Shown in pieces: positions 1 through 64,000 of a stretch of 64,000 nucleotides of DNA. Made by a program: the position numbers and the translations under genes. Location: positions 208,501-272,500 of the forward strand of contig CAUYUJ010014597.1 of NCBI GenBank assembly GCA_963575745.1. Direction: 5' to 3'. This stretch comes from Prorocentrum cordatum (Eukaryota; Sar; Dinophyceae; Prorocentrales; Prorocentraceae). Each line of letters starts with the position of its first letter. Position 1 is the first letter of the stretch. Below the pieces are notes generated by a model. That model saw nothing but the letters and a program-made list of their open reading frames with translations, was not told the DNA's origin and did not search any database.

Positions 1-821
1 TGGGTCGCGAGACACAGGACACGAGGGTACCCTTGATCTGGCAGGGTCGACCTGATAATCCCGGCCGCTGTATCATACCTGAGCCGAACTGCTTTCCTCC
101 CCGTCCCCTGGCGCTGGCCGGGGGCACCGACGGCTCCTCGCTGGCTACCAGACCCACCCGCAGCATCGAGCATCGAGCACCGAAAAGGAGGGACGAGCCA
201 GCAGTAGGGGGAGGGCCAAGGAGGGACTGGCTCAATGGGGAACACATCACCGATAGATCGGCGATATGCACCCGATTATCGAATCCGCGCCTCCCTGGGC
301 GGGTGGGGCTATGGGGCCCCTATCGGCTATCACGGGGCGATTGGGGGTCGATGCGTTACCCCGTGAGCCTGCCCCTCCTTGAAGATGACCCTGATCCGAG
401 CGGCTCTTGGGCCATACATCGAGCCTCCAGCGGGAATTCGGAACGATCGTGGGACCTCCGGAACACCCTCGACGAGGCGCAACTGATGGAGACTACCCCG
501 GGTTTCCTAAACTTCCGAGGCCTGTCGGAAACTTCCCCCTGGTTTTCGGGTCAAACCTTGGCTCTCCAGCGGCCGTTCGGGACGATCCCTGAAAGCCGCT
601 GGAAACATGCGAGAACGCTCGAAAACCTCGAACCTCAAACTTAGAGGCCGCTGCCCCTGCGTTCGCTCCGATCCTATTTCGGCCCCGCCGATATGGCCAC
701 CCTTTGGCGCCCCAGCCCTTGCAGCCGCCCGCACCAGCCCACGCGCCAGCGCCCTTCCCCTGCGTGCCCGCGGCCTTCGCGCTGGGCTGCTTCATCTGGC
801 CCTGGGCCACGATGAACGACC
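1..821. other. No supported gene
   Basis: Both strands hold overlapping open frames, as expected of GC-rich DNA, but none shows a recognisable domain or consistent protein-like composition. I see no repeat structure here either. Confidence 0.5.
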
Positions 822-959
822 ATGACGACGACGAAAACGACGACGACGACGACGAACGACCGCGACGACGACGACGAACGACCGCGACCTCGTCCTCGTC
901 CTCGCCCTCCTCGTCTTCCTCGTCCTCCTCGTCCTCTTCGTCCTCATCCTCTTCCTCTG
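822..959. repeat. Low-complexity GAC / CTC-rich tract
   Basis: A run of GAC-type triplets (822-890) passes into CTC/TCC-type triplets (about 888-959). All frames over it translate to Asp, Thr, Arg or Ser runs, so ORFs spanning it are not evidence of genes. The frame at 988-1208 (+) after the tract looks mildly protein-like but I cannot assign it. Confidence 0.8.
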
Positions 960-1639
960 TACCGTATGGGACCCTTTGGTCGCTGTCACCTTGGATGCTT
1001 TGAAGGTCTTTCGCAGATCAGTTACGACCGCCACCTCACCCAGCATGTGCTAGGGGCCCTCTTAAAGCAGCCCCAGCTGCAGGTAGCCAACCCCAGAACC
1101 TGGGTGTCCTGCCGAGATCCAGTTCAAGCGGTCACCGTCACGCTCGAGCGCATCGAGTGGCAAATGAAAGATATGGAGGGGTTGGTGGACGACTGGGGAG
1201 TGGAGTAGGACGCTACCTTTTACTCGACAGCTTTCCTCTCCTTGCAAATTCAAGAAGCAGCTAGGAGGGCGTCGGAGAGCCCTCTACCTCCACGACAGAG
1301 ATCGTGCTTGGGATTCTGGTTTGTCTGGGAGGCCAGCCGTTGAGCTGCCATTTCAGAAACCCACCCTGTCCTGAACGGCACACGATCAGAATGCTCTAAG
1401 GGAATTGATGCGTGGCGCCCACTGGTGCAAGTGACAGATCCACTGTCACGACCAGTCGCTGCCTGATGTCCGTTTACATTGCAAGGCAGGGCACGGCACA
1501 ATCTGTCACCGTGCGTTTGCAAGGGAGGGCACGGGACCATTTTTTCACCGTGAAGTTTGTGTGCCACGCTCAATTAGCTTGGCGAAGAGATATCTCGTGC
1601 GATGACGCGATGAATCTGGCAAGGATTCGGAGCAGCACC

Positions 1640-2376
1640 AGACAGACGTACAGGTAGTAATGTACTTGGAGTCGTTCTTGCCTCGCAGGTAAGCGCACGC
1701 TGGGTCGCCAGTGGCTTTCTCACGGCCCACCCGCGTGACGAAACGCTTGATGGCGTTCTTGCCATTGCGCTCCAAGATTGCCGCGATGGCGCGATAGTCG
1801 ACGCCCATGTCCAGCTTGTCCGCTCCGCGGAAGCCATGACCAAGCACTTTAACGACGCGCGTCTGCAGCATAGTCTCCAGGAACACGACTGCGCCGTCCT
1901 GTGCACGAAGGCAATGCCAGAGGGCGTGACGAGAGGCAAGAGAAGACGGTAACAGGCAGACGAAGGAGAACGCAGCACAGTGCGTCCGCATGTCGATGTG
2001 AAGGGCAGGCAGTGGAAGGAGTCTTTTGCTGTCAGCTTGTTCGCGCGCTCGAGGTCCAGGTCGGGGGGCGCCAGGGCAGATGTTCGCGCCCCGTCGGGAG
2101 GACTGCGCTCTGCAAGGCTTGCTTCACGAGCTCGGACTTCAAAGTGTTGCATGCGAACGGCATGAGAATGCTCTCCGCACCTCCGGGGATCGCTACTAAG
2201 AGGGACATCCGGCCGATTGAGACAGGTGCTTCCCCGTCGAAGGTTGCGAATGTGTTGCGCGGGAGAGCGAGGTGATTCTCCTCGAACAGCCTGGTGGACA
2301 TTGCAGCTGTAGGGCAGTGGGCGTGCTCATCGCCTGCCTTCTCGAGCGTCCAATCGCTTGCCCCATCCGAGAGCAT
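1640..2376 (-). pseudogene. Unrecognised broken or multi-exon gene fragment
   Basis: Two stretches on the minus strand read like real protein. From an ATG at 2376 to about 2080 the frame gives a mixed-composition segment containing RLFEENHLALPRNTFATF and SIGRMSLLVAIPGGAESI. From about 1905 to 1670, in another frame, it gives LETMLQTRVVKVLGHGF and YRAIAAILERNGKNAIKR. The two frames do not join directly, so either an intron lies between about 1910 and 2080 or the gene is frameshifted. Amphipathic helices and balanced composition separate these parts from the Arg/Ala-rich shadow ORFs around them. I do not recognise the family and propose no function. Confidence 0.4.
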
Positions 2377-2450
2377 GGCCTCGACCGTCCGCGCTGCCTG
2401 GGGCCATGCGGCTTGCGGTCTGCGCCTCGACGATGCGCGTCGGCTTCGGC

Positions 2451-4842
2451 CGGCGCTGACTTCCGAACGCCTGCGAAGCGTCTCGGTCGGAAGAAATCCG
2501 ACGGCGCAGCGCGGAAGACGACGGGGAGCAGCGGCCCGCCGAGACGGCCGCGCAGAGTGCGCAGGGGCAGAGCCGAAGCGAAGCCCTCGCCTTCTCTTCG
2601 ATGTCATCCTTGGTATCGGTGCCGGCGTAGATGGCCCAGAGATCAAAGAGGACGTTGCAGGCGTGTGCACTAGAACAGATTGCCCCAGTCGCCACGGAGT
2701 GGCTCCTAATGCTGGCCCGCTGCGGCGCGCACAGCAGCGCTGACGCGACGACGCAGGGTTTGGAGGTCCACTGCGCCTCCGCCCGTGAAGGTGCCATTCA
2801 TGGTCGGGCGCAAACTGTCACCCGCTGCGGCGGCACCGACGGGGGCCGCGAGGTTCGGCAAAGGCATGCCGAGGCGCGCCTGGAAGGTGGGAGAGCGGGA
2901 GGAATGCGGCCACGGCGTTTCCGATGGGGCGCGCTGAGCCGAATGCGGCGTCAGCGCGAGAGCAGCGAAGTAATGCGGGATGACGATTAATAAAAATTTG
3001 GAGAGAACGATTAAAACATAGTTTCTGCTATTTCTGCACCATTTTCTGACTGGAAAAGAACGATTCAAAGAAATAGTTGTCCAGCCCGCGGCCGGTTTTT
3101 TCTAATCGCCATCCCGGGCGCCACCGCGTGAACACGACCCCCGGTCATGTATCAATCGTCATCCTCCATTACGGGGGCAGAGAGGCGGGTCGGGGCACGT
3201 GGGCTGCGCGCGCGGATCACGCGCACTTCGCAGCCCAGGCGCGAGCGGCCCCAGCTGCGCGCTGGCGGCGGCGCTCGAAGGCATGAAGGCCGCGACTGCT
3301 CAAGGCGAAGTCACCAGAGCGGCGATTCTCCTAGTAGCCGCGGTAGAGCAAATCGGCGTCGCGCGCCCCCCCCCCGAGCACCCAAGCCTGCCGCGGGGAT
3401 ATGGCCAGCCGTGCCGCTGCAGGAGGGGGCGGCTCAAGTGCATGGCGACGACGCGCGCGAGGTTGCAGAAACGCCCGGGGATCGGAAGAGGCGCGTTCGG
3501 GGGCGGAGAAAGCGACGGAGGCGAATGGAAGGAGCCAGGCGAACCAGCCAAAGCAGAAAAGCAGCAAGGTAAGTCAGCGGAGGGAAAACGAACGAAGGAG
3601 TCAGCAAGGAAGCAGCATCGACGAAAACGTTGCACAAGATGAGTGGCGATCGGGGAATGCCTCTCGGAGATTCTCCGCTACTGCTTCTCAAACATCGCCG
3701 CCTGGTGGGCGCGAAGCCGCTCTCGACAGTCGCAGCGGCGGCGGGGGCCCGAAGGCCCGCGGCGCCCCGCCTCCGAGCGACCGCGCCCCAACGAAGCAAG
3801 GAGGCGCGCATGGGGTCCGCGGTGACGTTGAGAACGTCGGCGGCGTGCGCCTCGGTGAGCAGCGCGCGGGGCCCCAATTTGAACGCGCGCAGTCTTCTGC
3901 CGCGCGACGCGCGCCGCGGTGCCCGCGAAAAGCGTCGGGATCGGCGCGCGCGAAGAACTGGGCGGATGGGTGCGGGGACGCGCCGAAAGCCCCCGCCCAT
4001 TGCAGAAGTCGGAGATCGGGCGGAGCCGCGCCGAACAGCCAGGTCAAGGCGTTATGATTCGTGACGTCGCGGGCCCGCAACAGGCAGACTAAGCGGTCGC
4101 GACGCAGCGGGGCCCCGCGCGATGCGCTCCAAAGCATCAGCGGAGCCGCCGCGACTGAAGCGAGCGAGCGCCGCGTCGTCCGCGGGGCGCAGGTGGCGAC
4201 GGGGTCGCAGAGGCAAGCCTTTCGCTGGCAGCAAGAACTGCCGAGGTCCGCTCCAGGGCGCATTGCATGCGGCGGTCAAACAAAGTCCCAGCGGTTGTTG
4301 GGGAGCCCTTCCGTGAAGTGCCACCTGGCGCAAGGAAGCGATGGGGGGGGGCGCGGGAAGTGGCGGTGAGAGAGAGGGCGGGGCAGTCGGAGAGAGCGGG
4401 AGAGGTAACGTGGGAAGTGGTGGCAGCCTTCCCCGATGGGCTTTCCGCGCGGCCCCACCTCTTGCGGCCCGGATCCGGAGTCGCGCCCACGACGCCTCAG
4501 CACAGGGAAGCGTGAAGACGAGCGGTTACAAGATCTGCGGCCGGCGGCGCCGGGAGTCCGCAAATCTCCCGAGGCCGCGAAGCGCCCGCCGCGGCGAGGC
4601 CCCATATCATAAGGCGTCGGCCTGCCCATTGTCGAACGAGAGGAAGTCGACCGAGCCATGGGCGGGTTCCCCCTCGCATAATGACCGTCGGTGGGAACGG
4701 ATCGGCTGGGCGAGGTTGCGATGCGCCAATCTGGTCTCCATGGTTCGCTGCGGGCGCAGGCAATCCAAGCGCAGCCCGCGCGCCCCGCGAATGGCCAAGC
4801 AGCGCTGGAACGGCCGCGTTTGCGTGAGAGCGCCGTTCCCGG
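2451..4842. other. GC-rich stretch without a supported gene
   Basis: Long ORFs overlap in all six frames with Arg/Ala/Gly-rich translations, the usual product of high GC rather than coding. A short AT-richer patch lies near 2985-3070. I see no repeats, RNA genes or domains. Confidence 0.5.
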
Positions 4843-5683
4843 TTGCGTTGTACTCCGTCACGTATTTTTGCCCAGTCTAAACTCTGCGTCAAGCCTCAAG
4901 CCTGCGCCGTCCAGTCGCCGCACGAGCGCCATAAACTCGTCGAAGACAAGGGGGGGCAACCGAGGCAGGCGTCTGCGGCAAGAGTGAGGACGCGCTTGCT
5001 GGGAATCGAGTCAAGCAAAGCGTGGGGGCCCACGATGGTGCAAGCGCCCCGGCGCACTTGCTCCACGAGGACGTCGAGGTACGCTGGCGCCACCTCGCGA
5101 TGCAGGCTGCTGCAGTTCATGCGCAGACGGAGTCCACGGTCGACCCACCCCACGAATCGGAACATCAGCGAAGGTAAACCCCTCCACGATGGGAATGATG
5201 GGATGCCCTCCTACACTGCGAAGTTCCGCGAACGCGTCGCGGAGGTGACCCAGAACGCTATGCAGGTCCGCTCTCTGGTGGCCTCGGACGGCGCCGTGCT
5301 CCTTGGCTTCCAGGTGGCCCCGACCTTGCAAGTCCTCCCAGAGGCCCCCCACGCACGTTGGGATGATGATCCGCTGTTGGGCGGAGCGAAGAATGGCGCG
5401 CATTCACAGCGGAGACGGGGGAACCTTCAGGCGGCTACATCTCGACGACGTGCTGCGTTGGAGGCGACGGCGCGTGACCTGGCTGCCCAGGTCAAGGGGG
5501 GCACCACGCCGACGACTGAGCCAGCTCCAAAGAAGAAGAAGAAGAAGGCCGTGCCTACACAAGATGACGGACGCCGACGTGATCCACGCTTGCTTGTTCG
5601 TCTGAAGCGCCTCATGCACTTGGCCGACCAGCAGGCGGAGCCACCAACCCACAAAGAGCTCGTGGCCGCGTTGACCACACCTT

Positions 5684-7691
5684 GTGCAGGACATCGCGGG
5701 CGCGACGACCCCGCCCTTCGCTGCAGGTGCCTCTGAGCCGCCTGCCGCCAAATCCAAGACGGTCAAGCCCCTGCCCAACCCGTGGGGATCTGCACCAGTG
5801 TGGCAGGCGGCCCACATCAAAGACAAGGAATTTGATCCTGAACGCCCTCCTGTGATTGCCTGTTAGAACCGCAAGGAATACGATGCAGTGCACGACTGGT
5901 GGCGGGCGAGGTCTGCAGCCAGTGGTTACCGACGTGCTGTTCCACGAGAAGACGCTCATTGATGGTTGGGGGGAGATGGGGGTTACGGTTGAGGGGCCCA
6001 ACGACAGTGCCACCCAGATCTCCGCACAGGTGCAGCACGTCGGCCAGCGAGCCACACGGCGAGCTGGCCCACCGACGGGGGTGAAGGACGACGCCGCGCC
6101 CACCGAGAAGCCTGCCAGCGTCAGGCTCACCATCGTCAGGGACAACGCCGAGGACTGGTTGTTCCAGCCGGCGAGCAAGAAGCCCGTGGCGGTGGCCTCG
6201 CCGGTCCTCAACGCCGAGCTCTCGAAGCACATTTTGAAGACCAAGAGGGCGGTGGCGCACGAGACAGAGGTCACCGCGATCTTGATCGCTGCCGCGCCCC
6301 AGGTTGACAGCATCCTCAATTTTTCCTTGCCCACAGGAGTGTTCTTGAACCAGCCAGGGTCGACGCTGGCCCCTGTGTGACACAAGCTCAGAGACGACGA
6401 GAACAAGTCCTCATACTTCCGACGGGTGCAGGCCGTCTCAGCGGCAGCCTATGGACGCCTCGTCTACAGGTCCAGCGAGACCAGCGCACTGGGAGTATTT
6501 TCTTCGTCCGTCGCGGCCGCTGACATCCAGCCGAGATGGATCCTACAACGTACGCCAGCATCGTGGGCCCAGACGAGCAAGTTCTAGCTTGGGCAGTCGG
6601 TCGCGGTTTCAAGAATGTCTCGAGCGCCACGAGGTGTGGGACTCGTAGGTGGCTCCTCCGAGGTGATCTCGCGGCGCTTGTCAGTGGCCAGGTGATGGAG
6701 TTCAAGTCAGGTATGATCGGTGCACTTACTCCCCCGCGCCACGCCGTGGTCACAGCCGGCCTCCACCGGCAAAAGCTCCGACGACGGCGCGGGGGGCGCC
6801 GGGCCCCTCGACATCGGCGCCGACGACGACGCCCGCCTCTATACACCCTCACCAGCGACGATCCCAGGCGACGTCGACGAGGGAGGCGATGCCATCATGG
6901 GCGCTGAGGACGCGAGGGTACGCCGCCGACCCAGCCCAAGCCCAAGACGGCCAAGACGGCCAAGGAGGCACCAGCGGCTCTCGACCCGCCGCCTTGGAGC
7001 CCATATTTCAAGAAGCACGATTGCGGTGGCAAAGGCGATTGCTTCTACTGTTGCTCCAGTTACCACGTGCACATGAGCAAGACGAATCACAGGCCCCTCG
7101 AGCCCGCCGACCTCGGCCCCAGAGGGAAATTGCAGGCCGCTCTCAGGAATGCGGCGGCTGCCGAGATACTAAAGATGAAAGGGGGAACCACGCGCCCAGG
7201 CACGGGCGGAGACATGCGCGATTTCGCGCGCTGTCACGGCAGCGGCCAAGGCGCTGAGCACGGACTTCCTGGCATGGAAGAAGCAGCAGGACCATCGGCA
7301 TCTGTTCGCGGCCCCTGCCAACATCAAGACCTCCAAGGAGTGCTGGCTGACCCTCGAGGACGGCCACTACGAGCTTCTTGTAGGATCTACGCCTGTGTCC
7401 GCTGAAGCGGAGACAGAATGGCGGAAGGTGTCCAATCCCCATCCTCATCGTTTCACTGGTGGTGGTCGCGCTACGGAGTCTTTCTCCTCATGCGAGGCCT
7501 GTGGCCACTCGCGCACGCTCTGCGGGGGCGCCTCTTTCGTCAGCGTCCGCGACGGGTTCGAGGGCAAAGTTGAAGGCGACAGCGAAGGCGAAGTCCAGCG
7601 GGCCCTCCAGGGCCAGTCGGTAGCCCCCCAAGGCGAAGGCCAGGCCTGTGTCGACTCGGGGGGCCCAGGGTGCTCCTGGACTTGGGGATGA
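5684..7691 (+). pseudogene. Gag-like (ORF1) remnant of the decayed LINE
   Basis: Three protein-like stretches follow one another in changing frames: 5684-5866 (contains PLPNPWGSAPVWQAAHIKD), 5856-6380 (contains ASVRLTIVRDNAEDWLFQP and ends at a stop) and about 6930-7550. The last carries clustered Cys/His residues: CGGKGDCFYCCSSYH near 7021-7065, then CEACGHSRTLC near 7492-7525, resembling nucleic-acid-binding knuckles. A mid-ORF segment reads CWLTLEDGHYELLVGS. Position upstream of endonuclease and RT on the same strand suggests ORF1. The assignment is inferred from order and Cys content, not from a recognised domain. Confidence 0.45.
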
Positions 7692-9243
7692 GGTGGGGCC
7701 CAGGAGGTTGCTGCACTCGCTCCACGTCCTGATAATTATGTTCATTGGAATTGCCCGTGTGGTTGGGAGCCAGACATTATTGGTACGACATGCGTTGAGA
7801 ATCGGAAGCAGGCGAAATTCCACTGACGGGCATGCCAGGGCACGGCCATCCCCCCTGAACATCCAGAGGCTCGCGTGGCGAGACTTGGCGCTGGAGGCCT
7901 GGCTGCTGCAGCGACGCGTCGAGGCAAGCGGCAGAAAGCATGGCGACTTTTCCCTACCTGGCGTGCTGCGCTCTCCTGCGACATGAGCGTCGCGACGTGC
8001 TCGCCGACCCGGCAGCCCAGCCGCGCCCGACAGCGCACCCCCACGACGCAGACGCTGCTCGCGTGCAGCAAGTGCGGCAAGAGCAGTGTCCTGAGCACGC
8101 TCAAGAAGATCCCGCGCCGACATCGATCTCCGGGCGCCACCTTCCAAACAGCAATGGCCCGGCCGGTGGGCGCGGGGCGCGCGGAGACCGCTATGAGGAC
8201 CAGCATCGCCGCGTCAAGTAACGCTGGGCGAAGCGCTCTCGGATAGAGGGCCACCGCGCACCCTGCTACGACCGCTGCTGCCACGAGCAGTGCATCCGAC
8301 GGGCGTCTGAGGCCAGAGGCGTTCCAGATGTCCCAGGAGGAGGAGGAGGAGGAAGAGGAGGAGGAGGAGGAGGAGGAGACCCGCGGCGGCCTCGACGCCA
8401 TCGCGACGGGGCCCGCTCCTGGGAGGCGGACGAGCCTCTCGGGAGCCCGAGGCGAAGCGCCCGAGGCGTGCCGAGAGCTCGCCACTGCCACGGCCACCGC
8501 CGCTGCAGCGGAGAGCTCGAGAGGCCGGCCCTGGGACTGCGCGGCCAGGGAAGACGGTGCGCTTCACGCTGTCATCGCCGACTTCGCCCGGGTCCGCGGG
8601 TTCGGGCCCCCCCCGAGCCCGCAAACGCCAGCGTGTCGCGTCGTCCTCATCTCCGGCTGCTGCGCCGGCTCCGACAGAGACTACGGCCGCGCCGCGTGCT
8701 TCGTCACCCTCACCCTCCTCATCGCTGGCTGCAGCGACGGCGATGGCACCGTCAACGGTTCTACCTCCACGTTCGCTTGGGCCTACGTCACAAGCCTCCT
8801 GCACATCGACTGGGCCTGCGTCGCAGGTCTCGCCTAATCAAACGCCTACTGCGTCGACCCCCAAAAGGCCAACATCTTCCATGGGGAGCTCTTCTTCCGT
8901 CAAGCGCTGCCGTCTGGCAAATGTACTTGCTGACGACGAGCCGGATGAGGAACCGCGCGAGCTACTTGATGACTCGCCGTCCTTGCTGACATGTTGCGAC
9001 ATCGATGTTACAGTTTTGTCCAAGGCCAGGGTGCTCACTGGGCCCTCCAGCTTGCCGCCAAGTCCGGAAGGAGCATGGTTTTCTCGGGGCCACCTCCCTC
9101 GCAGAAAAACGCGAGGAGTTCGAGGGGTTGTCCGACAGGGTGGGTGGGCACTTCTTTGGCGACGTACCCTTGGAAGAATTTGAAAGATCAGAGACTCCTT
9201 CATACGGCGTCGTGGAGTGGGCATCCGCGCGTCGTCAGCGCAC

Positions 9244-9360
9244 ATCGTCTCCTTGCATGGGCCTGCGGAGGTGGATCGTCCATGGTTCTTGAAAACATTC
9301 GAGAGACTGCAAGCGCTGGGCCACTTGGGACATCCACTGCACGTCATGGGAGATCTCAAC
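9244..9360 (+). pseudogene. AP-endonuclease (EEP) fragment of the LINE
   Basis: The frame starting at 9244 gives IVSLHGPAEVDRPW, then an amphipathic helix, then PLHVMGDLN, directly followed by TGA at 9361. A hydrophobic strand ending in GD(L/F)N is the central motif of the endonuclease/exonuclease/phosphatase fold that nicks target DNA in APE-type LINEs. The flanking endonuclease motifs (N-terminal Asn/Glu, C-terminal SDH) are not legible here because the frame is lost on both sides. Compare the intact endonuclease of the LINE at 39.3-44.5 kb. Confidence 0.6.
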
Positions 9361-10208
9361 TGACGCCCGAATAATGCTACGATGTCCACCTCCTGGACCA
9401 TGTGCACCACGCGTTCGGGAATGGATCCCGCGACCACGGTCGCAGACGCATCACCTGCGCGAGCCGTGCATTCGGGCGGCGGCCCTTCCCCGATCCAACT
9501 TGGCGCCAACTTCCTGTCCGGCGTGACGCACCGCGGACTGGTCAGTTACGAGCTGCACATCCACGTCGTGAGTACACCCCCACGCGCGCACGCGACATGC
9601 GGCAGCCTACGTCCCCGAGCGGAGTTCCACGGCAGAGGAGAGAGCCTCGCTGCAAGAGTTGGCGGATCAAGAGATTGGCCAGTGCCGCGACGGCAACGAG
9701 GGCGATCGCCCATACCTTCTTGCGCTGTGGCAGTGCTGACGCGCTCGAGCTGAGAAAGCCGCGCTGCTGGCGGTGGAGAGAGGTCGCATGTCCGTTGGCC
9801 GCGCTGCCGAAAGGGATGCAAGGATCCGAGCCACCGTCACGAGCGACCTCACACTCACCTGCACGCCGACTTGATCAGTCTATTGCGCTCCGACGGTTTC
9901 TCCGACTTCACCGTCGTTTCGCCGAGTTTCCACGTCGAGGCCCACGCGGCACGACCACGCTGGCCACCAAGCACTACCTTCAACTGGGGCGGGCGGATGT
10001 GGACCTGCCTGACCTACTTCCCTTACCTGCAGCGGGTCTGCTTTGTTATGCGGATGCCTTGGGGCGCCTCTCGGCGGCGATTGCCAGAGGGCGAATCCGT
10101 CTTCAGCACCATGCTTCAAAACAATGGCGTCCGACATTTTCAGCCTGGTCATCTGATATCTGGGAACGCACGACGCCGACGTTTTGAGGTCCATCACACT
10201 CGCAGTCG

Positions 10209-11607
10209 ATGATGGTCGATGAGGTGAGAACGCAGCGGGAAGAATACTGGGACCCGCCTAACACACAGTTTGTGACGGCGCGGAAGCAGCATGCCAATGC
10301 GGCCGTTTCTCCCGAGAGCACACGGCCTGCTGAGCGGGAACCCACCTTCGAAGAGTTCCCGACGGCGGAGCAAGCCGAAGGCTGCCCAGGCCTCGGCGGC
10401 TGGACCTTCCGCGGGCAACGCGCCCCCATGAGGCGCTTCCCCACCACCGTGCAGGAGTTCTACGACGCGTGGGCCCTCGCCCCCCGAGAAGCAGTTCGAC
10501 TTCGCGGGCGCCTCCCCGATGATCCCGTGCGCCACCCTGTCTTCGGGTGGGGAGCGGCTGGCATCCCGAAAGGGATGGCGACGGTCGACCCTTCGGCGCC
10601 GGGCCGATCTCGCTGCGGACATGGCTGCGTGCTCCGGCCCTGTTGGTACCATCGCCTCCACAGAATCAGTGGGCTAACCGAACGGGTGGCGCGATTCCTC
10701 GCGCGATTTCTGTTTGGCTCCGTGACTTTTCGGACGCAGCGGATGGAGCAGAGCTGGATCTCACAAAAGCATGTGATCAGATACCCCATGGAATCGCTTT
10801 GGAGGGTCTCAAGCACAGTGGCATGCCTGACATTGTCACCTACACATGCGTGGCGGCGTGCAGCGGACCGAGGCACTGCAGCATCTTGGGCCAGCTCGCC
10901 GACCCGATCGACCCCCAGTACGGGCTACCCCAGGGCGACTCGATGGCCCCTGCCACGATGATCGCCACGCTCATGCCGTGGCAACCGTTGTGCCGCGGAC
11001 ACTGCTTCATGGACGATAGATCGTTGGTTGCTCAGGGCCCCGATCTTTTACGTGGCAACCCGGAGGCCACAAAGCGCTTCCACGCATCCATCGGATACGG
11101 CGAGAAAGCCAAGAAGCGCCAGACGTGGTCGACGACAGACGACGAGGACAAACTCATCGAGCACTTTGGGGTGGTCGCGGCTCCTATCAACCCCAGCCAT
11201 CCTATCGAGCCGAGGGGGGGTTGGACCAAGGTGTACACCTCCATCGACGTCCTCCCCTCTGGCTGTGGGCGTCGCCGCTGGTCGCGCCGCCCCCTCGGGC
11301 AGCTGTCCGCGCCCTGGCCTGGGCGCGATGGAAGACGGGGACTACGTGGTGGTGCTACGGTCGCTTCTGGGCTCAGAACGTGTTGCTCCATCCTGTCTTC
11401 TCGGCCGCCATCATTGCGGTCGGGAATGTTATGCATCGCAATGTTGCCTGGTCAGCTTTTGTCGAGACATCCATCATGTATCATGTGCAGGCGATCGGCC
11501 TGCAGTTCGCGCGCTTCTCCCCCGCCCAGGGCCTGCCGCCCGAGGTGGATCCGAACGACGACTTCAGAGTACGCGACGCGGTGAATGACATTGCGGACGA
11601 CCGCTGA
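10209..11607 (+). pseudogene. Reverse transcriptase domain of the LINE, frameshifted
   Basis: The RT core is legible across frames. PGLGGW near 10386 marks the N-terminal boundary typical of LINE RTs. Motif A reads ELDLTKACDQIPHG, with the catalytic Asp at 10757. Motif B reads YGLPQGDSMAP near 10919-10950. Motif C reads CFMDDR, with its Asp pair at 11012-11017. The catalytic residues themselves are preserved, so loss of function comes from frameshifts up- and downstream rather than active-site decay. The FMDDR form resembles LINE RTs I associate with dinoflagellates. Host product would be a target-primed reverse transcriptase. Confidence 0.75.
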
Positions 11608-11724
11608 AGGTTCTTGACAGGAGCCAAGGCGGCGGAGCATGCTATCAACTTGATTGCTCGTATGAGATGAATCCAGACTGCTGCCAGGTCCAGACATGAC
11701 TCAGAGGAAGTTGACGGTGTCGAC

Positions 11725-12162
11725 GTGTCCTTGGGTTCTAGCATAGCATACATGAAGTGGGTGCAGAGTCTCTCTGAGGCCGATCGGACCCTTCTCGCGA
11801 TCTATCGATGTGGTGCCGTCACCTCGGAGACGAGGAGGCGGACAGGCTCGAGTTGCAAACATTGCGGACATGTAATGCCGTCTTTCAAGCACGCGCGGGC
11901 GGAATGCCCACGACACAAAATCCTTCGTGACGAGCTGGCTCTCCGTCACGGCCTTCCCTCAGGGTTCTGGACACGTGTCCCTCGTGGGACTTCTATAAGT
12001 GGATGGATTACGTATTCGGCAGCAGACAGGTGGGCGAACCGAGCCCGCATGTTGCTGGCGGCATCTCAACTCGGAGTGGGTATTCTCCGTCTTGGAATGT
12101 CAGAGACCGTGTCTGACCACGCGCCGATGGTGTCGGCCAAGCGGCGTCGTGGACTTCAGTGA
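11725..12162 (+). pseudogene. C-terminal zinc-knuckle region of the LINE ORF2
   Basis: The frame gives a helical stretch followed by CKHCGHVMPSFKHARAECPR, a CxxC...H...C arrangement near 11851-11912. LINE ORF2 proteins commonly end in such a Cys/His knuckle after the RT. The frame ends at a stop at 12160-12162. Just beyond (12240-12480) the plus strand contains LFVD and GWSVARRAVSGG in broken frames, which could be an RNase H remnant, but this is weak. Confidence 0.5.
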
Positions 12163-12259
12163 CATCTCCTTTCTCCACTTGAGCATCTACACAAAAAGAC
12201 AGGGTGCCGTTTTTTATCTTCAAAATCACGAATCGGAGCGTGACGCACCTCTTCGTGGA

Positions 12260-12865
12260 TTAGATGGCATCGGCGCACTCCTGGGCGGCGTCCGCCTGAG
12301 TGGCCCAAGGTTGGTCCGTGGCGCGGCGCGCCGTATCAGGTGGTCGCATTTGGTGGCGTGCAATAGCGCGCTGCAAGGGAAGGTCATACAGCAAGGAGGT
12401 CGCAGTGGCGAACGTGCCCCAACTATCACCAGCAGCTGCTGGCCTGACATCGACGCGCGGCAGCAAGACGCGGGTAGCTGCATAATCTTCAAAGCAGCGC
12501 TCGGCCAGGTCGTCGCCAGCGTCATCAGGGTCGCGGGGTAGCGAGTCCAAAGACTCGTGAAGAAGACGAAGAGGCCCGTCGTCGCGAAGACGCGCGAGCC
12601 AAGCCGCGCTCCACCCAGCCCAACGGCGGTCACGGGTTACGTCAGCGGAACCCGGGAAATGCTGTAGAGCGAATGGGTCGGCGTCGCCAGCGTGGGCGGA
12701 GGACGCCGCGTTGGCCAGTTTGCGGCCCATGGCTGCCGGGCCGCCGAGCGAAGATGGCAGCAAGCTGGAGCCGAGGCGCCAAACCGCCGCGTGAAGAAGT
12801 CCCAGACGTCCGAAAGGCGCAATGGCATGTAGAGCGGGAAACGTTACTTCGAAGTTACCATCCAA
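12260..12865 (-). CDS. Hypothetical ORF, possibly a shadow of the LINE tail
   Basis: An open minus-strand frame of about 200 codons with fairly balanced composition (contains RRWAGWSAAWLARLRDDG and LAERCFEDYAATRVLLPR). I do not recognise it. It faces the LINE remnant tail-to-tail and overlaps the possible RNase H remnant on the other strand, so it may simply be an antisense shadow. The upstream half is less convincing than the middle. Confidence 0.3.
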   Translation of the reverse strand: MDGNFEVTFPALHAIAPFGRLGLLHAAVWRLGSSLLPSSLGGPAAMGRKLANAASSAHAGDADPFALQHFPGSADVTRDRRWAGWSAAWLARLRDDGPLRLLHESLDSLPRDPDDAGDDLAERCFEDYAATRVLLPRVDVRPAAAGDSWGTFATATSLLYDLPLQRAIARHQMRPPDTARRATDQPWATQADAAQECADAI

Positions 12866-12879
12866 GATTCAGGCGGTGA

Positions 12880-13140
12880 CTTCAGAAGGCCTCGGGGAGC
12901 CTCCGGGAGGTCACCGAGGTCCAGGGGGGCGAACGTCACCACATCCTGCCGATGACCTCAGAAGGCCTCCGGGAGCCTCCCCGAGGTCAACGAAGTCTGG
13001 CTGACTGGGTTCACGTCACCACAGCCGACCAGCGACCTGAGGAGGCCTCATGAGGCCTCCAGAGGCCTCTGGAGGCCTCCGAAGAGCACGGGGGTCCCGA
13101 CGGGGTAATGTCACCACATCTGGCTGTAGCAGTTCCAGCG
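12880..13140. repeat. Diverged tandem repeat with AGGCCTC palindromes
   Basis: About three diverged copies of a 75-100-bp unit share GTCACCACA, then CAGAAGGCCTCCGGGAGCCTCC-like sequence, then GAGGT. AGGCCT palindromes recur several times near 13041-13080. Confidence 0.6.
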
Positions 13141-13354
13141 GTGCATTCCTGCGACTTCCCTGGCAGATGGCTTAACAAAATGCGGCCCCTCCCACAAGAG
13201 CAGAACTTTTCAGCGTCGCTCCCCGGACGGAATTCTGCATTCTGAACGCACCGTGCCATGCACGCTGTGCCGTTAGCAAATGCCCGCCGCAGCTAATTGG
13301 CCGGAGTCGGCGCGGCGGACCCGCCCGCCTCGAACTCAAAGCATGAACGATTCT

Positions 13355-13670
13355 TGCCCCGGTGCCGGTGCCGGTGCCGGTGCCGGTGCTGGTGCCGGTG
13401 CCGGTGCCGGTGCCGGCGCTGGTGCCAGTGCCGGTGCCGGTGCCGGTGCCGGTGCCAATGCTGGTGCCGGTGCTGGTGGCCGGTGCCGGTGCCGGTGCCG
13501 GTGCCGGTGCCGGCGCCGGTGCCGGTGCCGGTGCCGGTGCCGGTGCCGGTGCTGGTGCCGGTGCCGGTGCTGGTGGCCGGTGCCGGTGGCCGGTAGCCGG
13601 TGCTGGTGCCAGTGCCGGGGCCGGTGCCGGTGCCGGTGCTGGTGCTGGTGGCCGGTGCTGGTGCGGGTTC
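13355..13670. repeat. (GGTGCC)n hexanucleotide microsatellite
   Basis: About 310 bp of nearly pure GGTGCC repeats with scattered GGTGCT and GGTGGCC variants. All six frames are open (Ala-Gly, Pro-Val, Arg-Cys and so on), which explains the several 100-200-codon ORFs here. Confidence 0.95.
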
Positions 13671-13734
13671 TTGTTTTCCCAGAACATCCTCTCCTTCCCC
13701 CTCCGCCTCCCGCCTCCCAGCGCCCCTTCCGCCC

Positions 13735-14552
13735 CTCCAGGGAGGCCCCGCCTGAGCGAGGGGGGCAACGGAAACCCATACTATTTACATGGTTTCGCGC
13801 CCTTCCCACCTCTCCAGAGAGGCCCCGCCTGAGCGAGGAGGGTATCCCACCCCTCCAGGGAAGCCCCGCCTGAGCGAGGAGGGCATCGGAAACCTATGCT
13901 ATTTACACGGTTTCGCGCCCCTCCCACCCCTCCAGGGAGGCCCCGTCTGAGCGAGGAGGCTATCGGAAACCCATATTATTTACATGGTTCCGTGCCCCTC
14001 CATCCCCTCCAGGGAGGCCCCGCCTGAGCGAGGGGGGTATCGGGAACCCGTACTATTTACGTGGTTTCGCGCCCTTCCCACCTCTCCATGGAGGCCCTGC
14101 ATGAGCGAGGAGGGCATCGGAAATGAATAAAGATTACATGGTTTCCCGCTCCTCCCACCCCTCCAGGGAGGCCCCGCCTGAGCGAGGAGGGCATTGGACA
14201 CCCATATTATTTTCATGGTTTCATGCCTTTTCCACCCCTCCAGGGAGGCCCCGCCTGAGCGAAGAGGGTATCGGAAACCCATACTATTTAAATGGTTTCG
14301 CGCCCTTCCCACCTCTCCAAGGAGGCCCCGCCTGATCGAGGAGGGCAACGGAAACCCATGCTATTTACACGGTTTCGCGCCCCTCCCACCCCTCCAGGGA
14401 GGCCCCGCCTGAGCGAGGAAGGTACCGGAAACCCAGATTATTTACATGGTAGCATGCCCTTTCCATCCCTCCAGGGAGGCCCCGCCTGAGCGAAGAGGGC
14501 ATCGGAAACCCATGCGATTTACATGGTTTCGTGCCCTTCCCACCTCTCCAAC
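13735..14552. repeat. 78-bp minisatellite, about 11 copies
   Basis: Each unit contains GAGGCCCCGCCTGAGCGAGG, then a variable GGCATCGGAAACCCAT segment, then TATTTACATGGTTTCGCGCC and a C-rich CCTCCAGG end. Cores recur at about 13740, 13820, 13862, 13936, 14014, 14090, 14168, 14246, 14321, 14399 and 14478. One unit near 13840 is internally deleted to about 40 bp. ORFs across it are repeat artefacts. Confidence 0.9.
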
Positions 14553-14569
14553 TTTGATGGGTGGGGTTC

Positions 14570-14765
14570 TGTAAAACATTATATATATCTATTGCGCACT
14601 ATAGGATCCTATCAGCGTGTATTTAAAACAAAGAAAAATAGTAAACTATAATGAAAAAATAATGAAAACAATAATGTTATATAATGAAAATAATAAAAAT
14701 AGTGAAAAAATGAAAAATAGTGAAACAAATAGTGAAAATGAAAAAAATACAAATTCTAAGAAAAA
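14570..14765. other. AT-rich tract following the minisatellite
   Basis: Roughly 195 bp rich in GAAAAAATAGTGAAA-type sequence. A similar tract with AGTGAAAAATAGTGAAA words lies at 29515-29745, so the hairpin-bearing gene cluster is bounded on both sides by the only strongly AT-rich DNA nearby. Confidence 0.7.
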
Positions 14766-14810
14766 GCAGAAACCAGCTTGCCCCTCTTCCTTTTTCACCT
14801 GACTTTCCGC

Positions 14811-15690
14811 AGCGGCAGACCGCTTTTACACTGCAAGTTGCACAGTGCAGCGGTTTGGCCGCTTCAGAACTTCCCTTTCTTAATCACGCCCAGAACGTTG
14901 CGCTCCAACGGGGGAGGGGAGGTTAAGGAGAAGGAGGAGGGAGGGCAAATGCGTTCAAATCCCTGGATGACAACCTCTTGTCGCGCTCGTACTGGGCCCG
15001 CGCAAGGCGTCGCTGTAGCCCCTGAGATGACAATGGCAGCGGCAAAACTGAAGGGAACCAAGAAGCTGAAAAGGCAAAGCGGTCGCACCGCTCCTCCTCC
15101 TCCTCCTCCTCCCCCTCCTCCTCCTCCTTTTTTCCTCCTCCTCCTCTTCCTTTTCGTCCTCCTTTTGGATAACCTGCAGAGCGGTCATTCCCATAATCAG
15201 AATTTAAGGGGCAAAGCGGACGCGCCGCTGTTCCTCTTCCTCCTACCCCTCCTCCTCCTCGTCCTCCTCCTCCTCTTCCTCGTCCTCCTCCCCCTTGTCC
15301 TCTTCGCCCTCCTCCTCCTCCTCCTCCTCCTGCTCTTCCTCCTCCTCCTTCTCCTCCTCCTCCTCTTCCTCTTGGATGGCCTCGCAAAGCGATCGCGCGC
15401 GAAGGATCGGGGCATGAGGGGCAAAGCGGACGCACCGCTCTTCCTCCTCGTCCTCCTCCTCGTCCTCGCCCTCCCCAACCTCCTCGTCCTCCTCCTCCAC
15501 CTCCTCCTCCTCCTGCTCCTTCCCCCCCCCCCTCCTCCTCCTCCTCCTTTCCCCCCACTCCCCCCCTGTATAGCCTCGCAAAGTGGCAAAGCGGTCGCGC
15601 CGCTCCGATTGTCTCTCCTCCTCCGCCTCCTCCTCCTCCTCCTCGCCCCCTTGTTTCCCCTTGGGTAGCCTCGCGAAGCGGTCGCGCCGA
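14811..15690 (+). repeat. Hairpin cluster (AGCGG-N4/5-CCGCT), seven copies, in a CT-rich tract
   Basis: Copies at 14811-14824, 14849-14863, 15078-15092, 15215-15229, 15425-15439, 15590-15604 and a decayed one at about 15676. Most are preceded by GCAA. Between them (about 15093-15660) lies almost pure CTC/CCT DNA, i.e. GAG on the minus strand. This block lies downstream of the last gene of the minus-strand cluster. Confidence 0.85.
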
Positions 15691-15768
15691 TAAATCTCAG
15701 GAAATGCTCTGGCAAGTGCAATCGCGCCAGCGCTCGACGCTTGCAGGCGCTTCGGCGCCTGCGGGTAC

Positions 15769-18108
15769 TTATGCCATATCCACCAATAACAGCGTTCCAG
15801 AAGCCTCTTGTGTCCAGAGAGGCTGCGCCATGAAGGAGTCGCACAGCGCGAACTTCGGGGCGTCGTCCTTTCGCCACCGCGAGGCGCTGGGCAACGCCTG
15901 GCAAATAAAATGCAACTCCTGAACAATGAACGCCACGTTGCCGCCCTCCTCGGCACCGCCGAGGATAAAATAGCGCTTCTCACCAATACGCAGAATATCT
16001 CCAGCTGATATGCGAGAGCCACCCGCAATAACGACCTTCGAAACGTTCATGGCGTCGTTGTATTTGATGCCGCACACCAAGGCATTCCCAAATGAAACAT
16101 TATGTTGCGCATCGTGGCACTGAAGGGCAATAGCTCGGGTCAGTAATGATTTCTCGAAGCGCCGCGTGTTGTCGATGAATTCAGCGATCCGCAGTGATTT
16201 TTTATGGTACCTCTCCGTCACAAGCGTATCAAGTACGAACCCATCCCTGAGCACCTGTCGCGGCAGGTGCCTGCAGAAATGAAACTTCGGGATGCACATG
16301 CCGCAATCACCGCGCGCAGACTCGAAAGCCACGGCGTGGTTGCGGAGCGCCACGGCCCAAGCATCTGCCACAGCCGCGCCTCTCTTGGCCAGCAAATACA
16401 GAAACAGTGATTTGGCCAGCGCGGCAAAGGAAGCCAGCTCCTTTGCAAAGTCCAGCTTGAACTGAGCGGACCCAGCGGTAAGTACATCGAGAGCGTACCG
16501 AATGAGCGGAACGGCCGCGATGATCTCGCTCGCCTTGGCGCTGTATTTCTTGCTGGTCTGCAAGTGCTTTTGCCGCTGGTCGCTGAAAAGCCCGTTGGCG
16601 TCCAGCATGCCGCTGGTCGCTGAAAAGCTGCAAATCTGCCACTGCGCGCTGGCGATGTCCCTGAAGCGCTCCAACGTCAGGCCGACGGCAGCGAGGCGGC
16701 ACAGAAACTCACTCAGTTCAATCTGAGCGATCCCATTTATGATCATGCAGTGTGCTGGGTCGTACGCGTGCATGTCCAACGACACGTGCTGGCGAAGCTC
16801 AGCGTCTAATAGCAAACCATATGGCGCGTGACTAACGCCGTGCATCCGGCATTGCTCCTCGAACGCGCCCTTGGGCAGCGTGGCTTGCAGACGCTGGAGC
16901 AGGTCCGCGGAGAAGAACAGGTCCTCCGCGGTGCGCGCGTCGAACAGGTTGGGATCAGAGCGCGAAATGGGCACCGGCGTGCTCGTCCTGTCATGCGCTG
17001 ACAGCAGGGGCTCCGAGTGGTCGTATATGCCGTGCGCATTCTTGCACAGAGCGCAAGGGATTACGCCGGCGGCGCCCTTCAAGCACAAGGCATTTTTAGC
17101 GCCATCTTCGTCGTAAAGCAGGTTCGACAGCCTAAAGAAGATGAGCGCAGGGGCGCCGCCAGGCCCAATGCCATCAATGAGGGTGCCCCTCTGCGACGCG
17201 CTGTCTGGGCCAATAAAAAGTCGTCGCAACAGTTGGCGAACGACTCCGGACATCTTGCCCGCAACTTTATCGACCACTGCGTGGCGAACAAAAGCGAGAG
17301 GCAACCAAGCGTCCTCGCACGACACCGCGTCAGGGCCGCAGGAGCGGAAGCTCACGTAAAACGAGAGCGTCTTGCGTTTGTTATCTTGCCGCAAAACATT
17401 GGCTGGCACGAACTCATCGAAGTGCAAGATGAAGTCCCGCGGCGCCGCTGGGGAGCACGGGAATTTCCTTAAAGTTGTGGGCGGCAAATTTCTGAAGCTC
17501 GCAGATTCGGAAGCGCAGCGTTGAAGGAGGCTGGCGAAATTGACGGCGGGCATGTCGAAGGCCGCGCCGCTTGCCAAGTTCAGCTGTATTGGTGCATCCA
17601 GAAATGCTGATGCGAATTCATCGTTGGCCTTTCTGATCCTCCACTTCGCCATGTCGTCGATGATCTCTGGCTGCTCCTTCAAGCAGCGTGCAATGCCGAT
17701 CGCTGCCGCGTTCGACGCTTTAAACGAGGCAATCAGCGGAGCCAATGCGCGCGACCTCTTGGAGACGTTCTCGCCCGCGTCGGAGCTTGAACGTTTCGTC
17801 GGAGATGAGGCTGGCTCGAGCAAAAACTGGCTCGAGCCCGAGCTGGCTCGGGCGAAAGCTGGCCTGGGCCAGCGCCACGGTTGAGGCAGCGCTGAGCGGA
17901 AGCATTGGCATGGGCGCGCAGGCGCAACGAAGCGGTCAGACCGCTGCGCTGGTGCAAATACAAGCGAAGCGGCAATGCCGCTGCAAGATGAGAAGGACAT
18001 CACTATAGCAAAGCGGCAATGCCGCTGCAATGCAACTACAAGTAAAGCGGCAATGCCGCTGCAAGTGAAAACGCCATCATTAGCAAAGCGGCAGCGCCGC
18101 GGCTGCAT
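15769..18108 (-). CDS. Transposase-like protein (CACTA/KDZ-type features), probably intact
   Basis: The open frame is 779 codons. Its first ~90 codons cover five hairpin repeats and are probably not translated; protein-like sequence starts near 17.85 kb (SSPTKRSSSDAGENVSKR), so the true start or first splice acceptor probably lies there. Visible features: CLKGAAGVIPCALCKNAHG (a KG..CxxC module), SLDMHAYDPAHCMIINGIAQIEL (Asp/His-rich core) and CIPKFHFCRHLPRQV followed by a later TERYHKKSLRIAEFI. A KxHxxxHLPxQ segment followed by E..HK is a layout I know from CACTA and KDZ-like transposases, so a DDE-type transposase or a domesticated derivative is likely. No terminal inverted repeats were found, which favours a host-embedded or non-mobile copy. 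The family assignment is from pattern only. It could instead be a dinoflagellate-specific protein of unknown role. Confidence 0.65.
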   Translation of the reverse strand: MQPRRCRFANDGVFTCSGIAALLVVALQRHCRFAIVMSFSSCSGIAASLVFAPAQRSDRFVAPARPCQCFRSALPQPWRWPRPAFARASSGSSQFLLEPASSPTKRSSSDAGENVSKRSRALAPLIASFKASNAAAIGIARCLKEQPEIIDDMAKWRIRKANDEFASAFLDAPIQLNLASGAAFDMPAVNFASLLQRCASESASFRNLPPTTLRKFPCSPAAPRDFILHFDEFVPANVLRQDNKRKTLSFYVSFRSCGPDAVSCEDAWLPLAFVRHAVVDKVAGKMSGVVRQLLRRLFIGPDSASQRGTLIDGIGPGGAPALIFFRLSNLLYDEDGAKNALCLKGAAGVIPCALCKNAHGIYDHSEPLLSAHDRTSTPVPISRSDPNLFDARTAEDLFFSADLLQRLQATLPKGAFEEQCRMHGVSHAPYGLLLDAELRQHVSLDMHAYDPAHCMIINGIAQIELSEFLCRLAAVGLTLERFRDIASAQWQICSFSATSGMLDANGLFSDQRQKHLQTSKKYSAKASEIIAAVPLIRYALDVLTAGSAQFKLDFAKELASFAALAKSLFLYLLAKRGAAVADAWAVALRNHAVAFESARGDCGMCIPKFHFCRHLPRQVLRDGFVLDTLVTERYHKKSLRIAEFIDNTRRFEKSLLTRAIALQCHDAQHNVSFGNALVCGIKYNDAMNVSKVVIAGGSRISAGDILRIGEKRYFILGGAEEGGNVAFIVQELHFICQALPSASRWRKDDAPKFALCDSFMAQPLWTQEASGTLLLVDMA
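17931..18101 (+). repeat. Five hairpin repeats upstream of the transposase-like gene
   Basis: Copies at 17931-17945, 17968-17982, 18012-18026, 18046-18060 and 18087-18101. The last four have the loop CAAT/CAGC rather than TCNGG, so local copies resemble each other more than distant ones. They lie 30-40 bp apart. Confidence 0.9.
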
Positions 18109-18310
18109 GCGACAACGTCATGGTGCATTCCGCGGTTGGGGAGGAGGGATAAGCGGTCAACTCATGCAGGAGGGAGGGGGGGGGAGGAGAAGGAAGAGGG
18201 GGAGGGGGAGGGGGAGGAGGAGGGAAGCGCGTTTGCTATGGGAACTGCATCGGCGCGGACTGCTGAGAGGAGCAACGCAGCAGCTCCCGATGTATACGAC
18301 GCTAGCAAGA

Positions 18311-18452
18311 GGAGCAACGAGCTCCTTATAAATCCTACGCGAGAGCGGTAACGTCCGCTGCGTGCCCCTGCAAGCACGCTCAGGAGCAACGAGCTCCTTA
18401 TAAATCCTACGCGAGAGCGGTAACGTCCGCTGTGTGCCCCTGCAAGCACGCT
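18311..18452 (+). repeat. 72-bp tandem duplication containing a hairpin variant
   Basis: Two nearly identical units start at 18311 and 18383. Each contains GGAGCAACGAGCTCCTTATA (itself palindromic at GAGCTC) and the hairpin variant AGCGGTAACGTCCGCT (18344-18359 and 18416-18431). Confidence 0.9.
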
Positions 18453-18548
18453 CAGAAGTCCAGGTAGCTACCGCCACGGTCATGCCATCGGTAACCAACC
18501 AGTCGATGGAGACTTACTCCGAAGTGATCTGGCCAGAGCCCCAGTGGA

Positions 18549-20534
18549 TCACTTCTTCTTGGCCCACGACTGCGTCTCGAAAGCAGCCTTGATATTCTTC
18601 GTCCACGATGTCATGTAGTTGACAGCCGTCTTAACCTCCTCCTCCCTGACGTCTGGGACGACATCCTCGTCCTCCAGGCACTGTTGCAATGCTCCACAAC
18701 ATCATTCAGAAACTTCTGCTTTTTGGTGGCCTCCTCAGTGTACGTCGTCGGCGCCTGAAATGAGAGGGGGCGACTCCCCCCCCCCTCCTCCTCCTCCTCC
18801 TCCTCTTCCTTCTCCTCCTCCTCTGCCTCCTCCTCCTCCTCCGCCTCCTCCTCCTCCTCCCCATCGTCAGATCCGATCTGACTCCGTCGCCTTCTTCGCG
18901 CGCTCATCGCGCAGAAGATCCCCCGTCTTCTTCAGCAATGGCTTCACCGCCAACAGCACCTTGTTAACGGTCTGCAAGCCCTTGGTGCGCTTCTTCTGTT
19001 CCTCCCTTTTGCGGGCTGCCTCCTCTTTGGCCATCTCCCTGTCCATGGCTTTCTGAATCTTCTCAGCCTCGCGGGCCGCCTTCTTCTCTGCTGCGAGCTT
19101 CGCCTTGCGCTTGGCCGCAAGCTCCTTTGGGCTGAGGCCCGCGTCAGACCCTGAAAGCTCTTCCTCGTCATCGTGCTTGCCCTTCTTGCCCTTCTTGCCT
19201 TTCTTGCCCTTCTTTCCCTTCTTGCCCTTCTTACCCTTCTTGCCCTTCTTCTTTTTCTTTTTCTTGTCGGAGCTCGAGGAGCTGGAGCTGCTGCTGCTGT
19301 CGCTGCTGCTGCTGCGCTGGCGCTTCTTTGAGCCATTCTGCTTCGGCAGCTCCGCTGGAGCCTCCTCGAGCGCCGCTGCTGCTCCTGCCGCTGTTGCGCT
19401 CTGCGGCTTTTCAGCTTCCTCGGCAGCCTCCAGGAAGGCTGACGCTCTGCGCTTGCGATTGCTGCCAACTTTTCTAGCTATCTCCTGCATGATGACCTCC
19501 TTGATCCTGGCCTCCGAGATCTCGTGGATCTGAACCCGGTACGTCTTCCCGAGAATTGGATGATCCTCGATGTCAGCAGCCTGTGTTTTCTCCTCAATAT
19601 CTTTCGTGTTGTATCCCAGCTTCTCGTACACAGACAAGGGCAGGAATTGCCCAGCGTGGGTCTCCGTGATGCGCTTCATGCGCACATTCATCAGCATCCC
19701 CTTCATCGCGTCGCGGCAAGCAGCAGCTGCTGACCCGCAATTCTGGTAGAAGTGACCCTGCTCCTCCGTGGTGAGCTCGTCGAACTCCGCAATCGGCCAC
19801 CCGCCGAAAATCCGTCGAAGTGTTTGGTCGCGCACCCTGCACGCGGCACACGTGATGCCGTGCCGCCATGGGTGATCTTACAACCCTGTGCAAGCGGATT
19901 CGTTTCCTTCTTGCACATGGAGCACTTCGGGTCGCCCTGCGAGAGCAGGGCCTCAACCTCTTCCCCCCTCTTGCCGTCGTCCGACAGCTGCTCCACTGGC
20001 ACGTCCTCATCTTCAGCCTCCTCGCCCGCCTCCTCTTCAGCCTCCACTGGCACGTCCTCCTCTTTGTCAGGCAGGGTGTCCCCTGTTGCCTCTTTGCCAG
20101 GCTTTGTCGCCTCCTTGGCTGCCTCGGGCTGGGCGTCGCTCGGGGATTCTGCTGGCGCGACCTCGACAGCGTCTCCCGCCTTTGGCGCATCCTGGCTGCC
20201 TGTCGCGGTTTGGCGCTGGAAGAGCGACTGCAGCACGTTCTGAGCTGCCACTGGCGCCATGGGGGCAGGGCTGTCGTCGGAGAAGCTGGGCATGATCACC
20301 GTGTTGGCGATGACCTGTGCTGCGTCTGCTGCATCAGTAGTATCGCCTGAAGAGGTGCGGGGGAGGGGGGTCGGGTGCCAAGCGGTCACGCCGCTGTGAG
20401 GGCATGAGAAAAGAGCGGATGGAGAGATGATGTGAGGGCATGAGAAAAGAAGCGGCGTGATCGCCGTCATCGCCACAAGCCAGCGAAGCAACCTTTCCTG
20501 GACGCCGCTTCTTCATCGCGCGCTTGGGCGCCAT
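18549..20534 (-). CDS. Zinc-ribbon and Lys-rich protein; three exons, two single-base frame breaks
   Basis: Exon 1 (20534-20498) starts ATG and encodes MAPKRAMKKRRP. Intron 1 (20347-20497) begins GA, ends CTCTTCAG and holds one hairpin repeat. Exon 2 (20346-18891) encodes an acidic region, CSMCKKETNPLAQGC and ITCAACRVRDQ (paired CxxC, probably one zinc site), a helical domain, a Ser run and a KKGKKGKK run, then a charged coiled coil. Intron 2 (18755-18890) is GC-AG and GAG-rich. Exon 3 (18754-18549) ends SWAKKK. Frame breaks occur near 19858 (inside the zinc ribbon) and near 18683; one base at each restores a continuous frame. Basic tails suggest a nuclear or nucleolar role, but I do not recognise the family. 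Confidence 0.65.
20381..20395 (+). repeat. Hairpin repeat inside intron 1 of the zinc-ribbon gene
   Basis: AGCGGTCACGCCGCT, lying 35 bp from the splice acceptor. It shows that these hairpins occur in introns as well as in intergenic spacers. Confidence 0.8.
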
Positions 20535-20648
20535 GGCGCGCGCGGGGGAACTTCCGACGAAGGCAGTCGCCTCGGGAAGCCCTTCAAGTGGCTGCGAACG
20601 GGAAGCGCGAACGCGGGGGGCGACCGCGCCGCTGAATTTGCAGAGCAA

Positions 20649-20900
20649 AGCGGGTAGACCGCTGAGGAGGGGGGAGGCGGGTGGGGGGAGGAGGAGGAGG
20701 AAGAGGAAATACATGCGATAACTGCAAGGCAAAGCGGTCGCGCCCGCTGAGGAGGAGGAGAAGGAGGATGGGGGAGGAGGGAGAGGACGAGGAGGAAGAG
20801 GTGGAGGAGGGCCCAAAACAGATAGATCACTGATCTGTCTGGTTTCGGCCGATCCCCCCCCCCCCCTAGGGGCCGCGCAAAGCAAAGCGGTTGCACCGCT
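20649..20900 (+). repeat. Three hairpin repeats upstream of the zinc-ribbon gene
   Basis: Copies at 20649-20663, 20733-20748 and 20886-20900. Read on the coding (minus) strand each is preceded by CTCCTC, giving CTCCTCAGCGG-N-CCGCTTTGC, i.e. pyrimidine tract, AG, hairpin. Confidence 0.85.
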
Positions 20901-21047
20901 GAGGAGAACGCGGAAGGGGAGGGGGGGGGGGGGAACTGCGCGCGGCGCCTCCTCGACGGGGGGCGTCGCCCTCCGCGGCGCTTTGTCTCTGCGGGTGCAG
21001 GCGGGGGGCGCAGCCCCCGATTCGAAACGCGCGGCGCGCGGATTCAC

Positions 21048-21518
21048 TCAGTGAAGCCGTCGCCGCTGGTTGGCGCGCCTGTCCCTCTCGCCGTCCTGGG
21101 CAGCGCGCGCCTGAGCCACGATCGCCAGGCGCTCGTCGACGAGCTTCGTGGCCGTGTCCGCGTCGACGGTGAGTAGCGCCTCACCTCAGCACCGGTTAAC
21201 CTGGCAACCCCATGTAGCCCCCCACAAGCCCACCCCGTCCCGCCGCCCCCGACATGGAGATATACACCCCGAAACCCCAGGTATTCCGCCTATATCCCCA
21301 CGTCGGGGGGTAAACCCCTTAGTGGAGAAAAGGCCACCGAGATGGGGATAGGGTTCGGTTAAACGATGCTCATCACCGAGGCTCGCTCGGCAATTCCGAA
21401 CGCACTGCAGGCAGCAGCGGTGCCGCCAGGAGCCGTCCTGCGCGAAGTGCCACGCGTCCATGTTGGCTGCGGGGCCGAGGGCGCCGCACGTGGCGCAGCG
21501 AGCATCCCAGGCAGCCAT
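21048..21518 (-). CDS. Small Cys-rich protein, two exons
   Basis: Exon 1 starts at the ATG at 21518 and encodes MAAWDARCATCGALGPAA, then a Trp/His stretch and WRHRCCLQCVRNCRASLGDE. The CxxCG...CC..C..C spacing suggests one zinc-binding fold. Exon 2 (about 21183-21048) encodes ALLTVDADTATKLVDERL and a charged helix ending RRANQRRRLH and TGA. The two frames join if an intron of roughly 190 bp (about 21183-21372) is removed. Both borders contain TGAG, so the exact junction can slide and no canonical GT is used. Total about 95 residues. Family unknown to me; the neighbouring genes on the same strand also begin with Cys-rich modules. Confidence 0.5.
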
Positions 21519-21597
21519 TTGAAGAATTCTCGAATTCGGTTGGGCGAATTCAAAAAAATGAAGCCAAAAACGGCTGCGACGAAATCGTTATCCTGTC

Positions 21598-21686
21598 CTC
21601 CCCCTCCTCCTCCTCCTCCTCCTCCTCCTCCTCCTCCTCCTCCTCCTCCTCCTCCTCCCCCTCCCACGCAAAGCGGTTGGGCCGCT
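21598..21686 (+). repeat. (CTC)n tract and hairpin repeat
   Basis: A near-pure CTC tract (21598-21663) followed by the hairpin AGCGGTTGGGCCGCT (21672-21686); a decayed hairpin follows near 21725. They lie upstream of the small Cys-rich gene on the minus strand. Confidence 0.85.
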
Positions 21687-21819
21687 GAGGAGCAGCATGG
21701 GGAGGCAGGAGGGAAGCGAACGCAAAGCTGGCCCGCTGAGGAGGGGGGGGGTGGGGGGGCGGATGAGGGAGGCGACGGAGGAGCGGGGGGGGGGGGGGTA
21801 ACAGTAGTCACCGATAGAA

Positions 21820-22110
21820 ACCAAATCAAAAAAAAAACAAGAAAAAACAGACAACATCAAACAACCAAAAAAACAACACGCAAAACAAAAAAAACATAAA
21901 ACAACATACAAACAACAAAAAAAACGCGTTGTTTGTGCTGTTTTTTTTTTCTTTCTTTTTCATGTTGTTTTTGCGTTGCCTGGCGTTGTCTGGCACCCGC
22001 CCTACAAGACAACACAAGCAAAACAACAAAAAAAACAACCTACAAACAACATAAAACATCAAAACCACACAAAAAAACAGCATGAACACAACGCCCAGGC
22101 AACATCCAGC
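21820..22110. repeat. A/C-skewed fold-back tract
   Basis: The plus strand is almost pure A and C (21822-21925), then T-rich (21930-21970), then A/C again (21997-22080). Words such as ACAAACAACA recur. GTTGCCTGGCGTTGT near 21975 is nearly the reverse complement of ACAACGCCCAGGCAAC near 22088, so the tract can fold back on itself. No gene is visible. Confidence 0.6.
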
Positions 22111-22139
22111 TAACATCCATGTGGTATTGCTTGTTACAG

Positions 22140-22780
22140 GGGATAGTGTGGAGGGGGGGTGGGGGAGGGGGAAGAGGGGGGGGTGGGGAAGGAGAGGGGG
22201 GGGTGGGGGAGAGGGGGGGGGGGGGGCGGTGGGGGGATGGGGTGGGGGGCGCGTGGGGGGTGCGTGGAGGAAGGGGGGGGGGGGGGGGGCGGAGGGGGCG
22301 GGGGGGGGGGGGGGGGGAGTGGAGCGGCTAAGAGGATTAAAGGAGGACGGGGCGGTGGGGGGGGGAGAGGAAGAGGGGGGGGGGGGGCGCGGGCGGACGA
22401 AGCGAAGAGGGAGGGGAGGAGGGGGGGGGGAGGGGGAGAGGGGAAAGATGATCGAGGAGGAAAGGTAGGAGGGGGAGAACGGAGGAGGGGAGGGGGGGTG
22501 GGAGGGGAAATAGAACATAGGAAATAGAGGAGGAGGGGTAGAGGAGGAGAAGGGGGGGGAAGAGGAGGAGGAGGAAGAGGAATGGGAGGAGCTTCGGAGC
22601 TTCGGATTTGGGGGCGCCGAGGCCCAGGAGTGTCAGCACCAAGGGGGCGCCGAGGCCCCAAGAGGGGCGCCGAGGAGGAAGGGGGGGAGGGGGCAGAGGA
22701 GGAGGAGGAGGGGGGGGGAGGAGGAGGGGGGCGAGGAAGAGGAGGGGGAGGAGGAGGAGGAGGAGGAGGAGGTGAAAGCG
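22140..22780 (+). repeat. G-rich polypurine tract
   Basis: About 640 bp with many runs of 4-12 G separated by A or GA on the plus strand. This has strong potential for G-quadruplexes or triplexes. Every ORF here is a Gly/Arg or Pro/Ser artefact. Confidence 0.9.
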
Positions 22781-22897
22781 GAAAAGAATGAACGCGGACA
22801 GACCGCTATAACCAGCAAATCTGGCAAACCCATGCAAGCGGCCAGGCCGCTGTAGCAATGTTGCAAACGCATGCAAGCGGACTGGCCGCTATAGGAA
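22771..22897 (+). repeat. Three-hairpin module, copy 1
   Basis: Hairpins near 22793-22806, 22837-22851 and 22876-22890, separated by CTATAACCAGCAAATCTGGC and similar unique sequence. The whole roughly 125-bp block recurs at 26409-26532 with about 90% identity by eye. Confidence 0.85.
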
Positions 22898-23195
22898 GAG
22901 GAGGAGGAGGAGGAAGAAAAGGAGCAGGAATGGATGGCAAGGGATCTCGCGCAGCCTCTGTCTCCTGCAAAGCCGCGCAAAGCTCGAGCGTTGCCGTCTC
23001 GAGCGGAACTCCGCTGGGCGCTGGCTAAACAGGGGCGTCTCCAACGCAAGACGCGAAGTGCTCTAATACGAACAGGATCGCAGCAACTGAAGAAGGATAA
23101 AATTCTCGATGGTGAGATTCTCGACGGTGAGATTGTGACGGTGAGATTCTCGATGGTAATGAAAAGAGAAGAAAACGAGCCACTGCAGATGCCGC

Positions 23196-24038
23196 TCAGC
23201 CGCGACCGCCGAAGACCAACCCCGACGAGAGCGCATCGATGAGCTGCTGGATGGTCTCGTCGGCGTCGTTGAACGTCTGCAGCTCGTTCCAGAACGCAAC
23301 CCTGGCGCCATCCAGGGGGCGCAACATCTGGCTCGACGCCCTGCTGCACCGCTTGACGTCGCCCTGGAGCGCCTTGAGCTCGCCGAGGCTCACGGTCACC
23401 CTCGCGGCGCTGTCCGCGATGGCACCGCTGCCCTGATGCCGGCGCGCCAACACGGCTGGTGACTTGGATGCCGCCCCTGGTGCTGCTGCTGAGGGTGCTG
23501 CAGCTGAAGCCCCTGGCGTTGCTGCACCAGCGGCGAGCTTGGACGCCACCAACTCAGCGATCTGCTCCGTGTCGACGCCGCTGCCAGAACGACCACGACG
23601 AGCCCTCTTGTTGTCGCGGTCCCTGTCGTCGTCGCGGTGGCCCCTGTCGTCGTCGTCGGCGCGGCGGGCACTGTCGCCGCACTGCTTGCGGTCGATGGCT
23701 TCTGCAGCCAGCCTCTTGTTCCCCTCCTTCTCCGCCCCCCATTTCATCCAACGCTTGTACTCGTCGTCGTTCTTGCTGATGGTGCGATAATCGATCCCGG
23801 CCGCCTGCGCGAAGTCCCTGAGCTCCTCGCCCGCCATGTCAGCCACATCGCTCTTGTGCTTGTCGCTCCAGCGCAGGTGCATGAACAGCTTATCCCGAGC
23901 GTCCGCCTCGGAGCCCCAGCTCCGGCACCTGTGGGAGCGCTTCACCCACTTCTCCTGCGGGCATCTGTGGCTGAACGGGCACTCATGGAACCGCCACTGC
24001 GTGCGCGTGTTGTCGTCGTCGACGCGATCGCACGCCAT
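23196..24038 (-). CDS. Cys/His-rich protein with charged middle, single exon, intact
   Basis: I chose the ATG at 24038 because upstream codons cover hairpin repeats. The product is about 280 residues. Residues 15-65 carry CPFSHRCPQ, then HRCRSWGS, then MHLRWSDKH, a Cys/His pattern that could bind zinc. A helical segment follows (ADMAGEELRDFAQAAGI), then an Arg/Asp-rich stretch (DDDDRGHRDDDRDRDNKR), an Ala-rich linker, and a C-terminal helical domain ending ETIQQLIDALSSGLVFGG. The frame is uninterrupted and composition is protein-like throughout. Stop at 23198-23196. I recall related Cys/His N-termini in predicted dinoflagellate proteins but know no function. Confidence 0.7.
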   Translation of the reverse strand: MACDRVDDDNTRTQWRFHECPFSHRCPQEKWVKRSHRCRSWGSEADARDKLFMHLRWSDKHKSDVADMAGEELRDFAQAAGIDYRTISKNDDEYKRWMKWGAEKEGNKRLAAEAIDRKQCGDSARRADDDDRGHRDDDRDRDNKRARRGRSGSGVDTEQIAELVASKLAAGAATPGASAAAPSAAAPGAASKSPAVLARRHQGSGAIADSAARVTVSLGELKALQGDVKRCSRASSQMLRPLDGARVAFWNELQTFNDADETIQQLIDALSSGLVFGGRG

Positions 24039-24201
24039 CGCTCGCGCGCTGGCGGTGCCTCGAGCGGAGCCTCGCTCGAGGAGGCGGGAAGCGGCGTGCC
24101 TCGCGAGGGGGCGGCAGCGGAGCTCGCAGCTCAGCGCTCGATCCGAAACGCAAGGATGTGGCGCAACCAATGCGAGGCTACATGGCGATGGCAAGACGCA
24201 A

Positions 24202-24513
24202 AGCGGTCTTGCCGCTGTTTGGCAAAGGCAGGGCTTGCGGGAGAAGGAGGAGGCGTAAAGCGATCTGGCCGCTATTTCGGTGGAAGGGACGATGGAGGTG
24301 GACAGACGGGGAGGCAAAGCGGTCTGGCCGCAACATGGGTGGAGGAGGTGGTGCAGGAGAAAGGGGAGGTGCAAAGCGGCCTGGCCGCGATATGGTGGAG
24401 GAGGTGGCGCAGGAGAAGGGTGAGAGGCAAAGCGGTCTGGCAGCTACTTATATCGGATGAAGGACGACGGCGGTGGACGGACGAGGAGGAATAGGAAAAG
24501 CGGTCTGGCCGCT
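24202..24513 (+). repeat. Six hairpin repeats upstream of the Cys/His-rich gene
   Basis: Copies at about 24202, 24259, 24318, 24375, 24431 and 24499, roughly every 55-70 bp, the densest regular array of this repeat. Several have one mismatched stem base (for example AGCGATCTGGCCGCT at 24259). Linkers are purine-rich and contain GGTGGAGGA-type words. Confidence 0.85.
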
Positions 24514-24843
24514 ATGAAGAGGAGGTGTTAGGAAGAGGAGGAAGCACGGCAGCTGCGCGGGAGCTTGGGGCAGATGCTGGAGAGCACGCTATTTTGCAAC
24601 TCCGCGCGGGCCGAGGCAGCTCGCCTGCTCGGCGCAGAAGCGTCGTGAGGGCGCGGGGGCGCGCCCGATGCGAGGCGCGTCGGGCGCGGGCTTGCCGCTC
24701 ATCGTATTCCTCCTCCCGCGCTCCCTTCCCCTCGTCATCCTTATGGTGGCCCTCGTCTCCTTGCTCGTCCTCCTCCTCCTCCTCCTCGTTTCCTTGCTCG
24801 TCCTCTCCTCCTCGTCTTGCTCGTCCTCTCCCCCTCGTCCTCC

Positions 24844-24937
24844 GAGCGGTCGCGTCCGCTACTGCTGCGCTGGGCTGAACGGTCGCATCCTCTAAGCGGT
24901 CGCTTCCGCTGCAAAGCTAAGCGGTCGCGCCCGCTAC
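24844..24937 (+). repeat. Hairpin repeats just downstream of the Pro/Ala-rich gene
   Basis: Copies near 24844-24859, 24894-24909 and 24920-24935 with loops TCGCGT, TCGCTT and TCGCGC. The last ends within a few bases of the stop codon of the neighbouring gene (24938), so hairpins begin at once after the coding sequence. Confidence 0.85.
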
Positions 24938-26260
24938 TCAAAGGAAAGGCTTGGGTGAAGGCGGTTCGCCGAGCTGGTTGCTGCTGCTGGCCGCGGTGTT
25001 GCTGGTTTCCGCCTTTGCTGCTGGCGGCGTTGGCGAGACCGCCCTGGCGACGTGCAAGGCGTTCTGGTAGAACTGCCGCGCCCTCTCGAGCTCCTTCGGG
25101 CGCGGGTTCTGCGCCTTGAACGCCGCCGCAGCCGCAGGGCCCTCATTCTGCGCGCGCCTCAGCAAGCGGTAGTAGTCGCGATTGCGGCCACCGCTGATGC
25201 CGTACCGCGCCTTGCCGCCGTTGACCCCCGCCCCCCACGGCTCCCCGTTCGGCGATCTCCAGCCGTGGGGGCCAGGCTGCAGGGCCTGCGGCGGCGGCTG
25301 TGGAGGTGGCGTCGGCTGCTTCGGAGGCGGCGCTGGAGTTGCCGCTGGAGGGGCCGCTGGGGGCGGCGCTGGAGGCTGCAGCAGAGCCTGAGGCGGCGGC
25401 TGTGCAGGTGGCGTCGGCTGCTTCGGAGGCGGCTGACGCGCCTCTGGAGGCGGCGCTGGAGTTGCCGCTGCAGGGGCCGCTGCCAATGACGCCGCGATAG
25501 GCTTGGGCTTCGGCGAAACCTCGGACTGCGACGCCGCCTTCGGCCAAAGCGGCATTGTCCCCGAGGGAGGGCCTGCTGCAGCTGCCGCAGGAGGCGGCGG
25601 TGGAGGGCCTGCTGCAGCTGCCGCAGGAGGCGGCGGTGGCGAAACTGGCGGTGGCAGCGGCGGCGGCAGCGAGGTAGCCGATGTCCCCTGCGGCTTTGGC
25701 GCGCGACACTTTGAAGTAGGTTCCGCGCGCTTCTTCGGCAGCTGCTCAGCGCCGAGCTTTGAAGAAGGATCCACCTTCTTCTTCTTCTTGCGCGCAGGGC
25801 TCTTCACCTGGCGGCTGCCAGGGTTGTCCAGGCCGCGGTGCCGATCGAGCACTCGCGCCCTGGCATCTGTGTGGCGAGTCGCGGCCCCCTTCGTGCTCGG
25901 GGAGGTCTGCCGCGGCCACGGGGTGCTCTTTCGTGCTGGCGCTGGTCTTGCTGGTGCTGCCGCTGCTGCTGAGTCATCGCTGCCGCTGCTGCTGGTGCTT
26001 CGTGCTGCCGCTGCTGCTGGTGCTGCCGCTGCTGCTGCTTGGCCAGCATCTGCAGGAGCTTCTCCCTGGGGCACGGGAGGGGCTCGGGGTGGGGCAGTGC
26101 AGGGGGAGGTGGGCATGCAACTCAGAAAAATCGACGACTAGCGTAAGCACATCGGCGCTGCGTTGGCGCAGGAAGAAGCAGAGACAACAAATGCGGAGAT
26201 ACCCTTCCCAAGAAGAAAGGGGTGCACCGCCGCGTTCTCCATTTCGAGGAACGCCTCCAT
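24938..26260 (-). CDS. Pro/Ala-rich protein, two exons, intact
   Basis: Exon 1 (26260-26204) encodes MEAFLEMENAAVHPFLLGK. The intron (26066-26203) ends CGTGCCCCAG; its 5' border is GGTATC or, shifted by one base, GTATC. Exon 2 (26065-24938) continues in frame as GEAPADAGQ, then Ala- and Ser-rich sequence, a basic patch (SPARKKKKK), long Pro/Ala repeats with PPPPPAAAAAGPP and PPPKQPTPP, and a compact C-terminal domain starting HGWRSPNGEPWGAG and containing GGRNRDYYRLLRRAQNEG and ELERARQFYQNALHVAR. Only the C-terminal ~100 residues look globular. The exon join preserves frame without correction. No known family recognised; low-complexity length is probably variable between strains. Confidence 0.65.
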
Positions 26261-26336
26261 GGCGCTCGCTGCAGGGGGCCTCAGGGAGGCTCAGCGGAGC
26301 CTCGCATGGGGGGCGCGGCGCAGGCGGCCGCGCAAG

Positions 26337-26360
26337 CTGGAGGAGGAGGAGGGGGAGAAA
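26337..26360 (-). promoter_or_regulatory. Candidate splice acceptor upstream of the Pro/Ala-rich gene
   Basis: On the coding strand a pyrimidine tract of CTCCTCC type ends in CAG at 26339-26337, 76 nt before the ATG at 26260. This is what an SL trans-splice acceptor for this gene would look like. Inferred from sequence only. Confidence 0.35.
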
Positions 26361-26408
26361 GGGGAGGAGGAGGAGGAGGGGGGCGAAGAAGAGGAGGACG
26401 AGGAGGAG

Positions 26409-26550
26409 GGGAAAGCGGAAAAGAATGAAAGCGGACAGACCGCTATAACCAGCAAATCTGGCAAACCCCAAGCGGCCAGGCCGCTGTAGCAATATTGGCG
26501 AACGCACGCAAGCAGACTGGCCGCTATAGAAAGCATCAAGCAAAGCGGTT
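26409..26550 (+). repeat. Three-hairpin module, copy 2, plus an extra hairpin
   Basis: Near-copy of 22771-22897: hairpins near 26430-26443, 26470-26484 and 26510-26525, then another near 26543-26557. It fills the spacer between the two flanking minus-strand genes. Confidence 0.85.
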
Positions 26551-26668
26551 AGGCCGCTGTACCAAACGTGGGCATGCTGAGCTGATGCAAGCTTGCGTGC
26601 AGATGCTCGTATACGGCCAGGACTGCTGACGCGCAAACGCAGCGATGAAAGTCTGAGCTCTGGCACGA

Positions 26669-28608
26669 TCACTTCGTCGAGAGAAACTCGTGGCCACTGG
26701 GCACGTCCACGTTGGCCTTGCTGCACGCGTCGTTGCAGGTCTTGATGGCCTGCAGGCTGACCCGCATTCCTTCCCTGTGCGCTCCCCTGCGCCCCTCTGC
26801 ATGCACTCCCCTACTCCCCGACTCTCCCCTGCACTCCCCTAATATCCCCTACTCGCACCTATCCTCCCCCTACTCTCCCCTACACTCCCCTTTCTCCTGC
26901 TGCTGCTGCTCCCCCTCCCCTGCTGCTGCTGCTGCCCCTCCTCCTCCTCCGCGAAGTTCGCTCCCCCTCTGATGGAAATGCATCCTTCTTTGTCGCCTGC
27001 TTCGTCTTCGTGGTGCGCGGGAAGCTCATGGAAGCCTGCGTGTCTGCAAAGTCCATGAAGCGGACGAGGAAATTAGAACGCGTTGACTCGTCGCACAAGC
27101 GCGGCAACTTCACGGAGCCAGCGGCCGCTGGATTTTTTTCATAGCGGGTTTTGCAGCCTTCTTGAGCTCAGGGGGTTCGCCATCGTCCTTCCTTGCCCTC
27201 TTGCGGTCGGCCTTCTGCGAACCGTAAGCCTCTGTGATCCTTGCTGCTGCTTCGGCTACGGTCAGCTTGGGCTCGGAGCCCGTCAGGGCGTTAACGGCAG
27301 GCGCCGCTGGTGCTGCTGGCCCGTCTGCGAACGGTGCTGCAGCTGCTGCTGCTGCTGCTGCTGCGTCTTCTGGTGCTGCTGCGGACGCTGATGCTGATGC
27401 GCTCGGCACTGCTGCTGTTGCTGCGCACAGTCCCGTTGCAGCTGCGCATGGTGCCGGCGACGCTGCTGCAAGCGCACTTGGCCCTTGGGGAGGCGTCAGC
27501 GCTGCAAGCGCACCTGGCGATGCGGCAGGCTGGGGTGATGCAGCAAGCGCTGCAGGGGCCGCTGCATGCTGCATTGCAGCGCTGGCCGCTTGAAAAAAAA
27601 AAAAAAAAACTCTGACTTTGCGCCATCCCGCTCGGCAGCCCTGTGAGAGATTGCTGCAACACCTGATGGAGCACCTGCTGGATCTGCGACTGCATCGGAA
27701 GCAGCGTCGACATCATCGACGTTGCCAACTGCGCGACCATCGCAGGCGACGCGTCCTGGCTCGGCGGCAGTTGCTGATGCTGCTGCTGCTGCTGCTGCTG
27801 CAAAGAAGGCCATTGTGGAGAACCTGCAGGACTCTGCCTCGAGACAGCTGGCTGCGCCCCTCGGATGCTCCACGAGGAGCTCGCAACGCTTGCGGGCCGA
27901 GATGAACGATGGCGCATCTTGGTAGTCTTCTTGAGGATGTTCCAGCCGACGGGGTCGAGATCGAAACGCTTCGGCGGGAACAGACTGCACGCCCGCTGGT
28001 GCGCAGCGGGAGTCGTTCGCCAGGATACTAGGCAACGTCGGCAAATTCATGATGGCAGGATTTGGGGTCGTCAGCTGACGCATGGCCACCCTCTCCGCGA
28101 ATAGCGTGCCGACGGCCAGCACAGAGTCCGTCCTTTGCTTAACGTCAATCTGAATTGCGCCGTCAAGACCCCTCCCTGCTTGCATGAGCAGGCAAGCCAT
28201 CGTCTGCTTCGTGGGCTCTGAAGCTCTGCGGAGGCCGAGGTCGATCAGAAAGTCGAAGAGGGGGTTGGGATCCCCTGTCGGCAGGGAATCCCAGACTGCC
28301 TGGGGCAAGAACTCCTGGAGCGACTCCCAGTCCTGAAGGCCAGCGACGCAACTGGCAGAATCGCCGTCACTAGCCAACTCCGAGATGCACGTGTTGAGGG
28401 CTGCCTTGTCGGCGTCGGCGAACGGTGACTCCGCGATCGCCTGCAGAATCGGCTGAATGTCCTCTGGAGGCAACCTCGCCTTCTTGAGCTCCTTAACCAC
28501 CTGCTCCGCTTGCGCGGCCGACACCGCGGCAACCTGCAGCGGGTCGCAGATCGACTGCAGGATGAAGCCGACTGCGGAGATGCGCCGTGCAATCGCAGGG
28601 GCGTCCAT
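26669..28608 (-). CDS. Dinoflagellate-type conserved N-domain with Gln/Ala-rich tail; frame breaks
   Basis: Starts at the ATG at 28608. The first ~200 codons are clean: MDAPAIARRISAVGFILQ..., WESLQEFLPQAVWDSLPTG and FLIDLGLRRASEPTKQTMA. I associate the last motif (LGLR.PSEPT) with a large family of uncharacterised dinoflagellate proteins. The frame then changes near 27985, continues as FPPKRFDLDPVGWNILKK, a Gln run and MVAQLATSMMSTLLPMQ, changes again at a T17 run (27593-27609), gives an Ala-rich part, and changes once more at an A7 run (27133-27139), giving LCDESTRSNFLVRFMDFAD. A 190-bp intron (about 26776-26966) precedes a last exon ending SGHEFLSTK and TGA at 26671-26669. Breaks at homopolymers suggest base-calling indels rather than decay. 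Function unknown. Confidence 0.6.
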
Positions 28609-28714
28609 CCTGCGGCGCGACCGCCAGCGGCGACTATAGCCGCTCTTGAGCCGTCGCGCTTCGCGGCTGCGTGCGTATGCTGCGGCGCGACGCTTGGATG
28701 GAGAGAGGCTGCGA

Positions 28715-29302
28715 AGCGGTCAGGCCGCTGAAAAGAGGGGCCGTTCCTGGTCTTGCTCCTCCTCCTCCTGCCAGCTCCTCCTCCTCCTCCTCCTCCTCCT
28801 CCCCCACCTCCCCTCCATCCTCCTCCTCCCCATCTCCATATGCTGCGCGCAGGCAACGAGCGGGCATGCCGCTGTGGCGCCCAAAGCGATGCACAAGCTG
28901 CGTGAACCAAATAGTAAAGATTTAGCGGTCAGACCGCTGTTGCAAACATGGGCGCATATACGCACGTTAGCGGTCAGGCCGCCGCAACAACTGAAGCGGC
29001 CAAGCCGCTGCAACGAGCAAGGGCGACATTGCGCGATATGGAACGCGAAACCAAATGCAAACAAACCGGCCTGGCCGCTGCGAAAGTCAGGGAAGAAGGA
29101 GAAGGGAAGGAGACAAAATGATAGTATGCAAAGCGATATGGCCGCTGTAGTATACATGGAGGAATAGAAGAGGAATGCAAGATCTGGCCGCTGTTGAATA
29201 CATGGAGAAATAGAGGAGGAATGCAAAGCGGTCTGGCCGCTGTAGAAACCATACAGGAATAAAGTAGGAAGAACGAAAAATATGCGAAGCGGTCTGGCCG
29301 CT
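28715..29302 (+). repeat. Hairpin cluster upstream of the first gene of the minus-strand cluster
   Basis: Copies at 28715-28729, 28924-28938, 28969 (decayed), 28995-29009, 29132-29146, 29227-29241 and 29288-29302, plus half-copies near 29068 and 29182. The three rightmost sit in units of about 60-95 bp that share CATGGAGGAATAGA-like spacers. A CTC tract lies at 28756-28835. To the right of 29302 I found no further copies. Confidence 0.85.
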
Positions 29303-29514
29303 GTAGAGAGGCACGAGGCACATCGTGGGGGAGGAAGAGGAGGTATCGAGCGGATGAAGAGCGGGATCCCCCCCGCGGCGGCTCGCGCGGCATGCGTCAG
29401 GATGTCGAGCTGCAGGTAGTAGAAGCCGACCAAGAAGAACACCTCCTCCTCCCTCCTCCTTCTCCTTCTTCTCCCTCGGAGCACAACGTTCTGGCGTCGG
29501 TCAGACTTGTTTCA

Positions 29515-29745
29515 ATGTCTGAATTTTGAAAAGTAAAGATTTTCTATATAAAAAACATATAAAAAGTGAAACATAAGGAACAAAGAATGATAAATATTGA
29601 TACCTAGTGAACATAATGAAAAATAGTAAAAAGTAATGGAAAATAGTGAAAAATAAAATAGTGAAAACAATACATCAATTAGGGATTCCAAGCGTTGCTG
29701 ATGATAGGACGCTGTAAGCTCCTATATATTCTATAATGAAACGTA
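29515..29745. other. AT-rich tract bounding the hairpin cluster
   Basis: About 230 bp with repeated ATAGTGAAAAAT-type words, like the tract at 14570-14765. No gene. Confidence 0.7.
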
Positions 29746-31700
29746 GGGGGGGTATGGGGCACTATCACTATCGGCATTCCTACAAAACTTATAGGCCTCC
29801 TAACCAATCCTCACTCATCCAAACCTCTCCTAAAATAGAACCACTTACCTTGCCTAACTACTGATAAGGCCGCGCCCATCAAAGAACCTCCTCCTGCAGC
29901 GCGGCCAGCTCGGCGCCCTGCGAGCCCCGCCCTGCCCCGCGCACCCCAGGTTGGGGCTTGGGCCAGTCTGGGGCGGCCGCCGCCTCCATCGCCTGCCGCA
30001 GGCAGGAGAGCAAGTTGAAAACTGACATGTTTCAGTAGCGCGCCCGTCGAGCCGCGCTGGGCCTCGCGCAGCGAACGTGTTAATGTCGACCCCGACGCGG
30101 CCAATAAGTAGCGTTCCTGGAATAGACAAACTCCTGCCACGGCACACTCGGCGACGAGCTCGCGCGCCGGATTTCGGCGCTCGAATAATCTGGCAGACGG
30201 AGCAGCGATTTGAATGCATCATCTGCCCCGGGACTGCGCGGCGCCCGCGGCGATTCTGGGGGCGGGCCAGCAGCTGTCGTTTACAATGAGAACCCCTTCG
30301 GCAAGCTCTGACCGGGCATCCACCGCCTGCCGCCTCGGAGCCCCCCCGAGGCGCGGCCAACTTGCTGACGGGCGAGGGCGCGGCGCTGCCCGGGGGGGGG
30401 GCGCTTGCATCGAGCCATGTCGGCGCGGGAATCTCGGGGCCCGGCCAGGTGAATCACTCGCGTAGCTCTTCGGGGGCGAACGAGTTGAAGGGCGCGCGGT
30501 TGAACTCCTGGGCCATCGCGCACTCGGCGCCCCACAGGCCCCAGAAAGAAGCGATGTCATTGACAACCCTCCTGGTCGAGGGACAAGCGCAATCGGGAAG
30601 TCAACCCCGGTCGTTTAAATGCTGAGATCACACCCCTCATCGATCCACCCTCGCGGCGCCGAAAAACGCCGCCCTGTTAGCTGCGTGTTCTTTTGAGCTC
30701 CGCACCGAGGGCCGTCGCCATTAGACGCGGCGAGCTCGACGTGCAAGTTCGAGGGGCGCGATCCACGCGCATCCCCGAAAGAACGGCCGCCGTTGCGGCC
30801 CCTCGGAAGAAAGGAGGAAACCCAAATGGGCCAAATAAAGCAACCGCAAAAAATAATTATTAAACAAGCGGCCGCCCCACCCCCCCCCCACCCCCCCCCC
30901 CCCCACCCCACCCCACCCCACCCCGCCCCACCCACCCACCCACCCACGCTTCGCACCTCTCCTAGCATCGACCGACGCGCGAGCTTCGAGCTTCGAGCTG
31001 GATTGGGGCCGGGGCACGCGCCTCCAGCCCTGGAAATGCAAGGCGCTGACATTGCGATTGCAGACGGGGGGGCTCGCTAATGGGCGCGTTATCTAAACGA
31101 ATAATTCCCCCCAGGTGCTTCGCGCGATCCTGCGCTCGGCCCGCCGCCGGGCGTTGTCCGCCGCGAGACTGGCGACGCGTGCGTTGGGCATTCTGACCAG
31201 ATACTGCCGCCACCGTCTCATGTTATGAAGGGTAGTTGAAGCATTTGCGTTTCTGCATGCGGCCGCTGAGGATGCCTTCGCATGATGGGGTCCTGGACTT
31301 CACCCATCCCCAACGTGGTCGCGCGCGCCGCTTGAAATGCAGTCGACCTGCGTCGCTTGGGCGCGCGACGAGGGCGCGGGGGCCGCGGGGGGCCGCCCCG
31401 CAGCTCCCCGAGCGGGGCGCGGCCAACAGACGCGGCCAAGGATGGGCTGAAAGGGGGCAGGGGCGCAAGGTGACCCTAGGGGAACTCGCCCATCCTTACC
31501 CCGCGGGCTGACTGCGAAGACGCGGGCGGCGTCGTCGACGCAAGTGCGGGCGGCGAAGTCAAAATGCTCGCTGCGCCGCGCGCCACTGCCGCGTCTCATC
31601 GCCTGCCTCGACAAACGCACCCTGCGCCTCCTGAGATGCTTGGCCCGAATCTCTCGTGAATACCCTGGCCGCCCATGGGTCTCCATGTAGCGCGCCGACG
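29746..31700. other. GC-rich stretch without a supported gene
   Basis: Only Arg/Ala-rich shadow ORFs on both strands. It includes a C-rich tract of CCCCA repeats at about 30875-30955 that could form quadruplexes on the opposite strand. I see no RNA genes. Confidence 0.5.
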
Positions 31701-31954
31701 TCAGGCTTCGCGAGCAGAACTGCTTCGGGGCCCTGAACGCAGACTGCCGAATATAAGAAACGATGTCTTCAAAACGTCGTCTTCTGGTCTCGCGAAATCG
31801 TCGAGGTGCTGTCGGGAGGTGCCGGGTTCTTTTGCTGCGTGCGACTGCGCAGGCAAGCTTCCGGAGAGATTGACAGGCAGGCTGGAAAACCAGGCGACGG
31901 ACCCACCCGCAAGCGCTGCTGCTACGAGCGACGCCGCGAGCGCCAGTCCCACGA

Positions 31955-33379
31955 TCAACGTGACGAGTCGCACTGCAAGACAGAAGCTACAATCGTAAAA
32001 CGCACCGCAGTAGAGCCCTCGGCAGCGCGCAGCCGCGAAGCCACGCGGGCGGCAAGGGAAATTAGCCACGGCTTCAGGCAGAGCTCGGAAAATACAGGCT
32101 CACCGTCAGCAAAACAGCGGAAGCCGTCGAAATCAAAATGCGCCGAATTCGTCGTAACCTCATCCGCCTCGACCCCAGGAGCCAGCCTCAAAAGACAAGC
32201 TGCCTCTACCGAGGGAGGCCCACAAGGTGATGTAGGAGGCGCCGAATCAAGACCGCTACCGACATCAATCGCACAGGTGCAGGCGATCGCAACCTGAGGC
32301 GCCTCAACCGAAGGGGGCTCCTCCGCAACACGATCCCCAGCCCTGCAAACTGACTGGCTGAGGGCCGGCATGACAACGAGAAAGGCCTCGCCACTTCTTA
32401 AGGTCCCGTCGTGGCGAGCCTCGGCAACTGGAGGCTCAGCCAAACATCCAACACTATCAAGGCGATTCTCAAAAGGAGGCTCAGCCGTGCAAACATGATG
32501 CGCATGGTTCCCAAGCGACTGGGATGCTCCTAGATCAGCGACGCCGACGTTGTGACGAACATACCCAACCTCGGTAGAAAATGAAAGGGGTGCCTCAACC
32601 GAAGGAGGCAAGCCCTGAATCACTTCCACCATGGGTGTGTCACGGCACGTTGAGGTCGCAGCTGTAGTAACATCCTCGAGAGTCTGAGACGATTCAAAGA
32701 GGCGAGCCTTATACGAGGAAAGCTCAGCCCCAAAAGGAAAAGGTGGACACGCTGAGCGAGCCTCTCCACCAGGCTTAGCCAAAACCACATGATCCACCAA
32801 AACTGCATTATCTTGGCTTTCGCCAGATGTGGTGTCAGCCACGCCATATGGAGAAATTGCCAGGGCAAGGCCATTTGCGTTCTGTTTGGCCCGTCGCCTA
32901 CGCCGCGAGCGATCTCCGATGAAGTATTTCTGCACCTTCATCTCCTCTGCCTCGGCGGCGTGCGCGCCAGCCTGGCGCGCGTCGGCGGGGGCGGCACGTT
33001 CGCCATCCGCGGCCTTGCCTTCGGAAGTGGCGGTGGCGGCGTCGGCGGGCGCTGTGAAGCCACACCCAGGGCCGACACTGCTGCAGGAGGGGGCTGAGGC
33101 CACTCCTTCAGCCCCATTGAGCTCCCAAAGGCTTTCGCGCGGCCCTTGTGGTCTCGATCGTGCTGAAGTCCTCATCGTCAGAATCAAAACCCAACCGATT
33201 GCTGCGCCATCAGGTGCGTTTCTTCTGCGAAAAGGCCACGCGCCCGCGTGAGAAATCAGCGCCCGATTGCGATGCGAAGGAGTAATACGTGTTGAGATAC
33301 ATGCTTCCCCAAATGGACATAAAACATGAACGGCATCTTCCAAACAATCGCATTCCCATGAGACAAATACCATAATCAA
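31955..33379 (-). CDS. Hypothetical protein with PPSVEA repeats
   Basis: A 474-codon open frame in DNA of moderate GC, where such length is unlikely by chance. A plausible start is the ATG at 33175 (MRTSARSRPQGPRESLW). Visible features are an Ala/Glu-rich stretch, a basic patch (KYFIGDRSRRRRRAKQ), and three widely spaced PPSVEA motifs (GLPPSVEAPLSF, EEPPSVEAPQVA, CGPPSVEAACLL) with related AEPP segments between them, suggesting degenerate internal repeats. No domain recognised. An overlapping frame (31701-32069) carries a hydrophobic stretch (LVTLIVGLALAASLVAAAL) that could be a transmembrane C-terminus if a splice or frame change joins them near 32.0 kb. Confidence 0.45.
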   Translation of the reverse strand: MIMVFVSWECDCLEDAVHVLCPFGEACISTRITPSHRNRALISHAGAWPFRRRNAPDGAAIGWVLILTMRTSARSRPQGPRESLWELNGAEGVASAPSCSSVGPGCGFTAPADAATATSEGKAADGERAAPADARQAGAHAAEAEEMKVQKYFIGDRSRRRRRAKQNANGLALAISPYGVADTTSGESQDNAVLVDHVVLAKPGGEARSACPPFPFGAELSSYKARLFESSQTLEDVTTAATSTCRDTPMVEVIQGLPPSVEAPLSFSTEVGYVRHNVGVADLGASQSLGNHAHHVCTAEPPFENRLDSVGCLAEPPVAEARHDGTLRSGEAFLVVMPALSQSVCRAGDRVAEEPPSVEAPQVAIACTCAIDVGSGLDSAPPTSPCGPPSVEAACLLRLAPGVEADEVTTNSAHFDFDGFRCFADGEPVFSELCLKPWLISLAARVASRLRAAEGSTAVRFTIVASVLQCDSSR

Positions 33380-33859
33380 GGCACCTCGCCTGCGAGAGAT
33401 ACGTTACGCATCGTACTCTCAAGGGAGCTGCGCGCCCCACGCCCATCAACATGTTGCACTTCGTGTCTAAGCCCACAGTCTGCGCAAGACGGAAAGGTGA
33501 ACTATCATCTCAACAAGAAAACATGGGATATGCCATGGTGGAGCTGCTTTCCTTCTGCCGCGAAAAAGCGACCGATGAATTTCAGCTTGTCTCGTGTCCC
33601 ATCCAACCCGCGTTGTGGCCATGGCCCCATAACGAGTTGATGTTTAATGCAAACTGGCCCATAAAGATAAACACCAACGTCCTGTCCCAACTAAGAGCGA
33701 TATCTGCTCCATTCTGCCCTCACCAAGTGAAGACTGAAAACGTTTTCATTCCGCTTCCATTCCGCTTCGCCTTCAATATGATTACATTCCGCCTTCAACA
33801 CGGCCCCAAATGACCCAAATCGCCCCGTTCCCGTCGGAAGAAGCAATTTTCCCGACGGG

Positions 33860-34830
33860 CACGGGCGAGTGCAGGCACCAAAGCGCACACGAGGCCATCG
33901 AGATCGCCCCAACACGGCCCAAGAGGACCCCAAGAGGGCCCCATGACGGTCCAAACCAGCCCTAAGACGGCCTCCGATGCGGACAAAATCGCCCCCCCCA
34001 AAGCGATACAACGAACCGGTATTGCTTCCCCAAGAGGGTCCAAGAGGCCACCAAGTCAGTCCACGCTGTCTCCAAGACGGCCCAAGATCAAAGATGACCC
34101 CGAGACGGCCCAAAATTGTTTCGAGACGGCTCGAGAGGCCCCCAAGCCGGCCCAAAAGGCCTCCAAGAGGCCCTCCAGGAGGGCCCGAGGAGGCCCAAAA
34201 CACATAATGCCAATTGGTGTTTGAAAAATTGTGGCTCTCTCGCCTTTCTCGGAATCTGACCGCACACTACGGCCCAGGATGCCTTCGATGTCGGCCCAAG
34301 GCAGCCCAAGAGGCCTCCAAGAAAGCCCCAGAACGGCCCAAGAGTACCCCGCGGTGGCCCAAGTCAGCCTTACGAAGGTCTCCGATCTCTAGAAGCCTCT
34401 GGGGGTCCGCGAAGGCCACTGGAAAAATTCGCCTGACACTTGGACCTCAACAGACTCCAAGAGGCCTAAACTGTCTGGGAGAGGTAATGCACATTTGTTC
34501 ATCGGGTCGGTTGCAGGCCCCAAGACCGTCAAAACCAGACCAGGGATGAACAAGTACGCCCAGGGAAGCCTCCAGGACGAACTGTCGACACGACCTGCAC
34601 AAGTTGCCCCCCCCGAAGACGGCACCCCAAACCGCCAGCAGGGCGCCAAGAGGCTTCCAAGAGGCCCCCAGCAGTGCCCGACGGGCCCCTCAATTCCCCC
34701 CCCCCCAAAAAAAAAAAAACACCGAGCGGCCTCCATAGAGGCTCCAAGACCGACAAAATACTTCCGAAAGGCCTCCCATGAGACACCAACACACAAACAT
34801 ATTATCAAGGAGCCCTCCAGCCTACGATCA
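33860..34830 (+). repeat. Dispersed CCAAGA(G/C)GGCC micro-repeat array, locus 1
   Basis: Words such as GGCCCAAGAGG, CCAAGACGGCCC and CCCCAAGAGGGTCC recur irregularly every 9-15 bp. An AT-richer insert near 34200-34260 (CCAATTGGTGTTTGAAAAAT, then CTCTCGCC) interrupts it. Related sequence lies at 35880-36660 (same strand) and 61560-62110 (opposite strand). Confidence 0.7.
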
Positions 34831-35300
34831 CATGCGCGGCGGCAGGTTTGACCAAGTGCCACTCTACAGACACTTCACACATACACGTCGTTCATTTCTA
34901 AACGTGCTCATTTCTAGTTGTGCTCGTTTCAAATTGTTCCTGGCCCCCTAGTGGCCAGGAAGAGGCCCATGATAGAACAATTAGAAATGAAAGGATCTTG
35001 GCCTCCCCTAAGATCAAAGAACAACTTTCAAATATTTACAAATGAACCATGTGTACTTCTGACAGGCCCCCACTGAGACACCAAACATACTATCAAGGAG
35101 GCCTCCAGCCTACGACCACATGCGCGGCGGCAGGTTTGACCGAATGCCACTTTTCTAAACGTGCTCATTTCTGGTTGTGCTCGTTTCTCATTGTTCCTGA
35201 CCCCCTAGTGGCCAGGAAGAGGCCCAGGATAGAACAATCGGAAATGAAAGGATATTGGCCCCAACAATCAAAGAACCTTCGAACTATTAGACAGGAGCAA
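34773..35300 (+). repeat. Tandem duplication (about 295 bp) containing a fold-back element
   Basis: Copy 1 (about 34773-35067) and copy 2 (about 35068-35300) share GAGACACCAA, GCCTACGA(T/C)CACATGCGCGG and CGTGCTCATTTCT. Each contains a fold-back of about 80 bp: CATTTCTAGTTG (34909-34920) pairs with CAATTAGAAATG (34978-34989) around CCTGGCCCCCTAGTGGCCAG (from 34939). Copy 2 has the same layout at 35166-35246. Confidence 0.8.
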
Positions 35301-35879
35301 TGTGTACATGCACATGGGCGCCTCCATGTATACGTTCTGCGGGGGTCGCGAGATGGTTTGTCGGCATGGGGCGAGCCTCGAGCAGCAGCTTTTGACTAGC
35401 ATGGCCCGTGCATCCGACACTGGGGCATCGGCGGCTCGCGATGCGAGCTCCTCGGGCGCGGCTAGAACCCAGGCGCGCGCGTACCACGCGCGTGGTCCTC
35501 GTGCACGTATACCCGGGGGCCGGGCCCGGGGGCCCGGGGGCCACCCATACGGTGGAGGCGTTTGTTAAGGAATAGTCCCAGGAGGCGCCAGACCCTGGAG
35601 GATTCCTTGTTCAATGAGGGCAGCGGTGATATCTATGGCCGATCCACGATTGGAGTTCCACTGGCTTCCAGACACTGGATTCCGTATCTACAGGTCCATT
35701 ATCCAATGCTCACACCGTACCACTGGCCATCGCTCGGACGTCCATTTCCTGTGTTTTGTTTCGGTTTCGTGCGTGGTTGTTTCGCCAAATAATCAAGGAT
35801 GCTCCTCGATAGTCCTCGCCGAAAACAAATGCACGCGTCCGAGCGATGCCAGGACCACAAATGGGGGGACCGGGTTGCC

Positions 35880-36660
35880 CAGGGCGGCCTCGAAACGCAC
35901 CAACGGCGGCCTAGAGGCCCCGAAGATGGCCCAGAAGGCTTTCAAGACAGCCCAAGACGGCTTAGTTGTGCGCCAAGCTGTCCTCGGAGGTGCCTACGAC
36001 GGCCCACGATTGCCCGAAGATGGTCCACGATGGTCCCACGATGGCTCAAGAGGCCCCCAGGACGGCCGAAAAGGCCTCCAAGAGGCTCTTCAGGAGGACC
36101 CGACGGAGACAAAAGCATGCATGTTCCATTTGTTGTTGGAAGGATTTTGGCGTTCTCCCCTTTTTCGGCTTCCGACCGCCCACGGCGGCCCAAGAGGCTT
36201 CCAACATTGCCCCAAAACGGCCCAGGTGGTCAACAAGAGGATCCCAAGACGGCCCAAGAGGACCAGAGGATGTCCAAGATGGACTCAAGACGGCCCAAGA
36301 GAGACGGTCAAACATGGCTCCAAGCTGGTCCTCGCCGATTGAAGTTGGTATCCAAGGCGGCCCAAGAGGTTCCGAGAGGCCTGAAGGTTCGCCGGCTCTG
36401 CCTCCAAGATGGCTCACGATGGCCCGAAGACGGGCCCAACATAGCTTCACGACGGTACACAAGGCCCAGGCCCCCAAGAGACCTTCCAGGAGAGCCCAGT
36501 GAGGACAACATCATCGGTGTCCATTTGTTGTTTAAAAATGTCGCCGTGCCTGGCTGCCGACCGCCCAAGACGGCCCAAGAGATCTTGAGATCGCCCGAAG
36601 AGAGCCTAAAAGGACCCAAGGAGGGCTTCAACAAGGGCCCACTGAGGGGGCCGGAGCAGA
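35880..36660 (+). repeat. CCAAGA(G/C)GGCC micro-repeat array, locus 2
   Basis: Dense GGCCCAAGA words. Two AT-richer inserts (near 36120-36170 and 36505-36550), both containing CCATTTGTTGTT, lie about 390 bp apart, suggesting a larger repeat unit. Confidence 0.7.
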
Positions 36661-39339
36661 ATACAGAAAACCAGCCATGCAATCCACAAACACTCTAACA
36701 CGCCACTGCCGTTCAACCACGACGATGGATTCCTTAATTTATGTGTCGGCGCGTTGTAGCAGTGCTCCTTCGTCGGTTCCGTACGATTTGAAAAAAATGG
36801 AGAAGCTAAGGGAGCCAAAAATAGGGGGCCCACACTGACCCAACATGGCCCCCAGATGGCCCTCGACAGCCCCCAGTGGTCCCTTATGACGTCTACAGGA
36901 CGCTTTCTAAAAGTTCACTACGACATAAGAGGGCCCAAGTAATGCTAAAGCTGCAATGCCTTGTTTTTGCGCATGCATTCGTGCGGTGCTGCTTGGTCTG
37001 CGCTAGAGCCGCGCGCGCGGTTCGAATGTAGGTCCGAATAGATACACCTATATATATGTATATATATAACCATATATATATACATGCACACGATCACACT
37101 TCATAGATGCCCCTCTGACATCTCAATGTCATCCTCTGTCTCATCCGTCTCCTCTTCCTCCTCCTCCTCCTCCCACGAGAGAGAGAGAGAGAGAGAAATA
37201 GAGAGAGAGAGAGAGAGAAGGGCAGCGACTTTGGAATAAGAAGCCTCCTATCTGATACAAATGAGATCCTCATCTCGGCGCTCTGGCTGCGAGAGCTAAT
37301 TCCCTGCCCCAGCCGCCGCCTCACGTATGGCGATGATTCGCGCGATCGCCTGGTCACTCGCCGTCAACCAGCGGACCTCGTGATCCTCCCAGAAGATGGG
37401 GTGGTGGCTGAGGTCGACCCTCGCCATGGAAGGATAATACAAATAATAAAAAAAGAGAGGGAGAAGGAAAAAAGGAGGGGTGATATAAACATCAGACAAC
37501 ACGACACACAAGCACAAGCATAAAGAATGTGGAAAAGCTCCGATTCGTCTTCAGGACATTCAGACCAAGGCCGATGTCAGGAAAGAGGGGTGCGAGAGAA
37601 GGGAGGAAAGATGAGGCAGCGGATCTCATGATCTTCCCAAGAGATGGGGCGACGATTGGGCTGAAAATCTAATACGGGCAATGGCAGTATTGAGGCTGGT
37701 ACATCGCAAGGAATCAAATGCAGGGCACTGAGAATACACGACCCCGCCGAAGCCTCCCCGACATCCTGCTAGTCTTCCCTCTTCTCCTCCTCCTCCTCCT
37801 CCTCCTCCTCCTCCTCCTCCTCCTCCCCCTCCTCCTCCTTCTTATCCATGTCTCGTCGTACTACTCGACCTCTTGTCCCCCTCTCCTCATTCATTAAGCT
37901 ACCACTGCTGCACCTCCTGCATTTCCTCCTTCTCCTCCCCTCGGGGAACGCCGGCTGACCACACCACCATTCCTGCCTAGGCCAAGCCAGGAGGCCGTCT
38001 ACACCGACGATGGGCTCAAGATGGGCCTAGCCAGGATCGGTGAGGTGGTCAGCTGAGGTTCACCGGTCCTTCCACGCTCTCCCACAGGCAGCCAGCGCGG
38101 GCGGACCTCCAGAGGAAGTCGACGTAGGGCTTGTGGCTGGACGCCTCCCGACGGTACGCGGCGGGCGTCCAGTGTCGCGCGCTTACCGCGTGCTTTCCAC
38201 GCCCTCCCTTCCCCGTGCGTCCGTCGTTCGGGGCGACGAGCTGCTGCGCCCGCCTGACCCGACGAGCCACTGCGTCCTGCCCGTAACCTACGCGACGACG
38301 CGAAGGACTACAAGGTGAGAGCCAGGGAGAATCCTCCCTCTCCGCCTCCTCCGCATCATCATCCTTCTATTCCGTGTCATTATCCTCCTCCCCGTCTTCC
38401 TCCTCCTTCTCCTCCCCCTCCTCCTCCTCCTCCTCCTTATCACTCTCCTCCTCTCCTCCTCCTCCTCCTCCTCCTCCTCCTCCTCCTCCTCCTCCTCCTC
38501 CATCCCCCTGTCCTCCTCCGCATCCTCCTTATCCTCCTCCTCCCCCTCCTCCACCCTGCTCCTCTCCACTTCACTCCTCTCCTTCATACATCATGCCCCT
38601 TTTCGCGCGCACGCGAATTTCTGTCGGGCTGATAACCACAATCGCGCATGCACAGCTGCGGTTAAACCAAATCTAGGAAGCACGCCATACAACGTGTCTG
38701 CTGAGACAACCGACAAGTTGGAACGCGCTGGACTTTGCACCCTCACCCTGCCTGTAGCCTCTATTCCCACACCCAGTTCATCCTGCGCCGCCTCCTCGTC
38801 CACCTCCTCCCTCCTCCTCCTCCTCCTCCTCCTCCTCCCTCCCCATACTCCGACTGCACCGCATCCTCCTACGACTCCTCAGCACGACTACTCCTCCTAC
38901 CTACGTCATCCTCCCACCCATACAGGCCTCCAATCCTCATAATCCTTCCTACAGAAGCACCTCGACGTCATCTCATACCTCCTCACCACCCGCCCAAATC
39001 ATCCTTAATACTCCTTATTCCTCATCCTCCTCCTCCCTACTGTTCATCATTCCTCCTACGTCTGCATCCTCGAATCCTCATCCTCGATCATCCTCAGTCA
39101 TCCGCTTCCTCCTCCACGTACTAAGCACCCCACACTAAAGCATCCATTGCCCTGCCCCACTCCGCCTCCACCTGAACCTCCCACCCTGAACCTCCACAAT
39201 CGCCCTCCCCAACCTCCTCATCTCTTTTCTATTCCCTCTCCCCCCCCCCCCCCTATCTCCTCTCCTCCTCCTCCCCTTCCTCACTCTCCCTCCCCCCTCC
39301 CCTTCCCCCTCCTCCTCCCTCCTCCTCCTCCTCCTCCTC
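36661..39339. other. Gene-poor stretch with microsatellites
   Basis: TA-rich dinucleotide tract at 37035-37085, GA repeat at 37167-37220, CTC tracts at 37783-37840 and 38400-38560, and CT-rich DNA up to 39340. A 43-codon minus-strand ORF (37428-37297, starting MARVDLSHHPIFWEDHEV) is the only protein-like frame. Part of it has a diverged second copy near 37620-37670. Confidence 0.5.
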
Positions 39340-39389
39340 GGACGTACCTGGGGGATGACTGGGTCAGCTCCATCACACTTGCGGGGCGC

Positions 39390-42300
39390 CTACCGCCACA
39401 GCTGGTACCTCACAGAGGAGGCAAGAGCGCGGGCACGGCATTCAGGAAGATGGTCAATTTCGGCCCTGTGAGCGTTGATGGTGTTGAAGAGGAGGGTAGC
39501 AGCGGCAGGCAGCAGGAGGCTCTCGGCCGAGGGGGAGGAGAGACCAAGTCGCTCGATGGGGCATCCTGGGAGCACTCTCTTCTGGAGGACCAGCGCTAAA
39601 ATGGCCAGGAACCGAGGGCAAGACCAATAGTGTGGCAAACTGTCAGAGCTGGATGATATTCCACATGGCACACAGCCTAGAACACAGAGGGCAGGCTTCT
39701 GAAAGCGAGCCTCCGTCGTCCATCCGTTGACGAGGAGTTTCAAAATCGCATTCGACTGAACTGGTGGAAGCTTCAAGAGACAGTGCTGGGTTTCGGACCA
39801 GGGCCAACCGGCGAGGGTCTCCAGGGATATCGGGAGCCAGGCATTTAATCGCTTGCAGAAAATACCGACCAATGGGTCGGGAAACCGAACTTCTAGGAGT
39901 GTCAGGGCGAGCTTTCCCTGGATCTTCGCACGGCGATTCGGGGGAGGAGGAGGGAGCGAGGTGACGGCAGAGGTGGCAGCAGCAGCGAGGAGCTCACGAG
40001 CGGGGTGGGAGGAGGTGACTAGATCTTGCCCAATGTTGGCAGGAAAGCAAGCTGAGGCGGAAGACAGGAATTCCGCGAATGATGGCTGGCACCAGAACGA
40101 GGGAGACAGAGAGCCAGCAGCACGGGTGGGGAGAGGCAGACATCGGTCCGCGGTTTCACGGAGAGAGGCAAGGACGGTTGGCCAGCTCTGGAGTGTGGTG
40201 GCACTGGATCTCAGGAGAGTGGCCGATGACAGTATGAGAGCGCTTGGGAACTTCGGCCCTCCCCACCTCCAGAGGTTGAAAAAACCAGCGCGAGAGATCA
40301 CACAGTGCGGCGAGCGCCACAGGCGGGCAAGAAGCGCGGCCTCACCTGAGAGAATCTCCGCTGGGAGCGGCATGAACTGGGCGACGTACGTCAGGACACT
40401 GGTGACCCTTGTCGAGTAGAGCTGAGCCGTCACACGATGTGGCCCTTGTTGCTGTGCAAGGATCAAGCCACGGTCTCTCCATTTCTGGATTGGTGCGCGC
40501 CAACTATGAAGATGCACTGCGGGTCCGAGATAAAGACCAAGATATAGAAGTTCTGGAACAATCTTGAAAGAGGACCATGTCGGGATATGGTCGGCGATCC
40601 ATTGTGCGTATCGGTCGTGAGTCACATCTGAGAATGAGCCGCATAACGGAACAATCTTGCACTTTGTCGGCTTGAGCACAAGGGCAGCCACACGAGCGGC
40701 AACCCGAAAGATACGGACAAAGATCTTGAGCACCCTGATGGTCCTGATGGCAGCACCGACGTCGTCGGCGCAAGCACGAACCAGCCCGAGGGCACGACGA
40801 TTGATACTCCAGTCGAAATCAAGCATGAACGGGTCCGCGGCCACTGCGAACAAGAAGCCCGAGCCAGGGCAACCTTGCACTATGCCGCTCTGGATGTAGT
40901 AGAGCCGCGCAGCGTTTCCATAGACAGAGTTGTTGATAGACGAGGAACACGCATTGGCCGACCAGCATTGGACGCAGCGATACAGCTCGGCGAAGAACCA
41001 ACATAGCGCCTCGGGCAAGCCCGCGCGACGGAGAACCAAGAAGAGCCATTGATGGGCCACACTTGGGAAGGCCTGCTGAAAATCGAAACTGACGAGCAGA
41101 GACATGGCTACGGAGACGTCGTCCTGCTGGGAGTATTCCCTCGAGGCCCCATCGAGCTCCACAATGTTGTTCCCAAAGTTCCTGGACGGCACGAACCCCC
41201 TCTGAATTTTGCACACCACCTCTGGGAGAGCACGAGATAGCCGGCGTACGATCGTCCCCGTGATGATTTTGACGTCCGTGTTTTTGAGGCCAAGGGGGCG
41301 CAAGTTGCTGGGGGCCCGCACGCAGCCTCTGAGAGTGTCCTCGGTCTCGGAGCCTTTGGGGATGAAGACGCCTATCATGTCGTTGAAACCTACCATCATA
41401 GCATTTCCACCCAGAATCCACCACATGACCGACAGTAGGACCGATGAGGAGAAAGAGGATCGTTGGTACGCGGCGTATGGGAGACCGTCGGGGCCAGGGG
41501 CTGAGTGAGACAGCCTCTGTATGTAAGACTCCATCTGGGGCTTCGTGGGCGGGGCGATGTTAGCGAAATCGAACTTGGGGCAGAATCTATTCAAATACAT
41601 GTCGGCGGCAGCCTCGTCGATATTTTTGTGTTGGAAGACGGGGCCCCAGTGCGTGGCAATCTCGTGGTGCATTTCCTCGGATGACGAGACAATCGGGCCA
41701 TTTTGAGATCGAATTCCAGTAAGCTCCGTGCGCCGTCCGAATGGCGCCCATATCTTGGCTCGCTGTATGAGCCTCCGAAGCCGCTTCCTGAGCTTCGCAC
41801 GGGCGTGAGCGGGAGCCTGCTGGGCGTCTGCAGCAGCAAGCTCGCGACGGAGAGAGGACCGGGCGGACTCGGCTTCTGCAAATTGGAGCTCGTCCAGCAG
41901 AGTAGAAAAGCGTGCAGGGTCCACGAAACGCACACGTCCCTCCTCAGAGACCTCCAGGATTTCTCGAGCAAATGGATAGCGAAGGAGACGTTCAGCTAAC
42001 CAACGATCTTGGCGCCATACAGCTCTGGATGAGGAGCGCATAACCAGCAACTTCGAAGTGGGGTTCGAGGGTTCGTCCTGGAAGAGCGCGTCCCTGGCGT
42101 ACCTGGCCCCCTCCTTCAGGACGGTTTTGTACATTTCCAGGGCCAGTGGGGGTGAGAGCTCCGAGATATCAATAGCGGGCCAGGTGGCATCCACATACTT
42201 CTGGAACTGCGGGTGTTCAAACAGGTATCTGGGAATCGGCCTGTCGTCCAGGGAAGGGGGAAGTCGAGCACGCAGCGAGGCCAGGATGGGAGCGTGATCT

Positions 42301-43190
42301 GAGAGGCCCCGTTGTTCTAGTGATTCAGGAAGGTCCCGAACGTCCGAGGTCAGATGTAGCAGAGTAAGGATCCAGCCAGGCCAGGATATGAAGATGCGGT
42401 CGATGGCGGATGTGTGTTGGCGAGAGCCATTGTAGTGCGTATTGTCTTGCGGGTCGAGCTCGACCATCGCATTGAAAATCTGCTGCCAAGGTGAGCGGAG
42501 CAGCCGGCGGAACTCGGGCGCGGCAGGGTCTTCAGCCAGCCCACCAGGAAGGGGGTGCGCAGGCAGCGGGGCGTCACGCGGAATGTTGAAGTCGCCCGTG
42601 ACCACGACCAGGTAGTGTTCCGTGTCGCGGCTCGCGATCTCGAGCTCGTGGCGGATGACGCTCAGGATGCGGCTGGTCTGGGCGGGGGTAAGCCCGAAAT
42701 TGTGGATGTTGAAGTGCGAGATGAAGTGGAGGGAGCCGTTGACGGAGCCGTTGACCGAGCCGAGGCAAATCTTCGTGTGCAGGGCACGCCCCTGCACAAG
42801 CACGGTGGAATCGACGTACTTACCATCCCCAGGGAGAGAAGAGATCCTAGGCAGCAGGGTGACCACGCCGCCTTTGTTCAGCTCGGAGAAGAAAGAGTGG
42901 TGTGCCTCATACCCCGAGGCTGAGAAGTGTAAGAAGTCGGCTACGTCGAACTCACTGCCATGCGTCTCCTGGAGCGCAATCACTCGAAAGCCCTTGAGCA
43001 TTGCGCCGAGGTAGGTGGTCTTCAGCGACCGCAATCTCTGATCATGATGAAAGAGAGCTCTCCCATTCCAGGTCCCGAATCCGAGCTCAAAAACAGACGC
43101 GCGACTAGTAAGTCGGAACCAGTCGTTAAAGGCACCACTGTGCCCCAGAAGAGGAGGAGGCAGCGCCAGAGGAGGGAGAGGCCAGGGCGG
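39390..43190 (-). CDS. LINE ORF2: endonuclease, reverse transcriptase, zinc-knuckle
   Basis: The endonuclease comes first: GTWNG (near 43070), LQETHG (near 42970), VVTGDFN (near 42595), AIDRIF and SDHAPIL (near 42295) give the full EEP active-site set. The RT follows: PGPDGLPY, NLRPLGLKN, motif A VSFDFQQAFPSV (near 41080), motif B GIVQGCPGSGFLF, motif C RACADDVGAA (Asp pair 40761-40766), LKPTKCK and LYLGLYLG. The C-terminus has CVLGCVPCG...HYWSCP, a Cys/His knuckle. It would nick the target and prime reverse transcription there. The frame stays open far upstream through ORF1 (to 44345), and no ATG lies between the ORF1 stop and the endonuclease, so how ORF2 is initiated is unclear. No inactivating change seen. 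Confidence 0.9.
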   Translation of the reverse strand, partial: PPWPLPPLALPPPLLGHSGAFNDWFRLTSRASVFELGFGTWNGRALFHHDQRLRSLKTTYLGAMLKGFRVIALQETHGSEFDVADFLHFSASGYEAHHSFFSELNKGGVVTLLPRISSLPGDGKYVDSTVLVQGRALHTKICLGSVNGSVNGSLHFISHFNIHNFGLTPAQTSRILSVIRHELEIASRDTEHYLVVVTGDFNIPRDAPLPAHPLPGGLAEDPAAPEFRRLLRSPWQQIFNAMVELDPQDNTHYNGSRQHTSAIDRIFISWPGWILTLLHLTSDVRDLPESLEQRGLSDHAPILASLRARLPPSLDDRPIPRYLFEHPQFQKYVDATWPAIDISELSPPLALEMYKTVLKEGARYARDALFQDEPSNPTSKLLVMRSSSRAVWRQDRWLAERLLRYPFAREILEVSEEGRVRFVDPARFSTLLDELQFAEAESARSSLRRELAAADAQQAPAHARAKLRKRLRRLIQRAKIWAPFGRRTELTGIRSQNGPIVSSSEEMHHEIATHWGPVFQHKNIDEAAADMYLNRFCPKFDFANIAPPTKPQMESYIQRLSHSAPGPDGLPYAAYQRSSFSSSVLLSVMWWILGGNAMMVGFNDMIGVFIPKGSETEDTLRGCVRAPSNLRPLGLKNTDVKIITGTIVRRLSRALPEVVCKIQRGFVPSRNFGNNIVELDGASREYSQQDDVSVAMSLLVSFDFQQAFPSVAHQWLFLVLRRAGLPEALCWFFAELYRCVQCWSANACSSSINNSVYGNAARLYYIQSGIVQGCPGSGFLFAVAADPFMLDFDWSINRRALGLVRACADDVGAAIRTIRVLKIFVRIFRVAARVAALVLKPTKCKIVPLCGSFSDVTHDRYAQWIADHIPTWSSFKIVPELLYLGLYLGPAVHLHSWRAPIQKWRDRGLILAQQQGPHRVTAQLYSTRVTSVLTYVAQFMPLPAEILSGEAALLARLWRSPHCVISRAGFFNLWRWGGPKFPSALILSSATLLRSSATTLQSWPTVLASLRETADRCLPLPTRAAGSLSPSFWCQPSFAEFLSSASACFPANIGQDLVTSSHPARELLAAAATSAVTSLPPPPPNRRAKIQGKLALTLLEVRFPDPLVGIFCKRLNAWLPISLETLAGWPWSETQHCLLKLPPVQSNAILKLLVNGWTTEARFQKPALCVLGCVPCGISSSSDSLPHYWSCPRFLAILALVLQKRVLPGCPIERLGLSSPSAESLLLPAAATLLFNTINAHRAEIDHLPECRARALASSVRYQLWR

Positions 43191-44325
43191 CGGTGATGCG
43201 GGCCTCCAAGTTCTCGCGGGACATGTTCGCTGCGGTGAGGTTGGTCGTCTCCCACTCGACCAATGTCGGTTCAGAAAGCCTGGGCGTGACCCTGATGAGC
43301 GGCTTCCAGTTGGAGCTGATGATGCCCGTCGACTTGTCGGCGTGCAGCTGAACATTCGGGTAGGTCTCGGACATCGCGCGTCTGGCAAGTTTGGTGGCCA
43401 GCTCACGCCGCACCTGGCACAAGTTCTTGTCCGCCGAGACGTAGAGGGGGCTCGACTCCCCCGTGGTAGTTTGTGCCTGAAGGCGACGGAATTCGCCATC
43501 TCCCACCCGCATAGCTGATAGGGCTTGTGAAACCATCCTGGAAGACCAACCAGGGGCACCACGAACACGTACGATAAATCTCTTGCCAGCGGGCTGCCCC
43601 TCCAGGCGCCAGAACGAATCTTCAAAATTGGCGTCCGCCAGCCAGGGGGTGATGGCGGTGCGGACCGAGGCCATAGTGACGAAGGAGTTGGAGCGGAGGA
43701 CGAGGACGGAGGGGTCGGTTTTCCGCTCGAAGTTGCTGGAGGCTGCCTCAGGGGAAGGGACGGGGTCGGAGCTTTGGACGAGGAGCAGGGCCTTTTTGAG
43801 TTCGGAGATCTCGCCCGCCATGATGTCCATGCGGGTCTGGAGCGTCTTGGTGGTGGCCTCCTGCTTGGCGAGCCGCTGCTCGACCTGGCAGCTGAGTCCC
43901 TGCACGTGGACGGTGATAGACTTCTCAAGCGCGGCCATGGCTTGACGCATAGCAGACATGCCTGAGAGGACGCTGGTCTTGGTGCTCTCGACGTAGGCCC
44001 GAAGTTCGTCGATGCTCCCAGGAGGAGCGGCAGGAGGAGAGCGGTCATCAGAATCACCCATAGCACCAGCCGGCGGGGTGGCTGAGACGAGCTGGCTCTC
44101 GGTGAAGTAGCCGTCGTCGCTGGAAAGCCATGCGGTCTGCGTGGAAGAGAGCTCTGCGGCGGCGGCGGCCGCGGCAGCGACGGAGGAGGCCTGCGCGCGG
44201 GCAGAGGCGCCCCCGCCTTTGCCGCGGCCTGCACCAGTGGGGTATGGGTCGGCGGAGCCCTTGCTGTCGGCCTTGCCTTTGGTCTCCACGAGAGTGAATC
44301 CCTCCGAAGCAGATGCATGGGCCAT
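43126..44325 (-). CDS. LINE ORF1: coiled-coil RNA-binding type protein
   Basis: Starts at the ATG at 44325 (MAHASASEGFTLVETKGK). About 400 residues. An Ala/Gly-rich N-terminus is followed by a long heptad region (from SIDELRAYVESTKTSVLS through RLAKQEATTKTLQTRMDIM and EISELKKALLLVQ), a likely trimeric or dimeric coiled coil. Next is a mixed domain with FEDSFWRLEGQPAGKRFIVR and CQVRRELATKLARRAMSE, reminiscent of the RRM-plus-C-terminal-domain layout of L1 ORF1 proteins. It ends GAQWCL and TAA at 43128-43126, overlapping the ORF2 frame. Presumed role: packaging the element RNA into RNP. Confidence 0.8.
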   Translation of the reverse strand: MAHASASEGFTLVETKGKADSKGSADPYPTGAGRGKGGGASARAQASSVAAAAAAAAELSSTQTAWLSSDDGYFTESQLVSATPPAGAMGDSDDRSPPAAPPGSIDELRAYVESTKTSVLSGMSAMRQAMAALEKSITVHVQGLSCQVEQRLAKQEATTKTLQTRMDIMAGEISELKKALLLVQSSDPVPSPEAASSNFERKTDPSVLVLRSNSFVTMASVRTAITPWLADANFEDSFWRLEGQPAGKRFIVRVRGAPGWSSRMVSQALSAMRVGDGEFRRLQAQTTTGESSPLYVSADKNLCQVRRELATKLARRAMSETYPNVQLHADKSTGIISSNWKPLIRVTPRLSEPTLVEWETTNLTAANMSRENLEARITAALASPSSGAASSSSGAQWCL

Positions 44326-44426
44326 GTGAGAAGAGAGACGTGCAAAGAAAGGTGTCCGCCAGCCTCTGACAGCTGGAATGCTCTGAAAGGAGAGCTGCCT
44401 CACTCAACCTCGGGCCTGTCCCGAAC

Positions 44427-44463
44427 CTTGAGCCAAAATGGCTTGAGCCAAAATGGCTACGGA
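44427..44463 (-). other. Tandem spliced-leader sequences (complete + relict)
   Basis: On the minus strand 44463-44442 reads T followed by CCGTAGCCATTTTGGCTCAA and G, a perfect match to the 22-nt dinoflagellate SL. It is followed without a gap by 15 nt (44441-44427) that repeat the SL from its internal CCATTTT to its end. The second copy lacks the first 7 nt, as expected if trans-splicing used the AG inside the genomic SL (..GTAG/CCATT..). Confidence 0.95.
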
Positions 44464-44606
44464 CCTCCTCCTCCTCCTCCTCCTCCTCCTCCTCCTCTTC
44501 TCCCTCCTCCTCCTCCTCGTCATCATCATTCATCATCATCCACATCATCATCAGCAGCATCATCATCAGCATCATCAACATCATCACCACCACCACCACC
44601 ACCACT

Positions 44607-44657
<51 letters not shown>

Positions 44658-44790
44658 AGCATCATCATCATCATCATCAGCATCATCACCATCATCAACA
44701 TTATCATCATCAGCATCATCATCATCATCAACAACATCATCATCCTGCTCCCCCTCCTTCTCCCCCTTCTCCTCCTCCTCCTCCCTTCTT
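44464..44790. repeat. (CTC)n and (ATC)n microsatellite
   Basis: CTC repeats (44464-44515) pass into a long imperfect CAT/CAC/CAG trinucleotide run (about 44520-44745), then CTC again. ORFs over it are poly-His, poly-Ser, poly-Asp or poly-Met artefacts. Confidence 0.9.
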
Positions 44791-44792
44791 AT

Positions 44793-45001
44793 TGGACGCC
44801 CGAAATGGGTACGGAAAGAATGGGTACAATGCCCAACAACAAATGTTGTCCCAAACCAACAGCGACCGCTGGTGGGCGGGCGGTCTTCTGTCTCAAATGG
44901 ACACAGGCCGCGGCGGCGCGGACAGCGAGTCCTGTTCAAAATGAGCAGGAACTGCTGTTGGGCATCGTACCCATTCTTTCCGTACCCATTTCGGGCGTCC
45001 A
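44793..45001. mobile_element. 209-bp element with 45-bp terminal inverted repeats (MITE-like)
   Basis: The left end (44793-44837) starts TGGACGCCCGAAATGGGTAC and the right end (44957-45001) is its reverse complement with one mismatch in 45. The ends lie inside CTC-rich DNA; TTCTT occurs just outside both ends (offset by about 2 bp) and may be a 5-bp target duplication. The interior is about 119 bp, with no coding capacity. A transposase for it is not visible in the window. Confidence 0.8.
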
Positions 45002-45011
45002 GATTCTTCCT

Positions 45012-46060
45012 CCTCCTTATCCCCCTCCTTCATTCCTCATTCGTTATGAAGGACACCTCCCGGTCGCACCCCGCAGCCAATCGGAAGGGCGGGACAAGCC
45101 TTTCGCCTGAGACTTCCTGACCATGTACGATCCCGAAACTTTTACATTGGGAACAGTTTCACAAATGGGGAGCGAGCGGCTTTCAAAGTGTGGCTCTCGA
45201 CTTCGCGCCGCGCACACTCGCCTTAACCGTTTGCAGGAACTTACCTGATTGAGGGCGGGCCGTTCTCAAACTGTGGCTCTCGCCTCAACGCCGCGCACAT
45301 TCGTCTATAAAATTGTGAGAGCTTCACGGGTTGAGAGAGGTTCCTTTTCAACATGTGGTTATGTCCTTCGCACAACGCACATTGTTCCTAAACAGGTGCA
45401 AGAATGTTATGTATCCCTTTGGCCGGCGTGCAAACAATGATGCTCAGAAATGATTCAGGATTGTCCGGGCGCAACGGTTACGTTAATTCGCGGCGTTGAA
45501 GTCCCAGGCGTTCTGGCACGATTCTGGATCGTCAAGACGAAGCAGTCAGATTGACTCGTGGCACTGCAGTCCCGAGGATGGTTTTTTGCACGCTTCAAGA
45601 TCTTCAAACAATGGTCTCCCAACGGGGCACTTCACTGTGGACATGAATCCTTGTAGGCGGCTACGAAGGGGGAGCTCGGATGGAGGGTATACACCAACAT
45701 CGTTGATGGGTCTTGGGTTTTTACTGGTCCTCCTCCTTCTCGTCCTCCTGCTCCCCCTCCTCCTTCTCCAACTCCTCGTCCCCCTGTTCCTCCTCCGCTC
45801 CTCCTCCTCATCATCCTCCTTTCCCTTTCCCTCCTCCTCCTCCTCCTCCTCCTCATCGGCCTCCTCCTCCTCCTCTTCCTCCTCCTTATCCCCTCCTTCA
45901 TTCCACATCTTCATTAAGATCTCAACCCTGTCGCACCCCGAGGCCAATCGGAAAGGCGGACCAAGAGGTTCGCCGGAGACTTCCTTACCAATGATGATCA
46001 TGAAGCTTTGAAGTTGGAAACCGTTTCACACACGGAGGGCGGGCGCCTTTCGAATGTGGT
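45012..46060 (+). repeat. Diverged duplication of about 870 bp spacing, with internal tandem motifs
   Basis: Sequence at 45012-45190 (CCTTCATT, then TCGCACCCCG(C/A)(A/G)GCCAATCGGAA, then GAGACTTCCT) recurs at 45887-46040. Between them, 45180-45400 holds about three diverged units of 85-90 bp with TGTGGCTCTCG and CGCGCACA words. The segment 45600-45700 (GGTCTCCCAACGGGGCA, ATGAATCCTTGTA) has a relative at 62640-62720. Confidence 0.65.
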
Positions 46061-46262
46061 TTCACCCCCCCCCAAAAAAAACCCTGGCGACGTACCCAAC
46101 CCCTGCGCAAACGCGGGGCGCAAATAGTTTAGGACACTTTATAAGGGGGGCGATGACGGAGCGAGGGTTACAGATGTCTGCAGACGGAATTCGGGAGACT
46201 CGCAGGACACTGGCTACAGGACAATAAAGCTGATTAGTTACAATCCCTGAGCTTCGAAAGCG

Positions 46263-47480
46263 GGGATCTCATATCGCAGCCCCCCAGGGATGGCGAGGTC
46301 TAATTTGGGTCCGCGCGTGGCGTCACTGTGCTGGGCCCCCCAGCAGGCCTCGAAAGTGGCGACGGTTTCACAGATCGCAGCCCCCCAGGGATGGCGAGGT
46401 CTAATTTGGGTCCGCGCGTGGCGTCGCTGTGCTGGGCCCCCAAGCAGGCCTCGAAAGTGGCGACAGTTTCACAGATCGCAGCCCCCCAGGGATGGCGAGG
46501 TCTAATTTGGGTCCTCGAAAGTGGCGGCAGTTTCACAAATCGCAGCCCCCCAGGGATGTCGAGGTCTAATTCGGGTCCGCGCGAGGCGTCACTGTGCTGG
46601 GCCCCCCAGCAGGCCTCGAAAGTGGCGACGGTTTCACAGATCGCAGCCCCCCAGGGATGGCGAGGTCCAATTTGGGTCCGCGTGGCGTCACTGTGCTGGG
46701 TCCCCAGCAGGCCTCGAAAGTGGCGACAGTTTCACAGATCGCAGCCCCCCAGGGATGGCGAGGTCTAATTTGGTCCGCCGTGGCGTCACTGTGCTGGGCC
46801 CCCCAGCAGGCCTCGAAAGTGGCGACAGTTTCACAGATCGCAGCCCCCCAGGGATGGCGAGGTCTAATTTGAATCCGCCGTGGCGTCACTGTGCTGGGCC
46901 CCCCAGCAGGCCTCGAAAGTGGCGACAGTTTCACAGATCGCAGCCCCCAGGGATGGCGAGGTCTAATTTGGGTCCGCGCGTGGCGTCACTCTGCTGGGCC
47001 CCCAAGCAGGCCTCGAAAGTGGCGACAGTTTCACAGATCGCAGCCCCCCCAGGGATGGCGAGGTCAAATTGAATCCGCCCGTGGCGTCACTGTGCTGGGC
47101 CCCCCAGCAGGCCTCGAAAGTGACGACAATTTCACAGATCGCAGCCCCCCAGGGATGGCGAGGTCTAATTTGGGTCCGCGTGTGGCGTCACTGTGCTGGG
47201 CCCCCCAGCAGGCCTCGAAAGTGGCGACGGTTTCACAGATCGCAGCCCCCCAGGGATGGCGAGGTCTAATTTGAATCCGCCCGTCGCCCTCGCTGTGCTG
47301 GGCCCCCCAGCAGGCCTCGAAAGTGGCGACGGTTTCACAGATCGCAGCCCCCCCAGAGATGGCGAGGTCTAATTTGAATCCGCGCGTGGCCCTCTCTGTG
47401 CTGGGCCCCCCAGCAGGCCTCGAAAATGGCGGCAGTTTCACAGATCGCAGCCCCCCAGGGGTGGCGAGGTCAAATTTGAA
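46263..47480 (+). repeat. Roughly 100-bp satellite array, left block
   Basis: About 12-13 units with TCGCAGCCCCCCAGGGATGG, CGAGGTCTAATTTG, GTGCTGGGCCCCCCAGCAGG and TCGAAAGTGGCGACAGTTTC. One unit is shortened near 46515. The array stops abruptly at 47480 inside a unit, where the tyrosine-recombinase retrotransposon begins. Confidence 0.95.
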
Positions 47481-47735
47481 TGCATCATTTTTTCCAGTAT
47501 CTGCTTGAAGAACGGAGCCTGGCACAGGGCAGCTTTGGCAAGCGACAACGGCCTGCGGCAATAAAGACGTCTGGAGGCGACGGGCTGGCTGTGGGAGCCA
47601 GAAAGACTACAGAGCAGGTATGAAACGGAACTGTGCGATGCAAACTCGTTCAACAACGTACATGCATCATTTTTTCCAGTATCTGCTTGAGGAACGGAGC
47701 CTGGCACAGGGCAGCTTTGGCAGGCGACAACGGCC
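47481..47735 (-). repeat. Split direct repeats B2 - spacer - A2 - B1
   Basis: B2 (47481-47553) and B1 (47663-47735) are 73 bp each with two differences; both start TGCATCATTTTTTCCAG on the plus strand. A2 (47597-47663) is 67 bp and abuts B1. Confidence 0.9.
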
Positions 47736-48416
47736 CATCTACAACAAAGCACAGTACCCATCAACAAGCATTGCACTGGCCTAGCCGTGAAGCAACATCC
47801 ATTTTCTAGAAACCACCTTGGCGACAATTGTTTGCGAGAACATTCGAGCAAGCTGCTTGCAAAGAGCGTCGGGATAGGCGGACTTTTGCTGAGTGCGAAA
47901 GTGGGTGGCACCGCTCTACTTCCCAGACAGCTCGAGATGGGGCCGTCCTGAAAAATCACACACGCCGCGGCCATGACACTTCATAGCCAGAAGAGAAGGA
48001 GAGGGGCGACAATGCAGAAATTGGAGCCTAGTGCGCGCACGAAAGGGACGACCAGCAGCACATTAATCAACAAAGGCTTCAGAGAAAAAAGGAGAGTGAT
48101 GGCGACGTGCTCTGTCTGGAAAATGCCAAAGCCAACTGCTACCAGGGTTCTCTTCACCGATAGGGATGCCAAACTTTGCTGCGAGCTGCCAGATCTGCCC
48201 CGCGCGGGAGGCAAGCAGGTTGCCAAGCTCCAGCTTGGCCTGATCGGCTGCAGCTAAGCCCGGCAAGCCAAAGACGTGTGCGCTGTCACGAAGGCGTCGA
48301 GGCATGCGAGATGCAGGGCCGCCTCGTCGCGCTTGCGAGAGCGACTCGAATCCAGCGGCCAAATGTTCGCACTCCAGCCGCTGGTGGGCTGGAATCGTTA
48401 TCTTCTCGATCGCCAC

Positions 48417-49460
48417 TCACGCGTGCTTGTCGTAGCGCTGCACGCTGTTGAAGGCGTGCCAGCTTCCGAGCTGCAGCTTCTCCATTAGCGTGCGGCTGGC
48501 CGTCAGGCGGTCGAGGATGTCGCCGCCGTGCCTGAGGCTGCAAAGCGTGCCTGCTAAACAGCTGGCTCGCACAGCCTCGAGCACCTGGCCAAACCGCCGC
48601 AGGAAGAGGCTGTAGACGAAGTCCCACAGCGGGTGCCAGAAGCCCAGGCGGGGGTCGCGGAGGCGCACCAAGGCCCAAGCCAGGGCCTGCTGCCGCGGGG
48701 AGACCCGCGCAACGGTGTGGTCCAGCTCGCCCGTCTTGCCTGGCTGCTGCCACTTTGTAACCGGCACCACTAATGACATGCGCAGGCGCTTCCAACTTGG
48801 CAGCGAGTGGGCGAGCTGCGGGAAGCACCTCTGCAAGGGCGCCAAGTGCCGCTGAGGGAGACCTCCAAGCACCGCGACGCCAAGCTTTGCAGTTGTCGCC
48901 CGCGCCACCTTCAGGTCGAAGGCCCACCGCAGGAGGTCGGTCAGCGCTGCGTCCCAAGCCGCCACGGGCCAGTCGGGCAGCACGTCCACCATGAGCCACC
49001 CTGCCAGCAGCAGCAACACCTTCAGGTAGAGCACCAGAGTGGACGGCTGCACCACGTTGGCTGCCAGCAAGCCCTGGCGGGGCAGCCAGCGGGCCTGTTC
49101 CGGGGCGGAAAGCGGCGGTGGCTGCGCTCTGCTCCTTGCGGATCCGCCACCACCAGCGGCTCGCTTCGGGGTCGGCGAAGCGCCTCCCACCTCTGGCAGG
49201 CTCGGCTGGCCGGCCGGCGGAGCAGCCTGGAGCGTGCGGACCTCCTGCATGGCCACTGCCGTTGTGACGCCTGAACTGGTCTTTGTGCTCGGGCCAAGAC
49301 GGCTCCGTCCCAGACTGGAAACGTCTCGAAGGGCCATCTGCAGGGTTGAGCTCTGAGGGGATCCATCTGAACGTGACCTTGAGGTTGCAGGCGACCGATA
49401 TGGCAAAGGAGCAGCGGCAGCCAGACAAGAGACCAAAGTCGGACGCACGACCCTTTTCAC
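48417..49460 (-). CDS. Tyrosine recombinase of the DIRS-like element
   Basis: The functional start is probably the ATG encoding MQEVRTLQAAPPAGQPSL (near 49250). A helical N-terminal core-binding part (STLVLYLKVLLLLAGWL, ALTDLLRWAFDLKVARAT) is followed by PSWKRLRMSLVVPVTKW and the catalytic C-terminus SLRHGGDILDRLTASRT (near 48504-48540), then LGSWHAFNSVQRYDKHA with the candidate nucleophile Tyr at 48434-48432. LRHGG followed ~30 residues later by SVxRYxK is the signature of the recombinases of these elements. It would integrate the circular cDNA. The frame is open; the N-terminal ~70 codons overlap the end of the RT-RNase H frame. Confidence 0.8.
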   Translation of the reverse strand: MKRVVRPTLVSCLAAAAPLPYRSPATSRSRSDGSPQSSTLQMALRDVSSLGRSRLGPSTKTSSGVTTAVAMQEVRTLQAAPPAGQPSLPEVGGASPTPKRAAGGGGSARSRAQPPPLSAPEQARWLPRQGLLAANVVQPSTLVLYLKVLLLLAGWLMVDVLPDWPVAAWDAALTDLLRWAFDLKVARATTAKLGVAVLGGLPQRHLAPLQRCFPQLAHSLPSWKRLRMSLVVPVTKWQQPGKTGELDHTVARVSPRQQALAWALVRLRDPRLGFWHPLWDFVYSLFLRRFGQVLEAVRASCLAGTLCSLRHGGDILDRLTASRTLMEKLQLGSWHAFNSVQRYDKHA

Positions 49461-51354
49461 GGGCGCAGATCATCGACATGTTGTCACCCAAGCCCAGAAG
49501 ACGATGCCCGTGGCATCTCGAATTGCGAGAGGCGCGCCGCAGCCAGAGAAGCCCTGCTGAGCTTTCTAGCCTGTGGATGGTACTTTGGCGCCTCCACTTG
49601 CATGCAACAGCCGTGACCCAGGTCGCTTCACGCAGCAGCTCAGAGCTCACCTCGGCGAAACCTGCCGCACGCCCAAGTAAGAGTGCGTCCGGGTCCGAGA
49701 GCTCGATGCTGTCGGCAGCCAGGGCAGCGCCCCGCGGGGCCACCAGTGAGGCGAGGGGCCCGCGAAAGCGCAGCTTCTCCGGCTGCCTGCCCGCGGCCTG
49801 CACTGCGCTCAAGGGCCAGTGCGCAGTGCAGACTCCCGCGCCCCACGGCGACGCGTCGAAGGCACCCGCCTCAGCGTGCCAGGGCCTCTTCATATCGGCG
49901 AACACCGTGGGCAACAGTGCGAGCACCCACCTGAGCTCGCGTCGGCAGCTGGGCCACAGCGGCTGCGCCCTGTCGTAGGTGAAGCGGATGAAGACGTAGA
50001 CTGCACTGAGGAGGCTGAGCGCCTCACGGCGCAGCAGCAGCAGCGCAACCACGTGACCCACGAGCCTCTCCAGCTGGCGCCCCGTGATACGTCTTCCCGG
50101 CTCCAGCAGGTGCGAGATACAACCATGCACTCTCCAAAACTTCTCGGGTGCGGGGCGCCACCTGGCGGCCTTCGCGTCCAGCGTGAAGCCGAGGAGGACG
50201 ACATCCAGGTCAAGCGATGCCTTGACGCCCTCACTGGTGAACGAGTCGAGCACGTCGTTGACCACCTGCAATGCTGTCTCGCGGCTGGTGCTAATGGCAG
50301 CAAAGTTGTCTATGTACAAGACCTTGGCTGCGGCTGAGCTGTCAGAGAGGCACGCCCCAGGCTGCTTGTCCACCAGCCACTGGTTGCTCGGAGAGACCGA
50401 GGCCAGCACATTCAGGTGGGCAGATTGCACAAAGTGGACGGCCCAGTTCCAACCCATGGGAACGACCCGCACGCGGAAGGCTATCCTGGGCCGAGCAGAC
50501 AGCTCTGGCCCCGACGCCTCGCGCAGGCGGGCCGGCAGCATGCGGGTCGCCAGGCTCGGTAAGCAGAAGTAGTTCCTGGCCCAGGCCGGCAGCGCGCACT
50601 GGTAGAAGCAGACCTCCACATCGCCCGCAGCCAGGTGCACCTCCTCACCGGGCGTGCACTCCAAGCTGCTGAGGGCGTCGCCGGAGGCCAAGTGCGTGTA
50701 CTCGGGCGTCCTGAAGTGGCAGTTCGCCCTCCTAGTGTCGAAGATGAGCCTCAGCTTGTCATCTTTGCGTGGCACGCAGAAGACGCCCGTCTCCTCCTTC
50801 CGTTCCAGCTCGTAGTCCAAAACTTCGACGATCCCTGCATCGTAGAGCTCGAGCAGGAACCGCCCGTAGTCAATGCCCCGCTGCGCCAGCTTACCGTCCA
50901 CGTAACACGTGACGTCCGCCTCCTCCAGAGCAGCAGTAGCCTCCTGCTCCGAGCGCAATAACCCGTGCCCAGACTCCAGCGCCGACTGCAGGTGCGCGGG
51001 CAACAGCCGAACAAGATCGACACGCCCAGCACCGCCAGAAGGAAGAGAGACCCTCCCGCGCTGGTAGCCGGCTCTCGCCCCGATCGCTGGCTCGTCAGCA
51101 TAGCCAGGCCGAAGCCCCAGAAGCGCCTGAAACGCCTCCTGGTTGGTGCAATCCTCAGTCCTCGGCGGGACCGCGGCGTAGACCCCCTTCAGATGCTGCA
51201 GCGCGGAGCGCTGCGCCAAGCTGAGGCGGCCGGCCCGCCGACCGCCCGCCACCGCCCAGCTCGTTGAGCGCCGCGACGCCTTCCAGCATCCAGCGCTCCT
51301 GGCGCCTGCAACGAGCGGCTTTGCGCCGCTGCCCCAGCGAGAGCTCGCCGTCAA
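49220..51354 (-). CDS. Reverse transcriptase-RNase H of the DIRS-like element
   Basis: The open frame runs on to 48286 but meaning ends near 49.2 kb. RT: KLRLIFDTRRANCHFR, motif A AAGDVEVCFYQ, motif B VVPMGWNWAVHF, motif C VLYIDNFAAI (50301-50325), then LDLDVVLLGFTLD. RNase H: FDASPWGAG (49841-49860), LGDNMSMICAREKG (near 49480) and IPSELNPADGPSRR (near 49330). The second residue of the YxDD box is Asn (YIDN). No protease domain is visible, which fits DIRS-order elements and argues against a Gypsy-type element. It overlaps ORF1 by 200 bp in another frame. Confidence 0.85.
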
Positions 51355-53288
51355 GGGCAGAGAACCCCTTCAAGCACTGGAGCGCCTCCGAGTAGAGCGG
51401 GATAGGCAGCGCGTCTCTCTGCGCGAGACCGTCATCGCCAAAACCCAGCGAGGGGGCATCGCCGTTCAGCACGCCTCGCCTCCCCTGCAAACTCGCGCCG
51501 AGGTCGGGGGGCCCCTCGGCGCGAGGGGGCGCCTCAGGCGCCACGGCCGCGCCCGCGGCCGTACGCCTTGGCCTTGGCACCCGCCGCTGGTTCGCCAGAG
51601 GCCGCACCGCGGTCGGCGCCGCGCTCCAGCAGCCATTCCTCTCGCCCCTTGTTGCGCTCCTTGAGGATGGCGCATCCCCCTCGGGGCATCGTCGCCACCC
51701 AGCTAAGCTCTCCCCGGCGGCGCAGACAAGCGCCGAGCCGCGGCTCCTGCCCTGCCCGAGGAATTTGGGTCGCCCATCGAGCCAGGGCGCAGCGCCCTGA
51801 CCAGCCTCACCCTCGCGCAAGCTCGACGCATACGGCTCCTCCCAGAGCTGGTCGCGGCGGCAGCGGGTCTTCTCCACCACCACCAGCTCGCAAGCGTCGA
51901 GCCGGTCCTCGGTGGTGAGCTCCTGCAGCACCTCCAACGTGAAGTGGTGGTCGTCCATGCCCGAGTCCAATGCTGTGAGCCCCTGGATTGACCTCGACCA
52001 GCACTGCCTCTGCCGCGGCATGTAGTCCGCCTCCAAGATCTTCTCGAGCAGCACGGCCGCGGTCCTCGGCCCCTTGCAGCGCCCGTTCGCGACGGGCGTG
52101 GTGGCCATCTTGGCCAGAGCGTCATGGAGCAACCTGGAGCGGCCGCCCGATGGCAAGTAGAGTACTGGCAGCGCGGGAAGGCCCCCACCGCTGCCGGACA
52201 GCGCGGCCGCCACTGCCTCCAGGATGTTGGCCACGGCGACCGCGAACGAGATGCCCGAACCCAGCAGCATGTACCCGCGACCGCCAAGCACGACCTGCGG
52301 CTGGCCACCAGCTCCAAGGGGCTCAGGCGAGATACGAGTCCCCGCCGTGGAGCCCCCCCGCGTCCCTGCTGCAAGCCAGACCGCGTCCGCCGGTGGCGCC
52401 GCGAGCCGCGGCGGTGCTGGGGCAAGGAGAGGGCCTGCCGCCGGAGGCCCAGGCGACGCGGCCGGCGCGGCCGCCAGGGCGCCAGCCCCAGCCGCGGCTC
52501 CAGCCGCTGGCCCAGCGGGCCACGCGGCGGCCAGCAGCGCCGCAGGGGACGGCGCCTCCGCAAGTGCCTCCGCCTCGCCGTCGGCGCACGCCCCTGTGTG
52601 TGCTGCTGGTGCAGGCGAGCCATCCTCCTCACGAATGTCCGCTGCCATCGGCGCCGCCTCGTTGCATAGCGATGGCAGCACAGCGCTGAGCCGAGCGCTG
52701 CCCGCCCGCGAGATCTGCCCCTGCGGCCTCCGAACAGGAATGCCACCCCGAGCTCCCAGCGGCAGCCGAAGGAGCGATTGGGACATGTTCTTACCATAGA
52801 TGTCCCCAGGCGCGGTGAGCACCCCGAAGCGGAAGTCCTGAACACGTGCCAGCATGATCTTTTCATGCCAGAAGTCATCGCGCAGCTCGTAGTAAACGAG
52901 GGCCCTCGACCCCACTTGACGGCTCTGCAGGCAGTGCCGCGTGCGCTCTGCTAAGCTGCGGGCCGCCATCCAATCCTGACCTCCACGGGCGTGCGGTCCT
53001 CTTCCACACGGCGCCTGCTGTCGCTGCTGAGAGCACACCCGCGAGCAGCCCTACGACGAAGATGCCCCGCGCGAACGGCGGCTCGGGGCACTGCAGCGGC
53101 GGACAGCTTGGGCACACAGGACAGGTGAGCTGCTCTGGTCCGCAGCGCTCCAGCTGTCGACCCAGGAGGCCCACGATATCGCTGCTGACCTGGCAATCGG
53201 CTATGCAATGGCAGTCGGGGCAGCGGGCGACTGAAAGAAGAGGGGCCCAAGGAGCGATAGCCTGCAATCCTCGCAGGGCCAAGTCCAT
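51155..53288 (-). CDS. ORF1 (gag-like) of the DIRS-like element, one apparent frame change
   Basis: An ATG at 53288, four bases inside repeat A1, opens MDLALRGLQAIAPWAPLL, followed by CPDCHCIADC and CPVCPSCPPLQCPEP and a hydrophobic segment (GIFVVGLLAGVLSAATAGAVW) that could span a membrane. This frame closes at 52875. From about 52980 another frame carries on protein-like sequence for about 610 codons: DWMAARSLAERTRHCLQS, LVYYELRDDFWHEKIMLARV, a long Ala/Pro linker, GMDDHHFTLEVLQELTTEDR and LVVVEKTRCRRDQLWEE. A single-base shift near 52975 would join them. Cys pairs plus a basic C-terminus are compatible with an RNA-binding Gag role, but the family has no assigned function that I know. Confidence 0.6.
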
Positions 53289-53291
53289 TAA

Positions 53292-53358
53292 GCCAGAAAG
53301 ACTATAGAGCAGGTATGAAACGGAACTGTGCGATGCAAACTCGTTCAACAACGTACAT
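53292..53358 (-). repeat. Split direct repeat A1 (5' end of the DIRS-like element)
   Basis: 67 bp, identical to A2 (47597-47663) except for one base (ACTATAGAGC versus ACTACAGAGC). Satellite sequence resumes directly after it at 53359 with CCGCGCGTCGCCCTC. Confidence 0.9.
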
Positions 53359-54255
53359 CCGCGCGTCGCCCTCACTGTGCTGGGCCCCCCAGCAGGCCTC
53401 GAAAATGGCGACAGTTTCACAGATCGCAGCCCCCCAGGGATGTCGAGGTCTAAGTCGGGTCCGCGTGTCGCCCTCACTGTGCTGGGCCCCCTAGCAGGCC
53501 TCGAAAATGGCGACAGTTTCACAGATCGCAGCCCCCCAGGGATGGCGAGGTCTAATTGAAATCTGCGCGTCGCCCTCACTGTGCTGGGCCCCCCAGCAGG
53601 CCTCGAAAATGGCGACAGTTTCACAGATCGCAGCCCCCCCCAGAGATGGCGAGGTCTAATTTGAATCCGCGCGTGGCCCTCTCTGTGCTGGGCCCCCCAG
53701 CAGGCCTCGAAAATGGCGGCAGTTTCACAGATCGCAGCCCCCCAGGGATGGCGAGGTCTAATTTGAATCCGCGCGTCGCCCACACTGTGCTGGGCCCCCC
53801 AGCAGGCCTCGAAAATGGCGACAGTTTCACAGATCGCAGCCCCCCAGGGATGTCGAGGTCTAATTCGGGTCCGCGCGTCGCCCTCACTGTGCTGGGCCCC
53901 CTAGCAGGCCTCGAAAATGGCGACAGCTTCACAGATCGCAGCCCCCCAGGGATGGCGAGGTCTAATTGGAATCTGCGCGTCGCCCTCACTGTGCTGAGCC
54001 CCCCAGCAGGCCTCGAAAATGGCGACAGTTTCACAGATCGCAGCCCCCCCCAGGAATGGCGAGGTCTGATTTGAATCTGCGCGTCGCCCTCACTGTGCTG
54101 GGCCCCCCAGCAGGCCTCTAAAATGGCGGCAGTTTCACAGATCGCAACCCCCCCAGGGATGGCGAGGTCTAATTTGAATCTGCGCGTCGCCCTCACTTTG
54201 CTGGGCCCCCCAGCAGGCCTCGAAAATGGCGACAGTTTCACAGATCGCAGCCCCC
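53359..54255 (+). repeat. Roughly 100-bp satellite array, middle block
   Basis: About nine units in the same orientation as the left block, differing mainly in GTCGCCCTCACTG and CTCGAAAATGGCG. It continues the left block across the inserted retrotransposon. Confidence 0.95.
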
Positions 54256-55394
54256 CGCAGGCAAGACAGGAAGAGGCAGGGAGGGAGGGAGGAGGAGGAA
54301 GGAAGGAGTGGAGATCACACTGCTCTATTCAAAACGAATACCCAACCAAGGAGGGTTGGGAAAAATGAACCGCAACAACAACCGTAGTTGGGAGATTGCT
54401 CGGTTGGTTTCAAAGGAGGTTTGGGGAGGGGGTTCAGGAGTACGACTCTTTGTAAGTATGGGGCTCCGAAAACCATCGACAACCATAGATCAACTTCCAA
54501 GTTGGGGGGTCGTTCTGAAGTTGATTGGGTGGTTCTGAAGAAGGTTTTAGATATACTATTGCTTTTGATTTTGGGACGCCGGAGCCCCCGAAAACCCAGC
54601 GAAGAACCCTCGAATTGGAATGTCTTTAGGGGGTTTTCACCCCTCGATCGCGGGCTGGCCGGAGAGCCCCTGGACCCCCCCTCGGAAAACATGCGAGTTG
54701 GGTTGTTTTACTTGCGTTCGGGGGGAGTTCTGGTATGGTTCTCAAACATCATATGATGTAGCTTGTTTCCTTGCGTGGGGCCGAACACCCCGAAAAACAT
54801 GTTGGTTGTTTATGTTGTTGTTTGTGTCTGGTTGTTATTGGGGAAAGATCAGGCATAGTTGTATGTTTTTTTTGTGAGGGACCCTGACCCCCCGTGAAAA
54901 CCATGCACAACTCCCGAGTTGGGTTTTTGTTTGGGAGTCTTCCTTCCTGGAGCTTGGGCTGGGCGGAGAACCCCCGACCCCCTCCCCCGAAAAACCATCG
55001 AGTTGGAAGGTTTCTCGGTGGATTGTCGAAGGAATTCTGGAAGGGTTTTCAAACATAGTATGATTTTATGTGTGGGGCCATGGACCCCCCGAACACTCAT
55101 TGAACTCCCCCCCGAGAAGTTTCGGTGTTTTTTTAGGGGGGGGGACACATCGTGTTGCTGTTAAGTGTGGGGTCCCAAAATACTTCGAAAACCAACCGAA
55201 AAGCCTCCGAATTGGGTTTTTGTTTCGGGGGTGTTTCCAACGGTTTGTTTGTTCCCAAACCTCCTTGGTTGGGTATTCGTTTAATAGAGCACCGCAATCG
55301 CGTCTTCCTCCTCCTCCCGCCTCCCTCCTCCCGCCTCCCGCCTCCTGCCTCCCGCCTCCCGCCCCCCCTCCTTCTTGTCTCCTCTTGCTTTGCT
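54256..55394. repeat. Centre of a large inverted repeat
   Basis: Left and right ends are reverse complements: GGAGG-rich linkers (54268-54305; 55308-55385), then TGCTCTATT and ACGAATACCCAACCAAGG (54321-54357; 55254-55297 on the other strand). The about 900-bp core holds 4-5 diverged units with CCCCGAAAACC, GAGTTGGG and TCAAACATAGTAT words. ORFs in it are not protein-like. Confidence 0.8.
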
Positions 55395-56870
55395 TGGGGG
55401 GCTGCGATCTGCGAAACTGTCGCCACTTCCGAGGGCTGCTCGTGGGCCCAGAGGAGTGAGGCACCGCGCGGATCTGAGAGAGACCTCCCCGTCCCTGGGT
55501 GGCTGCGATCTGCGAAACTGTCGCCACCTTCTAGGGCTGGTCCAGCGGAGTGAGGCACCGCGCGGATCTGAGCGAGACCTCCCCGTCCCTGGGGGGCTGC
55601 GATCTGGCAAACCGTCGCCACTTTCGACACTTCCGAAAGCTGCTGGTGGGCCCAGCGGAGTGAGGCACCGCGCGGATCTGAGCGAGACCTCCGCGTCCCT
55701 GGGGGGCTGCGATCTGCGAAACTGTCGCCACCTTCTAGGGCTGGTCCAGCGGAGTGAGGCACCGCGCGGATCTGAGCGAGACCTCCCCGTCCCTGGGGGG
55801 CTGCGATCTGGCAAACCGTCGCCACTTTCGAAGGCTGCTGGTGGGTCCAGCGGAGTGAGGCACCGCGCGGATCTGAGCGAGACCTCCCCGTCCCTGGGGG
55901 GCTGCGATCTGGCAAACTGTCGCCACTTTCGAGGGCTGCTGGTGGGTCCAGCGGAGTGGGGCACCGCGCGGATCTGAGCGAGACTTCCCCGTTCCTGGGG
56001 GGGTGCGACCTGCGAAACTGTCGCCACGTTCGAAGGCCGCTGGTGGGTCCAGCGGAGTGAGGCACCGCGCGGATGAGCGAGACCTCCCCGTCCATTTGGG
56101 GCTGCGATCTGCGAAAGTTTCGCCACTTTCGAAGGCTGATGGTGGGCCCAGCAGAGTGAGGCACCGTGCGGATCTGAGCGAGACCTCCCCGTCCCTGGGG
56201 AGCTGCGATCTGTGAAACTGTCGCCACTTCCGAGGGCTGCTCGTGGGCCCAGCAGGGTGAGGCACCGTGCGGATCTGAGCGAGACCTCCCCGTCCCTGGG
56301 GGGCTGCGATCTGCGAAACTGTCGCCACTTTCGAGGGCTGCTGGTGGGTCCAGCGGAGTGAATCACCGCGCGGATCTGAGCGAGACCTCCCCGTCCCTGG
56401 GGGGCTGCGATCTGCGAAACTGTCGCCACGTTCGAGGGCTGCTGGTGGGCTCGCAACTCTCGAAGGCTGCTGGTGGGTCCAGCGGAGTGAGGCACCGCGC
56501 GGATCTGAGCGAGACCTCCCCGTCCCTGGGGAGCTGAGACCTGCGAAACTGCCGCCACTTTCGAGAACTGCTGGTGGGTCCAGCGGAGTGAGGCACCGCG
56601 CGGATCTGAGCGAGACCTCCCCGTCCCTGTGGGGCTGCGATCTGCGAAACTGTCGCCACTTTCGAGGGCTGCTGGTGGGTCCAGCGGAGTGAGGCACCGC
56701 GCGGATCTGAGCGAGACCTCCCCGTCCATGGGGGGCTGCGATCTGCGAAACCGTCGCCACTTTGGAGTGCTGCTGGTGGGCTCGCAACTTTCGAAGGCTG
56801 CTGGTGGGTCCAGCGGAGTGAGGCACTGCGCCGACGTGAGCGGGACCTCGCCGTCCCCGGGGAGCTATGT
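55395..56870 (-). repeat. Roughly 100-bp satellite array, right block, inverted
   Basis: About 14 units, the reverse complement of the satellite at 46.3 and 53.4 kb but diverged (CTGCGATCTGCGAAACTGTC, then GCGGAGTGAGGCACCGCGCG, then GAGCGAGACCTCCCCGTCCC). ORFs up to about 480 codons across it are repeat artefacts. Confidence 0.95.
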
Positions 56871-57730
56871 CATGTTGTTCTGCCCCGCCGACGTTTCAAG
56901 CCCCTTCCTTGCCCACCATTTCCTTCTGGGTCTTGCGTCTTCCTAAGTGACTCAGGGGTTCACTTAGCTACTCATCGTTTTTCCCCTGATTGTTGACCTG
57001 CAAATCTTACGAATGCCGCTCGCAGAAGTATATGCGTCGTGTCACGTCGCCGCCTTCCCGTCAAATCTCCCAAGCTATTCCGGCCCCGAATTGCGCAAGG
57101 GTTGGGTACTTCGCCAGGGTTTTTCTGTCAGAAATAATGTTGTTAAAATTGCGTTCACCCGGAATTCCCCGGAGTTTTCCTCGGTGGGTCATTCGAATTT
57201 TTGTTTTTTGGGGGGAGTCACATATAATATTGTTTTGAAGTGTGGGGCCCCGGGAACACCCGACCCCCCCGCCGAAAGTCCCGAGTTGAGTTATTTTGGA
57301 AGGGTTTTCCACCCTGGAGCTTGGGCTGGCCGGAGACTCCCCGAAAACCCCTCCGAAAAACCATCGAGTTGGGAGGTTTCGGTGAATTTTCGGGGAGGGG
57401 GGTCCGGGGGGAGGGGTTCAGAAATAGTATTGTTTTTACTTGTGTGTCCCCAGAACCTCCAGAAACATCAAGAAAAAAACAAGGTTTGTTCCTGTCGGTT
57501 TTGTGTCGAGAGGGTTTTGGAAGGGTGGAAAATAGGATTGTCTTAAACTGTGGGGCCCCGGAGCCACCCGAAAACATTCAGAAACAAAAAACGACTTGGT
57601 TTTCCCAACCATCCTGTGGTGATGGGTCTTCAGTTTGAAGATACAGCGCCCTGAGTCTCCTCCTTCATCCTCTCCATCCTCCTCCCTCCCCTTCCTCCCA
57701 TCCCTTGCCTCTGCCCTCCGCATGTCCTCA
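56871..57730. repeat. Dispersed CCCCGAAAACC/AGTTGGG repeat family
   Basis: From about 57090 to 57610 there are several diverged units with ATAATATTGTTTTGAAGTGTGGGGCCCC, CGAAAAACCATCGAGTTGGG and GGAAGGGTTTTC-like words, as in 54.4-55.2 kb and 62.47-62.62 kb. The stretch 56871-57090 shows nothing I can name. Confidence 0.65.
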
Positions 57731-57734
57731 TGAT

Positions 57735-57741
57735 CGCAATT

Positions 57742-57793
<52 letters not shown>

Positions 57794-57852
57794 ACATCAT
57801 CATGATCATAATCATCATCATCATCACCACCATCATCATCATCACCACCACC

Positions 57853-57915
<63 letters not shown>

Positions 57916-58070
57916 GTCATCATCATCATCATCAGCATCATTATCAGCATCATCATGAGCATCAGCATCAGCATCAGCATCGGCATCGTCATCAGCATCA
58001 GCATCAGCATCAGCAGCATCAGCATCAGCATCAGCATCAGCATCAGCATCAGCATCAGCATCAGCATCAG

Positions 58071-58122
<52 letters not shown>

Positions 58123-58165
58123 GTCATCGTCATCGTCATCGCCGTCATGATCACCATCATCGTCA
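57735..58165. repeat. (ATC)n microsatellite with CATCAG sub-arrays
   Basis: About 430 bp of ATC/CAT triplets, with CACCAC (57840-57865) and GCATCA (57950-58075) sub-arrays. ORFs are poly-Met, poly-Asp, poly-His or poly-Ile. Confidence 0.95.
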
Positions 58166-58790
58166 CACCCAGTAGAGAGTTTCATGGGCCCATACGGAGC
58201 TCCACCGAAGGTCCCCGTGGCGCAGTTCGCATACGTCTCCCCCACCCAGTACAGCGTTTCTTGGCCCCATAAGGAGCTCCACCGGTAGGGAGCTCCCGAA
58301 GGTCCCAATGGCGCAGTTCGCATGCGTCTCCCCCACCCAGTACAGCGCTTCGTGGACCCATAGGGAGCTCCACCGAAAGGCCCAATGGCGCAGTTCGCAC
58401 GCGTCTCCCCAACCCGGTACAGCGCTTCGTGGCCCCATATGGAGCTCCACCGAAGGTCCCACTGACGCAGTTCGCATGCGTCTCCCCCACCCAGTACAGC
58501 GCTTCGTGGCCCCATAGGGAGCTCCACCAAAGGTCTCTGTGGCGCAGTTCGCATGCGTTTCCAACACCCAGCATAGCGTTTCGTGGCCCCACGGGGAGCT
58601 CCACCGAAGGTCCCAGTGGCGCAGCCCGCATGCGTCTCCCACAACCAATACAGCGCTCCGTGGCCCCATGGGGAGCTTCACCGAAGGTCCAAGTGGCGCA
58701 GCCCGCACGCGTTTCCCACACCCAGTACAGCGCTTCGTGGTCCTATGGGGAACTTCACCGAAGGTACCAGGGCCGTCGTTCCCATTTCGG
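58165..58790 (+). repeat. 77-bp minisatellite, about eight copies
   Basis: Units contain CAGTACAGCGCTTCGTGGCC, CCATAGGGAGCTCCACCGAAGG and GCGCAGTTCGCATGCGTCTC; TACAGCG cores recur at about 58250, 58340, 58418, 58495, 58572, 58649 and 58726. One unit near 58265-58300 has an extra GGTAGGGAGCTCC. A lone related fragment lies at about 62385-62417. Confidence 0.9.
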
Positions 58791-59079
58791 CACTCCCTGA
58801 CACGTTGCGCGGGCTCCACCGGAAGCTCCAGCGGCGGCATTCCGAAGGTGGGGTTGATGCGATGCGTTCGTTACTGAAGGCTGCGATGTGTAACCCAGCA
58901 CCTGCGCCTCGCCGGCAGCGTTCCAGGGGCGCTCGAAGCATCGTCCAGAGTTCTCGCCGGCTGCCCGACCTTCTGGCGCTATTGCCCGAAAGTTGTCGAA
59001 GGCATTCCAGACCCGCTGGTGGCCTCGGGGGCCTTCGGGGATGCGTGCGGACACTTGCGGACACCTCCGTCGGAGGCCG

Positions 59080-59585
59080 CCGGAATTCTGAGGAGGACGA
59101 ACGCAGTGGGCTGAGGAGGAACGGAAGAGCAGGAGGAACGGACGAGGAGGAGGAAGAGGAGGAGGAGGAGGAGGCGGAGGTAGGAGGAGGAGAGGAAGAG
59201 GGGAGGAAGAGGATGAGGAGGAGGAGGCAACCCTTTTCCACCGGTACGAAAACAACAATGGCGATGACGATGACGATGTTGATGATGATGGTGATGATGA
59301 TGATGAGGATACTGTGCTGGATGCGGCTGATGCGAATTAATACGGTGACTTCAACGGATAAGATGCCGATGATGACGATGACGGTGATGATGTTGATGTT
59401 GTTCGTGATGCTGATGCTGATGATGATGATGATGATGATGCCGGCGACGGCGATGATGATGACGATGGTGACGATAATGCCGACGATGATGGTGACAACG
59501 ATGTCGGTAACGATGATGAGGACGACGATGCTGGTGATGATGACGATGATGATGAAGAAGAGGAAGAGGAGGTGCCCCGCCCTGG
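59080..59585. repeat. GAG- and GAT-rich microsatellites
   Basis: GAG/GGA triplets (59140-59230) and imperfect GAT/GAC triplets (59250-59570). The protein-like appearance of ORFs here is low-complexity only. The stretch 58800-59080 between minisatellite and microsatellite shows no supported gene. Confidence 0.85.
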
Positions 59586-59612
59586 GCGGGCAGGCGGATG
59601 ATGAGGGGTTCG

Positions 59613-60900
59613 GGAGGTCGGATATCAAGTGGCGGGCATCAACATCGCTCCAGGGTGCACGGCCGTGATGAAGTTCCTCTGCAACACGCCGCTGTGCTTC
59701 GAGCTCCAGGCGACCATCCGCTCCAAGGACACGAAGCTGAAAAATTCGCATGGCGTTCCTGCACAAACCGGGGAAGCAGGTCCCTCCGGCCATCTGGGCC
59801 ACGTGGAACGCCATGCTGCTGAAACCCGATGATCGTCGGCCACGGGAGGAGAAGTTCCAGGACGGCCACGTGATCGGGTCCTACTGGGACACCGTGACGC
59901 GGTGGATGAACAGCGCGTGCCCAGCGGGACGCGAACGTCCCGAACAAAAAGCGTTTTCCCTCGTGCGTGCCGCCGACACGTCTGCACTGACGATGAATGT
60001 CAAAGACGCCGCCGAGATGATGCACTGTGCCAATCCGAGAGACACAGGTGGCATGCACAGACTCCCCCCGGTGCACGACGCATACGGATCCGGCTCCTGG
60101 AGGCGCTCGACCTGAAGAACGGCCTTGTCAAGGATGCCGAAGGCCAGATAGTGCACATCGTCGTGGACCCTCGGGATCGGAACGACGTCGAGAACGCCGA
60201 GAGAGACGGGGAAAACATGATCTATCTGAAGCGATTGCCGCTGGAGTCCTGGGTGCGCATGGAGAAGTACGCGAACGCCCCCTTCGTGGACGACCTGGAG
60301 CGCCACGACGCCAGCCTCACGGGGGACCTCGCGGGCCCGCTGGCGTTCATCGAGCCCCGCGCGTCGGAGCCGCTCACCTTCCGCAGCTCCACGGTCACCC
60401 CGACGGGCTTCTCGCTCTCGCACGGCAGGGTTATCACCGCGGCGGCATGCCAGGGGCGCGTCATGCGAGAAGGCGACAGGGCGAGGGAACGGCGCCCTTG
60501 GGCAGTCTACAGCTGAACCTACTGGGCGCGAGCGGTCCGCAGCCAGACCATTCCTAGGTCCTGTGGACTCTCGCCCTGGGCCGTCGGCCGTCCGGCGCGC
60601 TGCCCCCTCGGCAGACGCCGCCCGCGTGATCCTGGATTGCGGCCGCCACGAGGTCGGGAACGGCGAGAAGGAGGGCGATGACTGATGGCTGGAGCTCTAC
60701 GCGCTGCTCTCGCGCGCCACGCGCCACGAGGACCTCCTGCTCATGCGGGCGCCGCGCATCGAATTCTTCCCGGCAGGGCCGCCGGAAGTCTTGCGGAAAT
60801 AGCTGGAGCACTTTGCGGCGCGCGCGAAGCGGTGCAGGAGGGAGGCGGCGGCTCTCGCAAGGGAGCTCGGTTTCACCGAGTGTATCCGCGAGGCCTGACC
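59613..60900 (+). pseudogene. Decayed PIF1-like (SF1) DNA helicase, C-terminal half
   Basis: Fragments in changing frames follow the order I recall for PIF1-like helicase proteins predicted in dinoflagellates: GCTAVMKFLCNTPLCFELQA (59647 on), FLHKPGKQVPPAIWATW and GSYWDTVTRWM (59750-59910), ALDLKNGLVKDAEGQIVHIV and YLKRLPLESWVRMEKY (60108-60275), TPTGFSLSHGRVITAAACQG (60400-60460), then ARVILDCGRHEVG, WLELYALLSRATRHEDLLLM and an EFFPAGPPEVLRK helical tail (60618-60895). The ITAAACQG and YALLSRAT segments correspond to the late SF1 helicase motifs. In-frame TGA (60683) and TAG (60800), at least two frame changes and about 150 unexplained bases (60465-60615) make it non-functional. No Walker A motif was found upstream; a GAT microsatellite sits there instead. 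Confidence 0.65.
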
Positions 60901-60956
60901 TGAGGAGCGCCCCGCCCGAGCCGCGCCATCTTTCGACTGTCCAACTAATTGTTTGG

Positions 60957-61225
60957 CCTCGCGCCGCGGACGACCCGCGCGAGTCGCTGGGGCCCTCTCG
61001 GGACGACCAGCGCGCGTCGCGGGAACTCCGTGCTGCGTTCTGCCCAGCGCCTCGCTCGCCCGCCGTCGCTCTGCCCAGCGGCCACAGCCGTGCCCGCTAT
61101 CAGCCAGCCGGGCTGTCTTTGCTCCGCGCAGCGGACGACCCGCACGCGTCGCTGGGACCCCATCCATGGCGACCTGCGCGCGTCGCGGGGACTCCGCGCT
61201 GCGCTGCGCCCGCAGCCTTGGACTT
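60957..61225. repeat. Diverged tandem duplication, about 161-bp spacing
   Basis: GCGGACGACCCGC(G/A)CG(A/C)GTCGCTGGG begins near 60966 and again near 61128, each followed by GCGCGTCGCGGG(A/G)ACTCCG and CTGCG. ORFs are Arg/Ala-rich shadows. Confidence 0.75.
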
Positions 61226-61559
61226 TGGAGTGCGCGGGCAAAGAGGGAGGAACAGAAGGGAAGGAAGCGGGCGTGATCCTCGTGAGGGGCGTGCCGAGAT
61301 GGGCGTCGCAGCGCGCGGGCGCTGCCGTCGGGTTTCCTGTGGAAGCTCCCTGCGGCGGCCACGCTCAGTGTCACGAGTCTTCAGAGTCAGGACTACCCGG
61401 ACCATTCACATGCATATGCATTTGCACTTGGCGTATCCATGCTCGCATTCACGCAAATATGCGCACTAGAACCATAGCGCGCGCTTCGCGCGCGCTCAAG
61501 TTCTAGCTAGTTTTTTGGGGGCATCATCGGAGCATCCAGGACTGCTTCTTGAAGTCGTC

Positions 61560-62110
61560 ATGGGACCTTCTTGGCATGTCATCGGGGGCCTCTTAGAAAG
61601 AATTTCGAAGCCTTTTGGGTGCCGTCTTTGGGCCTCTTGGATCCTCTTTCGGGTTTATCGGGGGCCTGTTGGGGCCTCTTGGGGGCCTCTTGGAGCCTCT
61701 TGGGGCCTCTTGGGGGTTTCCTGGGGGCATCTTGGGGGCATCTTGGGGCGGAGAGTTTACTTGTTCAGTTCGAGTTCCTTCTCTTGGGCCCCTCTTGGTA
61801 CCTTTTGGGGGCCCTTTTGCGCCGTTTTGGGCGGCTGTGGGGCCGTCTCAGGGCTCTCTTGGGGCCCTCTTGGGTCGTCTTGGAGCGGTTTTGGGAGCCT
61901 CTTGCACGAAACAGCGAGACTGCAAACCAAATATTGAAACACCAATGACAATCAAACGATTTTGCCCTCTCGGGGCGCTCTTTGGCGACATCTTGAAAGC
62001 CTCTTGGGGCGTCTTGGGGGCCTCCGGGGCACTTTAAAACGCATCGTGCGTCGCCGAAGACCCCTGGACGGCGTCTTGGGGGTGCTTCGAGACCGTTTGG
62101 GACCGCCGGG
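61560..62110 (-). repeat. CCAAGA(G/C)GGCC micro-repeat array, locus 3 (inverted)
   Basis: CTTGGGGCCTCTTGGGGGCC-type words on the plus strand are the reverse complement of the arrays near 34 and 36 kb. The AT-richer insert near 61920-61970 (ATTGAAACACCAATGACA) matches the reverse complement of the insert at 34200. A GC hairpin (AGCGCGCGC/GCGCGCGCT type) lies just before at 61476-61496. Confidence 0.7.
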
Positions 62111-62149
62111 ATTGCTGTCTGAGGGCTCCCCGGGGTGATTTTAAGCCTC

Positions 62150-63045
62150 CCAAAGGCGGGCCCGGGCCCCGGTCCCCACATTTGTGGTCGAAGTTCCGGC
62201 CCTCGGCCCCCGAGCCCGGTGCGCCGGTATATGTATATTCGCACGCAGACTCATTCACACTCAGACTCACTCGCGCTCAGACTCACCCGCGCCCAGTCTC
62301 TCGTCATTAGGTCTATCGTCTTCGTTCGTGTTGTGTCTGCCCCGCCACACAATTCGGAATACCCCTCATACGGTTCGTGGATTCGTGGCCCCATAGGGAG
62401 CGCCACCGAAGAAGATATTTACAATTGCGGTACTCACAACTGCATATGATTGGGTCCTTCGCCAGTATCATTTTTGTTTCCCTGGAGGTTTTCGGATGTT
62501 TTTTTGGAGGGGGCTCAAACATAGTATTGCTTTCAATTGCGGGGCCCCGATCCCCCCCCCCCCCCCCCGAAAAAAACAATACAAAACCCTGAGGTGGGAA
62601 ATTTGTTTTGGAAAGCGAACTGCAAAACCCTACCACTGTTTCAAACCGTTGTCTCCCAAAGGGGCATTTCTCTCAGTGGAGATGAATCCTTGTAAACCTC
62701 TGCAAAAGAAGGGGCTCGAGTATTGGGTGTGCCACGGTCCTCCTCCTCCTCCTCCTCCATCTCCCCTCCTCTCCCCTCAGCCGCCATCCCGGCTCGAGGG
62801 GCCCCAGGGAGCGGTTACCAGGTAACCGCGCGCCCCTCCTCGGGAAGGCTGCCATACGCGCCCCAGGCGCTGCCGCTGCCGCCGCCATAGTGCTGCCGCG
62901 CGGCGTTCGCCCTGGAGGCCGTGTCCACGCAGGACGGCTGGGCGAGGCGTCCTGGCACCGACGGCTGCGCGCTCAGCGCGGACGGGCACGGGCGCTCGTT
63001 CGCTTAGCCGCAGCTCGACGACTCCTTTCGCGACACCACAGTGCA
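62150..63045. other. Mixed dispersed repeats, no supported gene
   Basis: Contains a fragment of the 77-bp minisatellite (62385-62417), one unit of the CCCCGAAAACC family (62470-62620), a relative of 45600-45700 (62640-62740) followed by a CTC tract, then GC-rich sequence whose plus-strand frame is already open into the next ORF. Confidence 0.6.
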
Positions 63046-64000
63046 ATGCGGCCGCGTGGCACCCCGTCGCCATGGGCAGCCGCAGGAGCACAAGCCCCAG
63101 GCGGCAAGGGAGCGGCCGCCAGTGGCAAAGGAGATGCCGCCACGCAGTCAGCGCCGCATGGAGCCGCCCGTGCAGATGCTTCCTGGTGCTGCTCTGCATG
63201 CGGCACATACAATTGGCCCAACCAGACGGTATGCTCATGGTGCTTTCCGCCCCAGCAGAGCGCCCGCAGGACCAGAGACAAGCCCAGATCCAAGACCCCC
63301 AGCAGGAGGAAGGAGCAGAAGGCCGCAGCCGAAGCCCCAGCGCCTGCCGCCACAGGGAATGCTACAGCCTCGTCGGTGAGCATCCCCCCCGCATCCGCGG
63401 AAGCGGCCATGGCGCACCCGAGCTGGGTGGATCCAACCGCAGACGTGAAGGAACTGGCAACTCATCGGTCCACCCTGAAGAGTTCGTTGAAGGCGCTCCA
63501 GCAGCAATTGACTTGTCAAAGATCGCTCAACATGGGCGCGCAGCGCGTGCAGATGCTAGAGCAAGAATACGCCACCATCCTGTACATGTACATCGCAGCG
63601 CAGCCCCCGCGGGACCGCACCAACAATCAGGTCCAGTACCTCGAGCGCGCACGCGCTCGCTTGCAGACCGCCGTCGAGACCGAATCCGAGGCCACGGCGC
63701 AGCTCGCCCAGGCCACTTCAGCGCGCGTGGCGCTAGAAAAGGACGCGGAGCAGGCCGAGGCGCTGCTGGAGACGTTCAAGACGCAGCAGGCCGAAGCCGA
63801 ACAAGCCGAAGCTCAGGCCGCCGCCCAGAAGAGGTCGGTCACCTTCGGCGGAGACGGAGATACAGGAATGGCTCAATCGCCATTTGCACCGACAGCAGGC
63901 CCACCCCTGAGCGCCGCACTGCCTCCAGGGCAGTTCAGTTCAGCGGCCGCGGCGACGTCGCCGTTCGCGCCAGCGCCGAATCCGCAGGTACTGGCAATGC
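63046..64000 (+). CDS. RanBP2-type zinc finger and coiled-coil ORF, cut by the window edge
   Basis: I chose the ATG at 63046 (MRPRGTPSPWAAAGAQ); the frame is open upstream too, and a second in-frame ATG lies at 63409 (MAHPSWVDPTADVKELA). Residues 46-65 read WCCSACGTYNWPNQTVCSWC, an exact W-x-C-x2-C-x3-N-x6-C-x2-C RanBP2-type zinc finger, a single-stranded RNA-binding module. A basic linker (RDKPRSKTPSRRKEQKAAAE) precedes a long helical region (VQYLERARARLQTAVETE, ARVALEKDAEQAEALLE) likely to form a coiled coil, then a Pro/Ala-rich tail. No stop occurs before 64000. RanBP2 finger plus coiled coil is a layout I associate with the N-terminus of dinoflagellate LINE polyproteins, so endonuclease and RT may follow outside the window; a host RNA-binding protein is the alternative. 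Confidence 0.7.
   Translation, partial: MRPRGTPSPWAAAGAQAPGGKGAAASGKGDAATQSAPHGAARADASWCCSACGTYNWPNQTVCSWCFPPQQSARRTRDKPRSKTPSRRKEQKAAAEAPAPAATGNATASSVSIPPASAEAAMAHPSWVDPTADVKELATHRSTLKSSLKALQQQLTCQRSLNMGAQRVQMLEQEYATILYMYIAAQPPRDRTNNQVQYLERARARLQTAVETESEATAQLAQATSARVALEKDAEQAEALLETFKTQQAEAEQAEAQAAAQKRSVTFGGDGDTGMAQSPFAPTAGPPLSAALPPGQFSSAAAATSPFAPAPNPQVLAM

Follow-up and report, generated by a model that had tools for sequence, protein, structure and literature searches.

Tandem arrangement of a spliced leader and a leader relict at the 5′ border of a LINE in Prorocentrum cordatum

How does a LINE come to begin with a complete dinoflagellate spliced leader (SL) and, directly behind it, a shortened second one? 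This question is raised by a locus in Prorocentrum cordatum, which was analysed within a stretch of 64,000 bases of DNA (hereafter the window). Leader relicts, multiple ones included, are already known from dinoflagellate genes, and pieces of leaders are known from flatworm retrotransposons. Passages of PMC3229502 report relicts truncated after nucleotide 7 at an AG and situated directly downstream of a full leader in cDNAs and genomic DNA; in the model given there, a trans-spliced mRNA is reinserted and expressed once more, whereupon the AG of its first leader accepts a further trans-splice. Tandem relict leaders were reported by Slamovits and Keeling (2008), as described in sections of PMC3229502, PMC3942190, PMC6050394 and PMC6616646. 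For two isolates of Polarella, excerpts of PMC7245778 give one relic in 0.68% and 2.31% of the full-length transcripts and multiple relics, which are rarer, in 0.020% and 0.048%, with four relics in 30 transcripts. Moreover, few retrogenes carry multiple leaders according to parts of PMC6050394, where the reverse transcriptase that recycles dinoflagellate mRNAs is called unknown and LTR elements of the Ty1/copia type are favoured; for viral inserts, LINEs are favoured in portions of PMC10235124. Among the papers listed in searches of mainly non-subscription literature, none was found to describe a dinoflagellate LINE with leaders in tandem.

Sequence and position of the leader pair

Both strands of the window were scanned with the pattern of the 22-nt dinoflagellate leader at up to 3 mismatches, which gave two matches, compared with 0 in 100 shuffles. 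One is a complete leader without mismatches, reading TCCGTAGCCATTTTGGCTCAAG on the minus strand, the last 15 bases of which are repeated directly after it without a gap; the other (44427-44448, minus strand, 3 mismatches) consists of this relict and the last bases of the leader before it. With the pattern of the 15-nt relict at up to 2 mismatches, two perfect matches were obtained in the 64 kb, at 44427-44441 and 44442-44456 of the minus strand, while the shuffles (n=100) gave a mean of 0.10 per shuffle and never two. No further match to either pattern was present in the window within these limits, and Tandem Repeats Finder described the pair as a 15-bp unit in 2.1 copies with 100% matches. 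A chance origin of the pair was rejected on the shuffle counts (0/100 for the leader, two relicts never). The relict starts at leader position 8, exactly past the AG at leader positions 6-7, as expected of recycled cDNA by the rule in passages of PMC3229502, and the leader lies directly upstream of transcript-derived sequence in the genome, which likewise marks a recycled leader-tagged cDNA. The relict is followed by GT (GTTCGGG), as it would be by the donor of an SL RNA gene, and the sequence then continues into the LINE.

On its inner side the pair adjoins GTTCGGGACAGG, the start of the LINE 5′ UTR. A separate retrogene next to the LINE was rejected because zero bases lie between the leader pair and this UTR, which is provisionally assigned to the LINE from one copy. 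On the outer side the first base of the leader is flush with the (GGA)n tract, with (TGA)n further upstream, neither of which is element-like. An earlier note on this DNA had claimed a perfect 22-nt leader with a gapless 15-nt relict, located exactly at the 5′ border of a LINE; the first point is borne out by the matches without mismatches and the shuffles, the second by the adjoining UTR and the microsatellite on the other side (Table 1).

Table 1. Coordinates of the leader pair, the LINE and the flanking repeats in the window
Feature	Position	Strand	Remarks
5′ flank, (GGA)n (CCT on the plus strand)	44464..44518	-	Purine-only over the 40 nt next to the leader
Full 22-nt spliced leader (D = T), outer and putatively younger unit	44442..44463	-	0 mismatches; 5′ border of the insertion
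15-nt relict, leader positions 8-22, inner and putatively older unit	44427..44441	-	Perfect copy, 15-bp period
LINE 5′ UTR (GTTCGGGACAGG...), 101 nt	44326..44426	-	Contains acceptor-like CTCTCCTTTCAG
ORF1, 399 aa from the first ATG, and stop	43126..44325	-	Frame open from 44403
ORF2, tested piece of 1256 aa, start approximate	39390..43160	-	AP-type endonuclease, reverse transcriptase, C-terminal CCHC-like motif
3′ UTR, ending in ...CAGGTACGTCC	39340..39389	-	No poly(A) at the junction
3′ flank, (GAG)n-rich (CTC on the plus strand)	39257..39339	-	Possible target-site duplication with the 5′ flank

The whole window was compared with Rfam, which may not include the dinoflagellate SL RNA, and no family reached its gathering score. 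For the section 44250-44650, 19 weak matches were listed up to E 5 (best 0.017), none of them over the leader; all 19 lay on the simple repeats at 44490-44650 and were taken as chance, and 17 of them were snoRNA models.

Leaders were also searched for in other contig collections. The 30-nt double relict was found in 0 stretches of the IMG/VR contigs, the 21-nt leader in 1 stretch there and in 2 of the GTDB contigs, and a 17-nt relict in 3 stretches of the IMG/VR contigs, one of them on the contig with the 21-nt leader. In the ORF lists of the contigs L001, L004 and L005, no LINE was seen. The IMG/VR contig L001 contains on its minus strand (1936-2766) a spliced leader, 45 nt and then a 254-aa ORF, with GGGAAAAAATAAATTT after the 3′ region, and a second leader (2893-2913) 147 bp upstream of the first. 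The GC content is 49.5% from the leader to the end of the ORF and 18% in the contig outside both the insert and the stretch between the leaders. This insert has the appearance of a host cDNA that was tagged with a leader and taken up by a virus-like genome, whose viral status is taken from the collection only; no viral hallmark was found in the scanned L001 ORFs. L004, from a Dehalococcoidia bin, starts with (TCA)n followed by a complete leader and unrelated sequence (positions 1-60) and is probably a chimeric or contaminant dinoflagellate fragment. In L005, also from a Dehalococcoidia bin, a leader at 4334-4354 (minus strand) is followed by GTACG, an arrangement that resembles an SL RNA gene, GT donor included, on what seems to be a contaminant contig. 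A full leader thus abuts a trinucleotide repeat in two cases, the present locus and L004, and no claim can be based on so small a number; no such repeat adjoins the leader in L001 or L005.

The LINE, its flanks and its surroundings

By its sequence, the element behind the leaders is classified as a non-LTR retrotransposon of the AP-endonuclease type. ORF1 and ORF2 are both without internal stops, and the ORF2 frame is open down to the stop at 39392-39390. In the longer frame 39390-44345, Pfam matches to RVT_1 (2.2e-15) and Exo_endo_phos (2e-7) were obtained, so that a reverse transcriptase domain and an AP-like endonuclease domain with catalytic motifs, the features of an APE-type LINE, are both present. 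The motifs in ORF2 are WNGR, QETHG, GDFN and SDHAPI of the endonuclease, ADD of the reverse transcriptase, and a CCHC-like motif at the C-terminus. Ten PDB sequences matched ORF2, headed by 8c8j, named RNA-directed DNA polymerase (1.2e-9), and followed by four named LINE-1 ORF2 protein (2.7e-9 to 4.8e-9); R2-type proteins and others made up the remainder (5e-7 and weaker). A single NCBIfam match of ORF2 below the cut-off (exosortase, E 0.046) was judged to be chance.

For ORF1, no NCBIfam match and no Pfam family above the cut-off were obtained; weak matches, two in Pfam below the cut-off (E 0.03 and 0.072) and two in PDB (E 0.045 and 0.96), concerned no LINE protein. A single-sequence structure model of ORF1 with a mean pLDDT of 51 contains a predicted helix of 80 residues and then strands and helices in the order of an RRM. 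Foldseek returned nothing at E ≤0.001 for this model, with human L1 ORF1p at rank 12 (E 0.12); in a further ORF1 search L1 ORF1p was not among the 50 matches listed, which carries no weight either way. An L1-like layout of the element is thereby suggested by the model. A second copy of the LINE was not found within the window. Relatives of ORF2 were absent from the IMG/VR contigs (1 pattern-matched stretch) and the GTDB contigs (8 pattern-matched stretches), and a tblastn search of phages gave no match; these collections are viral, prokaryotic and viral by design, respectively, so that the results carry little weight. The earlier description of the LINE as intact can be kept in the sense of open ORF1 and ORF2 frames with predicted endonuclease and reverse transcriptase motifs, and means this only.

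At the 3′ end the sequence passes from GTACGTCC straight into (GAG)n, and no poly(A) was seen at the junction. Retrocopied mRNA usually carries poly(A), although such a tail is no part of the definition by leaders in PMC6050394. The (GAG)n on both sides may represent a target-site duplication, at most 22 bp long, with borders that are ambiguous in a simple repeat. Due to the fact that perfect CCT/GGA tracts of at least 12 bp make up 1.6% of the window, one insertion into (GGA)n is no evidence of a target preference. The 40 nt upstream of the leader consist of purines only, and 0.18% of the sampled 40-nt stretches on both strands are equally poor in pyrimidines. With no pyrimidine in these 40 nt, the AG of the leader stands in a poor splice context, and a further splice at this AG in the present copy looks unfavourable, as judged from the sequence. 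The CTCTCCTTTCAG of the 5′ UTR, with 11 of 15 pyrimidines, looks like a better 3′ splice site than the leader AG in the present context.

In the neighbourhood of the LINE 5′ flank, two 49-nt inverted repeat arms with 96% complementarity, 111 nt apart (44793-45001), form a candidate MITE- or introner-like element. Further away, long open frames occupy the minus strand at 48286-53038. RVT_1 was matched weakly there (E 0.048, below the cut-off), and by eye a YIDN motif can be seen, as can an end resembling a tyrosine recombinase (48417-49460), for which there was no Pfam match. The frames had no match in PDB, and the element is possibly DIRS-like. Satellite arrays of about 101 bp are located on both sides of it (46273-47481, 53357-54256 and 55395-56866). 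By eye, the two arrays flanking the element agree in orientation and have similar units, and the third looks like their reverse complement.

Origin of the tandem arrangement

From the observed final sequence and borders, we infer a cycle of trans-splicing and insertion as the best explanation: the LINE RNA was probably trans-spliced and inserted, then re-transcribed, spliced again at the AG in the genomic leader and inserted again. In this course of events, a LINE transcript would first have been trans-spliced just upstream of GTTCGGG, gaining the 22-nt leader, and the leader-bearing RNA would have been reverse transcribed down to its first nucleotide and inserted. Upon transcription of this copy from outside, the AG at leader positions 6-7 would have served as the 3′ splice site, with a new leader in place of the first 7 nt and a 15-nt relict left behind. 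The twice-leadered RNA would finally have been copied in full length and inserted into the (GGA)n tract. The agent was most likely the LINE's own reverse transcriptase acting in cis, which is favoured because the 3′ end is without the poly(A) expected of retrocopied mRNA. Two rounds are supported by the perfect leader and relict with a boundary exactly after AG, by the first leader base at the microsatellite junction, by the open ORF1 and ORF2 with catalytic motifs, and by the possible (GAG)n target-site duplication and the 3′ junction without poly(A). It weighs against them that a single locus is the basis.

The upstream flank of the present copy is purine-only for 40 nt, and the assumed re-splicing must therefore have occurred at another locus. 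If a pyrimidine tract is required, an insertion in the present orientation would stop the ladder of leaders. Re-splicing of the RNA only, without a DNA stage, was judged unlikely, because 5 nt before the AG in a capped leader leave no room for a branch point. A genomic leader may also act as a promoter, according to parts of PMC6050394, and would then not be re-spliced, which counts against two rounds, as does the small number of retrogenes with multiple leaders. Moreover, the LINEs of Symbiodiniaceae and Polarella are described in passages of PMC8045281 and PMC10235124 as old, highly divergent remnants, so that recent LINE activity would be particular to the present species or family.

Among the alternatives, an unlikely but best surviving one is that an SL RNA gene with a leader and a partial leader donated both units in one trans-splice, followed by a single insertion. 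Such genes are on record in sections of PMC6616646 for Fugacium kawagutii, with one SL gene of 2 leader units, one of 3 and 13 SL-like genes bearing several leaders, full or partial; one-step tandem donation is itself stated there as an alternative for the relicts of transcripts. However, according to the same sections, 16 of the 18 Fugacium SL genes have a single leader, and the 13 SL-like genes, which were selected for several units, are without a donor and thought by the authors to be unspliceable. All Fugacium SL genes have GU or GC after the leader, a rule that the LINE locus (GTTCGGG) passes as well; some tandem SL genes may accordingly be 5′ ends of retrocopies.

A local duplication, in which a 15-bp tandem copy arose by slippage or AG microhomology after a LINE with one leader had been inserted, is regarded as quite improbable. 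Both units are identical and bounded by AG on each side, as it would predict, but the duplicated unit starts exactly after AG and ends at the leader end, like the published transcripts, which a random duplication would be expected to do rarely. Since the identical sequence would result from an SL RNA with leaders in tandem or from a duplication of 15 bp, the "at least two generations" of the earlier note are not secured, while the pair, the AG boundary and the LINE border do match the published mRNA-recycling model. In the same way, the leader is present at the 5′ end of the LINE, but the statement that the element uses trans-splicing to regenerate this end over-reads one copy.

It is very doubtful that the pair was captured once and has since been inherited as the fixed 5′ end of the LINE family, perhaps as a promoter or translation signal, although a promoter role of genomic leaders has been proposed for retrogenes (parts of PMC6050394). 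Against this, the leader is perfect and directly abuts the microsatellite at its 5′ end. The least credible alternative is a template switch during insertion, in which the reverse transcriptase came to its end or to a pause at leader position 8 and moved to a second RNA with a leader, from which the outer unit was added in the same event. For this the enzyme would have to resume precisely at the last base of a leader exon, and this end is normally exposed in splicing intermediates only. About 70% of the leader-type cDNAs of Polarella start at the cytosines of leader positions 2 and 8 (excerpts of PMC7245778), which might reflect pausing at these positions; the authors cite the 5′ selection method and methylation.

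The preferred explanation by two rounds of trans-splicing and insertion can be extended to the LINE family, and this we regard as tentative and rather unlikely: the family would live by trans-splicing, each new copy receiving a fresh leader and a 15-nt relict in a ladder that counts generations, and the same reverse transcriptase, if able to copy RNA with a leader cap as far as the first base, would be a source of cDNA recycling across dinoflagellate genes. If sister copies differ in leader number, generations could be counted copy by copy. The presence of leader and relict on an open LINE provides evidence for the entry of LINE RNA into trans-splicing, and likewise that leader-bearing LINE RNA can be inserted to its first nucleotide.

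Comparison with known systems

The closest parallel is found in the relicts of dinoflagellate mRNAs and retrogenes, where the same full leader precedes a copy lacking its first 7 nt, up to and including the AG, an order that is read as repeated reverse transcription and reinsertion. In contrast to these, the RNA of the present locus encodes retrotransposition machinery and its 3′ end is without poly(A). The element resembles LINE-1 in its AP endonuclease and reverse transcriptase, with matches to L1 ORF2p structures, and possibly in the long helix and RRM-like element order of ORF1, which were predicted with low confidence; it differs from LINE-1 in the missing poly(A) tail and in a 5′ end formed by the host leader. 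The L1Tc/ingi LINEs of trypanosomatids live in a host that trans-splices its mRNAs. They differ in that their 5′ end carries Pr77, an activator of transcription that yields abundant unspliced, translatable transcripts according to the abstract of PMC8190864.

In flatworms, genomic leaders are likewise joined to LTR and LINE elements. In parts of PMC12582326, 597 discarded loci, mainly with such elements, are reported and the integration of trans-spliced retrotransposon RNA is proposed, and portions of PMC5832876, whose authors add a caveat on the assembly, report the Schistosoma leader at six transposable or retrotransposable elements. Phylum and leader are different there, and these sources speak of partial leaders or leader-containing elements rather than of a full leader and a relict in tandem. 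The endogenous dinoRNAV elements, finally, show a leader relict beside an insert mediated by a retroelement, with LINEs proposed as the agent in sections of PMC10235124; there, however, the insert is viral, and a leader is located within 500 bp of 6 of the 26 RdRp ORFs.
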